Below are positions 1-64,000 of a stretch of DNA of 64,000 nt, one piece after another. The stretch comes from Sneathiella sp. P13V-1. GTDB taxonomy: Bacteria; Pseudomonadota; Alphaproteobacteria; Sneathiellales; Sneathiellaceae. The DNA is taken from NCBI RefSeq assembly GCF_015143595.1, contig NZ_WYEU01000001.1, positions 62,001-126,000 of the forward strand. The letters are read 5' to 3'. Within the stretch, counting starts at the first letter, position 1. The number at the start of each line of letters is the position of its first letter. The translations under genes and the position numbers were made by a program. Under the pieces are notes generated by a model that saw only the letters and a program-made list of their open reading frames with translations, was not told the DNA's origin and searched no databases.

Positions 1-1265
1 CTACCGGGACGCCCATCACTACGGGTTTTCACCGGCACAGCAATCCCGCACATATCCATAAGATTCACAAAGTTGGTATAGGTGCCATATCTGGAGTTTG
101 GACCCACCGGATCTTCTTCCAGATCTTTGATCGAATAAAATGTCGGTATGGAGGGCACACAAAGCATATCCACACTGTCAATAAGTGGCTGCGCCTTGGA
201 TTTATAGTCCTGCAATCGATAGAAGCCGCGGAAGGTATCGGCTGACGTAAAGTTTTCCGCAGATTGAATAATTCCCCGGGTCACTGGGTGAATGGCTTCG
301 GGGTCACTTTTTAACAAATCTTCAATGACAGTGTAGCGCTCCGCCGTCCACGCACCTTCATACAGCATTTTAGCGACTTCATAGAAAGGCGTGAAATCCA
401 TCTCAACGATTTCAGCGCCGAAGGACGCAAGCTGATCTACGCTATCAAGGAAAGAGGCTTGTTGAACCGTGTCGCCAAAAAACTCTCGTGTAGAGGCATT
501 TGGTATCCCAATCTTGAAAGAAGGCGCGGGCGCGGCAAGCGGTGGTGTCTGCACGACGCGTGCATATGAATCTTCTGGATCAAACTTGGCTGCTACCGAA
601 TATGCTTGATAAGCATCCTCCACCGTTAGGGCAAAGATAGAAACGGTATCCAGCGTACGACAGGCTGGCACGACACCTGTATTAGAAAGCGCCCCTAATG
701 TGGGCTTCAGTCCGATAATGTTGTTAAGCGCCGCAGGAACGCGGCCTGAACCTGCAGTATCTGTACCAAGCGAAAAGGTGACGAGACCGTGCCCAACCGC
801 TACACCGGAGCCCCCGCTTGAGCCACCCGGCACAATTTCCGGATCCATTGAGTTTTTTGGTGGTGTAAAAGGAGAGCGAACACCAACCAGGCCAGTGGCA
901 AACTGATCCAAATTAGTTTTACCGATAAGAATGGCCCCAGCATCCAGCAACGCCTGAACAACAAAGGCATTTTCTTTGGCTTCATACGCAAAAGCAGGAC
1001 ACCCGGCAGTGGTCGGATGATCAACCGCATCTATATTGTCCTTTATGACAAAGGGAATGCCCCATAACGATTTCGAAGGATCAAAGTCCCCAAGCGCATT
1101 CGCGGCTGCGATCACTTCCTGTTTTTCAAACAGATGGATGAAAATTCCAGGATCATTCACCGTATCAATACGCCGAAAGACTTCTTCTACAATGTCTTGG
1201 GCTTTGACATCTCCTTGGTAGGCGTTGTGCAAACTTTCAATTGTGAAAGGAAGGGTCTGAAGCAT
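1..1265 (-). CDS. atzF: Allophanate hydrolase (AtzF-like amidase), 3' end beyond window
   Basis: The gene runs off the left edge; the first 421 residues are visible. It is an amidase-signature enzyme most like the amidase part of allophanate hydrolase, which turns allophanate into ammonia and CO2 in the cytoplasm. Seen directly: catalytic Lys75 in VIKDNIDAV, cis-Ser149 in PGGSSGGSG and nucleophile Ser173 in GTDTAGSGRVPA, followed by the NNIIGLKPTLG stretch typical of this subgroup. The ATG at 1265 has only a weak ribosome site. It is divergent from the LysR gene and shares a 74-base upstream block with the biuret operon at 9731, which supports the allophanate assignment, since biuret hydrolase makes allophanate. 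Whether the C-terminal domain of AtzF is present cannot be seen. A generic amidase remains possible. Confidence 0.82.
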   Translation of the reverse strand, partial: MLQTLPFTIESLHNAYQGDVKAQDIVEEVFRRIDTVNDPGIFIHLFEKQEVIAAANALGDFDPSKSLWGIPFVIKDNIDAVDHPTTAGCPAFAYEAKENAFVVQALLDAGAILIGKTNLDQFATGLVGVRSPFTPPKNSMDPEIVPGGSSGGSGVAVGHGLVTFSLGTDTAGSGRVPAALNNIIGLKPTLGALSNTGVVPACRTLDTVSIFALTVEDAYQAYSVAAKFDPEDSYARVVQTPPLAAPAPSFKIGIPNASTREFFGDTVQQASFLDSVDQLASFGAEIVEMDFTPFYEVAKMLYEGAWTAERYTVIEDLLKSDPEAIHPVTRGIIQSAENFTSADTFRGFYRLQDYKSKAQPLIDSVDMLCVPSIPTFYSIKDLEEDPVGPNSRYGTYTNFVNLMDMCGIAVPVKTRSDGRPG

Positions 1266-1295
1266 GTTTTTATTCACTCTAAAAATATCGTGAGA

Positions 1296-1369
1296 TCACT
1301 AGAGCAGTTGTGAATGCTTCTGAATACTGCTAATAATTTCCAGTTCCGGTGCAAAAAATGCAGCAGTAA
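1296..1369. promoter_or_regulatory. Shared regulatory block A (LysR operator) in the atzF/lysR intergenic region
   Basis: This stretch aligns without a gap to 9731-9804 upstream of the BMP-transporter operon. Identical cores are TCACTAGAGC (1296), TGAATACTGCTAAT (1321) and TGCAAAAAATGCA (1350-1362). The last is a perfect TGCA-N5-TGCA palindrome and fits the LysR rule T-N11-A. It ends 13 bases before the LysR start codon and lies 85 bases upstream of the amidase start, so one regulator could autoregulate and control the amidase from here. The identity is seen; regulator binding is inferred. Confidence 0.75.
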
Positions 1370-1375
1370 TAAAAA

Positions 1376-2284
1376 ATGAAACACCTGTTACCACTCAAAT
1401 ATATTGATGCGGTCGCTAAATCCGGCTCTATCCGACAAGCGGCTGAGACTCTGGCAATTACCTCAACCGCGCTTAACCGCCGCATTCTTGCTATGGAGGA
1501 AGAGTTAGGCGTACCGATTTTTGAGCGCCTTTCAAGGGGGGTGCGCTTATCCACTGCCGGCGAGATTTTTGTGCATCATGCACGCTCTCAACTCAGTGAT
1601 ATGGAACGTGTTAAAAGCCAGATTGCGGATCTTTCCGGTGAACGGCGCGGTCATGTTTCCATTGCCTGTAGTCAGGCCTTACTACCCTATTTCCTTCCCG
1701 ACCAGATCTCGCAATACCGTGCGGAACATGCGGCTGTGACATTCGAGGTTCTGCTAAGAGACCGAACCGCAGCTGAACAGGCACTGGTGGATTTAAGCGC
1801 TGATCTTGCGTTGGTGTTCGAGCCTGTACGCCTCAATGAATTCCACAATCTTTTGACGGTTCGACAGCCTGTCCATGTGGTCATGCCCGCCGATCATCCG
1901 CTGGCAAAAGACGACATCGTCCGATTGAGAGATTGCTTACAGTTTCCCATAGCCCTGCCCGCAACCTCTTATGGCGTTCGACATCTTATGGAAACGGCTT
2001 TAAAATCCTCTTCTCAAGAACTACGGCCCATCGTGGAATCCGATAGCTTCGAATTCCTTCGCTATTACGCCTTGGCAGAAAACGTGCTTTCCTTCCAGAT
2101 CCCTATCGGCTTGCCTAGCGCCAAACAACGCCCTGATATGATCTCCCGCCCCATTGATGAGCGCGATGTGCCCATGGGATCCTTGTATTTTGGGCAATTG
2201 AGAGGACGCACCTTGCCCGTTGCGGCGGCACGGTTTGCACAGCAAATGTTGGATACTTTCTATACGCGGTTTGACTGCGACTAA
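1376..2284 (+). CDS. LysR-family transcriptional regulator of the ureide locus
   Basis: A 302-residue LysR regulator of normal family length. The N-terminal winged helix-turn-helix occupies about residues 5-62 (KYIDAVAKSGSIRQAAETL, then LNRRILAMEEELG). The ligand-binding domain, about 90-295, presumably senses a ureide or a breakdown product. It is divergent from the allophanate hydrolase gene, and its stop overlaps that of the cupin gene by four bases, so it is boxed in by the locus it probably controls. A T-N11-A palindrome ends 13 bases before its start and recurs ahead of the transporter operon. The family is certain; the regulon is inferred from the duplicated site. Confidence 0.9.
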   Translation: MKHLLPLKYIDAVAKSGSIRQAAETLAITSTALNRRILAMEEELGVPIFERLSRGVRLSTAGEIFVHHARSQLSDMERVKSQIADLSGERRGHVSIACSQALLPYFLPDQISQYRAEHAAVTFEVLLRDRTAAEQALVDLSADLALVFEPVRLNEFHNLLTVRQPVHVVMPADHPLAKDDIVRLRDCLQFPIALPATSYGVRHLMETALKSSSQELRPIVESDSFEFLRYYALAENVLSFQIPIGLPSAKQRPDMISRPIDERDVPMGSLYFGQLRGRTLPVAAARFAQQMLDTFYTRFDCD

Positions 2285-2631
2285 AGGAAGGCGACCGGTT
2301 TTTCCCAAATCGCCAGAACAAGACATCCTTCGGGGCTGCTTACTGAATGAACGGTATTAGTTGGATTCACTACAATGGACCCCGCGGGAAAACTCCCGTT
2401 TTCATCCTGTTGCGCCCCTTCCAGCACCAGAATATGCTCCATGCCCGGATGACTGTGCGTGGGAACTTCCGCCCCGGGCTGATATTTTAGAAATGCGGCA
2501 CTGGCAGGGTTTTCATCTGTTCCCTTGTAAAGCCAGCTAACTTCAATTCCTTCCCGAAAATACTCCCACTGCAAGGTTTCGCGGGCCGCTTTATCCAGTA
2601 AGACATCTGGAACAGAGAAGGCTTTAACCAT
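2281..2631 (-). CDS. ChrR-type cupin protein, last gene of the biuret operon
   Basis: A 116-residue single-domain cupin. The [14 protein letters not shown] block, the [16 protein letters not shown] block and the [11 protein letters not shown] ending match the ChrR-like cupin fold. His and Glu of the first block and His of the second are the expected metal ligands. No anti-sigma zinc domain or partner sigma factor is present, so it is not a ChrR anti-sigma factor. Its start overlaps the stop of the upstream cysteine hydrolase by eight bases, so it is translationally coupled. It may be a small metalloenzyme or a binding protein for a pathway intermediate; no substrate can be assigned. It converges on the LysR gene with a four-base overlap. 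Confidence 0.8.
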
Positions 2632-3301
2632 TTTCTTTCTCCAATGCGCGTTTCACTTCCTCCAATTCGGCCGTCCAGCCGATAATGCCTCCCTGGGCCC
2701 GGATCATGTCCAGTGTCGCGGTTTTAAACTCAGGGAAATAGCTGCCTGTACATTCTTCCACCAACAAACAATCAAATCCCCTGTCATTGGCTTCGCGCAT
2801 GGTGGTTTGTACGCAAACCTCGGTGGTAACCCCGGCAAACAACAAATGCGTAACGCCCCAATTTCCAAGAATTTGCACCAAATCCGTGCCATAGAATGCA
2901 CCTTTGCCCGGTTTATCGATCACCGTTTCTCCAGACACAGGGGCAAGTTCCGGTACAATATCTGCACCAGGCTCACCCGAAATAAGAATACGTCCCATCG
3001 GTCCTTCATCACCAATTTTCAGATCTGGTGCTCCTCTGTCCAACTTGGATGTTGGACAGTCAGAAAGGTCAGCTTTATGTGCCTCTCGTGTATGAAGAAC
3101 CCGCATGCTTACCCCACGTGCGGCTTTCAATAAAGCAGCTGTTGCGGGAATAACCGGCGCTAGTAGTGAGACATCATTTCCAAGTGTTTCTCCAAAGCCC
3201 CCTGGCTCAAGAAAATCCCGCTGCATATCAATCACAATCAATGCAGTTTTTTCGATTTCAAACGGAAAAGCGAAAGGAAGTGCTGTATTGATGATCGGCA
3301 T
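2624..3301 (-). CDS. Isochorismatase-family cysteine hydrolase, candidate triuret hydrolase
   Basis: A 225-residue cysteine hydrolase of the isochorismatase fold with the full triad: Asp25 (VIDMQRDF), Lys130 ([10 protein letters not shown]) and Cys163 ([17 protein letters not shown]). It is a clear paralogue of the biuret hydrolase encoded two genes upstream: they share the IDKPGKG and MREANDRG segments, but this protein differs around the substrate pocket and C-terminus. In bacteria such as Herbaspirillum a triuret hydrolase (TrtA) of this same family is encoded next to biuret hydrolase, so triuret or carboxybiuret breakdown is the best guess. Ureidoacrylate hydrolase-like or other ureide activity is possible. 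Start 3301 is preceded by AAGGAACG. It lies between the transporter ATPase and the cupin. Confidence 0.75.
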
Positions 3302-3312
3302 AAGATCGTTCC

Positions 3313-4857
3313 TTAGTTTCCGGCCATGTGGCGGCCAATAACGGTTAAATCGGCCTCATCGGCCGGCGTTTCATAAACCAACTCGCCATGAAACATCACA
3401 GCAATCCGATCTGAAAGCTCAAGAATTTCATCGAGATCCTCACTGACCAGAAGAATCGCAACACCACGATTGCGCGCCTCCATAATTTGAGCGTGGATAT
3501 CCGCAACCGCAGCAAAATCAAGCCCGAACACCGGGTTGGCCACAATCAACACATCCACATCACCTGAAAGCTCTCTTGCAAGGACAGTTCGTTGTACATT
3601 GCCGCCAGAAAGGGTGCCGATCGGCACATCGGGGGAAGAGGTTTTCACGTTGTATTTCGCGATCAGATCTTTGGCTTGCAGTCTAAATGCCAATTTGTTG
3701 AGCCACCAGCTTCCTTTCGCCAACGGTGACTGGTCAAATGTGCGAAAAGCCAAGTTATCACTGACACTCATATTGGCGACACAGGCATTTTTAAGTGGCT
3801 CTTCGGGAAGGCAATATACCTTGTGGCGCCGCATCTCTTGCCGCGTTGCCAGATAGTTTTCACCATGCATCTGCATGGCACCGCTTATTGGCGATCGCTG
3901 CCCGGCCAGCACCTCAACAAGTTCTTTCTGTCCATTGCCTGATACACCTGCAATGCCCAGTATCTCGCCACTTTTCACCTTAAAGCTCAAATCCCGCACC
4001 ACTGTGTGCCCAGTATCATCCATCGCTGAGATTTTATCGGCAGCAAGACGAACATCGCTCTGGAGGTTGGTTTTGCGTGTTGTGTTCTTGGCGCTGATAT
4101 CAGAGCCAACCATCATTTGCGCCATATCGTCCGTTGTAAGGTCGCTTGTCTTGCCACCGCCAGCATAAACGCCGCGCCGAAGGACGGAAACTTCATCGGC
4201 AAAAGCCAGAACCTCACGAAACTTATGGGTAATCATCAGAACAGTCAGACCTTCCTCAGCGGTCATATCGCGAATTAAGCCCAGCACTTCATCTGCCTCA
4301 CCGGGGGTCAGAACAGAGGTTGGTTCATCCAGAATAAGAAAACCGCTGCCAAGATAAAGTTGCTTCAGGATTTCAACCTTCTGTTTTTCACCTGCAGATA
4401 AATCTTGTGCTTTGGTATCAAGCTGAATTTGGAATGGCATCTTCTGAATAAAAGTGGCCAGTTTTTCGCGCTCCAGCGACCAATTGATAAAGTTTGGTAG
4501 ATCGGGCTGAGAAAGAACCAGATTTTCAAGAACCGTCATATGCGGAACAAGTGTGAAATGCTGATACACCATCCCCAAACCCAGCATATGCGCTGCTTGC
4601 GGGTTCGCGATGTCATATTCCTTGTCATTCACCAGGATGCTGCCTTCTGAAGGCGGGTGAAACCCCATAACGCATTTGACCAATGTGCTTTTTCCCGCAC
4701 CATTTTCGCCAAGCAGTGCGTGAAAGCTTCCCGGCTTCACTTTCAGTGAGACATTGTCTAACGCAGTGAAGTTACCAAATTTTTTGCTAAGGTTGATGAT
4801 TTCAAGACCAATGGATTGACGGCTTCTACCAATGGCCTCTGTAGAAAATATATTCAT
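3313..4857 (-). CDS. Double-domain ABC ATPase of the BMP-type (nucleoside-family) transporter
   Basis: A 514-residue protein with two nucleotide-binding domains, as usual for BMP/PnrA and sugar-type importers. Domain 1 (about 18-260) has Walker [10 protein letters not shown], signature LSAGEKQK and Walker [11 protein letters not shown]. Domain 2 (about 270-510) has the naturally degenerate Walker [10 protein letters not shown], signature LSGGNVQR and Walker [13 protein letters not shown]. It energises import through the permeases at 6554 and 7467, although its gene sits downstream of the two hydrolases. ATGA overlap with biuH at 4854 indicates coupled translation, so transport and degradation genes are truly one operon. 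Confidence 0.93.
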
Positions 4858-5534
4858 GGCAGGCCCGCAATCAGTTCCTGAGAACTGGACACCGCACCAA
4901 AGACCCCGCCCTGCATCTTTACCATCTTGATGGCATGATCATGATTGTCTTTATCTGTCGCCCCGCAGCAATCTTCCAGCAGGACACATTCATATCCTCG
5001 ATCATTGGCTTCTCGCATAGTGGTATGCACGCAAACATCCGTGGTAATGCCGGTAAGAATAAGATTTTCGATACCTCTTGTACGCAGGATCAATTCAAGA
5101 TCAGTGGCGCAGAATGACCCCTTACCCGGCTTATCGATAATAGGCTCACCATCTATAGGATATAGCTCTGGAATAATGTCCCAGCCCGGCTCTCCACGGA
5201 CAAGGATCTTGCCGCATGGCCCCGGATCTCCGATTCCAGCGCCGATCTGCTGTGAACGCCAACGTTTGTTTGCAGGTAAATCAGAAAGATCAGGGCGATG
5301 ACCTTCACGGGTGTGAATAATGTGATACCCTTTTTCGCGCATGGCCAAAAGGACCGCCTTGATCGGTTCCATCGGTGCGCGCGTCAAAGATAGGTCATAG
5401 CCCATCTGGTCCACATACCCGCCAGGTCCACAGAAATCCGTCTGCATATCAATAATGATCAACGCGGTATTTTCTGGGCGCAAGTTACCATTGTAGGGCC
5501 ATTTATAAGGCGTGGAATTGATATGATCAGCCAT
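4854..5534 (-). CDS. biuH: Biuret hydrolase (biuret amidohydrolase)
   Basis: A 226-residue isochorismatase-fold cysteine hydrolase. It is close along its whole length to the characterised Rhizobium leguminosarum biuret hydrolase as I remember it: the WPYNG opening, [33 protein letters not shown], and [22 protein letters not shown]. Catalytic residues are Asp29, Lys135 and Cys168, each seven lower than the Rhizobium numbers. The reaction is biuret + water to allophanate + ammonia, feeding the allophanate hydrolase at the left edge. The ATG at 5534 is chosen over in-frame upstream codons because AAAGGAAA precedes it and homology begins there. It overlaps the formamidase stop by eight bases. Confidence 0.88.
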
Positions 5535-6531
5535 CTGGATTTCCTTTAAATGTTCTAACTGGGGCTTCAAACCCACAAGACGTCCCGTCTGTCACCTTGA
5601 CATCCTCTTCCCAGGGAAGACGGTATTTGCCAGCTGCAAGGTCATGCATATAGGTATAAGGGCAATCCTGTGCCCCGCCTTTTACGGCCACATAGGCGCG
5701 ATGTCCGAACTGGTAAATGTTATTTTCAACACCCCATTCAATACGCGCTTCGCGCACAAGATCAGGGCGCACTTCTGCAGTAATAATTTCATCAGGACGG
5801 GCTCCACCATGGGCGAGGATCGTTCCATCGAAATTGACGATCATACCCTCTCCCATGGAATCAAATGTACCGTCGGAACCACACATGCAGACATTGGCAG
5901 TTACCATCAGATTACAAAATGAGTTGGATTGATTGGTGAATTTCCACGCCTCACGCATCGGAGCCGTATAGCCTGCGGTGCGGATCATGATCTCAGCACC
6001 CTTATAGGCTGCTTCGCGCGCCATTTCAGGGAACATGCCATCATGGCAGATTATGAGTGAAAGCTTGGAGCCATTGGGTCCATCGCAGACCGGAATACCC
6101 ATATCACCCGGCTCCCAGGGTTCTACTGGCACCCACGGATGCATTTTGCGATAGTAAAGTTGGGTTTCGCCTTTGTTATCGATAATGAGTCCCGAATTAT
6201 ACGGATTGCCATCCGGATTAAATTCCATAATAGAAAAACAGCCCCAGATATCATTGTCGATGCAAGCTTGTCTTAGGGCGGCGACTTCCGGACCGTCCAA
6301 CGAGCACATAATGTCCGGATTTGTATCCATAGATAGGCCATGCAAGGCATATTCAGGAAACACCACCAGATCCATCGTTCTCGAATTGCGGCGCGCCTTG
6401 CCGACCATGGCAACAACTTTTTGGGTCTGAGCTGTCAACTGTTCTTTGGTTTCAACAACGGGAAGCTGCAGTTGCACCAAGCCAATCACTACACCATTGG
6501 GCGATTTGTTCAATCCACCTAAGCCGCTCAT
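5527..6531 (-). CDS. amiF: Formamidase (nitrilase superfamily, AmiF type)
   Basis: A 334-residue nitrilase-superfamily amidase with the Glu-Lys-Cys triad at Glu60 ([10 protein letters not shown]), Lys129 (YYRKMHPW) and Cys162 ([20 protein letters not shown]). Length and the C-terminal [13 protein letters not shown] and [13 protein letters not shown] segments match formamidase AmiF, which hydrolyses formamide to formate and ammonia; aliphatic amidase AmiE is longer. A TTG lies directly before the chosen ATG at 6531; an AAGGAG site precedes both. Between the permease and biuret hydrolase genes, it adds a second ammonia-releasing step. It may act on formamide itself or on a formylated ureide intermediate. 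Confidence 0.87.
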
Positions 6532-6553
6532 CAAATCTACTCCTTGTCTGTTG

Positions 6554-7480
6554 TCATCGGGTGACGCTCAGTTCTCCCGGCGCACCGGAGAATTTGCCAC
6601 TTGAAGAAGAGGTCGCAATCATGATTGCAAGGGTAAGAAAGTAAGGGGCCGCATTGAAAAGATAATATCCTTGCGTAAAGCCCACAGCCTGCAAAGCGGG
6701 CCCCAATGCGCCTGCCCCACCAAAAAGCAAGGACGCATAAAAACAATAAAGTGGGTTCCATCTGGCAAAGATCACCAATGCAACGGCGGTGATACCTTGT
6801 CCACTGGACAATCCTTCGTTCCAGCTACCAGGATAGTAAAGCGACAGAAATGACCCGCCGATACCCGCCAGAAAACCACCTGCCATAGTCGCGAGAATAC
6901 GCACACGATTGATTGAGATCCCGGCGGCGTGTGCGGCATCCTCACTATCGCCCACAGTGCGTAACATTAGTCCCCAACGTGTACGGTTCAGGAAAAACAG
7001 CAATAAGGGGGTCAGAAGAACGCCCAGTACAAAAAGAACATTGATTTCAAGGGCTGCACGGATTTGCGGGATATCGCTCCACCATCCTAAAGGAATTGCT
7101 GGCAGATTTGGCGCCTTGGGTTGGATAAACCCTTTCCCTAAGAAAAAGGCCAGACCAGTCCCGAACAACATCAAAGCAATGCCAAGGGCAATGTCGTTGA
7201 CCCGCGGCATATTACAAATAATCCCGTGAGCAAGGCCAAAGCCACTCCCTACAACACCGGCAACCAACACCCCCAGCCAGGGTGAGCCTGTTAGATAGGA
7301 AATGGCATAGCCTGACATGGCCCCCATCACCAGAGTGCCTTCGAGACCAAGGTTAATCCTGCCGGATCTTTCCGTTAGGCACTCTCCCAAACTAACCAAA
7401 AGAAAGGGTGTTGAAACCCGGATGGCACCGGCAAAAACGGCCAATGGAACTGTCCAGAACCCAAGATCAACGACTTCCAT
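6554..7480 (-). CDS. ABC permease, second subunit of BMP-type importer
   Basis: A 308-residue inner-membrane permease of the BPD_transp_2 family (nucleoside/BMP importer type), with about eight to ten hydrophobic segments. Conserved stretches are ERSGRINLGLEGTLVMGA near the N-terminus, NDIALGIALMLFGTGLAFFLG, and GFLAGIGGSFLSL with GQGITAVALVIFARWNP in the second half. The ATG at 7480, with AGGGAGG just upstream, is preferred over a further-upstream in-frame start. It overlaps the first permease gene by 14 bases. Together with that permease it should form the membrane channel for the imported ureide or amide. Confidence 0.92.
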   Translation of the reverse strand: MEVVDLGFWTVPLAVFAGAIRVSTPFLLVSLGECLTERSGRINLGLEGTLVMGAMSGYAISYLTGSPWLGVLVAGVVGSGFGLAHGIICNMPRVNDIALGIALMLFGTGLAFFLGKGFIQPKAPNLPAIPLGWWSDIPQIRAALEINVLFVLGVLLTPLLLFFLNRTRWGLMLRTVGDSEDAAHAAGISINRVRILATMAGGFLAGIGGSFLSLYYPGSWNEGLSSGQGITAVALVIFARWNPLYCFYASLLFGGAGALGPALQAVGFTQGYYLFNAAPYFLTLAIMIATSSSSGKFSGAPGELSVTR

Positions 7481-8543
7481 CACTGGCCTCCCTAGGTGTG
7501 AATATCTTAAATCGCCCAAACAGGGTTTCGCTGGTTAGAATGACAACGAAGATGATCCCTTGCAGCACCAATACACTTGCATCCGGAAGATCCAGTCGAC
7601 GCTGTAGAAGACCTCCGCTAGCATCAATACCTCCAAGCAAAATGGCCACGGGTATGATTGCCATTGGATTTTGTCGCGCCAGAAAAGCAACAAGAATACC
7701 GGTATATCCGTACCCCGCCGCCAAAGGCTCATTCGCCGCACCATGAACCGCGGCAATTTCAACCATGCCCGCCAATCCAGCAGCAGCGCCTCCGATCAAA
7801 CAGGTGATGATGAGCAATTGCCCGACGGGAAGGCCTGAAATTGCCGCCGCTTTGGCATTTCCGCCGACAATTCTTGCCGCAAAGCCGAACGTGGTTCGGC
7901 TCATCAGGATGTAGGTAATGATACAAAAAACAATACCAAAGATCAGACCCCAATGGACGTCCATCCCCGGAATGGTCCCAATCATATTCGCATCCCCAAT
8001 AGGTGGACTGGATGGCTTATTAAGACTGGCTGGGTCGCGCATCGGACCACCGACCATATGATTAAGAATGGCAATAGCGATATAGGTAAGCAGTAAGCTT
8101 GAGATGGTTTCATTAACACCGCGATAATGACGCAAGGCACCACAGAGACCGATCCAGGCTCCCCCCATAATCATCCCTCCCAATGCCATCATAATTTGAA
8201 CGGTCAAAGGCGAAGAAGAATCCGGGAGCGCCAGTGCGACCGCCGCTGCGGCTAAGCCCCCCATCACTAGCGCCCCTTCTCCCCCGATGATCACCATACC
8301 AAGCTGGGCCGGCAAAGCAGTGCACAACGCCGCCAGAATAAGCGGGGCTGCCCTCTGCAAAGTATTTTCAATGGAAAAAGCGGATCCAAATGCTCCTTTA
8401 TACATTAAGGCCATAGCTTCAAAGGGATCGACCCCAGCAGCTGTCACGAATAATCCAAAGAGGATGAGTGACACCGCCAGGGACACCACTGGAAGGGCAA
8501 TCGCTTCCGAAGCGACGACCAATCGATTCGAAAGGAATTTCAT
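7467..8543 (-). CDS. ABC permease, first subunit of BMP-type importer
   Basis: A 358-residue permease with a long hydrophobic profile and the family blocks IGGEGALVMGGLAAA, HYRGVNETISSLLLTYIA and NEPLAAGYGYTGILVAFLARQNP. It is the larger partner of the permease at 6554, as in PnrA/Nup-type nucleoside importers. The gene follows the binding-protein gene by only three bases. The family is usually linked to nucleosides, but here both flanks are ureide enzymes, so the substrate is probably biuret, triuret or a related amide (inference from context). Confidence 0.92.
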   Translation of the reverse strand: MKFLSNRLVVASEAIALPVVSLAVSLILFGLFVTAAGVDPFEAMALMYKGAFGSAFSIENTLQRAAPLILAALCTALPAQLGMVIIGGEGALVMGGLAAAAVALALPDSSSPLTVQIMMALGGMIMGGAWIGLCGALRHYRGVNETISSLLLTYIAIAILNHMVGGPMRDPASLNKPSSPPIGDANMIGTIPGMDVHWGLIFGIVFCIITYILMSRTTFGFAARIVGGNAKAAAISGLPVGQLLIITCLIGGAAAGLAGMVEIAAVHGAANEPLAAGYGYTGILVAFLARQNPMAIIPVAILLGGIDASGGLLQRRLDLPDASVLVLQGIIFVVILTSETLFGRFKIFTPREASDGSR

Positions 8544-8546
8544 AGA

Positions 8547-9668
8547 TTAAACGCTACCAATGACACCTTTAACCAGCCAATCCATGGATTCAAGCCAGGT
8601 ATCTGTTTGGCTATGGGATTTACCAGCGGAAATAATAGTCTTGCCGTCATTGGTTTCAATTGGACCTTTGTAGATCACCATGTCGCCGGACATAAATTTG
8701 GCTTTCGCGGCATCGGCTTTTGCCCGGGCTTCTGCTGAAACAGCCGGACCATAAGCAGATGTCTTAACAATGCCTTCTTTCAAGCCTCCGCGGACAAGAT
8801 TTGGAATGGTCTTTTTACCCACAAACATGTCAGCGTAATCAGCATACACTTTAGACCAGTTCCATTCCGCTCCTGTTAGGTAACCCTTAGGTGCCAATGG
8901 AGCTTGGGAAGCGTGATAGCCACAGCTGTACATACCACGTTTTTCAGCAGTCTCGACGACCACCTTTGGACCATCCACGTGACATGTGACAACATCCACG
9001 CCTTGATCAGCCAAGCTATTTGTCGCTTCGGCTTCCTTAACCGGCATGGACCACTCTCCGGTGAAAATCACTTGTGTGGTGATCGTCGGATCAATGGATT
9101 GCGCACCCAAGGTAAATGAGTTGATGTTGCGCAACACCTGTGGGATTGGCTTGGCTGCAACAAAACCCAATTTTTTGGATTTCGTCGCATAAGCTGCGAC
9201 AATACCGGACAGATATTGAGCCTCATCAATGTAACCAAAATAGCTTCCAGTATTCGATGGGTGCTTGTCACCGTTCCAAAGGCCGCCGCAATGAAGGAAA
9301 GTCAGATCCGAATACTTGCTGGCCATTTTTAGCATATGCGGATCAAAATAACCGAATGACGTTGGGAATAACAAGGAAGCGCCATCCAGATTGATCATAC
9401 TTTCCATTGTTTTCTGAACAGCAACTGTTTCTGGAACGCTTTCTTCTTCAACAACCTTAATACCAGGAATTTTCTTCAAGGCCGCGGCACCTTCAGCATG
9501 CGCCTGATTATAACCATAGTCATCCCGCGCACCGACATATATGAAACCAATTGTCGTGGTTGCTGCCAAAGCCTGGCGTAGAGGGGAAGCAGAAATAGCA
9601 CCGACCGCACCAGCAGCTGCCATCCCGCGCATTATGGATCGGCGATCAATTATAGTTTTAGCTGACAT
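8547..9668 (-). CDS. BMP-family (PnrA-like) substrate-binding protein, Tat-exported
   Basis: A 373-residue periplasmic binding protein of the BMP/Med/PnrA family. The N-terminus DRRSIMRGMAAAGAVGAISASPLRQALA is a twin-arginine signal with cleavage near residue 35. The mature part starts with TIGFIYVGARDDYGYNQAH, the hallmark of BMP proteins. AAGGAG precedes the ATG at 9668. It is the first gene of the operon reading down to the cupin. The shared regulatory block B lies 63-136 bases upstream, so uptake is probably induced together with allophanate hydrolase. Tat export suggests folding, perhaps with ligand, before export; the ligand cannot be read from the sequence. Confidence 0.92.
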   Translation of the reverse strand: MSAKTIIDRRSIMRGMAAAGAVGAISASPLRQALAATTTIGFIYVGARDDYGYNQAHAEGAAALKKIPGIKVVEEESVPETVAVQKTMESMINLDGASLLFPTSFGYFDPHMLKMASKYSDLTFLHCGGLWNGDKHPSNTGSYFGYIDEAQYLSGIVAAYATKSKKLGFVAAKPIPQVLRNINSFTLGAQSIDPTITTQVIFTGEWSMPVKEAEATNSLADQGVDVVTCHVDGPKVVVETAEKRGMYSCGYHASQAPLAPKGYLTGAEWNWSKVYADYADMFVGKKTIPNLVRGGLKEGIVKTSAYGPAVSAEARAKADAAKAKFMSGDMVIYKGPIETNDGKTIISAGKSHSQTDTWLESMDWLVKGVIGSV

Positions 9669-9730
9669 TCAAACGCTCCTTTTTAAAAGACTGGCTCGGC
9701 ACGTACGAATATTCCCACCGAGAATGCTTT

Positions 9731-9804
9731 TCACTAGAGCAAGGAAAAGTGCGTATGAATACTGCTAATTTTTTCCTTAACTGATGCAAAAAATGCATCG
9801 CTAA
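9731..9804. promoter_or_regulatory. Shared regulatory block B (LysR operator) before the BMP/biuret operon
   Basis: This is an ungapped partner of 1296-1369. The three common cores TCACTAGAGC (9731), TGAATACTGCTAAT (9756) and TGCAAAAAATGCA (9785-9797) have identical spacing in both copies. Arms GATGCA and TGCATC extend the palindrome here to a longer dyad than in copy A. The palindrome lies 117 bases upstream of the binding-protein start and the TCACTAGAGC box 63 bases upstream. The conserved spacing over 74 bases suggests a full activator-promoter arrangement rather than a lone operator. Confidence 0.75.
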
Positions 9805-9917
9805 ATACTAACTTTTTTGTCTATGAGTTTCTTTTAATCAAAACGGCAAGTCTTATAGTCCATAGGCCGTAACATTGAACCCGCACATTCGGACACAATT
9901 CTCAAACAGAAAGCGAA

Positions 9918-9946
9918 CATTAAATAGCGTTAAACTCTATTTAATG
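9918..9946. repeat. Perfect 10-base inverted repeat
   Basis: Arms CATTAAATAG and CTATTTAATG flank a nine-base spacer, with no mismatch. It lacks a run of T and is not at a gene end, so a terminator is unlikely. A protein-binding dyad in the presumed element end is the best reading. Confidence 0.65.
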
Positions 9947-9962
9947 ATTTCAAATGGTTAGC

Positions 9963-9978
9963 TAGAAAATGTTTTCTA
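9963..9978. repeat. Palindrome TAGAAAA-TG-TTTTCTA
   Basis: Two seven-base arms separated by two bases form a near-continuous palindrome, centred 38-39 bases after the previous dyad. It looks like a binding site for a dimeric protein. Confidence 0.6.
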
Positions 9979-10033
9979 ATTAAAGAAACATAACTTTATG
10001 CAGCTTCTTCATTAATGCGAGAAAGATAAATAC

Positions 10034-10056
10034 CTTCCTAACAAGCAATTAGGAGG
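10034..10056. repeat. Imperfect inverted repeat CTTCCTAA / TTAGGAGG
   Basis: Seven of eight arm positions pair across a seven-base spacer. The right arm could also pass for a ribosome site (TTAGGAGG), but no open frame of note follows it. Confidence 0.4.
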
Positions 10057-10095
10057 TTTAAATCATAAGAGTATGGGAATTTATGACCGAAGCTG

Positions 10096-10117
10096 AACGT
10101 CAACCGGAATTGACGTT
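10096..10117. repeat. Perfect 8-base inverted repeat AACGTCAA / TTGACGTT
   Basis: Arms AACGTCAA (10096-10103) and TTGACGTT (10110-10117) flank the spacer CCGGAA. No T-run follows on either strand, so it is a candidate operator or recombination-protein site rather than a terminator. Confidence 0.6.
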
Positions 10118-10381
10118 ACGACAAATTCACTCAGCGAAAAAAGAAACGAGACACCAGAAAATGACCAGACCGGATCGACCAAAAATACGCACTCATGTAT
10201 GTTACAATCGATCCTCCGAGTGAATGTCAGCAACCACCCTACGATCTGGGTAACTCGCGCATCCCTTTTAAGTCCTTTATCAAGGATTTATATTCTGACC
10301 AAACCGATTTATGCAGTTTTTATGCACTATTTTCACACCCTCTCAAAACCCATATAATTCAATTACTTAGGAATCTAGATG

Positions 10382-10431
10382 GCGCATTGAAAATCCGCGT
10401 GTCGGTGGTTCGAATCCGCCTCCGGGCACCA
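10382..10431 (+). pseudogene. 3' fragment of tRNA-Phe(GAA), probable integration (att) site
   Basis: The sequence matches the 3' part of an alphaproteobacterial tRNA-Phe. It has anticodon loop TTGAAAA (10387-10393) with GAA anticodon, and an anticodon stem with four of five pairs (GCGCA against TCCGC, one C:C mismatch). The variable loop follows, then a T arm GGTGG-TTCGAAT-CCGCC with four Watson-Crick pairs and one T:G pair, the acceptor strand TCCGGGC (10421-10427), discriminator A and encoded CCA (10429-10431). The D arm and the 5' acceptor strand GCCCGGA are missing upstream, so it cannot fold as a whole tRNA. Such duplicated 3' ends mark the far end of elements integrated at tRNA genes. 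The orientation implies that the intact gene and the element lie to the left. Confidence 0.75.
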
Positions 10432-10557
10432 CTTACTTCCTAAATCAAAGAATAGACGTCACGGTGAACCAGAGGGTTTCAGTTGCCATGAAATGATCAG
10501 ACTATTGCTTTGAGGAAGCATGGTCGAGAAATCAATTTGGCATGCCGTGTTCCAGTT

Positions 10558-11373
10558 TCAATCGTCCGATACTGACTTCACTGAATCAATTAAGGCTGTG
10601 GTGAAATCTAAAGCGGTGTAAATGTCATTATGACCGACATTTTTAATCGTGAAATCCGCGCGCAAATCTCTTGCCGCCTCTCGTACAGGCGATGAACGCG
10701 CCGCAGGAATAACTTTGTCATTGTCAGCTGTTATCACTGCAACCGGCAGGTTCAGGCGACGTAAGCTATCCGCAGTTTCCATACGATGACGCAATAATAA
10801 CCTGACTGGCAGCCAAGGATAGTGGGTAGCTGCAAGTTCCTTCAATGAATCAAAGGGAGTGACCAGAACTATTCCTTGCAAAGAGCGCGAGCCAGCAAGA
10901 TCAACGGCAACCGAAGACCCTAAGCTAAATCCGATAGCAACAACACCATCTGCATGTTCTTCAATCAGGTAATCATGAGCTAGCCGAGCATCCTCAAAAA
11001 GTGCCATCGCCGAAGGGCGACCACTGCTTGGGCCATATCCACGGTAGTGCAGGGCGGCAATCTCATGTTCCGGAAAAATTTGATGCAGCAGGATTGCCAT
11101 AATATCGGCATTCCACGCATTACCCCCAAAGCCAAACAAAAGCGGTCGCGGCTCAGCCGAGGGGCGGCTTGGCTTAATCCGCACAACAACGACGTTTTCA
11201 CCATCCTCTGTTGTCAGTTCACTGTAGCTCGCTCCGGCTGGAAGATTAGAGCTGCCGCCCGCAAGACCAGAAGGAAAAATCAGCCACGTCTGAAGGAAAT
11301 ATGCTGTGCCAACAATGCCTGCGTATAATGCTATTAGAATGAATGTCAGTTTCAGAAACCACATACCAAACAT
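10558..11373 (-). CDS. Membrane-anchored alpha/beta hydrolase (BEM46/ABHD13-like)
   Basis: A 271-residue protein with one N-terminal membrane helix (about 5-27) and an alpha/beta-hydrolase domain. Nucleophile Ser150 sits in GFSLGSS, the probable acid is Asp217 or Asp219 in TADNDKVIP, and the catalytic His is His248 in NVGHNDIY. The oxyanion region is LLFGFGGNAWNA and a HYRGYGPSSGRPS loop follows, as in BEM46-like serine hydrolases. The ATG at 11373 is preferred to the TTG two codons upstream. It is the last minus-strand gene before the tRNA fragment and lies 129 bases after the enoyl-CoA hydratase gene; membership of that operon is uncertain. The substrate is unknown. Confidence 0.85.
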   Translation of the reverse strand: MFGMWFLKLTFILIALYAGIVGTAYFLQTWLIFPSGLAGGSSNLPAGASYSELTTEDGENVVVVRIKPSRPSAEPRPLLFGFGGNAWNADIMAILLHQIFPEHEIAALHYRGYGPSSGRPSAMALFEDARLAHDYLIEEHADGVVAIGFSLGSSVAVDLAGSRSLQGIVLVTPFDSLKELAATHYPWLPVRLLLRHRMETADSLRRLNLPVAVITADNDKVIPAARSSPVREAARDLRADFTIKNVGHNDIYTALDFTTALIDSVKSVSDD

Positions 11374-11502
11374 TATCAACCAATTCCGGTCCCAAAGAAA
11401 GGCTCACGTCGCCTTTAGGTTCTGCCGTCAAGTATGAGAGAGGATTTCGATATTAAGACTAAGTCAATTTCACACGTTTGAGCCAAGACGATTAAGTGCT
11501 CT

Positions 11503-12285
11503 CTACTTCCCTTTAAAATTAGCGGCGCGTTTTTCTTGGAATGCTTTTACGCCTTCCAGGAAATCTTCTGTGCGAAATGCTTGTCCCTGACATGCCGCTT
11601 CAAATCTTACGGCATCTGAGATAGAGCCATTTTGGGCATGCGCAATTTGTCGTTTAATCAAACCAAGCGCCGTTGTTGGGCCATTTGCCAATCGGTGTGC
11701 CAAAGCAAGAGATGTGGCCTCTAAGTCTTCATCTTCCACAACATCCCAGATCAAACCCCACTCTTTTGCAGTATCTGCGCTGATTTTATGATCCCCCAGC
11801 ATAGCCATTGCTGTCGCCCGTGCTGGTCCAATTTTATGGGTAAGTGACCAGGACATTCCGCCATCCAGAACAGCCCCGATGCGAGAAAAGGCAGTCAACA
11901 GCTTTGCTGACCGACCCGCAATTGTAATATCCCCAGAAAGCGCCAGACCACACCCCGCTCCGGCGGCGGCACCGTTCACGGCAATAATAACAGGTACAGG
12001 CACTTCCCTGATGGCGGTGATCAGGCGATTAACACCAGCCATCATCTGACCTTCGACCTTTTCGCGTCTGTTCGCCAGTTTATCCCCTTGTAAATCCGCA
12101 CCAGCACAAAACCCGCGCCCCGCCCCCGTAATCAATATTGCTCTAGCCGAGCTGTTTTCTGTCACGCCAACCACCGCTTCTGTTAAGCCGGATATCAACT
12201 CTTTAGACAGGGCATTCAATTGCTCAGGTCTATTCAAGGTCAGTTTCAGCAGGTTTGCCTCCTGCTCTACAATCAAATCACTCAT
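11503..12285 (-). CDS. Enoyl-CoA hydratase/isomerase family protein
   Basis: A 260-residue crotonase-fold protein. The oxyanion-hole segments are GAGRGFCAGADLQG and NGAAAGAGCGLALSGD; the later ARATAMAMLGDHKISADTAKEWGLIWDVV stretch is typical of the PaaG-like enoyl-CoA hydratase/isomerase group. It should hydrate or isomerise an unsaturated acyl-CoA in the cytoplasm. The ATG at 12285, with AAGGAA eight bases upstream, is preferred to an in-frame start 25 codons earlier. It lies downstream of the acyl-CoA synthetase gene in the same direction but after 331 noncoding bases, so it may have its own promoter. A role in degrading the acid freed by the fused amidase is inferred. Confidence 0.9.
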   Translation of the reverse strand: MSDLIVEQEANLLKLTLNRPEQLNALSKELISGLTEAVVGVTENSSARAILITGAGRGFCAGADLQGDKLANRREKVEGQMMAGVNRLITAIREVPVPVIIAVNGAAAGAGCGLALSGDITIAGRSAKLLTAFSRIGAVLDGGMSWSLTHKIGPARATAMAMLGDHKISADTAKEWGLIWDVVEDEDLEATSLALAHRLANGPTTALGLIKRQIAHAQNGSISDAVRFEAACQGQAFRTEDFLEGVKAFQEKRAANFKGK

Positions 12286-12616
12286 TTGGTTTTCCTTATT
12301 ATTCGTTTTCACCAACTGGATTTTTTTGGGAGAGCTTATTGTTTTTGCTCTAATAAACACTCACACGCCGCTTCGTTCAGCAAGCTTTAGGCTAAACAGT
12401 GTCAGACAGCCACAGTTATGAGATTACATCCAAAAGAATGATCTGCAAATAGGATGAATATGAGCGCGATTGATTGGGATATGTAATGGGAAACCACATG
12501 TCGACAAGATGAAACCGTCACACCGCGTCATTCTTTCAGAATATCTGAGCGACACCAATTTGTCTTCGAGACATTCTTTTCTTATGCGGTCAGCGTGATT
12601 ATCTGTGCCAACTGAT
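12286..12616. other. Noncoding gap between enoyl-CoA hydratase and acyl-CoA synthetase genes
   Basis: 331 bases without a supported gene. An in-frame upward extension of the enoyl-CoA hydratase frame and a 70-codon frame overlapping the synthetase end show no family-like sequence. No strong hairpin was found. It probably holds the promoter of the hydratase gene in its lower-coordinate half. Confidence 0.5.
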
Positions 12617-14362
12617 CTAACGCCCCAAATACTCAACCATTTGATCGCGCATCACAAATTTCTGTGGCTTGCCTGTAATGGTCATGGGAATTTTATCCAC
12701 CACACGGACGAATTTCGGGATTTTATAGTGGGCGATTTGTCCTTGGCAGAAATTCTGGACATTGCCCGCATCTAGATCCGCGCCGTCATTTGAAACAATC
12801 CAGACACATACTTCTTCCCCCAGACGTTCATCCGGGATGCCGAAAACCTGAACTTCAATAATGTCTGGATGACGCATGAGAAACTCTTCGATCTCACGGG
12901 GGTAGATATTCTCGCCGCCGCGAATGATCATATCTTTCTTCCGCCCGACAATGGAACAGAACCCCTCTTCATCCAATACGGCCAGGTCCCCTGTGTGCAT
13001 CCAGCCATCAATGATCGCTTCATCGGTGCGCTCGGCATCTTCCCAATAGCCTTTCATCACTGAATATCCGCGGGTACAAAGCTCTCCTTGTGCGCCAACA
13101 GGGACAATTTGCCCCTCATCATCGACAATCTTAACCTCCAGATGGGGATGGATTCTCCCCACTGTTGCGCATCTTTTTTCAATCGGGTCGTCGACAAAAC
13201 TTTGGAAGGAGACAGGTGATGTTTCTGTCATGCCATAACATATGGTCACTTCTTTCATATGCATTTGGCTGCCGACTTTTTCCATTATCTCAATGGGGCA
13301 AGGCGCACCTGCCATGATACCGGTTCTTAAAGATCCAAGATTGTAAGTCTGCTTCTCCATCTCTTGCAGCATCGCAACAAACATGGTCGGCACACCATAA
13401 ACCGCCGTGCATCGTTCAGAAGACAACGCCTGTAAGGTTGCTTCTGGCTCAAACGCTTCCCCCGGGAAAATCATTGTTGCGCCTTTACTGATCGCCCCTA
13501 ACACCCCCATCACCATACCAAAACAATGGTAAAGCGGCACAGGGATGCAAAGACGGTCTGCTTCGGTAAGTTCGATCCTATCCGTTACAAAGCGCGCGTT
13601 ATTGACGATGTTATAGTGAGACAGTGTTGCGCCTTTCGGGGCGCCGGTTGTACCAGATGTAAACTGAACATTGATAGGATCATCTGGCGTGAGTGTTTTT
13701 TCGATTTTGGAGAGACGCAATTGCTGGGCTGGGCCGCCCAACGTCTTCACCTGCTCGAAACTAAACAGGCCGTCAGAAACATCTGCATCCATGACAACCA
13801 CACTTCGAAGATGCGGCAGCCTTGCCGCACGAAGCTGCCCCGGTTCACAAGACTTCAGTTCGGGGGCGAGCCCTTTAATCATCTCCAGATATTCTGAGGT
13901 CTTAAAAGATTTCGCCAAGATAAGGGCCTTGCAGCCAACTTTATTGAGGGCATATTCCAGCTCTGCAACCCGGTAAGCCGGATTGATATTGACCATCACC
14001 ACGCCAATGCGCGCGGTTGCAAACTGGGTCAATACCCACTCAAATCGATTGGGGGACCAAATGCCGAGGGTATCCCCTTTTTCCAATCCCATGGCGAGGA
14101 GGCCAGACGCAAGCGCGTCAATTTCCCGATCAAAATCGTAATAGCTAAAGCGCTCTCCGGTCTCTTTAAAAACCAATGCCTCGCGTGGGCCAAAGCGGGA
14201 TACTGCTTCACGGAACATTTCTGGAATTGTCATGTAACGTAGTTCACTATCCGACCGCCCCTGAACATAGGACAGTCCCTTTTGCGGCTCTCCCCCCTTC
14301 AAGTCATGTTGGGATCCGACAGATTTGATTTTCGTCATCAAACTTTCAGTCAATATTGACAT
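12617..14362 (-). CDS. AMP-forming acyl-CoA synthetase
   Basis: A 581-residue acyl-CoA synthetase of the ANL superfamily. The P-loop FTSGTTGAPKG is near residues 233-243. Further motifs are YGMTETSP, the GELCTRGYSVMKGYW block, the hinge DMIIRGGENIYPREIE and the C-terminal lysine region ITGKPQKF. Together they resemble medium- to long-chain fatty-acid ligases. It activates a carboxylic acid with ATP and CoA. The ATG at 14362 follows the stop of the ABC-amidase fusion by eleven bases; a GTG five codons upstream is possible. Its position right after an amidase suggests that it activates the acid released from the imported amide (inference). Confidence 0.92.
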   Translation of the reverse strand: MSILTESLMTKIKSVGSQHDLKGGEPQKGLSYVQGRSDSELRYMTIPEMFREAVSRFGPREALVFKETGERFSYYDFDREIDALASGLLAMGLEKGDTLGIWSPNRFEWVLTQFATARIGVVMVNINPAYRVAELEYALNKVGCKALILAKSFKTSEYLEMIKGLAPELKSCEPGQLRAARLPHLRSVVVMDADVSDGLFSFEQVKTLGGPAQQLRLSKIEKTLTPDDPINVQFTSGTTGAPKGATLSHYNIVNNARFVTDRIELTEADRLCIPVPLYHCFGMVMGVLGAISKGATMIFPGEAFEPEATLQALSSERCTAVYGVPTMFVAMLQEMEKQTYNLGSLRTGIMAGAPCPIEIMEKVGSQMHMKEVTICYGMTETSPVSFQSFVDDPIEKRCATVGRIHPHLEVKIVDDEGQIVPVGAQGELCTRGYSVMKGYWEDAERTDEAIIDGWMHTGDLAVLDEEGFCSIVGRKKDMIIRGGENIYPREIEEFLMRHPDIIEVQVFGIPDERLGEEVCVWIVSNDGADLDAGNVQNFCQGQIAHYKIPKFVRVVDKIPMTITGKPQKFVMRDQMVEYLGR

Positions 14363-14373
14363 CTTCCGCGCCC

Positions 14374-16761
14374 TCACATTGCCTGCCAGTCACCGCTTTG
14401 CTCAAAAGCGTGAGCTGCCTGATAGATTTTCATTTCCCCGTAATTTGGACCAACCAGCATCATTCCAATCGGCAATCCTTCGAGGAGGCCACACGGGATG
14501 CTCATTGCAGGAAGGCCACCGTTGAACGGCGCCGTATTGGCGATCATTTCAAATGCCCGTTGGACATATAGGCTGATAGAACAGTCTGCAGGTGGGATCT
14601 GCTGCGGTTTCATAGGGACCGTTGGCATCAACAGAAGGTCATATTGTTTCAGTGCTGTTTTGTAGTGATCATTGACTTTACGCATGAGGTTCTGCGCTTT
14701 GCCATAGAAACGTCCCCGATACTGCTCCTGAAAGAATTCTCCAATGAACATGCAGGTTTTCAGCGAATGACTAAGCTCATCCGGGCGGTTACGCCACTGG
14801 GCCATATGATCCATCATGGACGGGACGAACAGCCCGCGGTAGTTGGTACCACCGGAATTGCCACGCATCATGTGATCCTGCAAACCTTCCAATGTAATTG
14901 CCGTCCAACAATCCACTGCCATATGATGTTCGGGGATGGATACTTCTTCCACGCGCGCGCCCATCTCACGGAACCGCTCCGCCGCTGCCAGTACCTTTTG
15001 ATCAACATCTGCTTCGGCAGTTTCCCCGCCAAAACCTTCCTTCAGAATACCAATTCGCATTCCATGAACACCCCGCCCCAAGGCTTCCGTATACCGATAG
15101 GTTTTTGGCTTATACTGGCGCGGATCTAACCCGTCCTCACCGGCGAGCACTTCAAGCAGTAACGCGTTGTCAGCAACGGTTCTTGTGACAGGCCCCACAT
15201 GGTCAATTGTTTGTTCAATTGGCATCACACCAGAATAAGGGACAAGGCCGTGAGTTGGTTTCATACCATAAACACCGCAATTCGAAGCAGGAATACGGAT
15301 GGAGCCTCCCTGATCACCTGCAATCGCCATATCTACTTCGCCCGCTGCGACCAATGCTGCAGAACCACCTGATGATCCGCCCGCCATATATCCCCGTTTC
15401 CACGGGTTGTGGATCGGTCCTTTGGCATTGGTATGGGATCCGCCAGACAGACAGAAATTCTCACAATGGGCTTTCCCCGCAATCGTTCCCCCGGCATCCA
15501 ACATTCTGGTCACAATTGTCGCGTCGATTTCCGGGATATACCCTTCCATAATGGAAGATCCATTCATCATCGGTACACCTGCCAGACACACAGTATCTTT
15601 CAAGGCGATACGTTTTCCGCGAAGTGGGCCATCCATGGCCCCCTTAACATCCGTCTTCACATACCAGGCGTTTAGCGGGTTTTCCGTCAGGCTAGGGAAA
15701 TGGCCGGGGGATCTTGGATAGCGCACCTCTGGCAAATTATCAGGCATCGCGTCCAACCTGTCATAGGACTGGATGTAAGGCTCCATAATTTCGCTATACT
15801 CTTTCAACTCCTCATCGGAGAGGCTCATACCAAACCGCTGTGCCATTTCACGCATCTGAGAAAGTGTTGGTCTTTTAATCGTCATGTTGGTCACCACTGG
15901 TTTCTGGCTTGAAAAAGCCGTATCCGTGTCAGTTCGTTTCGGCATTGGGGCCGGAGATATGTCAGAAGAGGTTTTATTTTCGGCAGCGGCTGGGCGGCTC
16001 ACTTGCCCCCCACTTGCCCGGGTTGATCTGGCCGCGCCAAAGCCAAGGAATTGATCAACTTTCGCCTGATCTGTTAAATCCGAACGGGAAAGTTCCCCTG
16101 TAATACGTCCCCGCTCCAGCACCAGAACCCGATCAGAGAGGTCGGAAATAAAGTCAAAGTTCTGTTCCACCAGTAGGATGGATAGTCCTCTGTCTTCTCG
16201 AAGTTTGAGAAGGGTTTCTGACATTTCTTCAATGATGGAGGGTTGAATACCTTCAGTTGGCTCATCAAGGAGGAGAAATTCAGGATCTCCCATCAAACAG
16301 CGGGCGAGCGCGAGCAGTTGCTGCTCTCCCCCTGAAAGGGCGCCTCCTTCCCGATCCAGCAAAGGAATAAGGCGTGGGAAGTCTTTCAGGATCTGGTCAA
16401 TAACTTCTTCTTCGCTTCCGTTCGAATAATCATGCCAGGCAAATCGCAGATTATCCCGAACCGTCAGTTGCGGAAAAATACCCCGTCCCTGCGGCACATA
16501 TCCGATCCCAAGACCTGCCCGTTCATTTGGGGGCAGGCTAGTGATTTCAGTTCCATGGAAACGAACAGTGCCGGAGGTCGCCGGGAGGAAACCCATCGCC
16601 GTCTTCAACAACGTCGACTTACCCATACCGTTATGGCCAAGGATACCCACGACTTCATTTTCGAAAACGGCAAAATCAATACCGTGGAGAACAGGAACTT
16701 TCCCATATCCCCCGGATAGGCTTTTAACTTCCAAAAGCGTTACTTGATCTTCGTGTGTCAT
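14374..16761 (-). CDS. Fusion protein: LivF/UrtE-type ABC ATPase joined to an amidase
   Basis: A single 795-residue frame with two full enzymes. Residues 1-250 are a HAAT/urea-type ATPase: Walker A GHNGMGKST, signature LSGGEQQ and Walker B LLLDEPTEGIQPSIIEEM, the last very like UrtE. Residues about 250-295 are a Ser/Ala/Pro-rich linker. Residues 295-795 are an amidase-signature enzyme with Lys388 (ALKDTV), cis-Ser463 (GGSSGGSA) and nucleophile Ser487 (GDQGGSIRIP), close to bacterial enantioselective/nitrile-pathway amidases, which commonly begin like its TIKRPTL segment. An internal ATG at 15885 (residue 293), with GGTGA upstream, could give free amidase. The start overlaps the LivG stop (ATGA). 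I infer that it drives import and hydrolyses the amide at the inner face of the transporter. Confidence 0.92.
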   Translation of the reverse strand: MTHEDQVTLLEVKSLSGGYGKVPVLHGIDFAVFENEVVGILGHNGMGKSTLLKTAMGFLPATSGTVRFHGTEITSLPPNERAGLGIGYVPQGRGIFPQLTVRDNLRFAWHDYSNGSEEEVIDQILKDFPRLIPLLDREGGALSGGEQQLLALARCLMGDPEFLLLDEPTEGIQPSIIEEMSETLLKLREDRGLSILLVEQNFDFISDLSDRVLVLERGRITGELSRSDLTDQAKVDQFLGFGAARSTRASGGQVSRPAAAENKTSSDISPAPMPKRTDTDTAFSSQKPVVTNMTIKRPTLSQMREMAQRFGMSLSDEELKEYSEIMEPYIQSYDRLDAMPDNLPEVRYPRSPGHFPSLTENPLNAWYVKTDVKGAMDGPLRGKRIALKDTVCLAGVPMMNGSSIMEGYIPEIDATIVTRMLDAGGTIAGKAHCENFCLSGGSHTNAKGPIHNPWKRGYMAGGSSGGSAALVAAGEVDMAIAGDQGGSIRIPASNCGVYGMKPTHGLVPYSGVMPIEQTIDHVGPVTRTVADNALLLEVLAGEDGLDPRQYKPKTYRYTEALGRGVHGMRIGILKEGFGGETAEADVDQKVLAAAERFREMGARVEEVSIPEHHMAVDCWTAITLEGLQDHMMRGNSGGTNYRGLFVPSMMDHMAQWRNRPDELSHSLKTCMFIGEFFQEQYRGRFYGKAQNLMRKVNDHYKTALKQYDLLLMPTVPMKPQQIPPADCSISLYVQRAFEMIANTAPFNGGLPAMSIPCGLLEGLPIGMMLVGPNYGEMKIYQAAHAFEQSGDWQAM

Positions 16762-17477
16762 CCCGCTTTCTTCCCTAGATATACATTTCTGACCACAGGA
16801 TCTGACATGACCTTGTCCACATGATCTTCCATAAGCACTGCGCCCTGATGGAATACCGTGACTGTGGAAGCGATTGACTTGATAAACTGCATGTCATGTT
16901 CGACAATCACCACGGCGGCTGTTTTGGTCATTTCGTGAATAATTTCACTCATGCGATCCACATCTTCCGCTGTCATGCCTGCAGCGGGCTCATCAAGAAG
17001 AACCAGCCAAGGATCTGCGACGGCAACCAGACCAAGCTCAACCCGTTGTCTTTCCCCATGGGCCAATCTTCCAAGGTCTGCCTTTGCAATAGATCCCAAT
17101 GCAAGACGGTCAATAATCTCTTCCGTTTTGCGAACCGCCTCTTTAGGGGACATGAACCTGCGGGCTGCGATCCAGATATTTTCATAGACGGATAGGCCAT
17201 CCATTACGTTCGGCACCTGTGTTTTGATCCCAACACCAAGGGACGCAATTTCATGTGGATGCCAGCCCGTGGTTTCCTGCCCCCGCATGAACACTTGGCC
17301 TTCGGAAGGTGTCAGCAATCCCGTAACACATTTAAAGAAAGTGGATTTGCCCGCACCATTTGGTCCGATAAGGCATCTAAGCTCCCGCGCCTGCAATTTG
17401 AAATTCACATTGTCGGAAGCGACCACTCCGCCAAATCGCATTGTCAGGCCTGATGTTTCAAGAACAGTTTCAGCCAT
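16758..17477 (-). CDS. ABC ATPase of amide/urea HAAT transporter (LivG/UrtD-like)
   Basis: A 239-residue ATPase with Walker A GPNGAGKST, signature LAHGERQR, Walker B LVLLDEPAAGMT and the switch histidine in VVIVEHDM. The LAHGERQ signature resembles UrtD/FmdE rather than amino-acid LivG. The ATG at 17477, with GGGGAA upstream, is preferred to an in-frame start 44 codons earlier that would lie inside the permease gene. It overlaps the LivM-like gene by eight bases and the fusion gene by four. It partners the ATPase half of the fusion protein. Confidence 0.92.
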   Translation of the reverse strand: MAETVLETSGLTMRFGGVVASDNVNFKLQARELRCLIGPNGAGKSTFFKCVTGLLTPSEGQVFMRGQETTGWHPHEIASLGVGIKTQVPNVMDGLSVYENIWIAARRFMSPKEAVRKTEEIIDRLALGSIAKADLGRLAHGERQRVELGLVAVADPWLVLLDEPAAGMTAEDVDRMSEIIHEMTKTAAVVIVEHDMQFIKSIASTVTVFHQGAVLMEDHVDKVMSDPVVRNVYLGKKAG

Positions 17478-18507
17478 TTGCGTTCCCCACATTACGATTT
17501 GTTCGGCGATTTCTGTGTTTTCGCCCACCACGACGGGCAAAACTGATTTGCCAAAGTGTAGAGACGGCTGGAACGATGCCCTTAGGCAGGAACAAAACAA
17601 ACAGAACAAGAATGAGCCCGGTAATCAGGGTGTTATCAATCATCGTTTGCTGCCCCAAAAGAAATTTTAAATAAGCAAGCCCAGCCGCCCCAATGATGGG
17701 CCCAAAACGTGTCCCAAGACCGCCCACAATGCACCAGATGATAATCTCGGCTGACTGCCCAAGGCTGAACAATCTAGGGGTTACAATTTCACCCCAGTTT
17801 GCGAAAAAGCCGCCGGCAAGCCCGGCGATCGCCGCGCCGATAGTAAATAGGATCGTCTTACGCGCCCGCACGTCATACCCCATGAGGGAGATACGCGTTT
17901 CATTCTCCCTGATGCCAATGGCAACGCGTCCAAATGAGGTGCGGAGCAACCAGGTCACAAAGAAATACACAACGAGTAACGCGACAGCACAAACATAGAA
18001 AAGCGCATCCCCCCAGATATATTCTTCAGGCATGCCTGGAATATTGAGCGTGGGGAAACCCGGGATGCCATTGAAGCCTCCCAAACGCGCCTCGCCGATC
18101 ACATATTGCGGACCAGCCGTTGAGTTCACGAATTTGAACAGGATAAGCGTCACAACCAGCGTGATCACACCAAGATAGACATCGGTCAGTCGCCCATAAA
18201 ACATCATCGCGCCCATCAAAGCCGCGAATAGTGACGGAACAGCAATGGCTAAAAGCATCGGAAATGTACTTTCACCGATATTGATCGCCGCCACCGCATA
18301 GGTGTAAGCGCCAAGTCCAAAAAACGCGGCTTGGCCAAAACAGAGGATGCCGCCAAAGCCCCAGATGAGACCCAGACTAAGTCCCAGCATGGCGTAAACC
18401 ACCAAAATTGTCAGGGTATGGGTGCCAATGATTTGTGGCAGGATCCACATCAATAGTAAGCCCACTACGAGGGCAATAAAGTCCTGTTTCTTCCACATGA
18501 GGGGCAT
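17470..18507 (-). CDS. HAAT transporter permease (LivM/UrtC-like)
   Basis: A 345-residue permease with about nine to ten membrane helices and the LivM hallmarks GLIWGFGGILCFGQAAFFGLGAY, IRENETRISLMGYDV and GGLGTRFGPIIGA. The ATG at 18507 overlaps the previous stop as TGATG, with GGGGAAA upstream. It forms the membrane channel with the LivH-like subunit. Its C-terminal tail is basic (RRGGRKHRNRRTNRN), unlike most LivM proteins, and may contact the ATPases. Confidence 0.92.
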   Translation of the reverse strand: MPLMWKKQDFIALVVGLLLMWILPQIIGTHTLTILVVYAMLGLSLGLIWGFGGILCFGQAAFFGLGAYTYAVAAINIGESTFPMLLAIAVPSLFAALMGAMMFYGRLTDVYLGVITLVVTLILFKFVNSTAGPQYVIGEARLGGFNGIPGFPTLNIPGMPEEYIWGDALFYVCAVALLVVYFFVTWLLRTSFGRVAIGIRENETRISLMGYDVRARKTILFTIGAAIAGLAGGFFANWGEIVTPRLFSLGQSAEIIIWCIVGGLGTRFGPIIGAAGLAYLKFLLGQQTMIDNTLITGLILVLFVLFLPKGIVPAVSTLWQISFARRGGRKHRNRRTNRNVGNANG

Positions 18508-19373
18508 CACATTTTCCCCTTAAAGAATTTGCCGGTTACCCCTTGCGGTAAAAGGCGCAAAAGAATGACAGCCGCGACAAGAAGGGCAACCTCCCCAAAG
18601 ACAGGGGAAATACTGAAAGTGAAAATCTGATTCACTAATCCAAAGAGGCTGGAGCTGCTGATCAGGCCTGCGATAAGTGACGGGCCGCCCGCGATGACGG
18701 TAATAAAGGCCTTGGCGATATAAGCGCCCCCTGACGTTGGCACCAATCCAACCAGAGGCGCAAGGATGGCCCCTGCGAAACCGGACAAAGCGGAGCCACA
18801 AAAGAAGGTCGCCATATAGATCCGATCTGGACTGTACCCCAGCGCCGCTGCAATATCAGATTGTTGCATTGTGCCCCGGGCAATTAGTCCAAGCCGTGTT
18901 GCCTTCAACAGGGCATACATACCGATCAGCAAAATGATGGAGACAAAGATGATGAAAAAATTATAGCCATTGATCTGATAGTCACCAACGGCGAAGCCCG
19001 TAATGGGCGTCGTGATACTTGTGGTCGTGTTACCGAAAATCATGGTAGCAACACCAATGAAGAACAGGCTAAGCCCCCATGTAGCAAGCATGGTATCCAC
19101 AAGACGGCCATAGAGATGGCGAATGATCAATCTTTCAACAACCAGCCCAATCAGCCCGACAACCAGCGGGGCAATAATCAACATGGCCACAAATACATTT
19201 ACACCTAAATTCACCGAGACAATGGTAGCGTACCCACCCATCATCATAAATTCACCATGGGCAAGATTAATAACTTTCATCATCCCGAACACGACCGCCA
19301 GCCCGGCACTTACCAGTGCCAGTGACGCGATGGCGTAAAGAACTTCAACAAGTATGACAAACAACAGGTCCAT
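18507..19373 (-). CDS. HAAT transporter permease (LivH/UrtB-like)
   Basis: A 288-residue permease with about eight hydrophobic segments. The family motif MMKVINLAHGEFMMMGGYA lies near residue 31 and the loop RLGLIARGTMQQSDIAAALGYS in the second half. It pairs with the LivM-like subunit, whose start it overlaps. It lies 101 bases after the binding-protein gene, with two hairpins between them, so it may be made at a lower level than the binding protein. Confidence 0.92.
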   Translation of the reverse strand: MDLLFVILVEVLYAIASLALVSAGLAVVFGMMKVINLAHGEFMMMGGYATIVSVNLGVNVFVAMLIIAPLVVGLIGLVVERLIIRHLYGRLVDTMLATWGLSLFFIGVATMIFGNTTTSITTPITGFAVGDYQINGYNFFIIFVSIILLIGMYALLKATRLGLIARGTMQQSDIAAALGYSPDRIYMATFFCGSALSGFAGAILAPLVGLVPTSGGAYIAKAFITVIAGGPSLIAGLISSSSLFGLVNQIFTFSISPVFGEVALLVAAVILLRLLPQGVTGKFFKGKM

Positions 19374-19407
19374 GTGGCCTCTCGAAAATTGACACGCGGG
19401 TATCCTT

Positions 19408-19452
19408 CCCCAACAAAAGGTTGGGGCTAGAGGGCAGCTCGAAACTGCCCTC
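19408..19452. other. Two tandem hairpins between binding-protein and permease genes
   Basis: The first stem is CCCCAAC/GTTGGGG (19408-19414 with 19420-19426). The second is GAGGGCAG/CTGCCCTC (19430-19437 with 19445-19452). Both are perfect. Neither is followed on the minus strand by a T-run, so they more likely stabilise the 3' end of the binding-protein message or slow transcription than end it. Such structures often allow excess binding protein over permease. Confidence 0.6.
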
Positions 19453-19474
19453 AGTTCTCAAGTTCCGGCGAATG

Positions 19475-20698
19475 CTAGATCTTGATCTCGTACTGCTTGT
19501 TATCTTTTGGATTAGCTTCCAGATCGCAAACAGCCTGAGTATCAATTGGCTGTAACTGCGGAAGGGTTTTAATGACTTTCATCTTCTGGTCCTGAATTTC
19601 CATCAGATGCACATCCAGAACCGCATGGTGCGTTTTCGGATCAACGGTCACCTTACCGCCAGGTCCCATGATGGAAATACCGGTCTCCAGCGCTTTTACA
19701 ACGTCGTCACGCTGGAACGACCCTGCTTTGCGAACACCTTCTGCCCATGTCAAAATGCCATGATAATTGGAGACGGCAATTTCATGCATACTCTGATCGC
19801 CGTTATAAGCATCTGCCCATGCTTTCTTGAAGCTGTCATTCTCGGAAGAGGCAATTTCCTGGCTATAGTTATAGGCAACCATAATGCCGTTACCCTCTTC
19901 CGGAGTTAGAACTTTATGTTCATTACCCACACCCAAAGTTGGGGATGCCAAAGGAATTTTATCCTTCATTCCGGCTGCTGCCCACTGACGGAAGAAGGAA
20001 AGATGCGCTCCGCCAACAAGTGGCGCAACAATAAGATCAGGTCCCACGGTTTGGATTTTTGCAATGGTTGATCCAAAATCTGAAACGTCCAGAGGGAAGA
20101 AGTCCACTTCAACTGTTTCACCGCCATTATCGGCCACAATTTTCTGGATCCATTTTGCCATGATCTGACCGTAGTTATAGTCAGCAGCCAGCACATAGAC
20201 TTTCTTGCCAGATTTGCCCATGGCATATGGGATCAAGGCTTCTACCTGTTGGGCAGGTGTTACGCCGTTGATGAAGATATTGCGGTCACAAACACCGCCT
20301 TCATAAAGCACATTGTAGAAATACAGTGTTTTTGATTTGCGCATGGTCTGGCGAATGGCTTCGCGTGATGCCGACAGAATGCCACCATGCACCACATCTA
20401 CTTTATCCTGGCGGGTCAGTTGTTGACCATATTGTGTATATAGCGCCATGTCAGACTGTGTATCGTAGGAGACAACCTCAACCTTTTTGCCCAAAAGACC
20501 ACCGTCTGCATTGATTTTTGAGACAGCCAAACGAAGCGCCATATCCATCGGCTTACCATAGGCGTCGAAAGGTCCGGATTGATCAAGGATTGAACCCAGT
20601 TTGATCGTATCGGCTGATACTGCCCAGTTTGGGAGCATCATTGCCCCGCCTAAAGCCGCCCCGGCGGCCATGAAATTACGTCTGTTGATATTTGTCAT
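19475..20698 (-). CDS. Amide/urea-type ABC substrate-binding protein, Tat-exported
   Basis: A 407-residue type-I periplasmic binding protein. The signal NRRNFMAAGAALGGAMMLPNWAVSA is of twin-arginine type. The mature protein begins TIKLGSILDQSGPFDAYGKPM, and its LYFYNVLYEGGVCDRNIF and VLAADYNYGQ segments are typical of the UrtA/FmdD/AmiC branch that binds urea and short amides. GAGAGG precedes the ATG at 20698. It follows the flotillin gene by 45 bases and feeds the LivHM-like channel. Residue identities point to an amide rather than a branched amino acid; the exact ligand is unknown. Confidence 0.9.
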   Translation of the reverse strand: MTNINRRNFMAAGAALGGAMMLPNWAVSADTIKLGSILDQSGPFDAYGKPMDMALRLAVSKINADGGLLGKKVEVVSYDTQSDMALYTQYGQQLTRQDKVDVVHGGILSASREAIRQTMRKSKTLYFYNVLYEGGVCDRNIFINGVTPAQQVEALIPYAMGKSGKKVYVLAADYNYGQIMAKWIQKIVADNGGETVEVDFFPLDVSDFGSTIAKIQTVGPDLIVAPLVGGAHLSFFRQWAAAGMKDKIPLASPTLGVGNEHKVLTPEEGNGIMVAYNYSQEIASSENDSFKKAWADAYNGDQSMHEIAVSNYHGILTWAEGVRKAGSFQRDDVVKALETGISIMGPGGKVTVDPKTHHAVLDVHLMEIQDQKMKVIKTLPQLQPIDTQAVCDLEANPKDNKQYEIKI

Positions 20699-20743
20699 TA
20701 TTTGTCCTCTCTGTTAGTCATCGAAGGCACGCGATCGCTACCC

Positions 20744-22339
20744 CTATTTCTCATCTTTCGACTTGATGCGATTTGCGTAATCTGCTGTTCGGCCGGCAAG
20801 GTTGGCGTCAAAATCCAATCCAATCTCCTCGCCCATCTGTTTCATTGCTGGAAGGCGAACGGCCATCCCCAGGATCTGATCCATGGCGGATCCAAAAGCG
20901 CTTTCAGAGCCATTTTCACCTGAGGCACTCCCTTGCCCCCCAATTCCACCGATATGGTTTATTTTAATGGAGTCGATTTTTTCGACAGGTTTCATCATCT
21001 GGGTCATGATCTCTGGCAAACGATCCAGTTTCCGCTCTTCCAGTCGCATTCCAATGAGCTCTCTGCTCATGGAATTTTCAGCGTTAATAAGTGCAACTTT
21101 ACCCTTGGCCTCAGCTTCCGCTTTGGCAAACTCTGCAGCCGCAAGCACTTTGGCAGCATCCGCTTCGGCTTTAGTTTTCGTGGCAAGAGTTTCCGCATCG
21201 CTTTTCGCCTGAGAGGCGCTAAGCTCAATTTCTTTTCGCAACTTCAGGTCAGCGATTTCATGCTCGCGCTTGGCAACGGCACGCTCTTTCTGCGCCTGAA
21301 CTTCCTCCGCAGCCAACAATACCTGCGCCCGTGCCGCTTCTTCTAATGCTTGCGTTTCAAACTCAGCGGCTCTCAATTTGGCTAGCTGCGTTTCATTTTC
21401 GATTTTGGTTTCTTCAAGGCTTAGAATGGCTGCCATCTCAGACCGGCGAAGCGTTTCATCATTTGCCACTTTGCTCGCTTGTATTTTCTGTTCCGCTTCA
21501 ATGCGAGCCGTCTGAACCTTCAAATCGGATTCTGCCTTCGCCGCCTCGGTTTTCGCACGTGCCTCCGCCTCCAGCTTATCCAGCATTTCCTTTTGTGCGA
21601 TGGCCGCTTCGCGTTCTGTTTTCTCGATCTCCAGATGACGCTGGTGCTTTTTCAACTGACTTTCACGAATGGCAAGATCAGTTTCAGTCTCGATGCGCGC
21701 CCGTTCACGGCGTTGCTCCGCAATCAATTCAGCATGACGGCGGCGACCTTGCGCAACGAAAGAGTTGTTTTCATCAAACTGCGCCAGATCGCCTTCATCG
21801 ACTTTAAGCAATGATGCGGAAATAAGGAGAAGCCCGAACTGTTCCGCTTTTTTGGCAACAGCCGCCTCTACCTCTTTGGTATAATCGCTTCGCTCACTGT
21901 GGATTTCATCCAAGGTACGGCGCGCCGCGGCAGCCTGCATGGCGTCAACCAGCGGGCCCCTTAGAACAAAATCAATCGCCTCACCCCCGCGCTCAATTTT
22001 TGCCCCCAAAGACTGAGCTGCCGCAGCGACCCCCCCTGTGGTCGGCATGACTTTGAACTCAAACTCCATCGCGACGTTCGCGCGAAGTTGATCTGACGTC
22101 AGAAGGGCTTCTCGATCCGTACGGGATACCGAGAAAGACACAGCATCCATCGCGACGCGTTTCGTCTGATGCAGGATCGGAAGGGACAAACAACCGCCAT
22201 CCAGAACAATACGGCGCCCTCTAAAACCTGTCCGGACGATCGCGGAATTTAGTGTTGCTTTAACGTAGAATTTCTGGAGAAACCAAATCCCCAGCAACAG
22301 AACCACAGCCAAAATGACGATTGAAACAGCCCAAACCAA
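20744..22339 (-). CDS. Flotillin/YqiK-like SPFH membrane protein
   Basis: A 531-residue flotillin-type protein. One membrane helix (about 2-22) comes first, then an SPFH domain (to about 190) and a very long Ala/Glu/Lys-rich coiled coil (about 200-430). A glycine-rich segment (HIGGIGGQGSASG) leads to the C-terminal tail. Such proteins oligomerise in membrane microdomains. The likely start is a TTG at 22339 with GGGAG upstream; no nearby ATG fits the helix. It is encoded directly ahead of the amide-binding protein on the same strand, so it may organise or stabilise the transporter-amidase complex. That role is inferred only from position. Confidence 0.88.
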   Translation of the reverse strand: MVWAVSIVILAVVLLLGIWFLQKFYVKATLNSAIVRTGFRGRRIVLDGGCLSLPILHQTKRVAMDAVSFSVSRTDREALLTSDQLRANVAMEFEFKVMPTTGGVAAAAQSLGAKIERGGEAIDFVLRGPLVDAMQAAAARRTLDEIHSERSDYTKEVEAAVAKKAEQFGLLLISASLLKVDEGDLAQFDENNSFVAQGRRRHAELIAEQRRERARIETETDLAIRESQLKKHQRHLEIEKTEREAAIAQKEMLDKLEAEARAKTEAAKAESDLKVQTARIEAEQKIQASKVANDETLRRSEMAAILSLEETKIENETQLAKLRAAEFETQALEEAARAQVLLAAEEVQAQKERAVAKREHEIADLKLRKEIELSASQAKSDAETLATKTKAEADAAKVLAAAEFAKAEAEAKGKVALINAENSMSRELIGMRLEERKLDRLPEIMTQMMKPVEKIDSIKINHIGGIGGQGSASGENGSESAFGSAMDQILGMAVRLPAMKQMGEEIGLDFDANLAGRTADYANRIKSKDEK

Positions 22340-22443
22340 GGCAACTCTCCCAACTTATTTGATTGCGAAGCACAGCCCCTTTGCACGGCTTCGACTATTC
22401 ATCTAAGCTTGAGAGAATTTAATTTCTTTTTCAAGTATTTTAT

Positions 22444-22460
22444 TTTCCAAATCAAATAAA
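22444..22460. promoter_or_regulatory. Candidate operator copy 1 (TTTCCAARTCAAMTAAA) upstream of flotillin/amide operon
   Basis: A 17-base element matches 15 of 17 positions in the AmiC-like/marR intergenic region at 23659. It lies in an AT-rich 139-base gap that probably carries the promoter of the flotillin-amidase operon. The MarR protein encoded at 23709 is the obvious candidate to bind it. Confidence 0.4.
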
Positions 22461-22478
22461 ATTATAACTTATTATTTT

Positions 22479-23633
22479 TTATAAGGTTTTCACGATTTGA
22501 AAAGTCACCCCATCTGCTTTTGCGAGATACATTGGTCGTTTTTTTGAAAGATCACCCGCTCTACTCGCTTCACGAACGCTGGAAAATTCGATACTGTCCA
22601 GACAGCTACTGTCCTTTTCCTTCCAATCATTTTCATGATGCTTCATAAGGCCTGCTAGAAACTGCATTCCTTCATATGTTGACTGGCCCAACGCGTTTAG
22701 CACCGGTGCATTCTCACCGTGCAATTGATAGTATTTTTCCCTGAAGCTAGCGTTGGCAGGTGTGCTTATCGCGCCGAAATATGATGATGCGGAATACAGC
22801 TCATGCAGATTGTCTTCGCCGCATGCAAGCAGGCCATTTTCCTCTATGGCACAGGAAAATCTGATCATTTTCTCATGCATTTTAGCTTCGCCAAAAGCAC
22901 GGTTAAATGTAATTGCGTCCTGCCCTACAACAGAAATCAGCACGGCATCTGCCTCGGCACTTTCAAGGTCAACGAGGATACTTTCCATGTCAGCCACGCC
23001 AAAAGGCAGATACTTTTCATATGCTATCGTAACACCGCATTCCTGCAGTTTCTCCTTGGCATAGGAATTTGACGCCCTAGGCCAGACATAATCATTCCCA
23101 ATGAGCGCCCACCGCTTGGTATTCTGGCTCTTACTTAAATGTTCTAGCGCTGGGCCAAGCTGTTTTTCAGGGGTATCCCCGATCGCAAAGATACCTTTGG
23201 TGTTCTCTCCCCCCTCATAAAGCGGCGTATAGACATATGGGATTCGTTGGTTGACAATTTTGCTTAAATTCTGGCGAACAGCGCTGATATGCATCCCAAC
23301 GATTGCATCAATTCTGTTGGTTTCAATCAGATTATTTACCACTTCATCCACCGGGTCCGTCGCTTCAAGCGCTGAGTCGATGGCAACCAGTTCTATGGCT
23401 TTCCCACAGATCCCACCGGCATTGTTAAGTTGCGAAACAGCAACCTGGGCACTTGAAATACAGGAAGGCGCCCAAAGCCCCGCAGAGCCACACATGGGTA
23501 TCAGCAAACCTACCCGAAACACCGAGTCATAGGGTCTCGCCAAGCGGTCATCCAGGTCGCGCAACTCGGCAGGCATAAAATCTGAAACCAGTAATCGCGC
23601 CCCCTCTAATGGGGCATCGTGCGTATTAGGCAT
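22479..23633 (-). CDS. AmiC-like cytoplasmic amide receptor (binding protein without signal peptide)
   Basis: A 384-residue type-I binding-protein fold with no signal sequence; a polar 40-residue N-terminus precedes the first strand (FRVGLLIPMCGSAGLW). Segments PYVYTPLYEGGE and IGNDYVWPRASN match AmiC, the cytoplasmic amide sensor that restrains antiterminator AmiR in Pseudomonas. No AmiR/ANTAR gene is in the window; instead a MarR gene is divergent with 75 bases between. It probably senses the amide imported by the downstream operon. The ATG at 23633 lacks a good ribosome site. A cytoplasmic binding enzyme is less likely. Confidence 0.78.
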   Translation of the reverse strand: MPNTHDAPLEGARLLVSDFMPAELRDLDDRLARPYDSVFRVGLLIPMCGSAGLWAPSCISSAQVAVSQLNNAGGICGKAIELVAIDSALEATDPVDEVVNNLIETNRIDAIVGMHISAVRQNLSKIVNQRIPYVYTPLYEGGENTKGIFAIGDTPEKQLGPALEHLSKSQNTKRWALIGNDYVWPRASNSYAKEKLQECGVTIAYEKYLPFGVADMESILVDLESAEADAVLISVVGQDAITFNRAFGEAKMHEKMIRFSCAIEENGLLACGEDNLHELYSASSYFGAISTPANASFREKYYQLHGENAPVLNALGQSTYEGMQFLAGLMKHHENDWKEKDSSCLDSIEFSSVREASRAGDLSKKRPMYLAKADGVTFQIVKTL

Positions 23634-23658
23634 AATTTATAAATTGCATTGAAAATAC

Positions 23659-23675
23659 TTTCCAAGTCAACTAAA
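23659..23675. promoter_or_regulatory. Candidate operator copy 2 between AmiC-like and marR genes
   Basis: TTTCCAAGTCAACTAAA here against TTTCCAAATCAAATAAA at 22444. It sits in the middle of the 75-base divergent gap, where a bound MarR protein could act on both genes. The short length and AT-richness keep confidence low. Confidence 0.4.
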
Positions 23676-23708
23676 TTCCAAATACCTTAACCTTGCAAGC
23701 GGGAAACA

Positions 23709-24143
23709 ATGCAAAACAAATACTCGGTCCAGTCTTACATTTCATATTCTCTGGCCACAGCGCACCGCAAAATTCATAACTCTCTCAAGAAGCGTTTGAA
23801 AGAGTATGGCGTGCAGGTTGAAGCATGGCGCGTGATGGAGATTTTGGAATCCGAAGCCAAACTTACCATGGGTGATTTGGCTGAAGTTGTCTTAATGAAT
23901 CCGCCGACCCTGACAAAACTTGTCGACCGCATGGTATCTGATGGCATTGTTCATCGCCGCGTCGGCAATGAGGATCAGCGGCAAGTAAACCTTGTCCTGA
24001 CTGAGCTTGGCCACAAACGTATTGCCCAGATCAGAAAAGAAGTCCAAAGCGAAGACGATCTGATTTTTGAGAAAATTGGCCACGAAAAAGCGGAGCTTTT
24101 AAAATCACTTCTGTCGGAACTAAGCGACGCGACGCCAAACTGA
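23709..24143 (+). CDS. MarR-family transcriptional regulator
   Basis: A 144-residue MarR regulator of standard size. The winged helix is at about 45-105 (LTMGDLAEVVLMNPPTLTKLVDRMVSDGIVHRR, wing NEDQRQVNLVLTELG), flanked by dimer helices. GCGGGAAA precedes the ATG. It is divergent from the AmiC-like gene and upstream of the MFS gene. It probably represses the amide operon, its own gene or the MFS gene, with an amide or aromatic acid as inducer. The family is certain and the target inferred. Confidence 0.92.
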   Translation: MQNKYSVQSYISYSLATAHRKIHNSLKKRLKEYGVQVEAWRVMEILESEAKLTMGDLAEVVLMNPPTLTKLVDRMVSDGIVHRRVGNEDQRQVNLVLTELGHKRIAQIRKEVQSEDDLIFEKIGHEKAELLKSLLSELSDATPN

Positions 24144-24234
24144 TCTCCTGCAATAGTTAAGGCACGCAATCAAGGCAGATGCCTTATCTAAAATTCTTTA
24201 AAACTACGTTGTGACTGATCCTTCATTTGCCAAT

Positions 24235-24252
24235 TAATACGCTTGCGTATTA
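24235..24252. promoter_or_regulatory. Perfect palindrome TAATACGC-TT-GCGTATTA before the MFS gene
   Basis: Eight-base arms with a two-base centre, ending 33 bases before the MFS start. The position over the likely promoter suggests an operator for a dimeric regulator; MarR at 23709 is one candidate. It differs from the TTTCCAARTCAA element, so two regulators may be involved. Confidence 0.6.
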
Positions 24253-24285
24253 TATTGAAAGAAAAATAATAATAGGAACTTCTCA

Positions 24286-25512
24286 ATGTCCACTTTTCGG
24301 GCCTTAAGGCCTGTGATGCCAATTCTCATTGGCGCCTCCATCATGCTCACCCTGAGCTTTGGCCTGCGGCAAAGTCTCGGACTTTTCATGCCGGCTGTAA
24401 CACAGGATATTGCGGTTACCGTCACTGACTTTACCATTGCTATCGCGTTGCAAAATCTGATTTGGGGTTTCACGCAGCCATTTGCTGGGATCGCTGCAGA
24501 CAGATGGGGGTTCAGGCCGGTGATGATATTTGGGGGGGTATCCTATCTTATTGGTATGTTGACACTCGCCAATGCCAACAGTGTCACTACCATCCTGATC
24601 GGTGCAGGGGTATGTGTCGGTGTGGCAATGTCTTGCGCGTCTTTTGCCATGACCATGTCGGTTACATCCAGATTGGTACCTCCAGCTGTTCGAAGCACAG
24701 CCCTTGGTATGACGTCAGCGGCGGGATCCATTGGTGCCATCCTGATTGCCCCTTATGGTCAGATGTTGGAGATTTCTTTCGATTGGCGTGTCGCGGCTTA
24801 TGGCTTCGCAGTCTTGGCTTTTTTGATCATTCCCGCCGCTTGGATCGCAGGCCGAGTGGATAAAGAAGCGCCCCTCACCCCCGCTGCAAATTCAACTGAC
24901 TCTCTATCCGCAAGCGGGGCACTTCTTACTGCGCTTCGAAACCCTGCTTTTGTGGTTATGACATCCGCCTATTTTGTCTGCGGAATGCAGGTTGTTTTTC
25001 TTGCTACTCATTTGCCCTCATACCTTAACCTGTGTGGGATGGATCCAATGCTTGGCGCCACCGCCATCGGCCTTATTGGTGGTTTTAATATTCTAGGTAG
25101 CCTTTTTTTTGGCTGGGCTGGTGGTAGATGGTCAAAACAAGCCCTTCTGGGCGGCATCTATTGCAGCCGATCCATCGTGATCGCCATTTACTTTCTTGTG
25201 CCGCCAACACCAACAAGCACTGTCCTTTTTGCAGGACTCATGGGTTTCTTATGGCTTGGCGTCTCTCCGCTCGTCTCCGGTTCCGTGATTGAGATGTTTG
25301 GGCTGCGCTGGCAACCCATGCTCCAAGGGTTTGCTTTCTTCAATCACCAGTTCGGCAGCTTTCTTGGCGCGTTTGGGGGTGGCTGGTTGTTCGATCAGTT
25401 CGGCTCCTACACTCTCGCCTTGCAAATCGGTGTCACAACAGGTCTAGTGGCAGGGGTTATACAGATTGCGTTCGCACTTTATAAACCGCCTAAAATACCT
25501 CAACCCGTGTAA
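24286..25512 (+). CDS. MFS transporter (OxlT/NarK-like fold, organic-anion type)
   Basis: A 408-residue major facilitator protein with 12 predicted membrane helices, and the loop motif GIAADRWGFRPVM between helices 2 and 3 (the DRxGxR signature). The N-terminal segment LRQSLGLFMPAVTQDI resembles oxalate/formate and monocarboxylate carriers. It sits in the inner membrane. It is separated from marR by 142 bases with a perfect palindrome, so it is probably specifically regulated. The SDR gene follows after 26 bases. A monocarboxylate or aromatic acid is the likely cargo; the direction of transport is unknown. Confidence 0.88.
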   Translation: MSTFRALRPVMPILIGASIMLTLSFGLRQSLGLFMPAVTQDIAVTVTDFTIAIALQNLIWGFTQPFAGIAADRWGFRPVMIFGGVSYLIGMLTLANANSVTTILIGAGVCVGVAMSCASFAMTMSVTSRLVPPAVRSTALGMTSAAGSIGAILIAPYGQMLEISFDWRVAAYGFAVLAFLIIPAAWIAGRVDKEAPLTPAANSTDSLSASGALLTALRNPAFVVMTSAYFVCGMQVVFLATHLPSYLNLCGMDPMLGATAIGLIGGFNILGSLFFGWAGGRWSKQALLGGIYCSRSIVIAIYFLVPPTPTSTVLFAGLMGFLWLGVSPLVSGSVIEMFGLRWQPMLQGFAFFNHQFGSFLGAFGGGWLFDQFGSYTLALQIGVTTGLVAGVIQIAFALYKPPKIPQPV

Positions 25513-25538
25513 TAACACGAAGATCTGGATACCTAAAA

Positions 25539-26198
25539 ATGCCAAATAAAGTTCTTATTACCGGCGCGACAGGAATGATCGGCGGGCTGGTATTGGATCT
25601 GTGCCTTGAAACTTCTGAAATCAAAGAAGTGATTTCGCTCGTTCGAAGACCGAGTGGCATTTCTCACCCCAAATTACATGAGATTGTCGTGAAGGACTTC
25701 TTGGATTTGGCATCTCATCTGGAAAACCTCAAAAATGTTGATCTGGTTTTTTACTGCCTTGGTGCCTATACAGGAAGCGGCACATCTGAGGAACTTCGCC
25801 GTATCACAGTGGACATGCCTGCTCACTTGGCAGAAACTCTCATTCTGGTAAACGCCCATCCAACCTTTTGCCTGTTAAGCGGAGCTGGTGCCGACCGAAC
25901 CGAGAAAAGCCGAATGGCATTTGCGAGAGATAAAGGCGCTATTGAGAATATCCTATCCAACAGCGACCTTGCTGCATTTTATAGTCTCAGACCGTCCTAT
26001 ATCTATCCGGTAACTCCAAGGACAGAGCCCAATTTCTCCTACCGCCTAACACGCAGCCTCTACCCGCTAATCCGATTATTAGGAAACAAACATAGCATCC
26101 CATCAACCGACTTGGCCGCGGCGATGGTCAAAGTTGGATTGCACGGACACGACACAGAAATTCTGGAAAATAAAGATATTCTGGCCTGCCTAAATTAA
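25539..26198 (+). CDS. Atypical SDR, NAD(P)-binding (HTATIP2-like)
   Basis: A 219-residue Rossmann protein with nucleotide motif GATGMIGG at the N-terminus and the LSGAGADRTEKSRMAFARDKGAIE region. There Tyr/Lys of classical SDRs are replaced by the ADR...K pattern of the atypical SDR group (CC3/HTATIP2-like, YbjT/NmrA relatives). Its length matches that group. It is co-directional with the MFS gene (26-base gap) and the kinase/aminotransferase gene (94-base gap). It may be a reductase or a redox-sensing binding protein; no substrate can be assigned. Confidence 0.8.
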   Translation: MPNKVLITGATGMIGGLVLDLCLETSEIKEVISLVRRPSGISHPKLHEIVVKDFLDLASHLENLKNVDLVFYCLGAYTGSGTSEELRRITVDMPAHLAETLILVNAHPTFCLLSGAGADRTEKSRMAFARDKGAIENILSNSDLAAFYSLRPSYIYPVTPRTEPNFSYRLTRSLYPLIRLLGNKHSIPSTDLAAAMVKVGLHGHDTEILENKDILACLN

Positions 26199-26292
26199 AA
26201 AACCTATCCACAATCAAAAACCATATCATTCACAGAGACTTTTTCTTAACATGCCCCGTTGAATTATTTAAGTATGCGAGAGGGAGAGTATC

Positions 26293-29292
26293 GTGCTTCA
26301 ACATTGGCAGGCTGCGTTAAATGAACTTTGGGGAATAGAGGCTTCGCTAACGAGGTTGGATGGGGAATATGATCTCAATTTCCTGGCCTCAAGCGACAGC
26401 GACTATGTCTTAAAAGTCATGCGGAGCGGGTGCGATACCGACTTCATCGACATGCAATGCCGTGCTTTTGCACACTTAAGGGAAGCTTCCGCCGCCCTGC
26501 CAATTCCCAAAGTGATTCCAACAATAAACGGGGACCTGTTTACTTCTTTCAAGGATGAAGAGGGGCAGGATCGCCTTCTGTGGGTTTTGGAAAGAATGCA
26601 TGGCAAAACCTACGCCGATTTCAAACCGAAAACCGACGCCCTTGTTCATGAGTTAGGGACAATCATTGGCGAGATAGACAAGAACCTAGCCGATTTTACA
26701 CATTCCGCACTGGATCGGGACTTCAAATGGAATTTGATGCAAGGTGCCTGGATTGAAAAGGACCTTGATGTGATCACCGATCCAGACCGAAAGAAGATAA
26801 TCAGCAGTGTCCTTTCTGAATTTCACGAGATTGAAAGCAAATTGCTCGCGATGGACAAGGTCGCCATTCATAACGATGTGAATGACTACAATATTCTGGT
26901 TCAAGGAACACTGACCGAGGCCCCGTCTATTTCCGGCATTATTGACCTTGGGGATATGTGCTACGCCCCGCGCATCTGTGATTTGGCGGTCACTGCTGCT
27001 TATATGGTGCTGGAGACAGAGAACGCCGTTGGAACTTTAGCAGCGCTCGTCAGTGGTTATCATGACGCCCACCCACTTTCCGCAGAAGAAATTGATATGG
27101 TGTGGCCGCTCCTTCGGCTGCGACTTGCGGTAAGTGTTGTAAACTCCACAATGATGGCGAAGGAAAACCCGGATGACCCTTATGTGGTTATTTCTCAGAA
27201 ACCGGCGTGGGATTTCCTTGAAAACAACAACATTAATCCAAGGCTTATCAATAAACAGCTTCGTGCCGCATGTGGTCTACCCATCACAGATAGAGCGGAG
27301 GAGATTACCAGTTGGCTGGAGAAGGAGCGGGGCAATTTCGCGGATGTTCTCGGTGTACCTTTAAAAGATGCGGAAACGGCCCCGCTGTCGGTTGAAGTAA
27401 GCACCTTCCCGCAAAACCCGTTTGAAATGACAGATGAGGAGGCAGCAGATCTTGATGTAAAAGAAGGCATTTATATTGGCTTTTATAACGAGCCACGCCT
27501 CGTCTATACGGACAATGCTTTCTACAACGGTCCTTTCAAAGGCAGCAACCGAAGAACGGTCCATCTTGGTGTGGATCTGTTTGAAGCCGCAGGCAAACCT
27601 GTTTATGCGCCAATGGATGCCACCGTTGAAGAACTGGATAACCGCACGGGTCACCTTGATTATGGTGGACTGATTGTCTTGCGTCATGAAACGGATGAAG
27701 GGACCCCATTTTATACTCTCTACGGTCATCTCAATCCTGCAAGTATTGAACATCTGGCTGTTGGTCAGGCAGTGAAGAAAGGTGACGTGATCGCGGCCCT
27801 CGGAGATGAAAGTCACAATGGGGGATGGGCCCCTCACCTTCATTTTCAGGTGAGCCCTACGATGGACGGCATGGGGGCGGACTGGCCGGGTGCAGCTGAT
27901 CCAGATGAAATGTATTTCTGGTCAAAGATGTATCCAAATCCGGCAGCACTTCTTAATGTTCCAGATGAAAAAACAAGGTACGAGCCACCGGCAAAAGCCA
28001 ATTTTCTCGAAAAACGTCGGGAGAATTTTGGGCATAATCTGAAACTTACCTATAGCGATCCTGTTATGTTTTTGCGTGGCTGGAAACATCATTTGTTTGA
28101 TGAATGGGGACGGCCTTATCTGGACAGCTATAACAACGTTCCTCATGTGGGTCATGGGCATCCCCGCATTCAAGCCGTTGCGGCCGACCAGTTAAAACGG
28201 ATGAACTCCAACACCCGCTATTTACATCCAGCGCAAACGGCTTTTGCCGATACGATCCTGAAGCACATGCCAGACTATCTATCCGTCTGTTTCTTCGTAA
28301 ATTCCGGCACAGAAGCCAACGAACTTGCGTTGCGCCTCGCCCGTGCACATAGCGGCGGCAAGGATATGATCACCCCCGACCACGGATACCATGGAAATAC
28401 AACCGGCTGCATCGACATCTCTGCTTATAAATTCAACGCACCCGGCGGCATCGGCCAATCCGATTGGGTTCATTTGGTTGAAGTCGCTGATGATTACCGA
28501 GGCTCCTTCAGGAGAGGTGAAGATGATGTGGCCGAAAAATATGCCGCACTTGTTGATGATGCACTAAAAGCAATTGAAACACGTGGCGGCAAGCTTGCCG
28601 GCTTTATCGCCGAAACTTTCCCAAGCGTCGGCGGGCAAATCATCCCTCCAAAGGGGTATTTGGCGAAGGTGTATGAGCGCATTCGCGCGGCAGGCGGCGT
28701 TTGTATCGCTGATGAGGTGCAAACTGCTTTGGGGCGCCTTGGTGATTATTTCTTCGCGTTCGAACAGCAGGAAGCCTTGCCTGATATTGTCGTCATGGGC
28801 AAACCGATCGGCAATGGGCATCCACTGGGTGTCGTTGTCACCACCCGCGCGATTGCTGATAGCTTTGCAAAAGGACCGGAGTTTTTCTCTACCTTTGGCG
28901 GATCCAACCTCTCCTGTCGTATGGGTAAAGAGGTTCTGGATATTGTGGAAGATGAAGGCTTGCAGCAGAACGCAAAAGCGATGGGAGAAAAACTTCTCTC
29001 GGGACTCCGCAAGCTGCAAGACAAATATGAAATCGTTGGTGATGTGCGCGGCATCGGCCTCTTTATTGGCCTTGATCTTGTGACGGATCGCGAAACGCGT
29101 GCGCCGGGAACGGAGATTGCATCTTACGTCAAAAACCGCATGCGCGAAAACCGGATCCTGATGGGAAGCGAAGGGCCGGCAGACAATATCTTAAAAATCC
29201 GTCCGCCCATAACGATCCAGTCCGATGATGTGGATATGATTTTGGACGTTATGGATACAGTGTTGGATGAAGCCCAGTCCTTAGTATCCTAA
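26293..29292 (+). CDS. Three-domain protein: APH-type kinase, M23 peptidase fold, class III aminotransferase
   Basis: A 999-residue protein. Residues 1-330 are an aminoglycoside-phosphotransferase/choline-kinase fold with HNDVNDYN (His193, Asp195) and metal motif IDLGDM. About 395-560 is an M23 LytM fold with HxxxD at His424/Asp428 and HLHFQ (His515, His517). About 575-999 is a class III PLP enzyme with Lys837 in VVMGKPIGNGHPLG. Kinase and aminotransferase parts resemble hydroxylysine kinase and the phospho-lyases of ethanolamine phosphate/phosphohydroxylysine. A phosphorylate-then-eliminate route for an amino alcohol or hydroxy amino acid fits. Start is GTG at 26293 with AGGGAGAG upstream. 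The job of the M23 part is unclear. Confidence 0.9.
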   Translation: MLQHWQAALNELWGIEASLTRLDGEYDLNFLASSDSDYVLKVMRSGCDTDFIDMQCRAFAHLREASAALPIPKVIPTINGDLFTSFKDEEGQDRLLWVLERMHGKTYADFKPKTDALVHELGTIIGEIDKNLADFTHSALDRDFKWNLMQGAWIEKDLDVITDPDRKKIISSVLSEFHEIESKLLAMDKVAIHNDVNDYNILVQGTLTEAPSISGIIDLGDMCYAPRICDLAVTAAYMVLETENAVGTLAALVSGYHDAHPLSAEEIDMVWPLLRLRLAVSVVNSTMMAKENPDDPYVVISQKPAWDFLENNNINPRLINKQLRAACGLPITDRAEEITSWLEKERGNFADVLGVPLKDAETAPLSVEVSTFPQNPFEMTDEEAADLDVKEGIYIGFYNEPRLVYTDNAFYNGPFKGSNRRTVHLGVDLFEAAGKPVYAPMDATVEELDNRTGHLDYGGLIVLRHETDEGTPFYTLYGHLNPASIEHLAVGQAVKKGDVIAALGDESHNGGWAPHLHFQVSPTMDGMGADWPGAADPDEMYFWSKMYPNPAALLNVPDEKTRYEPPAKANFLEKRRENFGHNLKLTYSDPVMFLRGWKHHLFDEWGRPYLDSYNNVPHVGHGHPRIQAVAADQLKRMNSNTRYLHPAQTAFADTILKHMPDYLSVCFFVNSGTEANELALRLARAHSGGKDMITPDHGYHGNTTGCIDISAYKFNAPGGIGQSDWVHLVEVADDYRGSFRRGEDDVAEKYAALVDDALKAIETRGGKLAGFIAETFPSVGGQIIPPKGYLAKVYERIRAAGGVCIADEVQTALGRLGDYFFAFEQQEALPDIVVMGKPIGNGHPLGVVVTTRAIADSFAKGPEFFSTFGGSNLSCRMGKEVLDIVEDEGLQQNAKAMGEKLLSGLRKLQDKYEIVGDVRGIGLFIGLDLVTDRETRAPGTEIASYVKNRMRENRILMGSEGPADNILKIRPPITIQSDDVDMILDVMDTVLDEAQSLVS

Positions 29293-29314
29293 GGCGCTAC
29301 ATGTTCGATAATGA

Positions 29315-29348
29315 TTTATGGAGAGCAGGCTTTCGCTCTCTCCATAAA
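29315..29348. terminator. Bidirectional hairpin between convergent genes
   Basis: A perfect 11-base stem TTTATGGAGAG / CTCTCCATAAA with a 12-base loop lies between the aminotransferase fusion gene (+) and the DUF2855 gene (-). No long T-run is present, so termination strength is uncertain, but the position fits. Confidence 0.6.
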
Positions 29349-29365
29349 CCATTACATTCATTCGC

Positions 29366-30448
29366 TTAGAAGGATAGAACATACCCCTCAGTTGGATCAA
29401 TCTGGTTATTCAGCATCTTGACGTAAACTTCCTGAATGTTCTCTGGTCCAGACAGTTGTTTAATCTGGATCCATTTGATCACTTCTGGAAGCAACGACAT
29501 CCAAGCACCTGCCATGCGTTTCTGAAACTCAACTGGCCCCCAGTCTTTTGTTCTTTGATTGATATGGATGGGGGCGAAGAAGAAATCCATATCCTCATCA
29601 GGAAGGTTACGATCATTTTCAGAGGCTTGCCAATCAGCGGCTCCAATTCCAATCGCCTTGATGAAATTCTCTGTCAAATTCGCTTTCAGTTTTTCAATTA
29701 ATTCTGGATCTCCAGCAAAATCAACAATTACGGCTGGACCTTTGCCCGCAACAGCGGACAAATCATCATATGTCACCGCATCATCATAAGATCCCAAATT
29801 TGCAACAAAGGACTTATTCTTTGGCGAGGTCAAACCAACGACTTCAACATCCACGCCCAGATCTTTCAGATAATGTGACAAGCAAATCGCTGTCTTGCTG
29901 GATGCACTGGTCATCACAATCTGCTTTGCTCCAAAGCACTTGTTGTCTTGTAAATGTAACGCAAGCAAGTAAGCCGTAATAAACAGCGGTCGGAATATGA
30001 TCGTTGCATTTTCAGCATTTTCTGGCATTTGCCCTTTGTCTTCCGGGATCAGGGTATACCGGTTATAGACAGGAGAAACCGTGGATCTGTGCTCCGAATT
30101 TTCCAGCATAAATCCTGGAACGAGCTCCATTAGATTAAGCATCGCTTCTGTCGCCATTGGGAAAACACCAAAGAGGCGTTGACCAACTTTAATATCATCT
30201 CGATTACTCTTGATAACAGTGGCATTTCCCCACACCGGAATATTCCCCCAGTCCTCATCACGTGGGAAAATATCCCAATATGACATGGACCGGCCAAACG
30301 CTGCATAGGTAATATTATTTGCGCTGAACGCGAACTTCTCTGTTTTGACCCAGACGGAGTTATCCGTTTCGTTTTCTGAGTTTGCCTCTGAAGTCGTCAT
30401 TCTGCTTTGTGTTAGATCGTCTTTTTGTACGTCAAATGTAAATGACAT
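29366..30448 (-). CDS. DUF2855 family protein (MDR-like fold)
   Basis: A 360-residue protein of the DUF2855 family. These look like divergent medium-chain dehydrogenases: an N-terminal GroES-like part (NNITYAAFGRSMSYWDIFP, then GQRLFGVFPMATEAML) and a Rossmann part (IVMTSASSKTAICLSHYLK...VDVEVVGLTSPKNKSFVANLG). The zinc ligands and a clear GxGxxG loop of active ADHs are not seen, so activity is uncertain. It is the last gene of the enoyl-CoA hydratase/CoA-transferase/FAH operon, with a 41-base gap. A role as a reductase or lyase on the pathway product is inferred from context. Confidence 0.8.
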   Translation of the reverse strand: MSFTFDVQKDDLTQSRMTTSEANSENETDNSVWVKTEKFAFSANNITYAAFGRSMSYWDIFPRDEDWGNIPVWGNATVIKSNRDDIKVGQRLFGVFPMATEAMLNLMELVPGFMLENSEHRSTVSPVYNRYTLIPEDKGQMPENAENATIIFRPLFITAYLLALHLQDNKCFGAKQIVMTSASSKTAICLSHYLKDLGVDVEVVGLTSPKNKSFVANLGSYDDAVTYDDLSAVAGKGPAVIVDFAGDPELIEKLKANLTENFIKAIGIGAADWQASENDRNLPDEDMDFFFAPIHINQRTKDWGPVEFQKRMAGAWMSLLPEVIKWIQIKQLSGPENIQEVYVKMLNNQIDPTEGYVLSF

Positions 30449-30489
30449 TATCTACTCCTGCTTTTATTGGGTGCTTTGACCCTGCACCT

Positions 30490-31458
30490 CTATTTTTTTA
30501 TTCGATTTCTCAACGTGCCAATCTTCTCAATTTCCAGCTCAACAACATCACCATCTTGCAAGAAATTCAAAAGCTCCAGCCCACAACCATTACCAATTGT
30601 GCCAGATCCCAATATCTCGCCTGGATACAATGTTTCATCTCGACTGACATATTCAATCATTTCTTCGAATGTCCAATGAATGGAACCTGAGTTTCCACGA
30701 GATCTTTCTTCACCATTGATCCTGGCAACCATTTGAAGATCATATGGATCTTCAATTTCATCCAACGTCACCAAGCACGGCCCCATGGGACTGGCATCGT
30801 CAAAATCTTTCGATTTCGCGGGACCAAATCGTCCACCCATTTCTTTGCCCTGTACATCTCGCGCCGACAGATCATTGAAAATTGTGAATCCAAAAATATG
30901 GTCACGTGCATTTTCTTTTGAGATGTTCTTGCCCTTTTTTCCAATGACACAGGCAAGCTCCAACTCATAGTCCATCACTTTAGAATAAGAGGGCCAAGTA
31001 ATTTCCTTTTCCGGATCAGTGATGGCGAACCGATTGCCCTTGTAATATATGGGCTTCTCGTACCAGACCGGCGGTACTTTAAAATCTTCCAAATTTTGGT
31101 GATCTTTGATGTATTGTGCAGGATCTTCACTTGCCGCGCTTCTGATCTTCAATGCAGAAAGCAGGGATTTCACCGCATGTTTTTCAAAGGCCATAAAATC
31201 CCTGATCTGTGGCGGCCTTGGAATTGGAGCCCTCAATCTGACATTCTGTAATAACATAGCGTCACCATGATCAGCTTCCCGTAATAGCTTGCGAGCAAAA
31301 TCCAGAGCTTCCTGCCCGCCTTCAATCAAAGAGAGCATACTGTCAAATACTGAATGGCGATCACCTGCAACGGCTTTCAGATCCAGTATTTTGTCATTAG
31401 AAAGAAGGGCACCAAGACGGTCCCCTCCTCCCTGAAAGGAATAGGTTACAAATTTCAT
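30490..31458 (-). CDS. Fumarylacetoacetate hydrolase family protein
   Basis: A 322-residue FAH-family enzyme. The metal-binding Glu residues fall in MDYELELACVIGKKG, and the FNDLSARDVQ block carries further conserved residues. DSxxxGP-type spacing appears as DDASPMGPCLVT, and the C-terminal FLQDGDVVELEIEKIGTLRN is typical. Family members cleave C-C bonds of beta-diketo acids or hydrate/decarboxylate dienoates with Mg or Mn. The operon also has a CoA-transferase and an enoyl-CoA hydratase, so ring-cleavage or branched-acid breakdown is plausible. The full FAHD C-terminal fold is present. Confidence 0.9.
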   Translation of the reverse strand: MKFVTYSFQGGGDRLGALLSNDKILDLKAVAGDRHSVFDSMLSLIEGGQEALDFARKLLREADHGDAMLLQNVRLRAPIPRPPQIRDFMAFEKHAVKSLLSALKIRSAASEDPAQYIKDHQNLEDFKVPPVWYEKPIYYKGNRFAITDPEKEITWPSYSKVMDYELELACVIGKKGKNISKENARDHIFGFTIFNDLSARDVQGKEMGGRFGPAKSKDFDDASPMGPCLVTLDEIEDPYDLQMVARINGEERSRGNSGSIHWTFEEMIEYVSRDETLYPGEILGSGTIGNGCGLELLNFLQDGDVVELEIEKIGTLRNRIKK

Positions 31459-31470
31459 TACAGGTATCCG

Positions 31471-32706
31471 TTATTCCGCTGCGGCTTTAAAAGGCGCGAC
31501 CGAATAGATAACTCCTTTTTGCTGAAGGTCCGAGAACTGCTCAGCACTTACTCCAGCGTCAGACAGAACCGACCAGTTATCTTCACCAACTGAGGAAGCA
31601 ATCAATTGGTATTGACGGGTGCTTTCGGAGAACTGCCATGGCTGGCCCGGCAACTTTACAGTTGCGCCGTGATCATCAACGACCTCAACAACCGCGCCCC
31701 ATTCTTCCGCCCATTGGCTCTTGCCAAATTCGGCACTTGTTCTCACCTCCCCGACAGCAAGTCCGGCTTCTGTCAAATGGACTTCAAGTTCTTCAATTGA
31801 CTGAAAACTGTATACCCAGCTTTGCACAATATCGAGCAGAGCCTTCAAGTTGAGACGTCTCAGCTCAGCCGTTTTGAAGCGTGGATCATTGCGTAAATCA
31901 TTGCGCCGCATCATCGCGCAGTATCGGACAAAAATCGGCGAGAAAATTGGGCTAGCGGATATGACGATCCATTGTCCTTCCCGAAACTTCAACGTCGGAG
32001 ATTCAGTGGCTCCAAGTGCAGGTGGCTCACTGTCCATTTCAGTTTCCGTGAGATCCGCATGAGCCCGTTCATTGACATACATCATTGTTGCGGCCATCGC
32101 CACATCCACATGCTGCCCCTTTCCGGTTCTGTGACGTTGTTCCAGCGCGGCAAGTGTCGCAATAACGGCCTCCATACCGGTATAGACATCCGCGTGAGAA
32201 AATACGTCACTGGAAGGTTCGCCAAGGTTATCTCCATAGTGATTGATCAATGTATCAACCAATCCGACTTCAGCGTGAACGGTTGGGGCAAATGCCCCTC
32301 GGTGGCTCATGCTATTTTTTTGGCCATAGCCACTGATAGAAACGTATATGATCTGCGGATTGATCTCAGCCACCTCTTCATAGGACAGCCCAAAATGATC
32401 CAAAGTTCCGGGTCTGAAATTCTCTATCACGACATCGGCTGTTTTAAGAAGGTGGCGTATTATGTCCTGCCCTTCAGGAAAATTCAGATCAACGCTAATG
32501 CATTTCTTACCTGCATTCTGTTGATAGAAATAATGTGACTTTCCCGGCTGCCCTGGTGCCGCATAGCGGGAAATATCGCCAAGGCCTGGCGGCTCAACCT
32601 TCGTTACATCTGCCCCTAAATCCAGTAGTGTCTTTGCACAATGCGGCCCTGCAAGTACCCTTGTAAAGTCCAGTATTTTCAACCCGTGCAATGGAAGTTC
32701 ACCCAT
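31471..32706 (-). CDS. Family III CoA-transferase (CaiB/BaiF)
   Basis: A 411-residue family III CoA-transferase. The N-terminal Rossmann region KILDFTRVLAGPHCAKTLLDLGADVTKVEPP and the catalytic aspartate Asp173 in SHADVYTGMEA match the family; the C-terminal part has the usual small-domain AELRRLNLKALLDIV region. It swaps CoA between an acyl-CoA donor and an acid. The ATG at 32706 lies one base after the upstream stop, with GGAGGGAA inside that gene's end, so an in-frame start five codons earlier is rejected. It probably activates the substrate of the neighbouring enoyl-CoA hydratase. Confidence 0.92.
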   Translation of the reverse strand: MGELPLHGLKILDFTRVLAGPHCAKTLLDLGADVTKVEPPGLGDISRYAAPGQPGKSHYFYQQNAGKKCISVDLNFPEGQDIIRHLLKTADVVIENFRPGTLDHFGLSYEEVAEINPQIIYVSISGYGQKNSMSHRGAFAPTVHAEVGLVDTLINHYGDNLGEPSSDVFSHADVYTGMEAVIATLAALEQRHRTGKGQHVDVAMAATMMYVNERAHADLTETEMDSEPPALGATESPTLKFREGQWIVISASPIFSPIFVRYCAMMRRNDLRNDPRFKTAELRRLNLKALLDIVQSWVYSFQSIEELEVHLTEAGLAVGEVRTSAEFGKSQWAEEWGAVVEVVDDHGATVKLPGQPWQFSESTRQYQLIASSVGEDNWSVLSDAGVSAEQFSDLQQKGVIYSVAPFKAAAE

Positions 32707-32707
32707 T

Positions 32708-33496
32708 TTAGTTCCCTCCAAATACCGCTGTACCGGGACCGGACTTTTGAAACTCCTTGATCCCCATTTTCACGTCATTGCTCAGGAGAACGGGCTTCAT
32801 GATGCCCTCCATTTCCTGATCCGCAGTTTCAAGACCTTTTTCCGCCATGAGATTGGCGATCTTTTTAATGGCACCTAGCGCTACAGTAGGACCGGTCGCC
32901 AGTTGTTGTGCATAATTGAGGCTCACTTCATCAAGATCGTCATCAGCAACAGCCAGATTGATAAGACCAATGCGCTCCATAGTTTCAGCATCATGACGAC
33001 GGCCCAACATGGCAAATTCCTTGGCACGTGCGAGGCCGATCCTTTGGACCATTCGCTGAACACCGCCCATAACGGGTGCCAATCCCAAAGTGGTTTCCAC
33101 AGCACCAATCCGTGCAGAGCGGGCCGCAATGATGAAATCACAGGCAAGTGCAACTTCCAGCCCGCCCCCTAAAACAGCGCCGCGAACTGACGCCACGACT
33201 GGCAACGGGTAACTTCCCATATAATCTAGAAACGCCTTAGGGCTCGTCGGATTTTTGACCTTTTTCCCGCCTTTACCCTCTGATACGGCAAACACCTCCA
33301 AATCCGCGCCAGCACTGAAATGCTTCAGGTCAGATTTAAGAAGAATTGCCCGCGCCCCAGTATCGAGCGCCTCCTGCATAGCTGTCATAATACCCCCAAC
33401 CAGCAGAGGACCCAACAGATTGTAGGGGGGATAGTTCATAGAGAGAATGCAAAGATCCCCTTCTCTTTCACTTTTCACTACAGCTTCTTCAGTCAT
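32708..33496 (-). CDS. Enoyl-CoA hydratase/isomerase family protein, first gene of operon
   Basis: A 262-residue crotonase-fold protein. The oxyanion segments are LKHFSAGADLEVF and GAVLGGGLEVALACD; the second carries the GGG-x-E pattern with the Glu often used in hydration, and VETTLGLAPVMGGVQRM holds the second acid position. The ATG at 33496 has GGAGG seven bases upstream and is preferred to an in-frame start nine codons earlier. It leads the CoA-transferase/FAH/DUF2855 operon and is preceded by two copies of a GTG-N6-CAC palindrome. Substrate unknown. Confidence 0.9.
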   Translation of the reverse strand: MTEEAVVKSEREGDLCILSMNYPPYNLLGPLLVGGIMTAMQEALDTGARAILLKSDLKHFSAGADLEVFAVSEGKGGKKVKNPTSPKAFLDYMGSYPLPVVASVRGAVLGGGLEVALACDFIIAARSARIGAVETTLGLAPVMGGVQRMVQRIGLARAKEFAMLGRRHDAETMERIGLINLAVADDDLDEVSLNYAQQLATGPTVALGAIKKIANLMAEKGLETADQEMEGIMKPVLLSNDVKMGIKEFQKSGPGTAVFGGN

Positions 33497-33538
33497 TTGT
33501 TTCCTCCATTGGCCTTGTTGCATGATTCATTCCATATA

Positions 33539-33589
33539 GTGTATATACACATTATGAATTTCATGTAAAGCCATAAAGTGCATCTACAC
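33539..33589. promoter_or_regulatory. Two operator copies, GTGTATATACAC and GTGCATCTACAC
   Basis: GTGTATATACAC (33539-33550) is a perfect 12-base palindrome; GTGCATCTACAC (33578-33589) keeps the GTG-N6-CAC frame with inner changes. The sites start 39 bases apart, 43 to 82 bases upstream of the enoyl-CoA hydratase start. The paired layout suggests cooperative binding by a dimeric regulator not encoded next door. Confidence 0.65.
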
Positions 33590-33691
33590 TATACAATATA
33601 ACCAGTCTCTCACTTGCTTAGGGAAGCTCAAGCAACAGGCGTAAACCCCGCTTGAACCCTCCCTAATCTATCTCTGGAAACCGTAACTTAT

Positions 33692-34366
33692 TTAATCGTC
33701 GAACCCAACAAAAGTGGCAACTTCATCCACCGGCCGTCGCGTTGAAACGACGGCGTTTGCAGGGAAATCAAAATCTGGATATCCCATAGCAACTGACGTT
33801 TGTATCACATGATTATCCGGAATATTGGCATGTTCACGCACAACAGGGGACTGCATAATCCCCTGACTATTAATCACCGAGCCAATCCCCCGGCTCCAAG
33901 CAGCCAGCGCCAAACCATATGTTACTGCCCCTAGATCGAAGTGTCGGATATCACCTTCGAGTTCCTTATCATAAGCAACGATAACTGAGACCGGTGCATC
34001 AAACTGGCGAAAGCCTCTTAGCACCCAGTCCTGCCGTTTTTGTTTATCATGACGTTCAATTCCCATTGCTTCGAACAGCTGAATAGCGACTTTAACCTGG
34101 CGTTCTCGATGGACACCTTCATAACCTTTTTCAACCCGGAACTCGCGTGATGACGGGATACCCGCAAGATTTCTCTCTGTGTTGCCTTTTCGAATACGGT
34201 CAAGTGGCTCTCCGCTAATAACGTGCAGATGCCAGGGCTGTGTGTTCATTGAAGAAGGCGCACGCGTCGCAACTTCAATAATCTCCTTCAGCACTTCTTT
34301 GGGAATGGGGTCGGGTTTATACCCGCGAATGGAACGTCTTCCATGAACGACTGAATCAAAATCCAT
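33692..34366 (-). CDS. Nitroreductase family FMN oxidoreductase
   Basis: A 224-residue nitroreductase-fold protein. The FMN-phosphate site is HGRRSIRGYKPDPIP, the RAPSSMNTQPWHLHVI block follows, and the C-terminal region has AMGYPDFDFPAN before the second FMN contact. Such homodimers reduce nitro compounds, quinones or dehalogenate with NAD(P)H. Its promoter faces the histidine-kinase gene (198-base gap) and it precedes the CoA-enzyme operon by about 195 bases, so it is probably a separate unit. No metal or other unusual residues are seen. Confidence 0.92.
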   Translation of the reverse strand: MDFDSVVHGRRSIRGYKPDPIPKEVLKEIIEVATRAPSSMNTQPWHLHVISGEPLDRIRKGNTERNLAGIPSSREFRVEKGYEGVHRERQVKVAIQLFEAMGIERHDKQKRQDWVLRGFRQFDAPVSVIVAYDKELEGDIRHFDLGAVTYGLALAAWSRGIGSVINSQGIMQSPVVREHANIPDNHVIQTSVAMGYPDFDFPANAVVSTRRPVDEVATFVGFDD

Positions 34367-34564
34367 TGTTTTCTCTTATTATTTTTTTGTTTCAAGGGAG
34401 AGAAGTCTCCGTAGCGTAGTGTAACCAAGACACTCTGCTTTGCAACAGTTTGAACAGTCATTCTGAAATCCAAAAAATCCGATAAATAACTTTTCTCGTT
34501 ATTAACCATTTCATTATGAGAGTTCTGCTAATCTGAAAAAGTTCTATCAGTACAGAAGTCGGTG

Positions 34565-37453
34565 ATGCATTTGAATAGAGACAAATACGTTAAGGGCGGG
34601 AGCCTTGTAAAATGGAACAAAGGGAAACTTCTCAAGGTCTTTTCCTTGCCCCTTTTTGTCATTTACTTCCTCATTTCTGCAATAACTGCCCCGTTTGCAA
34701 ATGCAGAAACAAAACCTGTCTTGTTCATCAGTTCCTACCATCCGGGTTTTCACTCTTTCTTCGACCAGATTGAAGGGCTTAAGGAAGGTCTTTCTGCGGC
34801 GTCTCAAGGAGCTTTTGACGTAGATCTTAGCATCGAGTTTATGGATACAAAACGCTTTCCGGACCAAACTAACATACGATCATTCAAAGCGCGCTTATCG
34901 TCTAAACTCGAAAAATTAAAGGCCGGCAAAAAGCCTGAACTTATCGTGGTGGGAGATGACAATGCCTTGGATTTTGCACTGAAAGAACAAGAGGGCCTGT
35001 TTGAGGGCTTGCCGATTGTTTTCCTGGGTGTCAACAATGTTAAAAAAGCGATAGCCCAAGATGAAAATCCAAGCATTACGGGCGTTGTTGAGCATCCATC
35101 CATTGGAAAAACACTTGATTTTGCCGAGAACCTTCTTTCAAAAAAAGGTTCAATTTATGTCATTACTGATGATACCCGGTCCGGGCATATCAACTTTGAC
35201 CTCCTTCAAGCTGCGCTTGCCACCAGAGATCTTGGAAACCGCATAGAGAATATCTCTTTAAAAGATCACACCATCACAGGAATGCTGGATAAGGTCTCCA
35301 AAATCAAATCTGGTTCCGTTATATTGTTCCTAAACGCCCACCGGGATTTGGAAGGCAACACCCAAACCACTGCCGAGGCGGCCAAGAAGCTGGCGCAATA
35401 TTCAAAGGTTCCCTACCTCCACCCGTGGAAACCATCCTTAGGCTTGGGATCTCTTGGCGGTGTCATTGTCTCCCATCATGAGCAAGGCCGCGTTGCGGGT
35501 GAACTTGCCGCACGTATTCTTCTAGCAGGCAGTGCCTCAGGTTTTGAAGTAGTCAGCGAAAGCCCTAATCCATTAATTCTCGACTACAATATTCTTTCCA
35601 AATTTGGAATTAGCAGAGGACTGATCCCCAAAAACGCAGTCCTGATAAACCGGCCCGAGGGCCTTTATGCAACCCACAAAGAATGGATTATCGGCGGCGT
35701 TATCTTCATATTGTTTCAGACATTCGCCATCGCAGTACTTTCGACAATTAATAGAAAGCGCAAAAAAGCGGAGGCCGCACTTCGATCCAGCGAACACAGG
35801 TTCAGAGACTATGCCGAGATCGCCTCAGATTGGTATTGGGAGCAGGACGAGAATTTAAGATTCACCTATCTTTCCAAACGTCATCATGAGGTAACCGGCA
35901 TGGCTCCTGATGCTTTCATTGGGAATACCCGAGAAGAAATGATACGGAAAACAGGGGTTGAGCTCACTGAGGAGTTCAAAGCCCATCTTGAACAGATCAA
36001 AAGTCACAAATCCTATAAAAACTTTGAATACAGATTTGTGCGCCCTGATGGAGAAGCGCGCTTTATCAATAATTCAGGAAAAGCCATTTTCGATTCTGAC
36101 AGCAATTTTACTGGGTATCGGGGCATAGGACGCGATGTAACCGAGGGTGTGCAGGCCAAAATTGATCTGCAAATCAGCAGAGATGAGCTTCAGAACCAGT
36201 ATGAACAAACACTCGAAGCGCAAAAGCGGGTAGAAGCACAATCCCGTGAGCTAGCAAAGTTGGCGCAGCGAGAGACTGAATTGCGCGAAAAAGCGGAAGT
36301 TGCTGAAAAATCAAAAAGTGAATTTCTTGCCTCCATGAGTCATGAGATCCGAACCCCAATGACAGGTGTGGTTGGTTTTGCGGACATGCTGCTTGAAGAT
36401 AAATTGGCGCCTGAAAGTGTTGAAAAGGTCACTCGGATCAAGGATGCAGCCAACGCCCTTCTAACCATCATCAACGACATTCTGGATATTTCGAAACTGG
36501 ATGCAAATAAGCTTCTCATCGAAGATATCGATTTCAACTTGGAAGAATTGATGCAGGATGTGGTCACCTTGTTCTCGCAAACACTTCCGATTGGCAAGCA
36601 AGGCAAACTATCCATTTCCTATGAACTAGACAGTGATTTACCAGCCCGCATTAACATGGATCCAATGCGTCTGCGGCAAATCTTGATCAATCTTGTTGGA
36701 AACGCCGTGAAATTTACGGAAAGCGGAGAAGTCATCCTCTCCTGCAAGATTGATCAAAAGAACGGGAGACTACGTTTCGAAATCAACGATACTGGTATTG
36801 GAATTAATGAAGAAGCCCTTCCAAACCTGTTTAACGAATTTACACAGGCAGACCCTTCCATCAGCCGCCGCTACCACGGTACGGGCTTGGGTCTTTCTAT
36901 CTGCAAACGGTTAGTGAATTTAATGAACGGAGACATCGGCGCACGAAGCATAGTTGGAAAAGGAAGCTGCTTCTGGTTTTCGCTCCCTTACAAGGAGGCA
37001 AAGGAAATTGATGAAAAAGGCCAAGACAAAAGCACTAAAAAACCAACGAAATTGAGTTTCGATTATCCTATTTCTGTTCTTGTTGCAGAAGACAACAATA
37101 TCAATCAGCTGATTATCAAAGGCCTGTTGAAAACCTTCAGCATTGTGCCCGATATTGTGGCGAACGGCGCGGAAGCAATTTCTGCGGTAGAGAAAAAAGA
37201 ATACGACATCATTTTGATGGACATCAGAATGCCGGTCATGAGTGGAGTTGAGGCGACACAATCTATTCGCAGCATGATTTCCCCCAAGAGAGATATTCCG
37301 ATTATCGCACTTACTGCGGATGTCATAGAAGATCATAAATCTTCATACTTAGACGCAGGAATTAATGAAGTCATCGCAAAGCCAATTGACCAAGCTAAAC
37401 TTTTTGAAGTTTTATCCAGCTTTACTGACAAAAATGCTACCGTAGCAAGCTAA
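34565..37453 (+). CDS. Membrane hybrid histidine kinase with ABC-type periplasmic sensor
   Basis: A 962-residue hybrid sensor kinase. A signal/membrane helix (about 20-45) is followed by a periplasmic domain (about 48-370, KPVLFISSYHPGFHSFFDQIEGLKEG...) like ABC substrate-binding proteins of the DUF534 type, then a helix near 378-398, one PAS domain (about 410-530), a coiled coil, and HisKA with phospho-acceptor His593 (MSHEIRTP). Next come HATPase (LINLVGNAVKF, NDTGIGI) and a receiver with Asp886 (LMDIRMPVMSG). The ATG at 34565 directly follows an in-frame GTG. No response-regulator gene is nearby. It probably senses a small periplasmic ligand. Confidence 0.93.
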   Translation: MHLNRDKYVKGGSLVKWNKGKLLKVFSLPLFVIYFLISAITAPFANAETKPVLFISSYHPGFHSFFDQIEGLKEGLSAASQGAFDVDLSIEFMDTKRFPDQTNIRSFKARLSSKLEKLKAGKKPELIVVGDDNALDFALKEQEGLFEGLPIVFLGVNNVKKAIAQDENPSITGVVEHPSIGKTLDFAENLLSKKGSIYVITDDTRSGHINFDLLQAALATRDLGNRIENISLKDHTITGMLDKVSKIKSGSVILFLNAHRDLEGNTQTTAEAAKKLAQYSKVPYLHPWKPSLGLGSLGGVIVSHHEQGRVAGELAARILLAGSASGFEVVSESPNPLILDYNILSKFGISRGLIPKNAVLINRPEGLYATHKEWIIGGVIFILFQTFAIAVLSTINRKRKKAEAALRSSEHRFRDYAEIASDWYWEQDENLRFTYLSKRHHEVTGMAPDAFIGNTREEMIRKTGVELTEEFKAHLEQIKSHKSYKNFEYRFVRPDGEARFINNSGKAIFDSDSNFTGYRGIGRDVTEGVQAKIDLQISRDELQNQYEQTLEAQKRVEAQSRELAKLAQRETELREKAEVAEKSKSEFLASMSHEIRTPMTGVVGFADMLLEDKLAPESVEKVTRIKDAANALLTIINDILDISKLDANKLLIEDIDFNLEELMQDVVTLFSQTLPIGKQGKLSISYELDSDLPARINMDPMRLRQILINLVGNAVKFTESGEVILSCKIDQKNGRLRFEINDTGIGINEEALPNLFNEFTQADPSISRRYHGTGLGLSICKRLVNLMNGDIGARSIVGKGSCFWFSLPYKEAKEIDEKGQDKSTKKPTKLSFDYPISVLVAEDNNINQLIIKGLLKTFSIVPDIVANGAEAISAVEKKEYDIILMDIRMPVMSGVEATQSIRSMISPKRDIPIIALTADVIEDHKSSYLDAGINEVIAKPIDQAKLFEVLSSFTDKNATVAS

Positions 37454-37471
37454 ATAAAACTGAAAACTAAG

Positions 37472-37885
37472 CTACTCGGCTTTTGTTTTTTTGGCCCAAA
37501 ATGCCAGTACGGGAAAAAACGCTATTTCCAAAATGAAAGAGGCGAGTATTCCATCTTTTAATAAAATACCCAAATCCAAGACACTCAACCGGAACATCCC
37601 CCCGAACGCGACAGCTAAACTAATGATAACAATAGTTTGTTGTAGTTTTCCAAACCAAACAGAGCTCAGCAGATAAACCCCGCCAATTGAGAACCACACA
37701 CCCCCAAGAAACCGAAAGTGATTATCTTGGATCTCATACAACCCTTCATCGAGAACAGCCACGAAGCCGGTGGATATTTGCCACCCCAGGGTTTGCATCC
37801 CCCCTAAACCGATATTTAACCCCAAAATCATAACAGCTAGCCCGGTCAAACCCAAAATCACTCGCAAAATTACAATTGACTGCAC
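37472..37885 (-). CDS. DUF4345 four-helix membrane protein
   Basis: A 137-residue protein with four predicted membrane helices; YEIQDNHFRFLGGVWFSIGGVYLL is the signature region of DUF4345. The start is taken as GTG at 37885, because GGAGG lies five bases upstream; an in-frame GTG seven codons earlier has no such site. It is divergent from the TetR gene with two operator-like palindromes between, so it is very likely the direct target of that repressor. The function of the family is unknown; small transport or stress roles are possible. Confidence 0.85.
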   Translation of the reverse strand: MQSIVILRVILGLTGLAVMILGLNIGLGGMQTLGWQISTGFVAVLDEGLYEIQDNHFRFLGGVWFSIGGVYLLSSVWFGKLQQTIVIISLAVAFGGMFRLSVLDLGILLKDGILASFILEIAFFPVLAFWAKKTKAE

Positions 37886-37916
37886 CTGAACCTCCTTAAT
37901 TTTCACCTTCAGATTT

Positions 37917-37978
37917 AAATTAGTACGCGTTCTAATTTAAAAAAAGAAGCTGGTCAATTGTTTTTTAGAACGCGTTCT
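37917..37978. promoter_or_regulatory. Two TetR-type operators between DUF4345 and tetR genes
   Basis: AAATTAG-T-ACGCGT-T-CTAATTT (37917-37938) and AGAACGCGTTCT (37967-37978) share the core AxAACGCGTTxT/ACGCGT, with centres 45 bases apart. The second is a perfect 12-base palindrome. The placement in the divergent gap fits autorepression and control of the membrane-protein gene by the TetR protein. Confidence 0.75.
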
Positions 37979-38019
37979 TTTATATAGAAATAGGATAATT
38001 CTAAAATCAGGATGCAACA

Positions 38020-38610
38020 TTGGGACGACGCCCAAAAAGTGACAGGCAATTTGAAGAGCTGAGGGCAAAAATCATTCTCTGTGCCCTAAGTCTCTTTCAA
38101 GAAGAAGGATATGCTGCGATTTCAATGCGCCGCCTAGCCAAAGAAGTTGGCTGCGCTCCCATGACAATCTACGCACATTTTGATGGAAAAATAGATATTT
38201 TACAGCACCTTTGGGCTGACATACTGGGCGAACTTTTTGATCACATCCGACATAAGCTGACCCCTGATCTTGACGATGAAGAGCGCCTTTCTTTGGCTTC
38301 CAAAATTTTTGTCCAGTTTTGGATTGATCACCCAGACCACTTCAGATTGGTGTTCATGTCTGCAGAAATCACACGAGCTGATGTTGGCAGTTTTCTTAAT
38401 AAGAGCAACACTTTAACCCATTTCCATTTTTATACTGAATTGGTGGAACCAGTCTGTGTAAATAAAGCTCGCGTAAAACTTGTCACCGACACTCTTTTGA
38501 ACATGTTAATTGGCATTGCATTTTGCGCAAACACCATTAAGGACTATCCTTGGTCAACCGCAGAAAACATGGTCGACGTGGTTTTAGAATCCGCCCTAAA
38601 CAAGAACTAG
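38020..38610 (+). CDS. TetR-family transcriptional regulator
   Basis: A 196-residue TetR regulator. The helix-turn-helix is at about 15-60 (ALSLFQEEGYAAISMRRLAKEVGCAPMTIYAHFDGKIDIL); the C-terminal ligand and dimer domain is about 80-196. Translation appears to start at TTG (38020) in MGRRPKSDRQ, with CAGGA about ten bases upstream; the nearby ATG at 38012 is out of frame. The two ACGCGT palindromes ahead of it suggest autorepression. Hydrophobic ligands are common for this family; none can be named here. Confidence 0.92.
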   Translation: MGRRPKSDRQFEELRAKIILCALSLFQEEGYAAISMRRLAKEVGCAPMTIYAHFDGKIDILQHLWADILGELFDHIRHKLTPDLDDEERLSLASKIFVQFWIDHPDHFRLVFMSAEITRADVGSFLNKSNTLTHFHFYTELVEPVCVNKARVKLVTDTLLNMLIGIAFCANTIKDYPWSTAENMVDVVLESALNKN

Positions 38611-38702
38611 CCTTACTCTAATCTACCACATCACAAAACTTTACTAATTTATGGATTGCTTTTAAGATTCCCCAAAAAGCATGTGTACTTTGGGAGGGAA
38701 AC

Positions 38703-39575
38703 ATGACCACTGATAACAACACGCCCCCCAAAAATGGGGCAGGAGAAGACGGACCAAAGAACGTTATTTCATTGATTGATGAAATGGCATACGTGACCGA
38801 GGTCGGAACAGACGATGTGTGGAAATGGCTGGCAGCTGGCTGGGCAGACCTGAAAGCGAATATCATGGTGAGTGTCAGTTACGCGGCGCTTTTTATCATC
38901 ATAGGCGTTGCCATTTCTTTCGGCTTTTATTTTATGGGGTGGCCTTACCTGATATTGCCGGGTCTGACCGGGTTTTTATTGGTAGGCCCCGCGGTTGGCA
39001 TTGGCTTTTACGAAATCAGCCGACGATCAGCGGCTGGTGAAAAAGTAAGCCTTTGGAGCGCGGTTACAGCTGCACGCTATAACAAACTTGGGATTTTCGG
39101 TTTTGGCGTTGCCCTTGCCTTTGTGTTTCAGGTTTGGATCCGGCTATCTTTTACCGTTTTCGCACTTAATTTCCCTGGTGTGATGCCGGACTGGCAGAAA
39201 ATTCTTCTTCGTGCTTTGAGCATTGAAGGTGTCTATTTCGGGATTTCAATCGGCATCGTTGGCGCTGTTTTTGCAACCTGTATTTTCTTTATAGGCGCAT
39301 TTTCCATGCCCATGATGATGGATCGGAAATCCGTTCTTTTGCCATCGCTGATCACCAGCGCCTACGCCGTTTATCATAATCGAAGCGCTATGATCCTGTG
39401 GGCCGCTGTTATTGTGACCTTTACCGGGATCGGGTTGATCACAGGCGGTATCGGCCTGATTGTGACCTTGCCTCTTATCGGCCATGCAACATGGCACGCC
39501 TATAAACACGTGATGTCGGGTGATTTGCCTGAGGGGCAATCTCATCCAACCGGGACAATTACTGCAGCAGGCTAA
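38703..39575 (+). CDS. DUF2189 membrane protein
   Basis: A 290-residue inner-membrane protein with about six helices after a polar 50-residue N-terminus. Family segments VWKWLAAGWADLKANIMVSVSYAALF, FLLVGPAVGIGFYEISRR and FFIGAFSMPMMMDRKSVLLPSLITSAYAV identify DUF2189, common in Alphaproteobacteria. These proteins are thought to be membrane components with no proven role; some have been linked to cytochrome oxidase gene neighbourhoods, but none is present here. GGGAGG lies just ahead of the ATG. It ends at a strong hairpin shared with the convergent hydrolase gene. Confidence 0.9.
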   Translation: MTTDNNTPPKNGAGEDGPKNVISLIDEMAYVTEVGTDDVWKWLAAGWADLKANIMVSVSYAALFIIIGVAISFGFYFMGWPYLILPGLTGFLLVGPAVGIGFYEISRRSAAGEKVSLWSAVTAARYNKLGIFGFGVALAFVFQVWIRLSFTVFALNFPGVMPDWQKILLRALSIEGVYFGISIGIVGAVFATCIFFIGAFSMPMMMDRKSVLLPSLITSAYAVYHNRSAMILWAAVIVTFTGIGLITGGIGLIVTLPLIGHATWHAYKHVMSGDLPEGQSHPTGTITAAG

Positions 39576-39582
39576 TTTTTGG

Positions 39583-39607
39583 CGCCACCGTATATGCTAC
39601 GGTGGCG
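39583..39607. terminator. Hairpin terminator between DUF2189 and hydrolase genes
   Basis: A perfect 10-base stem CGCCACCGTA / TACGGTGGCG with a five-base loop lies in the 41-base gap between convergent genes. AATTTTTGG precedes the stem on the plus strand, giving an AAAA-tract on the minus side only; bidirectional use is plausible. Confidence 0.65.
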
Positions 39608-39616
39608 TTCCGCTCT

Positions 39617-40477
39617 TTAGAGAAACTCTTTCAGGTCAGCCAGAAACTCTTCAAACTGGTCATGATGCAACCAATGGCCGGCATTTTTATAATTCTTCAC
39701 CTTTGCAGTGTTGAAGTACTTAATACGCCCGTCTTCTTCGGGATTTGACGCCCAACTATCCTCTCCATAACAAAGTAATGTTGGGCAGGTTATTTCCCCC
39801 CAGAGTTTTTGCACCTCTTCATGAGGCAAATCGAAAGGTCCCCAAACCCGCATATGCGGGTCAAACTTCCAGCTAAAGGTCCCGTCTTCATTTTGGTTTA
39901 CCGCATGAATGGTGAGGTGCAATGCCTGTTCATCTGAAAGATGCTTATTCTCCCCTTTCATTCGGGCAAGAGCATCCTCAAAAGTCTCGTATTTACGATG
40001 GGTTCGTGCACTGGCGGCACGTTTTTCATCAATCCATTTTCTCCACCGTTCCGCCATTGAGGTTTGTTGCATTTCCTCAATCATTTTTGGAGATGGTCCA
40101 AGTCCTTCAATAGCGACAAGTTTGCGCACCTTTTCTGGATATAATCCCGTGTAGCGAAGCGCGATATTCCCACCCATGGAATGGGAAACGATAGTAACCG
40201 GGCTCAACTCTTTCTGATGAACAAGTTGCGCAATATCATATATGTAATTCTGCACACTATAATTACCATCAGTAGACCATTCACTATCCCCGTGGCCACG
40301 CATATCTGGGGCAATGATATGCCAATCGTGTCGCAGCTCTTCCGCAATCCAGTCCCAGTTCCGACAATGATCCCGCCCACCATGGATAAGAAGCAGAGGC
40401 GGCGCTTCTGGATTCCCCCAATCGACATAATGAAGTTTGGTTCGCTGCGAAATAAAGCTGTGTGACGTTGGGCCCAT
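39617..40477 (-). CDS. Alpha/beta hydrolase
   Basis: A 286-residue soluble alpha/beta hydrolase. Oxyanion region LLLIHGGRDHCRNWD; APDMRGHGDSEW; nucleophile Ser100 in VSHSMGGN; acid in CYGEDSWASNP; catalytic His in NAGHWLHHDQ. The pattern resembles small esterase/epoxide-hydrolase or haloalkane-type enzymes, but a specific substrate is not readable. The gene stands alone: convergent to DUF2189 and divergent from a secreted protein gene. Confidence 0.88.
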   Translation of the reverse strand: MGPTSHSFISQRTKLHYVDWGNPEAPPLLLIHGGRDHCRNWDWIAEELRHDWHIIAPDMRGHGDSEWSTDGNYSVQNYIYDIAQLVHQKELSPVTIVSHSMGGNIALRYTGLYPEKVRKLVAIEGLGPSPKMIEEMQQTSMAERWRKWIDEKRAASARTHRKYETFEDALARMKGENKHLSDEQALHLTIHAVNQNEDGTFSWKFDPHMRVWGPFDLPHEEVQKLWGEITCPTLLCYGEDSWASNPEEDGRIKYFNTAKVKNYKNAGHWLHHDQFEEFLADLKEFL

Positions 40478-40567
40478 ATGACCGCTCCTTAACGATAGTC
40501 TTGTTCTTTTCCTTTATTATATGTCTAATTATCTACCTAGGTCCATCCTGAGGCGGGAATAAGAAGC

Positions 40568-41191
40568 ATGAAGCTCTTAACACAAAGGAATATCCTCGCA
40601 TCTATTGTGGCGGTGGCGGCGGTGATTTCACCAAGTCTGCTCAGCGCCAAATGCCCGACAAAAGATGATCTTAAATCAGGTGTTACTTTCACCCGCGCCA
40701 GCCCGTTTCTCTCGGAACTTGTTATTCAAATTGGAAATGGCATTAAAGCCCACAGGATCATGACCAGCAAAGGTGAGCGAGTAGAGATAATCTCCTCTTA
40801 CACCCATCCACTTGCGGTAGAAGAGCGAAGATCATCAACGGAAGTTCTTTCTATCAGCTATGATAAGGATCCAAATGAACTTACAAACCTGAAGAGTTCA
40901 GAAAACTGGAGTAGCAACATCAAGTTTTACCGGAACTCGGAACTTTTCTCAGAGGGGGAATTTGAAGTAGAGCTCACAGGGACATCTTCGGTTAGCGTTA
41001 AAGACTGCACCTATAAAACGTTGATGGTGGAAACAACCTTGACCTTTGATAAAGGAGGAGCTCCCATCAGATACAGAAAAGAGTATGCTCCTAAGCTGAA
41101 CTGGGTCTTAAAAGATATTCGCCTTGCCCGGAGTGGCATCCCGATTTCGCAAACGTCCTATGACAAGATCACCGTTGGCAAACTGAGATAG
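40568..41191 (+). CDS. Secreted protein of unknown function
   Basis: A 207-residue protein with a signal peptide (about 1-27, IVAVAAVISPSLLSA, cut near SAKC). Only two cysteines appear in the mature part (after the cut and in KDCTYK), able to form one disulphide. The rest is beta-rich and soluble. I do not recognise a family. It is followed after eight bases by the DUF4269 gene, suggesting a two-gene unit. Periplasmic location is inferred. Confidence 0.75.
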   Translation: MKLLTQRNILASIVAVAAVISPSLLSAKCPTKDDLKSGVTFTRASPFLSELVIQIGNGIKAHRIMTSKGERVEIISSYTHPLAVEERRSSTEVLSISYDKDPNELTNLKSSENWSSNIKFYRNSELFSEGEFEVELTGTSSVSVKDCTYKTLMVETTLTFDKGGAPIRYRKEYAPKLNWVLKDIRLARSGIPISQTSYDKITVGKLR

Positions 41192-41199
41192 CTCCTTTA

Positions 41200-41730
41200 A
41201 TGAAACCGCACTACAAAGACGTGCTCGAAGATTTGCAAGCACTGGAAAAACTATCTCAATATCAACCCGTCATCATCGGAACACCTCCGCTTGGGATCCA
41301 GATTGAAACGAGTGACATTGACATCGCTTGCAGCAGCATAAACCTGGAGGATTTTGAACGTGCAACGGTCAAGATCTTCGGTGATTTCAATGGTTTCTCA
41401 ACCCGCACCCGCTTTGTGCAACACCGCCCCACTGTTATTGTCAATTTTAAGCATATGGGATGGGAAATCGAAATATTCTGCCAAACAATCCCGACAATAG
41501 ATCAGTGGGGTGTTCGGCACTATTTCGTAGAAAAAAGGCTTCTAGACCTCGCTCCTGATCTGGCCTCACAAATTAGAGCACTCAAACAACAAGGCCTCAA
41601 AACCGAACCCGCCTTCGCGAAAACCCTCGGCCTTACAGGAGATCCCTATGAAGTCATTCTTGAATTGGAGAATAGATCTGATTATGAGTTATTGAATTTG
41701 CTTTCAGAATGCGTCCTCGGGAAGAATTAG
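41200..41730 (+). CDS. DUF4269 protein (nucleotidyltransferase-like)
   Basis: A 176-residue cytoplasmic protein. The segment IIGTPPLGIQIETSDIDIAC is the DUF4269 signature and looks like the G(S/T)xxxxDxD active-site strand of the nucleotidyltransferase fold, with both aspartates (SDIDI) kept and a third acidic position in WEIEIFCQ. It follows the secreted-protein gene by eight bases. The function is unproven; transfer of a nucleotide to a small molecule or protein is possible. Confidence 0.85.
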   Translation: MKPHYKDVLEDLQALEKLSQYQPVIIGTPPLGIQIETSDIDIACSSINLEDFERATVKIFGDFNGFSTRTRFVQHRPTVIVNFKHMGWEIEIFCQTIPTIDQWGVRHYFVEKRLLDLAPDLASQIRALKQQGLKTEPAFAKTLGLTGDPYEVILELENRSDYELLNLLSECVLGKN

Positions 41731-41735
41731 TACTT

Positions 41736-42335
41736 TTATTTTTTCTGTAAGATGGGCATATGCACATCTTCGTCTATACCTCTATCCGCACAAACCTTAA
41801 GATTTCCGGTTACATAACCAACGAGCTTCGCTTGATACACCGGTGCTGAAATATTTGGCCACTGTTTCAGAATACCCGCCAGTTCTTTGGCAGGTAAATC
41901 ATCACCTTTCGAGAGCTTACCTGACCTTACCTCGTTTACTCTACCTTCCCTGAGATCAAAAACCTCACTCACCTTACCGTGGCATTTGTGATTAGTATAT
42001 CGAACGATACCTACATCACTACTTGAAACGACTTTATTCAGAAAGTAGGTACCTGCGGGAACCTCTTTAACAAAGAATGCTGGGGTTTTTGCATCCCTTT
42101 TCATATCTACAAGAAACCAATTCCCAGTTAATCGTTCAGTCTTTACGTCGATTTCTAGAAATTGTGCACGTGCGTTCACCCGCATGTCGCTATTCAAAAG
42201 AGCAATCACAGCTGTATCAGAGCTTTCTGAGAACTTTATATCTGTCATGTTTATAAAGCCTAGGCACCCTGTCAGAGTGAACGACAAGGACGAAAAGACC
42301 ATAATTTTTAGGAAGCGCAACAACGGGTGAAACAT
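41736..42335 (-). CDS. Lipoprotein of unknown function
   Basis: A 199-residue lipoprotein. Signal FLKIMVFSSLSFTLTGC ends in the lipobox LTGC, with Cys24 as the lipid site; Leu at +2 favours outer-membrane sorting. The mature part has a DUF-like beta sandwich pattern with segments VPAGTYFLNKVV and KLVGYVTGNLKVCADR, as in bacterial proteins annotated as carboxypeptidase-regulatory-like. I cannot name a family. It starts seven bases after the stop of the BamE-like lipoprotein gene, so the two form a unit. Confidence 0.75.
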   Translation of the reverse strand: MFHPLLRFLKIMVFSSLSFTLTGCLGFINMTDIKFSESSDTAVIALLNSDMRVNARAQFLEIDVKTERLTGNWFLVDMKRDAKTPAFFVKEVPAGTYFLNKVVSSSDVGIVRYTNHKCHGKVSEVFDLREGRVNEVRSGKLSKGDDLPAKELAGILKQWPNISAPVYQAKLVGYVTGNLKVCADRGIDEDVHMPILQKK

Positions 42336-42342
42336 ATTTAGT

Positions 42343-42933
42343 TTAACCTGCTGAATCTGTTGTTTCTTTCAGTTGCACATCAAGGACAAGTTGACTTGAT
42401 TTGTCATACTCAACTACTAGTTCCTTTACCTTTGTGGTAAACTTTAACCCAAACGCGCGTGTTGCAACGTAATAGTATACGATTGCTTCAGCTTTACCAT
42501 TTGTCATTGGCTCACTGCGCTTACCTGTTTCTTTTCCCAACAAAGCTCTCACTTCACTAACAGTGGATTTGTTTTTCTGGATCTTACCGACCAGAGATGT
42601 ATCAAAATCTGTCGCATCACTTTTAAAAGAGCTGGTAAAAACCTGTCCCACTAGTACGTCATTGCTAAAGTAAAATGATTGTGTTCGCGCTGCGACAACA
42701 TCTTTCTCTAAAGGGTCGCCCTTCGTATCTGCAAAAGAATATGACAAAACATCCAATGTAGCGCCATTTTTTACCTCTTTCCCTGAAGCATATGGCGCAC
42801 CCAGTTTTTGTTGAATTTCTACTATTGTTGTTTTTCCAAGTGCAACGGATTTATTTTCAACTCGGTTAAAATCTGCCCCGGCTGAACACGCCCCTAGCAC
42901 CAGTAAAGACAACACTACGATAATCTTTTTCAT
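42343..42933 (-). CDS. Lipoprotein with two BamE/SmpA-like repeats
   Basis: A 196-residue lipoprotein with signal MKKIIVVLSLLVLGAC (lipobox LGAC, Cys16). Two BamE/OmlA-type units are visible: KSVALGKTTIVEIQQKLGAPYASGKEV (about 29-55) and VGKIQKNKSTVSEVRALLGKETGKR (about 115-140), each with the turn-helix and LG(x)P/K pattern. BamE proteins usually carry one such unit. Outer-membrane attachment is likely. Together with the downstream lipoprotein it may form a small cell-envelope unit. Confidence 0.8.
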   Translation of the reverse strand: MKKIIVVLSLLVLGACSAGADFNRVENKSVALGKTTIVEIQQKLGAPYASGKEVKNGATLDVLSYSFADTKGDPLEKDVVAARTQSFYFSNDVLVGQVFTSSFKSDATDFDTSLVGKIQKNKSTVSEVRALLGKETGKRSEPMTNGKAEAIVYYYVATRAFGLKFTTKVKELVVEYDKSSQLVLDVQLKETTDSAG

Positions 42934-43121
42934 TTATTCCCCCCACACAATGTTCTCATATTGATTGCATCTCATAATACAACCTAAGAAGTGATTTTCT
43001 AGTATCTTTTCTCATTTTCATTCAAGTTTAATACTGGTTCAGAGGATCCTCACTTTAAAGAAATTGTTCGACACGATCTTTGGATTTCAAATAGGATGCT
43101 TGCTAACGATAGGAGAAACAT

Positions 43122-43514
43122 ATGTCGAGATCTGGAAGTTGTTTGTGCGGGAAAGTGACCTTTACAGCCGATCCGTTAGAAATATTACAGGCATGCCATT
43201 GTGATATGTGCCGAACTTGGGGTGGTGGTCCCTATATGGCGGTCCCTTCCAACAACGCCAAGTTCAAAGGGCCAATTTCCACATACTCTTCGTCCGAATA
43301 TGCAGATCGCGGTTTTTGTTCCAATTGTGGAACACATTTGTTTTTCTACGCAAAGAAGCAGGATATGCATGGCATCCCGATCGGCCTTTTTGACGACCAA
43401 TCGGGATTACCGTTCACAGCCGAAATCTACACAGATGAAAAGCCGGATTACTATGAGTTCGCCAATAAAACGGCCCATATAACCTCCGACCAATATGTGA
43501 AAAAATTCCGATAA
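43122..43514 (+). CDS. GFA (CENP-V/Gfa) family zinc protein
   Basis: A 130-residue protein of the GFA family. The zinc cysteines are all present: Cys7 and Cys9 (CLCG), Cys25/27/30 (CHCDMC), Cys66 and Cys69 (CSNCGTH). Members include glutathione-dependent formaldehyde-activating enzyme, but most are unassigned. AGGAGA precedes the ATG. The stop is one base from the stop of the thioesterase gene on the other strand, so the two genes converge with almost no room for a terminator. Confidence 0.9.
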   Translation: MSRSGSCLCGKVTFTADPLEILQACHCDMCRTWGGGPYMAVPSNNAKFKGPISTYSSSEYADRGFCSNCGTHLFFYAKKQDMHGIPIGLFDDQSGLPFTAEIYTDEKPDYYEFANKTAHITSDQYVKKFR

Positions 43515-43515
43515 T

Positions 43516-44388
43516 TTATGAACGCCGGGTCATTGAAGACTCTTGAGCGATAACGGCGACTACCTGACCATTCTCATCAAATAATGTGCCTTTGGATAAG
43601 CCGCGATTATCTGAGGCTATTGGGCTCTCAATATCCAGGAGCATCCAGTTTGCCGGATCGGTTGTTCCATGAAACCAAATTGAATGGTCCAGACTTGTTG
43701 GATTGTGGCTCATCACATTCCCATGGGGCCGAAGCGCGGCGAACAAAGTAGTGCTGTCAGACAGATACGCAATAACACATTGTTGATGCTGAGCATCCGC
43801 ATGAAGTGCGACGCACCCTCGCATCCATTGCAACAGATGCGGATCCTTATGATCCTCTTTTATGGGCGACCAATCATCTAAAGGTTCAATATCCACACCA
43901 TGACCGGTGAGAGGAAGAAGCAAAGGCTGCCGCCCCTCCTCTTTTCGCAATTCCCTTAACTGCTCCGCTGTTTTGATTTCAGGAGCCATCACCTGATGCT
44001 CGTCCCCGACTTCCGGTTTTTTGAAAGTAGCGGTTGCCGAAATGATAAGGACATCGTTTTGGTAAGCTCTTATACAACGTGTTTTAAAACGCTTCCCATC
44101 CCTCAGGCGCTCAACTCTATAGGTGATCGACTGTTTCGTTTTTGGCGCGTTCAAAAAGTTCAAATGGAATGACGTTGCCAAAACGTTCTCATCCACTGTT
44201 TTAAACGCAGATTTCAAGGACTGCCCTATAAGATGGCCGCCGTAAACGTTGAGGACCGGATAATCGCCACCTGCACCGATAAAACTATCTGTTGCACCTT
44301 CCTCTGGGGTGACATCCAGCAAGTTATCAATCAACCCTTTTTCCAAGGCTTCCTGAAGCATTAATTTTTGCCCGTCTTCAGCGTTCAT
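43516..44388 (-). CDS. tesB: Acyl-CoA thioesterase II (TesB family)
   Basis: A 290-residue double hot-dog thioesterase. The conserved YGGHLIGQSLKSAFKTV and FHLNFLNAPKTKQSITYRVERLRDGKRF segments make up the first domain; SLDHSIWFH and LFDENGQVVAVIAQESSMTR the second. The second carries the Asp (SLDHS) and Gln (IAQES) of the active site; a third residue would be Thr/Ser in the SKGT region. It hydrolyses acyl-CoAs in the cytoplasm. The gene stands alone between the convergent gfa gene and an XRE gene upstream. Confidence 0.93.
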   Translation of the reverse strand: MNAEDGQKLMLQEALEKGLIDNLLDVTPEEGATDSFIGAGGDYPVLNVYGGHLIGQSLKSAFKTVDENVLATSFHLNFLNAPKTKQSITYRVERLRDGKRFKTRCIRAYQNDVLIISATATFKKPEVGDEHQVMAPEIKTAEQLRELRKEEGRQPLLLPLTGHGVDIEPLDDWSPIKEDHKDPHLLQWMRGCVALHADAQHQQCVIAYLSDSTTLFAALRPHGNVMSHNPTSLDHSIWFHGTTDPANWMLLDIESPIASDNRGLSKGTLFDENGQVVAVIAQESSMTRRS

Positions 44389-44472
44389 TATTCTTATTTC
44401 CTGCGGTTTACTGATACCCTAGTAATGCCGCACAGCAGATAATGAGGCAACTGAATTTAGAAACAAAACTGC

Positions 44473-45282
44473 TCACTGGCCGAAGAAGGCTTCCGTTTGG
44501 TCATTGGTCGGATAGAAAGCCTCAATCCGGAGTTCATCGGTTGTGATGTCTTGTGGTGTACCGAACGTAGAAATCACAGAAAAGACACTTAAGTCAAAGC
44601 CAGCAAGCGTAAACTCAAGCGGGATGAACGGCAGAAGATCTTCTTGCGGTGCACCCACTCTTTCATCAAGATCTGCCGCTTCAATAAGCATGTCGTAGAA
44701 GGGAGCCGATGGACTATTTCCGAGTGCAGCCTTGTCTCGTTTCAAACGATGGACAAACTGAGGGCCTGATACCTCCCAGTTTTTTATGAGGGAACGAAAG
44801 GCTTTGGGGTGAACGGTCAGAAACGCAATATTTCCAAGATAATTGAGCTCTTCAGAAGAGAAATCAGCAGGATTGAGCTGACTTTTGGCAGCCTCCAACA
44901 TCCTGTCAGCCGCACTGTTGGTTTGTACAATATTCCAAAGCCGGTCAACCGCCATCGCGGGGTATGGAGTATGATGATCCAGAATACGGGCCACGGCCTC
45001 ACGAATAGGTTTCATTTTTGGTGCTTCCAATTCGGTCTCTGTGTATTCAGCGGAAAAACCAGCCGCTTTCAAAAGCGTATTCCGCTCTCGCAATGGGATT
45101 TCCAGCACTTCAGATAAATGAAGGATCATGTCTCGGCTTGGTCGGCTACGACCTGTTTCAAGGTAACTGATATGGCGCTGTGAAATATCGGCCTCCAAAG
45201 CGAGGTCTAATTGGGAGAAATGCCGGCTGTTTCTCCACTGACGAAAAAGGGTCTGAAAACTATCATTAAGCGGTTTATTCAT
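44473..45282 (-). CDS. XRE-family regulator with MmyB-like ligand domain
   Basis: A 269-residue regulator. An N-terminal Cro/CI-type HTH (about 10-65: LFRQWRNSRHFSQLDLALEADISQRHISYLETGRSRPSRDMIL) is followed by an MmyB-like PAS-type domain (about 95-260) that binds small hydrophobic ligands such as fatty acids in related proteins. The ATG at 45282 (GGAGGTGG upstream) is preferred to one six codons earlier. A perfect palindrome lies 47 bases upstream, between this gene and the divergent membrane-protein gene, and is probably its operator. Confidence 0.9.
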   Translation of the reverse strand: MNKPLNDSFQTLFRQWRNSRHFSQLDLALEADISQRHISYLETGRSRPSRDMILHLSEVLEIPLRERNTLLKAAGFSAEYTETELEAPKMKPIREAVARILDHHTPYPAMAVDRLWNIVQTNSAADRMLEAAKSQLNPADFSSEELNYLGNIAFLTVHPKAFRSLIKNWEVSGPQFVHRLKRDKAALGNSPSAPFYDMLIEAADLDERVGAPQEDLLPFIPLEFTLAGFDLSVFSVISTFGTPQDITTDELRIEAFYPTNDQTEAFFGQ

Positions 45283-45328
45283 GGCCACCTCCATTTGCAA
45301 AGAGCTTACGAACAGATGAGACGTAATT

Positions 45329-45349
45329 CAATTACCTCTGAGGTAATTG
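45329..45349. promoter_or_regulatory. Perfect palindrome CAATTACCTC-T-GAGGTAATTG (XRE operator)
   Basis: Ten-base perfect arms with a single central base, midway between the divergent XRE and membrane-protein genes (47 bases from the XRE start, 54 from the other). A partly overlapping second dyad GTAATT-C-AATTAC (45323-45335) shares its left arm. This suggests tandem operator sites. Confidence 0.75.
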
Positions 45350-45403
45350 CACAGAACCAATTTAAAGCTCACCCTTGCCTCACTCTTATGAAGGAGCAAG
45401 ATC

Positions 45404-45733
45404 ATGCTGAACAGAAGAACTATTGGTATCACCCTGCTTATCCCCTTTGGAGCCTTAACGATTTATGCGCTCCTACAACATGGATATATAGGCCTAATTG
45501 AGTTTCAGTTAAGTACACCAGCCGGTTGGCAAGTCTTTGCCGATTTGGTGATTTCATTGTTATTGGTAATGGGATGGTTACTAAAGGACGCCAGGGATCG
45601 GGGCTTGGCATTTTGGCCGTGGTTTGTTGGCACCCTTTTCTTAGGGGCGATTGTGCCACTGATTTATCTGATCGTCTCGCATAATCGTGCCCCGGTGGAT
45701 CAAGAAACTTTCCGCGAAAGAGCTATTCTCTAG
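45404..45733 (+). CDS. Small membrane protein (DUF2834-like)
   Basis: A 109-residue protein with three predicted helices (about 6-27, 43-60 and 70-92). The segment WQVFADLVISLLLVMGWLLKDARDRG and the ending FLGAIVPLIYLIVSHN match the DUF2834-type small membrane family. AAGGAG precedes the ATG. It is divergent from the XRE gene across a perfect palindrome, so it is likely its target. The gene ends at a clear intrinsic terminator. Function unknown. Confidence 0.8.
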   Translation: MLNRRTIGITLLIPFGALTIYALLQHGYIGLIEFQLSTPAGWQVFADLVISLLLVMGWLLKDARDRGLAFWPWFVGTLFLGAIVPLIYLIVSHNRAPVDQETFRERAIL

Positions 45734-45740
45734 CCATAAA

Positions 45741-45767
45741 AAAACCCGGCCAAAAGGCCGGGTTTTT
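45741..45767 (+). terminator. Rho-independent terminator, usable in both directions
   Basis: Stem CCCGGCC / GGCCGGG with loop AAAA (45745-45762), extended by AAAA/TTTT, and followed by TTTTTATTT on the plus strand. A run of A before it serves as the T-run for the minus-strand TRAP gene ending at 45770. Confidence 0.9.
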
Positions 45768-45769
45768 AT

Positions 45770-47809
45770 TTATGTTTTTCGTCGTGCAATCGCCAGTTGC
45801 CGCCCGATAATGGGAACCATCAACAAGAAGCCAATTCCCATTGTCACCAAACCTGGCGCCACAAACAGCAAAGAGACCAAGCCCACATACCATTTTTCAA
45901 AATGATTTAAAGGCGCCAACATATATCCTGTGAAGGCAACACCTAAGAAGCTGATCCCCGCCATGACACCGGTTAGCGTGATGATAAATTCAGACCATGT
46001 AAATCCATCTGTGACCAGCAAAAGAGCTGGCGAGTAGACAAAAACAAATGGCACAAGCGCTTTCGCAATGCCTAACCTGAATGCCGTATTACCGGTGCGG
46101 AAAGGGTTGGATCCCGCAATACCCGAAGCTGCATAAGCCGCCAGTGCAACAGGCGGTGTAATATCCGCAAGCACCCCGTAATAGAACACAAAGAAGTGCG
46201 CCACCAACGGTTCAACTTGCAAAGTAGCAAGTGCGGGACCGGCGACCGCAACCAGAATAATATAAGTTGCTGTTGTCGGGATCCCCGCCCCCATAAAGAT
46301 ACAGGCGATAGCCACCAGAAGCAGGGAGAAGAACAATGCCCATTGAGGAACTTCGAAGAAGCTGAAAGGCCAGGTCGTTCCAAAAAAGGCGCCGATGTCG
46401 CTTGCGGTCTGAACAACAACATAACCAAGACGGAAGCCAACACCGGTCAGGGTCACCACCCCGACAATAATACCAACGCAGGCGGCAGCTGCACCAACCG
46501 CAATGGTACTTCTCGCCCCTGCGCCTAGCCCATCCCACAGGTCTTTCAGGGAAAGACGGCTATTAGGCTTCAAGAAACCAACAACCACACAAGCGATAAT
46601 GCCATAAACCGCCGCAAAGTCAGGAGTTCGACCCGAGAGGATGAAATAGACGAGCACAATGAGCGGTGCAAGCGCGAGCCAGTGTTCCTTCAAAACCAAA
46701 AACAGTTTTGGAAGTTCTGCTGAGGACAACCCACGGAGACCCAATTTACGGGCCTCCAGATGCACCATGATAAAGATACCGAAATAATGAAGAAGCGCCG
46801 GGAACAATGCCGCCGCGAGAATATCCCGAAGCGGGATTTCTAGATACTCCACCATAATGAAGGCCGCAGCCCCCATGATGGGCGGTGTAATCTGACCACC
46901 TGTTGACGCTGTCGCTTCTACCGCCGCAGAAAAACGCGCGGGATAACCAATCCGTTTCATCGCAGGAATAGTCAGCGCACCTGTTGTCACCGTATTGGCA
47001 ATCGAGGAGCCAGAAATACTTCCCATAAAGGCGGACGCGAAGATCGCAACTTTCGCAGGACCACCAGAAAAACGCCCTGCGATGACCATCGCCAAATCAA
47101 TAAAGAGTTGGCCCAACCCAATTTTTGTGGCCAGCACGCCAAAAAGAATAAACAGAAACACATACTGCGCCATAACCCCGATGGCGATGCCGTATATCCC
47201 CTGGTTCGTCATATAAATGTGATTGATCAATCCTGTCCAAGACGCGCCGCCATGCTTTAATGCACCAGGTGCATAAGGTCCAAACAAGGCAAACGCAATA
47301 AAGATACAGGCAATCAAGGGTAAGGTTGGCCCAACGGATCTGCGGGTTGCTTCCAATGTCAAAAGGAGTAGCGCGGATCCCATAATCACATCACTTTGTG
47401 ACGGGTTACCTACTCGTTCGGCGACAAGTTCAGGCGGCAACAGTGGTAAATAAAGCGCCGCGCCCACCGCCAGAAAACCCAGAGCTATGTCTTGAATACC
47501 AACTCCGCCAATACGATGCCAGCCACCTAATGGCGCACCCGCATCACGACCCTTAAAGGCCGAATAAAGGAAAAACACCAGCCCGAGCACAAAGGACAGA
47601 TGAATACCACGATGAAGCAATTCACGGATCAGGCCAAACCCTGATGCATAAAAATGATACACCGACATGGCCACCAAAATTGCGGACAGAAACAACGCCA
47701 TTTTTGTTCCGGTACTTCGAAAATTACTTTCCGGATCGTAGCGTTTTTCAAGCTCCAACAGTTCCTCTGGGGTGAGCGTGGAATCTTCCTGTGGGGTTTG
47801 ACCAGTCAT
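45770..47809 (-). CDS. TRAP transporter fused permease (4TM/12TM, TAXI type)
   Basis: A 679-residue inner-membrane protein that joins the small (about residues 35-200) and large TRAP subunits, as usual for TAXI-type TRAP systems. The large part has GSISGSSIANTVTTGALTIPAMKRIGYPARFSAAVEATASTGGQITPPIMGAAAFIM and ADITPPVALAAYAASGIAGSNPFRTG, the hallmark of the substrate path. AGGGA precedes the ATG at 47809; a TTG lies directly upstream. It is the partner of the TAXI binding protein at 47893. Sodium-driven uptake of small organic or amino acids is known for the family. Confidence 0.95.
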   Translation of the reverse strand: MTGQTPQEDSTLTPEELLELEKRYDPESNFRSTGTKMALFLSAILVAMSVYHFYASGFGLIRELLHRGIHLSFVLGLVFFLYSAFKGRDAGAPLGGWHRIGGVGIQDIALGFLAVGAALYLPLLPPELVAERVGNPSQSDVIMGSALLLLTLEATRRSVGPTLPLIACIFIAFALFGPYAPGALKHGGASWTGLINHIYMTNQGIYGIAIGVMAQYVFLFILFGVLATKIGLGQLFIDLAMVIAGRFSGGPAKVAIFASAFMGSISGSSIANTVTTGALTIPAMKRIGYPARFSAAVEATASTGGQITPPIMGAAAFIMVEYLEIPLRDILAAALFPALLHYFGIFIMVHLEARKLGLRGLSSAELPKLFLVLKEHWLALAPLIVLVYFILSGRTPDFAAVYGIIACVVVGFLKPNSRLSLKDLWDGLGAGARSTIAVGAAAACVGIIVGVVTLTGVGFRLGYVVVQTASDIGAFFGTTWPFSFFEVPQWALFFSLLLVAIACIFMGAGIPTTATYIILVAVAGPALATLQVEPLVAHFFVFYYGVLADITPPVALAAYAASGIAGSNPFRTGNTAFRLGIAKALVPFVFVYSPALLLVTDGFTWSEFIITLTGVMAGISFLGVAFTGYMLAPLNHFEKWYVGLVSLLFVAPGLVTMGIGFLLMVPIIGRQLAIARRKT

Positions 47810-47849
47810 CAATCGCAGTCCCTAAAATACATGACTTGGAATAAAAAAA

Positions 47850-47875
47850 GCCCCAGATGGGTGTTCATCTGGGGC
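47850..47875 (-). terminator. Hairpin with T-run between TAXI binding protein and permease genes
   Basis: Stem GCCCCAGATG / CATCTGGGGC with a six-base loop, followed on the minus strand by TTTTTTTAT. It would stop part of the transcripts after the binding-protein gene and let the rest go on to the permease, giving more binding protein than permease. Confidence 0.8.
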
Positions 47876-47892
47876 CTCGGAAGTTTATTTGA

Positions 47893-48903
47893 TTACTTAA
47901 TCAAACCTGCTTCTTTGTAGAATTTTTCAGCGCCTGGGTGCAATGGAACACCAACACCTGAGAGTGCTGTTTCAATAGTAATGGTCTTGCCTTTTGCATG
48001 GCCAACATCCAGCAGTTTGCGGGATTCTTTGTTCCACAGAGCTTTTGTGATCTTGTAGATCAACTCTTCACTTTCTTTGGCATTTGTGTACCACTGCGCA
48101 CCTACGGCAACAGTGTTTGTACCTTCTACGCCTTCATAAGTGCCTGCAGGGATTTCACTCTGCGCAAAGAAGCCATACTTGTCGGTTAGTGCTTTTGCAC
48201 CATCACCGTCAATTGGAACCAGTTTGATTTTCTCAGCTGATGCCAGTTCAACAATGGAGCCAGTTGGATAACCGGCAACCACAAAGTAAGCGTCGATCTT
48301 ACCGTTGCGAAGCGCTTCTGACGCCGCGTTGCCTTTCAAGGCTTCAGCCGTCACATCCTTAACACCCATGCCATTGGCTTCCAGGATCAGTTTTGCATCC
48401 ACGTATGTGCCTGAACCTGGCTCATCCAGAGAAACAACTTTTCCTTTCAGATCCGCAACACTGTTGATGCCGCTATCAGCGCGGGCAATGAGGTGGATAT
48501 GCTCTTGGAACAAAGCTGCAATTGTACGAAGGTCCTTGGCTGGTGGCTTACCTTCCATAGTCCCTGTGCCTGTGTACGCCCAGTAAGCGACGTCAGATTG
48601 CGCGAAACCTGAATTACGCAGGCCAGAAATAATTGCGTTCACATTGTCAACAGAACCACGTGAGGACACGGCAGAGGCGATCAGGCCATCAACGCCACAG
48701 CTACCGCCTTTGCCACATTCACGAGACCCCGGAGGCTTTGAAATCGCATTCGCAATCACGCCACCAACTGGATAGTATGTGTAGGCTGTACCACCGGTAC
48801 CAATTGTGAAAAACTTGATATCCTGTGCAGATGCCATTGACGCCAGACCAACAACAGAAGCAGCCAGCGCAGCACCTGCAATAATCTTCTTCAACGCTTT
48901 CAT
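47893..48903 (-). CDS. TAXI-family TRAP solute-binding protein
   Basis: A 336-residue periplasmic binding protein. Signal MKALKKIIAGAALAASVVGLASMASA ends after residue 26. The mature part has KFFTIGTGGTAYTYYPVGGVIANAI (TAXI signature region) and the typical SEAL and SLDEPGSGT segments. Two cysteines (ECGKGGSCG) form an insert not common in the family. The ATG at 48903, with GGGAA upstream, is preferred to an in-frame start 24 codons earlier. It is the first gene of the TRAP unit. Confidence 0.93.
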   Translation of the reverse strand: MKALKKIIAGAALAASVVGLASMASAQDIKFFTIGTGGTAYTYYPVGGVIANAISKPPGSRECGKGGSCGVDGLIASAVSSRGSVDNVNAIISGLRNSGFAQSDVAYWAYTGTGTMEGKPPAKDLRTIAALFQEHIHLIARADSGINSVADLKGKVVSLDEPGSGTYVDAKLILEANGMGVKDVTAEALKGNAASEALRNGKIDAYFVVAGYPTGSIVELASAEKIKLVPIDGDGAKALTDKYGFFAQSEIPAGTYEGVEGTNTVAVGAQWYTNAKESEELIYKITKALWNKESRKLLDVGHAKGKTITIETALSGVGVPLHPGAEKFYKEAGLIK

Positions 48904-48950
48904 TGAATTCCCTTTCATGTACACCCGAACAGGTGAACAGATTGTTTGTA

Positions 48951-48970
48951 TTGTTACAATCTTATAACAA
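48951..48970. promoter_or_regulatory. Inverted repeat TTGTTA-N8-TAACAA in the TAXI promoter region
   Basis: Six-base perfect arms about 48 bases before the TAXI start, overlapping a TATAAG-like minus-strand -10 candidate. It is a possible operator. The AT-rich surroundings make a chance match possible. Confidence 0.35.
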
Positions 48971-49115
48971 AACAAATTGACAGGAATTGCAAAGGGAAAT
49001 TTTCAAATTAGGGAAAAGCTATATTGCAACTATTTAATTTTGAAGGGACTTATCATTCTGTTTTGTTTCCCAACAATCAAAAAACTGTATCAGAAAATCA
49101 AATTCTATCGTCGCA

Positions 49116-50006
49116 CTATTCTCGGTTTTGAATGAGTTGCACCTCATGGCTTTTCAGGTCCCAGCGAAAGCGGGCCCATTCCCCATACCAATCACAGGAA
49201 ATACAAAAATCTGCTTCTAGCGTATCCCCAAGCAAGTCGCCTTCCTGAGGCGGGAAATTAAGTGCTTTGCTGCACCCAGACTCTACCCTATAGATGGAAA
49301 GCACACGGTTACTCTCTTTATTTTCTGCAAATACAAGGCCCGACGCTTTGCAGGTTTGCATGCCTGTGATCAAGTGAATTTTCCATTCCTGATTTTCGGA
49401 AACCACGTCTCTTTGAATGAGATCCGGCCCATACCTATCTACTTTTTTAAGCAACATATTGAACTCTATGAGAGAGATTTCCTTCGGCTGAGTTTTGGCA
49501 ATTTTTTGATCATTTAGATCAAAGGTTGCGTCCTCTTTCTGCCCCGACAAAGGCGCCCAGTTCGCAACCATTTTCTCAATGAAATCAAGCGCTTTCAATC
49601 CGCTACGCCACGTACATTCTTGTCCTTCGTTTGGGGTATAATCACCTTCGAAAAGAGTATCCCGCCCAACTGTAAGGAAAGGACTACCCTCACGTGACGT
49701 GATAATCTGCTCAACACAGACAGGCCCGTTGCCAAAATCACAATGAAAAATCAAAAGGTCATGGCGTTCTGTTAGCGGATCTCGGCAAGTACCGATTGCT
49801 TGAACGCTCCCCCATAGCTCGAATTGGGCTTTCCAACCTGAGCTGTGTGTAGCAGTCACGCTTTCTTCGCGAATATGTTGGACTTGGAACTCACTCACCT
49901 GATCATTGGAAAGGAACTTACCTGATACGGTTTCTGTTTCACTGCTTGCAATACCTGCCGTAAATACAAGGAAACAAATCAAACCCAAACAAGCTGTGAA
50001 ACGCAC
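49116..50006 (-). CDS. Secreted protein of unknown function
   Basis: A 296-residue protein with a signal peptide (about 1-21, LGLICFLVFTAGIASS). Several cysteine pairs (TCRDP, HCDFG, VCVEQ, CTWR, TCKAS, GCSK, FCISCDW) suggest a disulphide-bonded periplasmic protein, likely beta-rich. I recognise no domain. It is encoded nine bases after the deformylase-like gene and may share its promoter. No function is proposed. Confidence 0.75.
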   Translation of the reverse strand: MRFTACLGLICFLVFTAGIASSETETVSGKFLSNDQVSEFQVQHIREESVTATHSSGWKAQFELWGSVQAIGTCRDPLTERHDLLIFHCDFGNGPVCVEQIITSREGSPFLTVGRDTLFEGDYTPNEGQECTWRSGLKALDFIEKMVANWAPLSGQKEDATFDLNDQKIAKTQPKEISLIEFNMLLKKVDRYGPDLIQRDVVSENQEWKIHLITGMQTCKASGLVFAENKESNRVLSIYRVESGCSKALNFPPQEGDLLGDTLEADFCISCDWYGEWARFRWDLKSHEVQLIQNRE

Positions 50007-50015
50007 TCCATCCCC

Positions 50016-50516
50016 CTACTTCCGCATCTTTTTGTATTTTCTTAAGAGACTGTCTCTTTTTACTCGGGAAAGATGGTCAAAATAAAGGCGCCCGTCCAGA
50101 TAATCTATTTCATGCTGGATCGTTGTTGATAAAAACCCATCTGCCTGCAAAATCACTTCGTCACCACTCTGATCCAGATATTTGACTGTAATCTTAGCGG
50201 GCCTTTCAATTTTCGCAGACGCCCCCGGAAAACTGAGAGAGGCTTCTTCGAACACATGTGTTTCCTCTGATTGGTCGACGATTTCAGGATTAAACATCGT
50301 CAAGGGCATCTCGGTTTCAGTGCCTGGAAGATCAAGCACAATGATCCTTTGCAATAAGCCCACCATATTTGCGCCAATACCGACCCCTTTTTCCTCTCGG
50401 AGAATTTCAAGCATTCGATTGGCATTCTTTCTCGCCCGATCATCAACAGTCAATAAAGCAACGGCTTTTTGTCTAAAAATCGGATCGGGTCCGATCACAA
50501 GGTTTAATTCACTCAT
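50016..50516 (-). CDS. Peptide deformylase-like protein lacking metal ligands
   Basis: A 166-residue protein of peptide-deformylase fold and length. All three catalytic motifs are altered: GxGLAAxQ is GVGIGANM (44-51, Gln to Met); EGCLS is EASLS (91-95, the metal-binding Cys to Ser); HEXDH is HEIDY (135-139, second metal His to Tyr). His135 and Glu136 remain. The normal enzyme removes formyl groups from new proteins with Fe or Zn; this one should not bind the metal normally and is probably inactive as a deformylase or has another role. No fmt gene is beside it. A canonical copy elsewhere is expected. Confidence 0.88.
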   Translation of the reverse strand: MSELNLVIGPDPIFRQKAVALLTVDDRARKNANRMLEILREEKGVGIGANMVGLLQRIIVLDLPGTETEMPLTMFNPEIVDQSEETHVFEEASLSFPGASAKIERPAKITVKYLDQSGDEVILQADGFLSTTIQHEIDYLDGRLYFDHLSRVKRDSLLRKYKKMRK

Positions 50517-50582
50517 TTCACGTCCAATGATCTTTTAACGTGACTGAGTTTTACCCTCGCAACCGAACCCGGCAAAGGAATT

Positions 50583-51287
50583 TTATAGGGCGCGGGTCAG
50601 CCCGCCATCAATGCGTATATTTTGTCCCGTTACATAAGCCGCTGCATCTGAGGCCAAATATCCGATAAGTGCGGACACCTCATCCGTATGACCATAGCGG
50701 CCCATTGGAATACGATTTTTGCGATCTTCTGTCTCTGGCAAGCTGTCAATAAAACCGGGCAACACGTTATTTACCCGAATATTATCTTTGGCATACTTGT
50801 CCGAGACGAGTTTGGAGAAGGACGCAAGTCCTGCCCTGAACACACCCGATGTCGGAAAAAGAGGGTCTGGCTCAAACACCGCAAATGTTGAGATATTGAT
50901 AATCGTCCCACCGCCATTTTTCAGCATTTGAGGAACCACAAGACGCGTTGGGCGGATCACATTCATCAGGTAATATTCCATACCCAGATGCCAGTCATCA
51001 TCGCTGATTTCCAGAATGTCGCCTTTAGGACCGTGACCCGCAGAATTCACTAGCACGTCGATCCGGCCATACATGTTAATCACTTTATCAGTAAAGGCTT
51101 GCAAGTCATCTGCGGAGAGGTTCGATCCGGTATATCCGACACCTCCAAATTCCTCGGCCAGGGCTTCCCCCTTTCCGGAAGACGATAATATAGCAACCTT
51201 AAAACCGTCTTCCGCCAGCTTTCTTGCAGCCCCAGCACCCATGCCACTGCCACCAGCGGTGATCATTGCAACTTTTTGCGTCATCAT
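50583..51287 (-). CDS. SDR-family protein without the usual Tyr-Lys pair
   Basis: A 234-residue short-chain dehydrogenase fold. The nucleotide motif is TAGGSGMG (10-17), NSAG lies at 81-84 and Ser133 at its usual place. At the YxxxK position the sequence is SGVFR (147-151), so Tyr is Ser and Lys is Arg. The C-terminal GQNIRIDGGLTRAL is normal. Other alphaproteobacterial SDRs share this FPTSxVFRAGLA segment, so it looks like a subfamily rather than decay. AGGAG lies close upstream; the ATG at 51284 has better spacing than 51287. It is divergent from a LysR gene, which probably controls it. Confidence 0.88.
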   Translation of the reverse strand: MMTQKVAMITAGGSGMGAGAARKLAEDGFKVAILSSSGKGEALAEEFGGVGYTGSNLSADDLQAFTDKVINMYGRIDVLVNSAGHGPKGDILEISDDDWHLGMEYYLMNVIRPTRLVVPQMLKNGGGTIINISTFAVFEPDPLFPTSGVFRAGLASFSKLVSDKYAKDNIRVNNVLPGFIDSLPETEDRKNRIPMGRYGHTDEVSALIGYLASDAAAYVTGQNIRIDGGLTRAL

Positions 51288-51391
51288 TTTCTCCTAAAGA
51301 TCCTTTTCATGAATATGCTAAGGACCAGCAGAATTGACCAGTCATGATTAATCGTGCGAGACTGTAGAAAATCTACTGTCAGGGAAACCAT

Positions 51392-52252
51392 TTGTTCAAA
51401 GCCAATCTAAATAGCCTGAGGGTATTCGAGGCCGCAGCACGCCATGGGAATTTCAGAAAAGCATCTGAAGAATTGAATCTGACGCAAGGTGCCGTGGCAC
51501 AACGCGTTCGAAAACTTGAGCAAGATCTGGGTGTCGGCTTATTTTCAAGACATGCCCGTGGCCTTCAATTAACGGACAAAGGCAAAGAATATTTGGCCGC
51601 CGTTCGAACAGGACTAACGACAATTGATCTGGCAACAACCGCACTCCTTGAAACACCGCATAAATTACGCATCAGCCTGCCACCTTCTTTTGCGACGAAG
51701 TGGTTTGTGCCTAGGCTCGCGGAAATGGCTACTGAATTTCCCGACATCAGCTTCCAGACCATCGCCTCAGAAACTCTGGCAGATTTTGAAAAGGATGAGA
51801 TTGATATCGCCATCAGAATTGGCAGAAAGCCAGACGTGACCAATCTTAACGCAGTAAAACTCTCTGACTTAAATTTACGTGCGGCGGCGACGCCTAGTTA
51901 CATTGCAGCCTCAAAAACTGAGACATTAGAAGAAATCAGCCACTTGAACCTGTTGCAAGACAGTCATCGTTACTGGGAACATGTTTTTGAGGAAGATAAA
52001 ATCGATCCAACAGGACGAGTTTTTGACTTTAACCAAACGGCTCTTGCCATTGATGCTGCGGTAAATGGGCAAGGTGTTGTGCTCGCGCCAGATCTTCTCA
52101 TATCAAATGACCTCGCAGAAGGTCGACTGATAGAGGTTTGCGATATTCCTCATAAGGTCTCGCAGAAATACTACATTTTGTGGCCCATGAACCACCCCAA
52201 TGCAAATCTCGTCAAACGATTTGTGGAGTGGATCATGGAGAAAACAAAGTAA
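51392..52252 (+). CDS. LysR-family regulator (GcvA-like)
   Basis: A 286-residue LysR regulator. HTH about 5-62 (LRVFEAAARHGNFRKASEELNLTQGAVAQRVRKLEQDLG), then a substrate-binding domain with SLPPSFATKWFVPRLAEMATEFPDI and DIAIRIGRKPD, the pattern of the GcvA/AmpR branch. Start is TTG at 51392 (no ATG fits; a Met would not precede this HTH). It is divergent from the SDR gene at 50583 with 104 bases between. It converges on the acyl-CoA dehydrogenase gene with an eight-base gap. Confidence 0.9.
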   Translation: MFKANLNSLRVFEAAARHGNFRKASEELNLTQGAVAQRVRKLEQDLGVGLFSRHARGLQLTDKGKEYLAAVRTGLTTIDLATTALLETPHKLRISLPPSFATKWFVPRLAEMATEFPDISFQTIASETLADFEKDEIDIAIRIGRKPDVTNLNAVKLSDLNLRAAATPSYIAASKTETLEEISHLNLLQDSHRYWEHVFEEDKIDPTGRVFDFNQTALAIDAAVNGQGVVLAPDLLISNDLAEGRLIEVCDIPHKVSQKYYILWPMNHPNANLVKRFVEWIMEKTK

Positions 52253-52260
52253 ACCAGTTT

Positions 52261-53427
52261 TTAGTATGATTTTGGCAAACCCAATGCATTTTCAGCAAGG
52301 TAGCTAAGGATTAATTGCGGGCTAATGGGGGCTAGCCTGTGGATCAAGCTCTCCCTCAAATACCGCTCGACATGAAACTCTTTGGCATATCCCATGCCGC
52401 CGTGGGTCATCACGGCATTTGTACAGGATTTAAACGTTGCCTCTGCCGCGAGGTATTTTGCAGCATTTGCCTGAAGGCCACATTCTTCGCCATTGTCATA
52501 CATTTGGGCCGCTCTGAAGGCCATTAGGTTTGCCGCTTCCAGCTCAGCCCAGGATTCTGCAAGTGGATGTTGAATGGATTGATTTTGCCCGATCGGGCGC
52601 CCGAACACCTCTCGCTCCCGCGCGTAAGTGGCCGCTTTATTCAAAGCAGCACGGCCAAGCCCGACCATGGATGCAGAAATCAAAATCCGTTCTGCGTTTA
52701 GCCCGTGAAGCAGATAACGAAAACCTTTGCCCTCTTCACCGATCAAATGTTCTTTTGGAACAGGCAAATCATCAATGAACATTTCATTGGAATCTACGCA
52801 TTTGCGACCCATCTTGTCGATGGCACGAATATCCACATAGTCGCGGTCCAAATCAGTATAAAAAAGCGACAAACCATCAATTGGGCGCTTTGTCTCTTCT
52901 TCACTTTTTGTCCGGGCAATCAGAAGCATCTTGTTGGCGCGCTGGGCTGTTGATGTCCAGATTTTGCGACCATTGACAACATACTTGTCTCCGTCCCAAA
53001 CGGCGCGCGTTTTAAGGCGTGTCGTATCAAGCCCCGTATTTGGCTCTGTCACAGCAAAACAAGCGACATCTTCGCGCTTGATAATTGGCGGAAGCCATTT
53101 GTTTTTCTGCTCGTCCGATCCAAAAACGACAACTGGGTTCAAACCAAAAATTCCAATAATCAAGGCCGCGAAGCCAGCGTTGCCTGCACCGGATTCAGTA
53201 ATTGCCTGCGCCATAACAGCCGCATCAGCAATGCCAAGGCCACTTCCGCCATATTTCTCAGGCATGGCGATACCCATATAACCTTCTTTTACAATGGCCT
53301 GACAAAACTCCTCCGGGAACTTGCCGTCCGTATCGCGCTCAAGCCAATAATCATCACCAAACTGCTGGCAGAGTTTCAGAACATTTTCCCTGATCTGCTC
53401 CTGCTCCGGCGTAAGTACTACACTCAT
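52261..53427 (-). CDS. Acyl-CoA dehydrogenase
   Basis: A 388-residue flavoprotein of the acyl-CoA dehydrogenase family. FAD and substrate blocks are CFAVTEPNTGLDTTRLKT, GRKIWTSTAQRANKML, RAALNKAATYAREREVFGRPI and THGGMGYAKEFHVERYLRE. The catalytic Glu of the C-terminal YEGT motif is replaced (HRLAPISPQ); a Glu in GLNAERI lies at the alternative site used by isovaleryl-CoA dehydrogenase. The ending ALGLPKSY defines a known subgroup. It follows the SDR gene at 53474 on the same strand after 46 bases with a hairpin. It probably oxidises a branched or short acyl-CoA. Confidence 0.92.
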   Translation of the reverse strand: MSVVLTPEQEQIRENVLKLCQQFGDDYWLERDTDGKFPEEFCQAIVKEGYMGIAMPEKYGGSGLGIADAAVMAQAITESGAGNAGFAALIIGIFGLNPVVVFGSDEQKNKWLPPIIKREDVACFAVTEPNTGLDTTRLKTRAVWDGDKYVVNGRKIWTSTAQRANKMLLIARTKSEEETKRPIDGLSLFYTDLDRDYVDIRAIDKMGRKCVDSNEMFIDDLPVPKEHLIGEEGKGFRYLLHGLNAERILISASMVGLGRAALNKAATYAREREVFGRPIGQNQSIQHPLAESWAELEAANLMAFRAAQMYDNGEECGLQANAAKYLAAEATFKSCTNAVMTHGGMGYAKEFHVERYLRESLIHRLAPISPQLILSYLAENALGLPKSY

Positions 53428-53449
53428 TTATCCCTCCCTGTGCGGAAAG

Positions 53450-53468
53450 GGCGCCCCACCGGGGCGCC
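53450..53468. other. Hairpin GGCGCCCC-ACC-GGGGCGCC between SDR and acyl-CoA dehydrogenase genes
   Basis: An eight-base perfect GC stem with a three-base loop directly after the SDR stop on the minus strand. No T-run follows, so it is more likely an mRNA stabiliser or pause than a full terminator inside this two-gene unit. Confidence 0.55.
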
Positions 53469-53473
53469 TCAAA

Positions 53474-54247
53474 TTAAACGCCGATTGTGTAACCACCATT
53501 TACAGAAAGATGCTGACCCGTGATGTAACTGGAAGCCTCAGACAACAGGAAACAAACAGGTTGGGAAACTTCGTCAGGATTGGAGAAACGCTTCATTGGA
53601 ACTTGCGCCATAACGCCGTCACGGAACTTGTCAGATCGAATAGTTTCCGTCATCTCTGTTTCGACCACACCGAAACAAATTGAATTCACACGAATTTGAC
53701 GCTGCGCCCATTCACGTGCAGAACTCATTGTCAGTCCCATGACACCGGATTTTGCGGCACCATAGTTTATCTGACCAATTGTCCCGCGGCGCCCTGCATC
53801 AGATGAAATATTGACGATAGATGCTGGGCCCGTATCTCCATCGGCATTGCGCTCCCACATGTGACGACCTACGGCCTGCAAGCAGTAGAAAACACCAGAC
53901 AAATTGACATCGATAACTTCCTGCCACGTTTTGACAGGCATTTTGACCGCCATGGCTGCACGAACGATACCTGCGTTATTCACCAGACCATGAATGACTG
54001 AGTTTTTGGAAACAGCATTGTCCACCATAGTTTGCACAAATGCAGGATCGGCAACGGAACCAACATGCATTTCTGCCTTGTCAGACCCAATCTCGTCAAC
54101 AAGTTGCTCAAGCTTCTCACCTTGCATATCTACCATGATGGCGCGACCACCAAGGTCAGCAATCAGCCGTGAAACCCCCTCACCAATACCCTGCGCCGCA
54201 CCTGTAACGATGATATTATGTCCACTAAGATCCATTGGATTTTTCAT
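53474..54247 (-). CDS. SDR oxidoreductase (FabG-like)
   Basis: A 257-residue classical SDR. Cofactor motif TGAAQGIG (15-22), NNAG (90-93), and catalytic Ser149, Tyr162 and Lys166 (NYGAAK) are all present. The ending SSYITGQHLSVNGGY is typical of FabG-like and 3-hydroxyacyl-CoA/hydroxy acid dehydrogenases. It is first in a unit with the acyl-CoA dehydrogenase at 52261, so it may oxidise a 3-hydroxyacyl-CoA in the same pathway. A palindrome TTTCG-N6-CGAAA at 54290 in its promoter region could be an operator. Confidence 0.92.
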   Translation of the reverse strand: MKNPMDLSGHNIIVTGAAQGIGEGVSRLIADLGGRAIMVDMQGEKLEQLVDEIGSDKAEMHVGSVADPAFVQTMVDNAVSKNSVIHGLVNNAGIVRAAMAVKMPVKTWQEVIDVNLSGVFYCLQAVGRHMWERNADGDTGPASIVNISSDAGRRGTIGQINYGAAKSGVMGLTMSSAREWAQRQIRVNSICFGVVETEMTETIRSDKFRDGVMAQVPMKRFSNPDEVSQPVCFLLSEASSYITGQHLSVNGGYTIGV

Positions 54248-54289
54248 TTTTTCCCCTTCGCGTTTTATTATTTACCGTTATCGGCGATT

Positions 54290-54305
54290 TTTCGTATATG
54301 CGAAA
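54290..54305. promoter_or_regulatory. Inverted repeat TTTCG-TATATG-CGAAA upstream of the SDR gene
   Basis: Five-base arms with a six-base centre, 43 bases before the SDR start, followed by a further TTCGC. It may be an operator for the SDR/acyl-CoA dehydrogenase unit. The short arms keep confidence low. Confidence 0.35.
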
Positions 54306-54465
54306 CTAATTCGCTTATTAAAATTTACAAATAAAAAAAGATCAAGCCTTTTCACACGACAGGACAAAATCATTGGTTAGAAACACTTTATTTAGGTTCT
54401 GCATCTACCGTATATTCGAATTAACCATTGGAACTGGTTAGGAGTGGCTCAAACTTGGGTATTAT

Positions 54466-56391
54466 GTGTTGATGTCAGATAAAGCCGCTGAAAATCAAAA
54501 TAACGGATTGCAGATCGACTCTTCAACCCGCGCCATTTTGGATGCCAGTCCTATTGGCGTGACCATTATTGATCGCAACACAACTGAATTGCTTTTTGCA
54601 AACCCGGTTGTCCAGCAACATTATTCCAAAAACAATTTTGACGAACTTTCTGAAATTGACCCGTCGAAAACATGGGTAGATCACGATCAGTTCGACTTTA
54701 TAGTGGACTGTCTGAAAAACGCGTCCTCTTTCACCAACCTCGAGGCGGAACGGGTTCTCCCGGATGGCCAGAAATGGTGGTCACTTCTCAACGCCCAGCC
54801 AATTATTTTTGAGGGGCGAGAGGCAAGTATCTTCTGGCAAATCGATATCACTGCAAGAAAAGAAATCGAAAGCCAACTCTTGAAAAGTGAGAACTTGCTT
54901 CATCGTATGTTTGAAGCAAGTCCTGTCGCCATCGGCATTACAAGACAAGCGGACTCAACCATCATTTTTGCAAACACCACATATGCGACCATGTTTGGAT
55001 ATGATCCAGAGGAAATCATCGGGCATCAAGCATCCGACATGTGGGCAGACAAGTCAGATCGCATTAAGTTTCTAGAGATTTTCCAGAAGGACGGCCAGAT
55101 CATTCACAAAGAAGCCCGCGGCCTTCGAAAAGATGGCTCCGAGCAGTGGGTTTCCTTAAGCTGGAAACCTTTCGAATATAATGATGAACCTTGCCATATC
55201 TTCTGGTTCACTGATATTTCGCAACAAAAAGAAACTGAATTCGCAATTGAAAAAGCCAAAAAGCAGGCGGAAGAAGCCACTAAAGCTAAATCACGTTTTC
55301 TGGCAACAATGAGCCACGAAATCAGAACTCCATTAAATGGGGTTCTCGGTATCGCTGAGCTACTTGGCAATTCTGAACTTGATGACATTCAAACCAAACG
55401 CGTGAACTCCATTATTTCTTCTGGAGAAACCCTTCTTGCCATCCTCAATGATGTGCTTGACATGAGTAAAATCGAAGCTGGCAGCATGGAACTTGAAGAG
55501 AAAAACTTCCCGCTTCGAAGCCTCCTGGACAGCCTGACACTTCCTTTCGATGAAGAAGCCAGAATGAAAGGCTTTCCTCTTAAAAGCCAATTCGACATTG
55601 AAAGCGATCTACATCTCTTTGGGGATCCAACTCGCCTACAGCAGATTCTGTGGAACTTGCTTGGGAACGCAGTAAAATTTACTGATCAGGGGAAAGTAAC
55701 TTTCTCTGTCACGCTAGTTTCAGACAAACAAACTGAGGACCAAAGCCTTGTCCGGTTTGTCATAGAAGATACAGGTTGCGGAATCCCAGAAGATAGATTG
55801 GACACCATATTTGAACCTTTTGCCCAAAGTGACAACTCAATATCCAGAAAGTTTGGAGGATCCGGACTGGGCCTTTCAATTGTCAAAAATCTGATTGAGT
55901 TGATGGGCGGCACTGTAGCCGTAAAGAGCGGGCCCTTTGGGTCAGAATTTACTGTAGAAATCCCATTTTCAGTCATCACAAAAAACGAAAATGGACATCC
56001 CGCCGATGGCTCCCCGTCTTCAAATGCAACACCGCTTAATGTCATTCTGGCGGAAGATAATGCCGTGAATGCCATGATCGCAAGAGCTTTTCTGGAAGAA
56101 GCGGGGCATACGGTGAAACACGCCAAAAACGGCTTGGAGGCTGTTGAATTGGCCAAAGAACATTGGGCGGATGTCATTTTAATGGATATACGAATGCCGA
56201 AAATGGATGGCATCGAAGCGACACAAACAATTCGCAAATTTTTGACTGACACCGACTTGCCCATTGTTGCCGTCACTGCTGAAGTCTTTAAGGAAAAACA
56301 TGATGAGTTTTCCAGCGCAGGAATTCAACAAGTTATCACAAAACCATACACAGTGGCGCAACTCAACGACGTCCTGTCAAAATTCCAGTAA
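54466..56391 (+). CDS. Soluble hybrid histidine kinase with two PAS domains
   Basis: A 641-residue hybrid kinase without membrane helices. Two PAS domains are at about 25-135 and 145-255 (ASPIGVTIIDRNTTELLFAN; ASPVAIGITRQADSTIIFAN), with a short helix (EIESQLLKSENLL) between. HisKA has His284 (MSHEIRTP); HATPase has LWNLLGNAVKF and IEDTGCGIPED; the receiver has Asp574 (LMDIRMPKMDG). GTG at 54466 has GGG six bases upstream; ATG at 54472 is the alternative. No response-regulator gene is adjacent. It senses a cytoplasmic signal, perhaps redox or a ligand in PAS. Confidence 0.93.
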   Translation: MLMSDKAAENQNNGLQIDSSTRAILDASPIGVTIIDRNTTELLFANPVVQQHYSKNNFDELSEIDPSKTWVDHDQFDFIVDCLKNASSFTNLEAERVLPDGQKWWSLLNAQPIIFEGREASIFWQIDITARKEIESQLLKSENLLHRMFEASPVAIGITRQADSTIIFANTTYATMFGYDPEEIIGHQASDMWADKSDRIKFLEIFQKDGQIIHKEARGLRKDGSEQWVSLSWKPFEYNDEPCHIFWFTDISQQKETEFAIEKAKKQAEEATKAKSRFLATMSHEIRTPLNGVLGIAELLGNSELDDIQTKRVNSIISSGETLLAILNDVLDMSKIEAGSMELEEKNFPLRSLLDSLTLPFDEEARMKGFPLKSQFDIESDLHLFGDPTRLQQILWNLLGNAVKFTDQGKVTFSVTLVSDKQTEDQSLVRFVIEDTGCGIPEDRLDTIFEPFAQSDNSISRKFGGSGLGLSIVKNLIELMGGTVAVKSGPFGSEFTVEIPFSVITKNENGHPADGSPSSNATPLNVILAEDNAVNAMIARAFLEEAGHTVKHAKNGLEAVELAKEHWADVILMDIRMPKMDGIEATQTIRKFLTDTDLPIVAVTAEVFKEKHDEFSSAGIQQVITKPYTVAQLNDVLSKFQ

Positions 56392-56520
56392 TTTTCTTGT
56401 AAAATAAAATAATCAACATGTGATCAATGATATTTTTTTGTCATTCTTCGTTGAGAAAATTTGAAAACTGGTAAAAAGTACAAACATCTGAAACGGGCGC
56501 GCCAAATTACGGAGATAACA

Positions 56521-57396
56521 ATGAGCGAAACCGACTCATATACCCCACCTAAAGTTTGGAAATGGGAAGAGGAAAACGGCGGCAAATTTGCAAATATTAA
56601 CCGCCCTATCGCAGGCGCAACTCACGAGAAAGAACTGCAGCGCGGCAAGCACCCTCTGCAGCTTTACTCTCTCGCCACACCAAATGGTGTGAAAGTGACA
56701 ATCCTGTTGGAAGAACTTCTGGCAAAAGGCCATACAGGTGCCGAATATGATGCATGGCTCATCAATATCGGGGAAGGTGAACAGTTCGGCAGCGGTTTTG
56801 TTGGGGTTAATCCAAACTCCAAGATTCCAGCATTGATGGATTACAGCACGAAAGAGCCAACCCGCATCTTTGAATCTGGTGCTATTCTTCTGTATCTCGC
56901 TGAGAAATTTGGCGAATTTCTTCCGGAAGACCCCGCAAAGCGCCCTGAACTTCTGTCATGGCTGTTCTGGCAGATCGGGAGCACACCATATCTTGGTGGC
57001 GGCTTCGGTCATTTTTATGCATATGCACCATATAAAATTAAATACTGCATCGACCGTTTTGCCATGGAAGTTAAACGTCAGCTTGATGTTCTTGATCGTC
57101 ATTTAGCCGATAACGAATATATGTGCGGCGACGAATACACCATCGCAGATATGGCCATCTGGCCGTGGTATGGTGCTCTTGTTGAAAACAAAGTGTATGA
57201 CGCAGGTGAATTTCTCGACACGCGCTCCTACAAAAACATGGTCCGGTGGACAGAACAGCTTGGTAAGCGCGAAGCTGTCAAACGCGGTCGCATGGTCAAT
57301 CGCGCCTTCGGAGAACTTAGCGAACAACTAAGAGAACGCCATGACGCGAGCGATTTTGATCTTCGTACACAGGATAAGCTGGAAGCAGCTGAATAA
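56521..57396 (+). CDS. yghU: YghU-type glutathione transferase (disulphide reductase)
   Basis: A 291-residue Nu-class glutathione transferase, very close to E. coli YghU: KVWKWEEENGGKFANINRP, THEKELQRGKHPLQLYSLATPNGVKVTI, PNSKIPAL, FESGAILLYLAEKFG, GGGFGHFYAYAP and KRGRMVNR all match. YghU binds two glutathiones and acts as a disulphide-bond reductase. GGAG precedes the ATG at 56521; an in-frame start 20 codons upstream is rejected because homology and ribosome site favour 56521. It ends at a strong terminator. Confidence 0.95.
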   Translation: MSETDSYTPPKVWKWEEENGGKFANINRPIAGATHEKELQRGKHPLQLYSLATPNGVKVTILLEELLAKGHTGAEYDAWLINIGEGEQFGSGFVGVNPNSKIPALMDYSTKEPTRIFESGAILLYLAEKFGEFLPEDPAKRPELLSWLFWQIGSTPYLGGGFGHFYAYAPYKIKYCIDRFAMEVKRQLDVLDRHLADNEYMCGDEYTIADMAIWPWYGALVENKVYDAGEFLDTRSYKNMVRWTEQLGKREAVKRGRMVNRAFGELSEQLRERHDASDFDLRTQDKLEAAE

Positions 57397-57418
57397 TCCC
57401 TACCAACTTTTCGTAAAA

Positions 57419-57448
57419 ATGCCGCCGTCATTGGCGGCATTTTTTTTG
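57419..57448 (+). terminator. Rho-independent terminator after yghU
   Basis: Stem ATGCCGCC / GGCGGCAT with loop GTCATT, then a run of nine T (57440-57448) on the plus strand. AAAA before the stem could also serve the convergent LysR gene ending at 57450. Confidence 0.9.
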
Positions 57449-57449
57449 C

Positions 57450-58316
57450 TTAAGATGCCACTTTGAGCATTCCCATAAACTCTTTTAACGACCGACTTGG
57501 CTCTCCCCTCCACACAAGGTGGGTTTTATTTCTGCTAAACCCTGCTGGCATGGGAAACCGTTCAATCAATGTCGAGGAGACAGCATTATCCAACACTCCT
57601 TTAGGTACGATAGAAATTCCCGTCCCAGCCGTCACACAGGCGACAATCGCGTGATAGGAGCCAAGCTCCATAAAGCGCTCCGGGATTACCTGTAACTCCT
57701 GCAACCAGGAAATCAGACGCTTGCGGTAAGAACAACCTTGAGGAAAGGCAACGACTGTTTTTCTTCCAAGCGCAGCAACATCCGCCAAATTCAAAACCCC
57801 TTTTGGTGCGATCAGTTCCAGCTCCTCTTCAAACACTTCACGGCTATTCACGTTTTCAGCTTGGAAAGGTTCAGAAATAAAGGCAGCTTCGATACTATTG
57901 TTGTCAATTAACCGCAGCAACGCATCCGTCGTACCTGTTTGCAACTCTATTGTGGCTCCTGGAAATCTGGTATGAAATTCTGACAAATAAGGGGGAAGTT
58001 TAACACTTGCCGCACTTTCCAAGGCACCTAATCGCAAAATCCGTCCGGTGATCTCCTGACGAAATTCATGTTCAATTTCGTCTGCCAAATGAAGGATTTG
58101 GCCAGCATATTTTAACAGGGCCCGCCCTTCTTCGGTAAGTTCAATCCCCCGTCCCTGCCGTCTGAACAATTTCACGCCCAGGTGATCTTCCAACTGCTTT
58201 ACGCGTTTGGTGACATTTGAAGGAACACGCCCCAACTTCTCGGAAGCTCTCAAAATCCCACCTTCAATGGCAACGGTTTGAAATATGCTCAGCTCATCCA
58301 GACTTATTTTTCTCAT
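57450..58316 (-). CDS. LysR-family regulator
   Basis: A 288-residue LysR regulator of the CysB/CynR-like type. HTH about 3-60 (LSIFQTVAIEGGILRASEKLGRVPSNVTKRVKQLEDHLG); effector domain from about 88. It is divergent from the nitronate monooxygenase gene with 106 bases between. An inverted repeat TTATGA/TCATAA (58328-58333 and 58353-58358) in that gap may be its site. The nitronate monooxygenase gene is its most likely target. Confidence 0.9.
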   Translation of the reverse strand: MRKISLDELSIFQTVAIEGGILRASEKLGRVPSNVTKRVKQLEDHLGVKLFRRQGRGIELTEEGRALLKYAGQILHLADEIEHEFRQEITGRILRLGALESAASVKLPPYLSEFHTRFPGATIELQTGTTDALLRLIDNNSIEAAFISEPFQAENVNSREVFEEELELIAPKGVLNLADVAALGRKTVVAFPQGCSYRKRLISWLQELQVIPERFMELGSYHAIVACVTAGTGISIVPKGVLDNAVSSTLIERFPMPAGFSRNKTHLVWRGEPSRSLKEFMGMLKVAS

Positions 58317-58422
58317 ATCAAGAACAATTATGACTATTTATTCACTTTTTGATCATAACAGATCTGATCCATAATGGGTAAGATAATCGGAGGCACATCA
58401 AAGACATGGCTGGAGAAACCTG

Positions 58423-59466
58423 ATGACCAACATATGTGACTTATTCGGGATTAACCTTCCCCTCATTCAGGCGCCAATGGCAGGAGTTCAAAAACATGAG
58501 CTGGCAGCTGCCGTGAGCAATGCAGGCGGACTTGGTTCCCTCCCGTGCGCCATGTTGTCCTCTACAGCAATTAAAGAAGAGACCTATGCTTTCAGAGAGA
58601 AATCCAAAGGGCCACTTAACCTCAACTTCTTCAGTCACAAAAATCCGGTTTTGAAAGCAGGCGAACTGGAAAAATGGAACGAAGCCCTAAGCGATTACTA
58701 TTCTGAATTTGATCTGAAATTAACTGACCCAGATCCAACACCTGCAAGACAACCTTTCAACAACGAATTGGTCCAGCTTGTTGAAGAACTGAAACCGGAA
58801 GTGATCAGTTTTCACTTTGGCCTCCCGGACGAAGATCTTTTAAATCGAGCGCGAGGTACAGGGGCCAAAATCATTTCCTCCGCCACAACCGTCGAGGAGG
58901 CGATCTGGCTGGAAAGTAAAGGCGTGGATGCCATTATCGCGCAAGGATTGGAAGCCGGTGGTCACCGAGGTATTTTCCTTTCCGATGACATAAACACACA
59001 AGTTGGAACGATGTCTCTGCTTCCGCAAATCCTTGCGAATGTCAGAACGCCTGTGATTGCGTCGGGTGGTATCGCTGATGCGAAATCCGTGAAAGCGGCA
59101 ATGGACCTGGGAGCTGCGGGTGTTCAGTTGGGAACCGTGTTCCTTTTATGCCCGGAAAGTCAGACAAGTGACATCCACCGAGAAGCTCTCAAAAATACGG
59201 ATTCCCGTGTCACGGCTCTCACCAATGTATTTACAGGACGCCCAGCGCGCGGAATAGTTAATCGCATTATAAGGGAACAAGGCCCCATCAGTCCCAACGC
59301 TCCGCAATTCCCAATGGCGACCGCTGCGATGGCTCCCCTTAGGAGCAAGGCAGAGAGTATGGGAAGTGGGGATTTCAGCCCGCTATGGTCTGGTCAAAAT
59401 ACAAGCGGCTGTAAAGAAATCTCCGCAGCCGAACTCGCAAGTGAACTTATGTCACTGCTGCGTTAA
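58423..59466 (+). CDS. Nitronate monooxygenase family FMN protein
   Basis: A 347-residue TIM-barrel flavoprotein. The N-terminal PLIQAPMAGV, the AQGLEAGGHRG motif with the catalytic-type His, and VIASGGIADAKSVKAAMDLGAAGVQLGTVF match nitronate monooxygenase/2-nitropropane dioxygenase. It oxidises alkyl nitronates with FMN and O2. It is divergent from a LysR gene and overlaps the stop of the AhpD-like gene by four bases. Together with the neighbouring AhpD-like and luciferase-like genes it forms a detoxification-type group, on opposite strands. Confidence 0.92.
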   Translation: MTNICDLFGINLPLIQAPMAGVQKHELAAAVSNAGGLGSLPCAMLSSTAIKEETYAFREKSKGPLNLNFFSHKNPVLKAGELEKWNEALSDYYSEFDLKLTDPDPTPARQPFNNELVQLVEELKPEVISFHFGLPDEDLLNRARGTGAKIISSATTVEEAIWLESKGVDAIIAQGLEAGGHRGIFLSDDINTQVGTMSLLPQILANVRTPVIASGGIADAKSVKAAMDLGAAGVQLGTVFLLCPESQTSDIHREALKNTDSRVTALTNVFTGRPARGIVNRIIREQGPISPNAPQFPMATAAMAPLRSKAESMGSGDFSPLWSGQNTSGCKEISAAELASELMSLLR

Positions 59467-59807
59467 TCCTCTGAAAACTCTTCAAATGCACGAAGTGCTT
59501 GGGCGGCATACATTAAAGATGGGCCGCCGCCCATATAAATACACATCGCCAGAGTTTCAGTAATTTCCTCAGTGGTAGCGCCCATTTCAGCCAGCTTTTT
59601 GGAATGGAACCCAATACACCCATCACAATGCACGGCAACCCCAATAGCCAAAGCGACAAATTCCTTGGTTTTAGGATCCAGCGCCCCATCAGCACCAGCG
59701 GCTTGAGCCATTTTTGCAAAACCAGCCATGGCTTCCGGCTGTGCTTTTCGCAACTTACCCATATATTTTGAAATATCTTTGGTCAGTTCTTTGTAGCTAT
59801 CGGCCAT
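59463..59807 (-). CDS. AhpD-like carboxymuconolactone decarboxylase family protein
   Basis: A 114-residue AhpD-type protein with the CxxC motif in VHCDGCIGFH and the typical LDPKTKEFVALAIGVAV helix before it. Such proteins act as disulphide reductases/peroxidases or as decarboxylases. The ATG at 59807 (GGAGAG upstream) is preferred to an in-frame start 30 codons earlier. It follows the luciferase-like gene by 102 bases and converges on the nitronate monooxygenase gene with a four-base overlap. Confidence 0.92.
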   Translation of the reverse strand: MADSYKELTKDISKYMGKLRKAQPEAMAGFAKMAQAAGADGALDPKTKEFVALAIGVAVHCDGCIGFHSKKLAEMGATTEEITETLAMCIYMGGGPSLMYAAQALRAFEEFSED

Positions 59808-59909
59808 TCTTATTCTCTCCAGATTAATCTCACCTAACGGGTGTTTGATCTGAAAATTAAAAGACCTAAGAACGCTGAAAACATTGATCTGCCGCAAGCT
59901 GTATGGATT

Positions 59910-60905
59910 TTATGCGGGAATGATCCCCAAGGCTTCAGCCGCCACTTCAAATGATCTGAGCCTCGCTGAATGATCATAAATCTGGGCCGTGAAGATAATT
60001 TCATCTGCGCCTGTTTTTTGCTGGAATGCCTCGATCGCGGCCTTCACATCATCATGGTTACCTTGCGCAATGCAGGTCGTGAAACGCGAAATAATCATAC
60101 GCTCCTGCGCGGAAAGGGTATCGGCAAACCCTTCCACTGGGGCTGGCAATTGAACGGGTTCACCGCGCGCCATTGCCAATACACCTTGCATCTGAGAGGT
60201 CGCAATCAAATCGGCCTGCTCTTTGGTGTCAGCCCCCATCAAATTCATCGCAACCATCACATATGGTTTGTCAAGTTGTTCTGACGGTTGAAAGCGATCT
60301 CTATAGATCTGAATGGCCTGCATTAGATCAGTTGGGGCAAAATGAGAGGCGAAAGCATATGGTAGTCCAAGATGAGCTGCCAATTGCGCCCCGTAGAGGC
60401 TGGACCCCAGTATCCAAAGCGGGATATTGAGTCCCGCCCCCGGCACCGCTCTCACCTTTTGGTCAGGTAAGGCAGGTTTGAAGTATGTTTGCAGCTCCAA
60501 AACATCATTGGGAAACGTATCAACACCAGAGGTCAGATATCGCCTTAGCGCTTGCGCGGTTACGCCATCTGTTCCAGGCGCACGGCCGAGCCCCAAATCA
60601 ATCCGGTCTCCGTATAGAGACGCCAACGTCCCAAACTGTTCAGCGATCACCAATGGCGCGTGATTGGGAAGCATCACACCGCCAGATCCAATACGGATTG
60701 TGCTTGTGTTAGCCCCAATGTGCCCTAGGAGAACAGACGTGGCGGCACTTCCAATCCCCGGCATATTATGGTGCTCTGCCATCCAGAACCGGTGAAAGCC
60801 TAGCTCTTCCGCCCGTTTGGCAATATCAGCAGAATTTGCAAATGACTGCGAAGCTGTACTGCCATTTGGAATTGGGGAAAGGTCGAGAACGGAGTATTTT
60901 GTCAT
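59910..60905 (-). CDS. Luciferase-like monooxygenase family protein
   Basis: A 331-residue LLM-type flavoprotein (bacterial luciferase fold). [19 protein letters not shown] at the start, [60 protein letters not shown] and [26 protein letters not shown] identify the YhbW-like subgroup. It uses FMNH2 or F420-like cofactors; in this host FMN is likely. It follows the MarC gene by 17 bases on the same strand. Confidence 0.92.
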
Positions 60906-60922
60906 TGTTGTTTTACCTCTGC

Positions 60923-61576
60923 TCAGGAAAGAAAGCTCAGTTTGATACCGTCAATAATATACTGAACCGCCAGCGCCCCCAATATGACACCGAGCACACG
61001 AGTGACAATTTGCGTGAAAGTGGGCCCAACCAGTTTCTCAAGTTTTGGAGCCAAGAGAAACAGGACATATACAATCAGCAGAACGGCGCCAAGAACCACC
61101 AGGACTGTCGCCATATGAACAGGATTGTCCCTGTTAGAGCTCATCAGCAGCATAATTGAAGCGATTGCCCCCGGCCCCGAAATTAACGGGATAGAGATTG
61201 GGAAAACCGAAATATCATCAAACCCCCCATCATGCGATATTTCATCCTTCATCTTCTCTGCCTGACTTTCGCGGCGTTGAGTACGCTTTTCAAACACCAT
61301 TTCAAGTGCCGTCAAGAAAAGCATCGCCCCACCTGCAATTCTGAAAGAGGCGATATTCACCCCGAGGAGTGATAAGAACCGATCGCCGAAAAAAGCAAAA
61401 AACAGTAAAGTCGCCCCGCCGATCAGAACACCCTTTAAGGCCATTTTGCGTTTATGCGAAATCGGTGCGCCTTGTGTCAGTCCAATAAAAATCGGCAAAA
61501 GGCCGAGGGGATCAATAATCACAAACATAGTGACAAAGGCGGTAAGTGCCACATCCATGACAGCAGGGGTAAACAT
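60923..61576 (-). CDS. MarC-family inner-membrane protein
   Basis: A 217-residue protein with six predicted helices. The motifs [18 protein letters not shown] and [16 protein letters not shown] match the two-fold MarC repeat (each with a (D/S)PLG or GPG turn). Family members were once linked to multiple antibiotic resistance; their real function is unknown. It is first of the MarC/LLM minus-strand unit and divergent from the acyl-CoA dehydrogenase gene at 61706. Confidence 0.92.
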
Positions 61577-61705
61577 ATCTGGCTATGCCCATTGGTTAGT
61601 AACTGGTCTCATATAAGGTCAACGAAGGAAGAATGGCAAATTCAAACTTCCGCCGCGGCGGCCTCCCGTTTATGATACACAAAACAGAAAAGCCGTGAGA
61701 AGCGA

Positions 61706-62836
61706 ATGAAACAAATTCCTGCCCCCCAATCAGATCTGCACCAAATGGTAAAGGATTTTGCCAAAGATCATATTTATCCAGTTCGGGAGAAACTGATCAA
61801 ATCGAAGGAATTTCCGAGCGAAATCTGGAACCATGCCGCAAAATCTGGTTTGTTGGGTTTAGCTGTCTCTCCTGAGTTTTCGGGTAGCGGGGCGACATAT
61901 GCCAATATTGCTGAATTTGGATATCTGCTAAACAGATATGGTGGTGTTCCTGGACTCACTATGAGTTTTACAACTCATTGGCTTTTTCCAAAGCTCCATA
62001 TTGAAAGACTTGCATCGGCGGAGCAAAAAACCGACCTGCTTCCGCTTGTTGCTGAAGGGAAAGCGTCTCTTTCCGTCGCCATTTCTGAACCCAAATTTGG
62101 CGCTCATCCAAAACATCTGAAAAGTTCTCTGGTCGAAGAAGATGGAGTCTTCAACCTAACTGGTGAGAAAACTTTTCTGACAAATGGCCCTCTCGCCAGC
62201 CATTTCCTGACCCTTGTTGTTTCTGGAGAGGAAAATGGCATAAAAGAATTTAGTGCTATTTTACTCCCTGCGGATACGGAAGGTGTTCAAAAGACAGAAG
62301 GTGTTACTCTCAGTTTTCTTCAGCCATGCCCTCATGGCGGCATAAAGTTTCAAAACGCTAAAGTACCTACGTCATCCCTCATCGGGACAAAAGGATTGGC
62401 CTTTCAGGAAATATCTCATCCAACCCGCGTGATCGAAGATGCCATAGGTGCCTTTGGCCTTATTGGCTCACTTCATTCTCTATTTGATGATCTGGCCCGG
62501 CAAAACCCATATGAAAAACTAGATCTATTGGGCGCGGCCTTGTCAAAACTTGACGCACTCCTGCCTATTGCCCAACATCTCGCAAACAATGCGACACCTG
62601 AGAACCAGAATGCAGATGCGCTTTCGCATGTGTATCTAGGGTTCCGGTCTATCGTGGAGTATATTTTGGAGGAGCTCGAAAGTATCGTCAAAGCCAACGG
62701 CATTAGCCAATCTCCCTACGCGGAACTGTTACAGCGGGACATTCAAAAAACCTTGGGAATTGCGCGGTCTGCACAGGCTGTGAAACTCACAAAAAAAGGG
62801 GCCACGTACATTCAAGAACGGGCCCCAAGTGTTTAA
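61706..62836 (+). CDS. Divergent acyl-CoA dehydrogenase-like protein
   Basis: A 376-residue protein of acyl-CoA dehydrogenase fold. The N-terminal and middle parts are clear (LGLAVSPEFSGSGATYANIAEFGYLLNRYGG; SVAISEPKFGAHPKHLKSS; LTGEKTFLTNGPLASHFL). The C-terminal domain is unusual: the RxxxFGxxI and GGxGY blocks are missing, and no Glu of the YEGT motif is seen. It may bind FAD weakly or act on an odd substrate such as an ACP-bound or polyketide acyl group. AAGCG precedes the ATG. It stands alone between marC and ppk2. Confidence 0.8.
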   Translation: MKQIPAPQSDLHQMVKDFAKDHIYPVREKLIKSKEFPSEIWNHAAKSGLLGLAVSPEFSGSGATYANIAEFGYLLNRYGGVPGLTMSFTTHWLFPKLHIERLASAEQKTDLLPLVAEGKASLSVAISEPKFGAHPKHLKSSLVEEDGVFNLTGEKTFLTNGPLASHFLTLVVSGEENGIKEFSAILLPADTEGVQKTEGVTLSFLQPCPHGGIKFQNAKVPTSSLIGTKGLAFQEISHPTRVIEDAIGAFGLIGSLHSLFDDLARQNPYEKLDLLGAALSKLDALLPIAQHLANNATPENQNADALSHVYLGFRSIVEYILEELESIVKANGISQSPYAELLQRDIQKTLGIARSAQAVKLTKKGATYIQERAPSV

Positions 62837-62854
62837 ATCAACACGACACACATC

Positions 62855-63841
62855 TTATTTTCTTCGGGTATCCGGGTGCAAACTGCGCCCTAGGATATGT
62901 TCGTTATTGCCAATCACGTGATGCCCGCTACCAATGATAAGTGGATCTGGTTGCCCCACCACTTCATGATCTTTTCCTGGGTAGTTCAAGGATGCGAGGA
63001 AATGACGCATACACTCAAGCCTCGCGCGTTTTTTGTCGCTAGATTTAACAATAATCCACGGGGCATCTGCCGTATCCGTGTAGAAGAACATTGCTTCTTT
63101 TGCTTCGGTATAATCATCCCATTTATCCAAAGACTGGCGATCAATCGGAGACAGTTTCCACTTCTTGAGTGGCTCTACCTCTCGTGATTTAAAACGGCTA
63201 TGCTGCTCTTCCTGTGTGACGGAGAACCAGTATTTGTATAGTCGAATACCGCTTCGGACCATCATGCGCTCCAAATCGGGCGTCTGACGCATAAATTCAA
63301 GATACTCTTGTGCGGTACAGAACCCCATAACGCGTTCCACACCAGCACGGTTATACCAGGAACGATCGTAAAAGGTCATTTCACCACCTGCGGGGAAATG
63401 ATGGATATACCGTTGAAAAAACCACTGTGTCTTCTCTCTTTCAGTAGGCTTATCCAGAGCGATAACACGCGCACCACGCGGGTTTAGATGTTCAGTAAAC
63501 CGCTTGATTGCTCCCCCTTTACCGGCCGCATCACGGCCCTCGAACAAAAGAACAATTTTCTCGTTACTCTCTTTTACCCATTCCTGAACTTTCAATAGTT
63601 CAATTTGAAGAAGCTCTTTTTCTTTTTCATATTCTTTGCGGGGAATTTTTTCCTTATAAGGATACTCTCCAGTTTCGAAAATACGCCTGATCTCATCTTG
63701 CGACCATGAAGCCTCTTTTTTAGGTTGATCTGGACTGCTATCGACAGAAGCCTCCTCACCAATCGGTGCAACCAATGCCGGTTTTGACTCAGCAGTCTCT
63801 GCTACTGTCTTTTTCGCTGGCGTTTTACGTGAAGCTGGCAT
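62855..63841 (-). CDS. ppk2: Polyphosphate kinase 2 (class I)
   Basis: A 328-residue PPK2. An acidic/basic N-terminal tail (about 1-45) precedes the kinase fold with Walker A EGRDAAGKGG (101-110), Walker B FYDRSWYNRAGVERVMGF and the lid region PTEREKTQWFFQRYIHHFPAGGEM. It transfers phosphate between polyphosphate and nucleoside diphosphates. The ATG at 63841 (AAGGA six bases upstream) is preferred; ATG at 63847 is close by. It converges on the acyl-CoA dehydrogenase-like gene with an 18-base gap. Confidence 0.93.
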   Translation of the reverse strand: MPASRKTPAKKTVAETAESKPALVAPIGEEASVDSSPDQPKKEASWSQDEIRRIFETGEYPYKEKIPRKEYEKEKELLQIELLKVQEWVKESNEKIVLLFEGRDAAGKGGAIKRFTEHLNPRGARVIALDKPTEREKTQWFFQRYIHHFPAGGEMTFYDRSWYNRAGVERVMGFCTAQEYLEFMRQTPDLERMMVRSGIRLYKYWFSVTQEEQHSRFKSREVEPLKKWKLSPIDRQSLDKWDDYTEAKEAMFFYTDTADAPWIIVKSSDKKRARLECMRHFLASLNYPGKDHEVVGQPDPLIIGSGHHVIGNNEHILGRSLHPDTRRK

Positions 63842-64000
63842 CTCCATTCCTTCCCCAATTAATACCATCAAGCTAAGTTGGTATTGTAGCAAAAAAGGTC
63901 AATCAGCACCTTGACACCAATCAAGTTTTTGCTTCCCCTAACAGCAGAAATGCCGTCTACTGACTCAATTGCCAAAAATAATTAAAAAGAGGCTATATGG

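Follow-up and report, generated by a model that had tools for sequence, protein, structure and literature searches.

An ABC importer ATPase fused to an amidase in a conserved alphaproteobacterial amide-import operon, with a predicted internal start for the free enzyme

The fusion gene and its cassette

The window analysed here is a stretch of 64,000 nucleotides from Sneathiella sp. P13V-1, and it contains a cassette of importer genes in which one frame encodes both an ABC ATPase and an amidase (Table 1). Examination of the product reveals ABC_tran at residues 25-169 (109 bits vs a Pfam cutoff of 25) and Amidase (PF01425) at residues 371-777 (307 bits vs 27), the latter assigning it to the amidase signature family. 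The ATPase part belongs to the LivF/UrtE-type ABC importer ATPases (PF00005) and retains an intact Walker A (GHNGMGKST), Q-loop (YVPQ), signature (LSGGEQQ) and Walker B (LLLDEP). Across 34 diverse fused homologues the key residues of these motifs are invariant, as are the catalytic K388, S463 and S487. An earlier sequence-only reading of this DNA had described a complete UrtE/LivF-type ATPase joined by a Ser/Ala/Pro-rich linker to a complete amidase with a Lys388-Ser463-Ser487 triad, and the Pfam matches, the motifs and the linker (residues 241-292, predicted to be disordered) agree with that description. The type of the ATPase stands with one correction: it scores 263 against the TIGR03410 cutoff of 285.8, and we therefore speak of a UrtE/LivF-type ATPase and not of a certified urea-transporter subunit. 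Indeed, the equivalog models for UrtA, B, C, D and E all fall under their cutoffs, and the label of urea transporter was not adopted. A short basic motif, FGAARSTR, lies at the start of the linker (approximately residues 241-247) and is kept in most fusions, unlike the remainder of the linker.

The amidase part scores 772 bits against NF005565 (cutoff 545) over residues 293-794, which places it in the RhAmidase-like subfamily. Among solved structures it matches the Rhodococcus amidase 3A1K best, over almost the whole length; the triad lies at 96, 171 and 195 counted from Met293, where the Lys, Ser and Ser align with those of 3A1K, and the Rhodococcus enzyme has its triad under the same numbers. 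The N-terminal helical domain of the RhAmidase type is recognizable by sequence and was modelled as helical at residues 300-338. The full-length structure prediction rested on just 34 related rows and modelled the amidase core poorly, for which reason homology to 3A1K was used for this part instead.

Table 1. Features of the fusion gene and its cassette (positions are those of the window)
Feature	Position	Strand	Remarks
Acyl-CoA ligase (AMP-binding), final cassette gene	12617..14362	-	PF00501; NF009233 824.7 bits, cutoff 832; synteny
ABC ATPase-amidase fusion gene	14374..16761	-	795 aa; ATG 16761, stop 14374-14376
Amidase-signature enzyme, residues 293-795	14377..15885	-	NF005565 772 bits; aligned to 3A1K almost end to end
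Catalytic K388, S463, S487	15598-15600, 15373-15375, 15301-15303	-	amidase part of fusion
Internal start codon ATG (Met293), predicted free amidase	15883..15885	-	conserved start codon in homologues
Internal Shine-Dalgarno GGTGA	15891..15895	-	5 nt before Met293; nucleotide-level conservation, low structure
Ser/Ala/Pro-rich linker, residues 241-292	15886..16041	-	predicted disordered, pLDDT ~30; matches intergenic stretch of unfused relatives
UrtE/LivF-type ABC ATPase domain, residues 1-240	16042..16761	-	PF00005; TIGR03410 below cutoff; model confidence ~90; invariant motifs
UrtD/LivG-type ATPase (partner ATPase)	16758..17477	-	stop overlaps start of fusion
Permease 2 (UrtC/LivM type)	17470..18507	-	PF02653
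Permease 1 (UrtB/LivH type)	18507..19373	-	PF02653
Tat-signal substrate-binding protein, UrtA/AmiC-like	19475..20698	-	PF13458, TAT_signal; nearest structures 8TG1, 7S6E, 8HIC, 1PEA
Flotillin/SPFH protein	20744..22339	-	PF15975, PF01145; synteny
AmiC-like sensor candidate, binding protein without evident signal peptide	22479..23633	-	PF13458; 1PEA/1QNL AmiC matches; synteny
MarR-family regulator, divergent	23709..24143	+	PF01047; same place in Sulfitobacter and Pleomorphomonas

Nearly all fused loci that are long enough share one gene order, namely the AmiC-like binding protein, flotillin, the binding protein, two permeases, the UrtD-type ATPase, the fusion and the acyl-CoA ligase, and the divergent MarR gene accompanies the cassette wherever the stretch reaches that far. 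The operon supplies the other parts of the transporter, as the sequence-only reading had held. Since no gene of the cassette other than the fusion offers a second ATPase, the full-length protein is presumably required for transport; as databases call it just 'amidase', these genomes are left with an importer that has no annotated second ATPase. Given that the Urt equivalog cutoffs were missed, we name the system an amide importer by its context: the AmiC-type sensor, the amidase and the ANTAR gene of a split relative. The sensor role of the AmiC-like candidate (22479-23633) is predicted from its fold match; it has no TAT_signal, and no AmiR gene was seen adjacent to it. The ligase points to activation of the released acid with CoA, and the cargo is probably a primary amide whose acid has this fate.

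Several other features of the window drew attention. The flotillin/SPFH gene, a fixed cassette member in nearly all loci, places a membrane-scaffold protein in an importer operon. A possible further amide or ureide uptake operon lies at 3-9668, with an amidase (PF01425, 3-1277), an isochorismatase-type hydrolase (2624-3301) and ABC importer genes (~3313-9668). A 999-aa protein encoded at 26293-29292 combines phosphotransferase (APH), peptidase M23 and class-III aminotransferase domains, and a DUF2855 protein (29366-30448) adjoins a CoA-transferase/hydrolase gene group.

Distribution and origin of the fusion

When the entire protein served as query in a scan of the collection, both domains lay in a single frame in all 80 of the best loci from other species, a few of which end at a contig edge. 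Fused loci include those of Sulfitobacter, Ruegeria, Phaeobacter, Hoeflea, Nitratireductor and Sneathiella, and fused ORFs number 97 altogether. The sequence-only reading had envisaged that homologous loci might always carry two separate genes, or that a frameshift or assembly error might lie in the linker. The domain pair instead recurs in other genera within a constant cassette, split versions being found just in less related operons; and since closed plasmid records likewise carry it as one CDS, annotated just 'amidase', an assembly or sequencing error that joined two genes, for which we found nothing in favour, is refuted and of negligible probability. The fusion is common to many marine and soil alphaproteobacteria. 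An even sample of the class yielded it at full length in 12 of 387 genomes, that of the window included, and as a contig-edge fragment in a thirteenth, and among 397 genomes from across the phylum, those outside the class yielded none at the threshold used. Within Sneathiella, the genus of the window, its occurrence is patchy.

Unfused relatives point to how the two genes came to be joined. Paracoccus methylovorus and Pleomorphomonas have the same operon order with amiC/ANTAR regulators, and in both the ATPase and amidase genes are separate, with gaps of 3 bp (in Paracoccus, along with an ANTAR gene) and 85 bp, respectively; several further genomes of the class also have the two genes unfused and adjacent in the same order. 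From these separate neighbouring genes in less related operons it appears that the fusion arose by loss of a stop codon. At one locus (L134, genome G702, ~1500-3900) the ATPase and the amidase lie in one frame with a single TGA between them, which falls exactly at the would-be start of the linker, the amidase resuming in frame about 50 codons on. This arrangement is likely a picture of the state before fusion, and with a stop at this junction the linker looks like a one-time intergenic spacer opened by stop loss. The fusion probably originated once: once two contig-edge fragments are relabelled, every fused row of the tree lies to the same side of one branch, whose support of 85 is not decisive. 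The amidase-only loci L014 and L118 had been considered as reversions, which was rejected, for both are truncated by the end of a contig and extend backwards into linker sequence. In L094-L096, frames of 992-1006 aa raised the idea of a triple fusion that includes UrtD, which was likewise rejected; UrtD has its own frame in these loci, and the extra length is an out-of-frame overlap. The distribution supports a genuine, selected fusion in an amide-import operon.

An internal start ahead of the amidase domain

Among the fused homologues the linker is hypervariable in sequence and ranges from 36 to 94 aa in 34 different lengths, always in frame. Despite this scarcity of conserved linker sequence, most fusions keep the element GGTGA-5nt-ATG ahead of residue 293. 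The sequence-only reading had noticed the ATG at 15885 with GGTGA upstream, which we locate at 15891-15895, and had suggested a second form starting at Met293; conservation now speaks for that form far more strongly than the evidence then at hand. In 80 representative fusions the Met293 position is occupied by ATG in 78, by GTG in one (L068) and by ATC in one (L062), and the Shine-Dalgarno (SD) is weak or absent in L087/L089, L011 and L094/L108. Distant fusions achieve the same end with other letters (CAGGAGGCGATCTACATG, ACGGAGGCACGCATG, GGAGGCGATC, GGAGG, GAGGT). That conservation at the junction reflects a peptide or a protease site was considered and rejected: the residues vary (VTN, VNS, GTN, QEAIY, TEAR) and the nucleotide signal is constant.

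One of four SD 5-mers precedes the Met293 codon in 73 of 97 fusions, vs 108 of 3084 (3.5%) other internal ATGs. Against expectations computed from the codon use of each gene, codon -4 ends in G in 70 of 76 sequences (35.8 expected, z 8.7), with eleven amino acids occurring at this codon, and a comparable excess is seen at the third base of codon -3 (61 of 77, 29.7 expected, z 7.7). When changes are counted on a tree of 91 fusions, which allows for their relatedness, position -10 shows 5 and position -9 shows 3, as against 27-42 at each of the remaining third positions in the stretch from -43 to -13; codon -4 has had at least 32 changes of its amino acid, vs 5 at its third base. A search of the window genome did not find the 16S tail, and the anti-SD was therefore assumed. 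With it, SD pairing favours the internal start over that of the full-length fusion in 74 of 93 cases, the energies in the window being -7.2 vs -4.8 kcal/mol. Furthermore, in 95% of fusions the folding of the region from about -27 to +20 around the internal start is weaker than that of synonymous versions; the mean z is +1.17, vs -0.37 for other internal ATGs. The SD signal is a comparative one, synonymous shuffles of single sequences being seldom significant alone (median p 0.22). We also observed that the Lys and Arg codons at +3/+4 after Met293 end in G far less often than expected (9 of 74 vs 43.7, and 2 of 80 vs 25.2), as at real gene starts.

The four tests combined bear the marks of a working ribosome-binding site, and the comparisons indicate that selection acts on the internal start. 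Conservation of the SD and start codon points to a nested second product in the same frame; given the conserved SD, its spacing, the ATG and the low structure, one gene very probably yields two proteins, a transporter ATPase tethered to an amidase and the free amidase. In the open-licence literature searched we found a report neither of an ABC-amidase fusion nor of this internal start.

A proposed import-and-hydrolysis system and its relatives

In light of these connections, we propose that the frame encodes both a tethered ATPase-amidase of an amide importer and a free amidase, a reading argued from comparative sequence evidence to which we assign a probability of about 0.7. The full-length form would act as the second ATPase of the importer, in a heterodimer of UrtD-type and UrtE-type subunits beneath the two permeases, and its amidase would hang at the cytoplasmic face on a flexible tether of ~40-90 residues; the free 503-residue amidase would be translated from the ribosome-binding site at 15891-15895 and the ATG at 15885. 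The UrtA/AmiC-like protein would bind an amide, which would be imported and hydrolysed to acid and ammonia, the acid probably being activated by the neighbouring acyl-CoA ligase. The tether would provide at least one amidase per transporter and should hold down the local amide level, thereby pulling uptake and limiting leak; that cargo is hydrolysed on entry owing to the tether is suggested by operon context and homology. As the free amidase is likely made too, the tether would not be the sole route of hydrolysis. Free copies would add capacity, and a dimer of free and tethered amidase may form. The Rhodococcus amidase is a dimer held by its N-terminal helical domain; this domain being present here, a free copy could complete the dimer of a tethered one, which would explain the retention of both forms. 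A tentative extension, which we find possible but would not favour, is a two-subunit machine in which tethered and free amidase from the same message pair to give a complete dimer per importer without cross-linking two importers, the internal start having been selected for that stoichiometry.

Local trapping, a pull on uptake, a fixed ratio and regulation of the ATPase are all candidate benefits of the tether. Against the proposed tethered and free amidase it can be said that a small, fast-diffusing amide limits channelling through proximity alone, and that some relatives thrive unfused. Related operons with adjacent split genes would also fit a fusion that merely fixes stoichiometry or co-expression with no kinetic gain from the tether. 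We regard this as doubtful: conservation across many genera, with a linker that drifts in length yet is never broken, suggests that the link itself is kept, and an internal start would be needless for stoichiometry alone. A regulatory role, in which a tethered amidase occupied by amide or product alters the ATPase rate as do the extra domains of MalK and MetN, leaving bulk hydrolysis to the free form, would accord with the likely existence of both forms, and where importer ATPases have C-terminal domains, these often serve regulation. Such a role is nonetheless unlikely: the predicted long disordered linker would be atypical of regulatory coupling, and the tethered triad is invariant, an argument that is not decisive alone as the free form shares the same codons. 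Finally, there might be just the single 795-aa protein. Its conserved SD-like stretch would then make elongation pause between the two domains, to allow folding or docking at the membrane, or be a relic of the start that the amidase once had as a separate gene. The fusion itself is certain, and unfused relatives have their own SD ahead of the amidase gene, so that a relic would be expected initially; however, a relic should have decayed, whereas within a linker saturated with changes positions -10 to -6 have been preserved, as has the ATG, and a pause could do without a start codon at a constant distance, without weak folding and without A-rich, G-poor codons right after it. We therefore consider this quite improbable.

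Genes for importers and for cargo enzymes are normally separate, and a physical link between their products is generally guessed. Here the link is fixed in one chain across many genera, together with a predicted route to the enzyme alone, and with both thus fixed by evolution it becomes directly testable whether uptake and the first catabolic step profit from a tether.

The amidase of Rhodococcus sp. N-771 (3A1I/3A1K; NF005565/PRK07235), a stand-alone enzyme coupled to nitrile hydratase, matches the window's amidase at near full length, including the N-terminal helical part and the triad; unlike the window fusion, it has no transporter attached. The UrtABCDE and FmdDEF importers are drawn from the same superfamilies as that of the window (a binding protein, two permeases and two ATPases), though the Urt equivalog scores of the window are all below cutoff. 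The fmd cluster encodes a hydrolase along with its transporter (PMC10781810; PMC10392092), but as a separate gene of another family. With the AmiC/AmiR operon of Pseudomonas the window shares a signal-less AmiC-like binding protein, here adjoining a transporter; unlike that operon, it has a divergent MarR gene, and no ANTAR gene was seen beside it. In peptidase-containing ABC exporters (C39 domain) the ABC ATPase chain bears the enzyme that cuts its cargo, but these are exporters with a peptidase and a fused permease, differing in both architecture and direction. An internal start in cas8 or cas10 yields the C-terminal part as a second subunit, Cas11 (PMC11899642); Cas11 is a small structural subunit, whereas the nested product predicted here from sequence would be the whole enzyme domain of a transporter ATPase. 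In the open-licence papers searched we found no reported importer ATPase fused to a cargo hydrolase, and the C39 exporters and Cas11 each show one principle separately.
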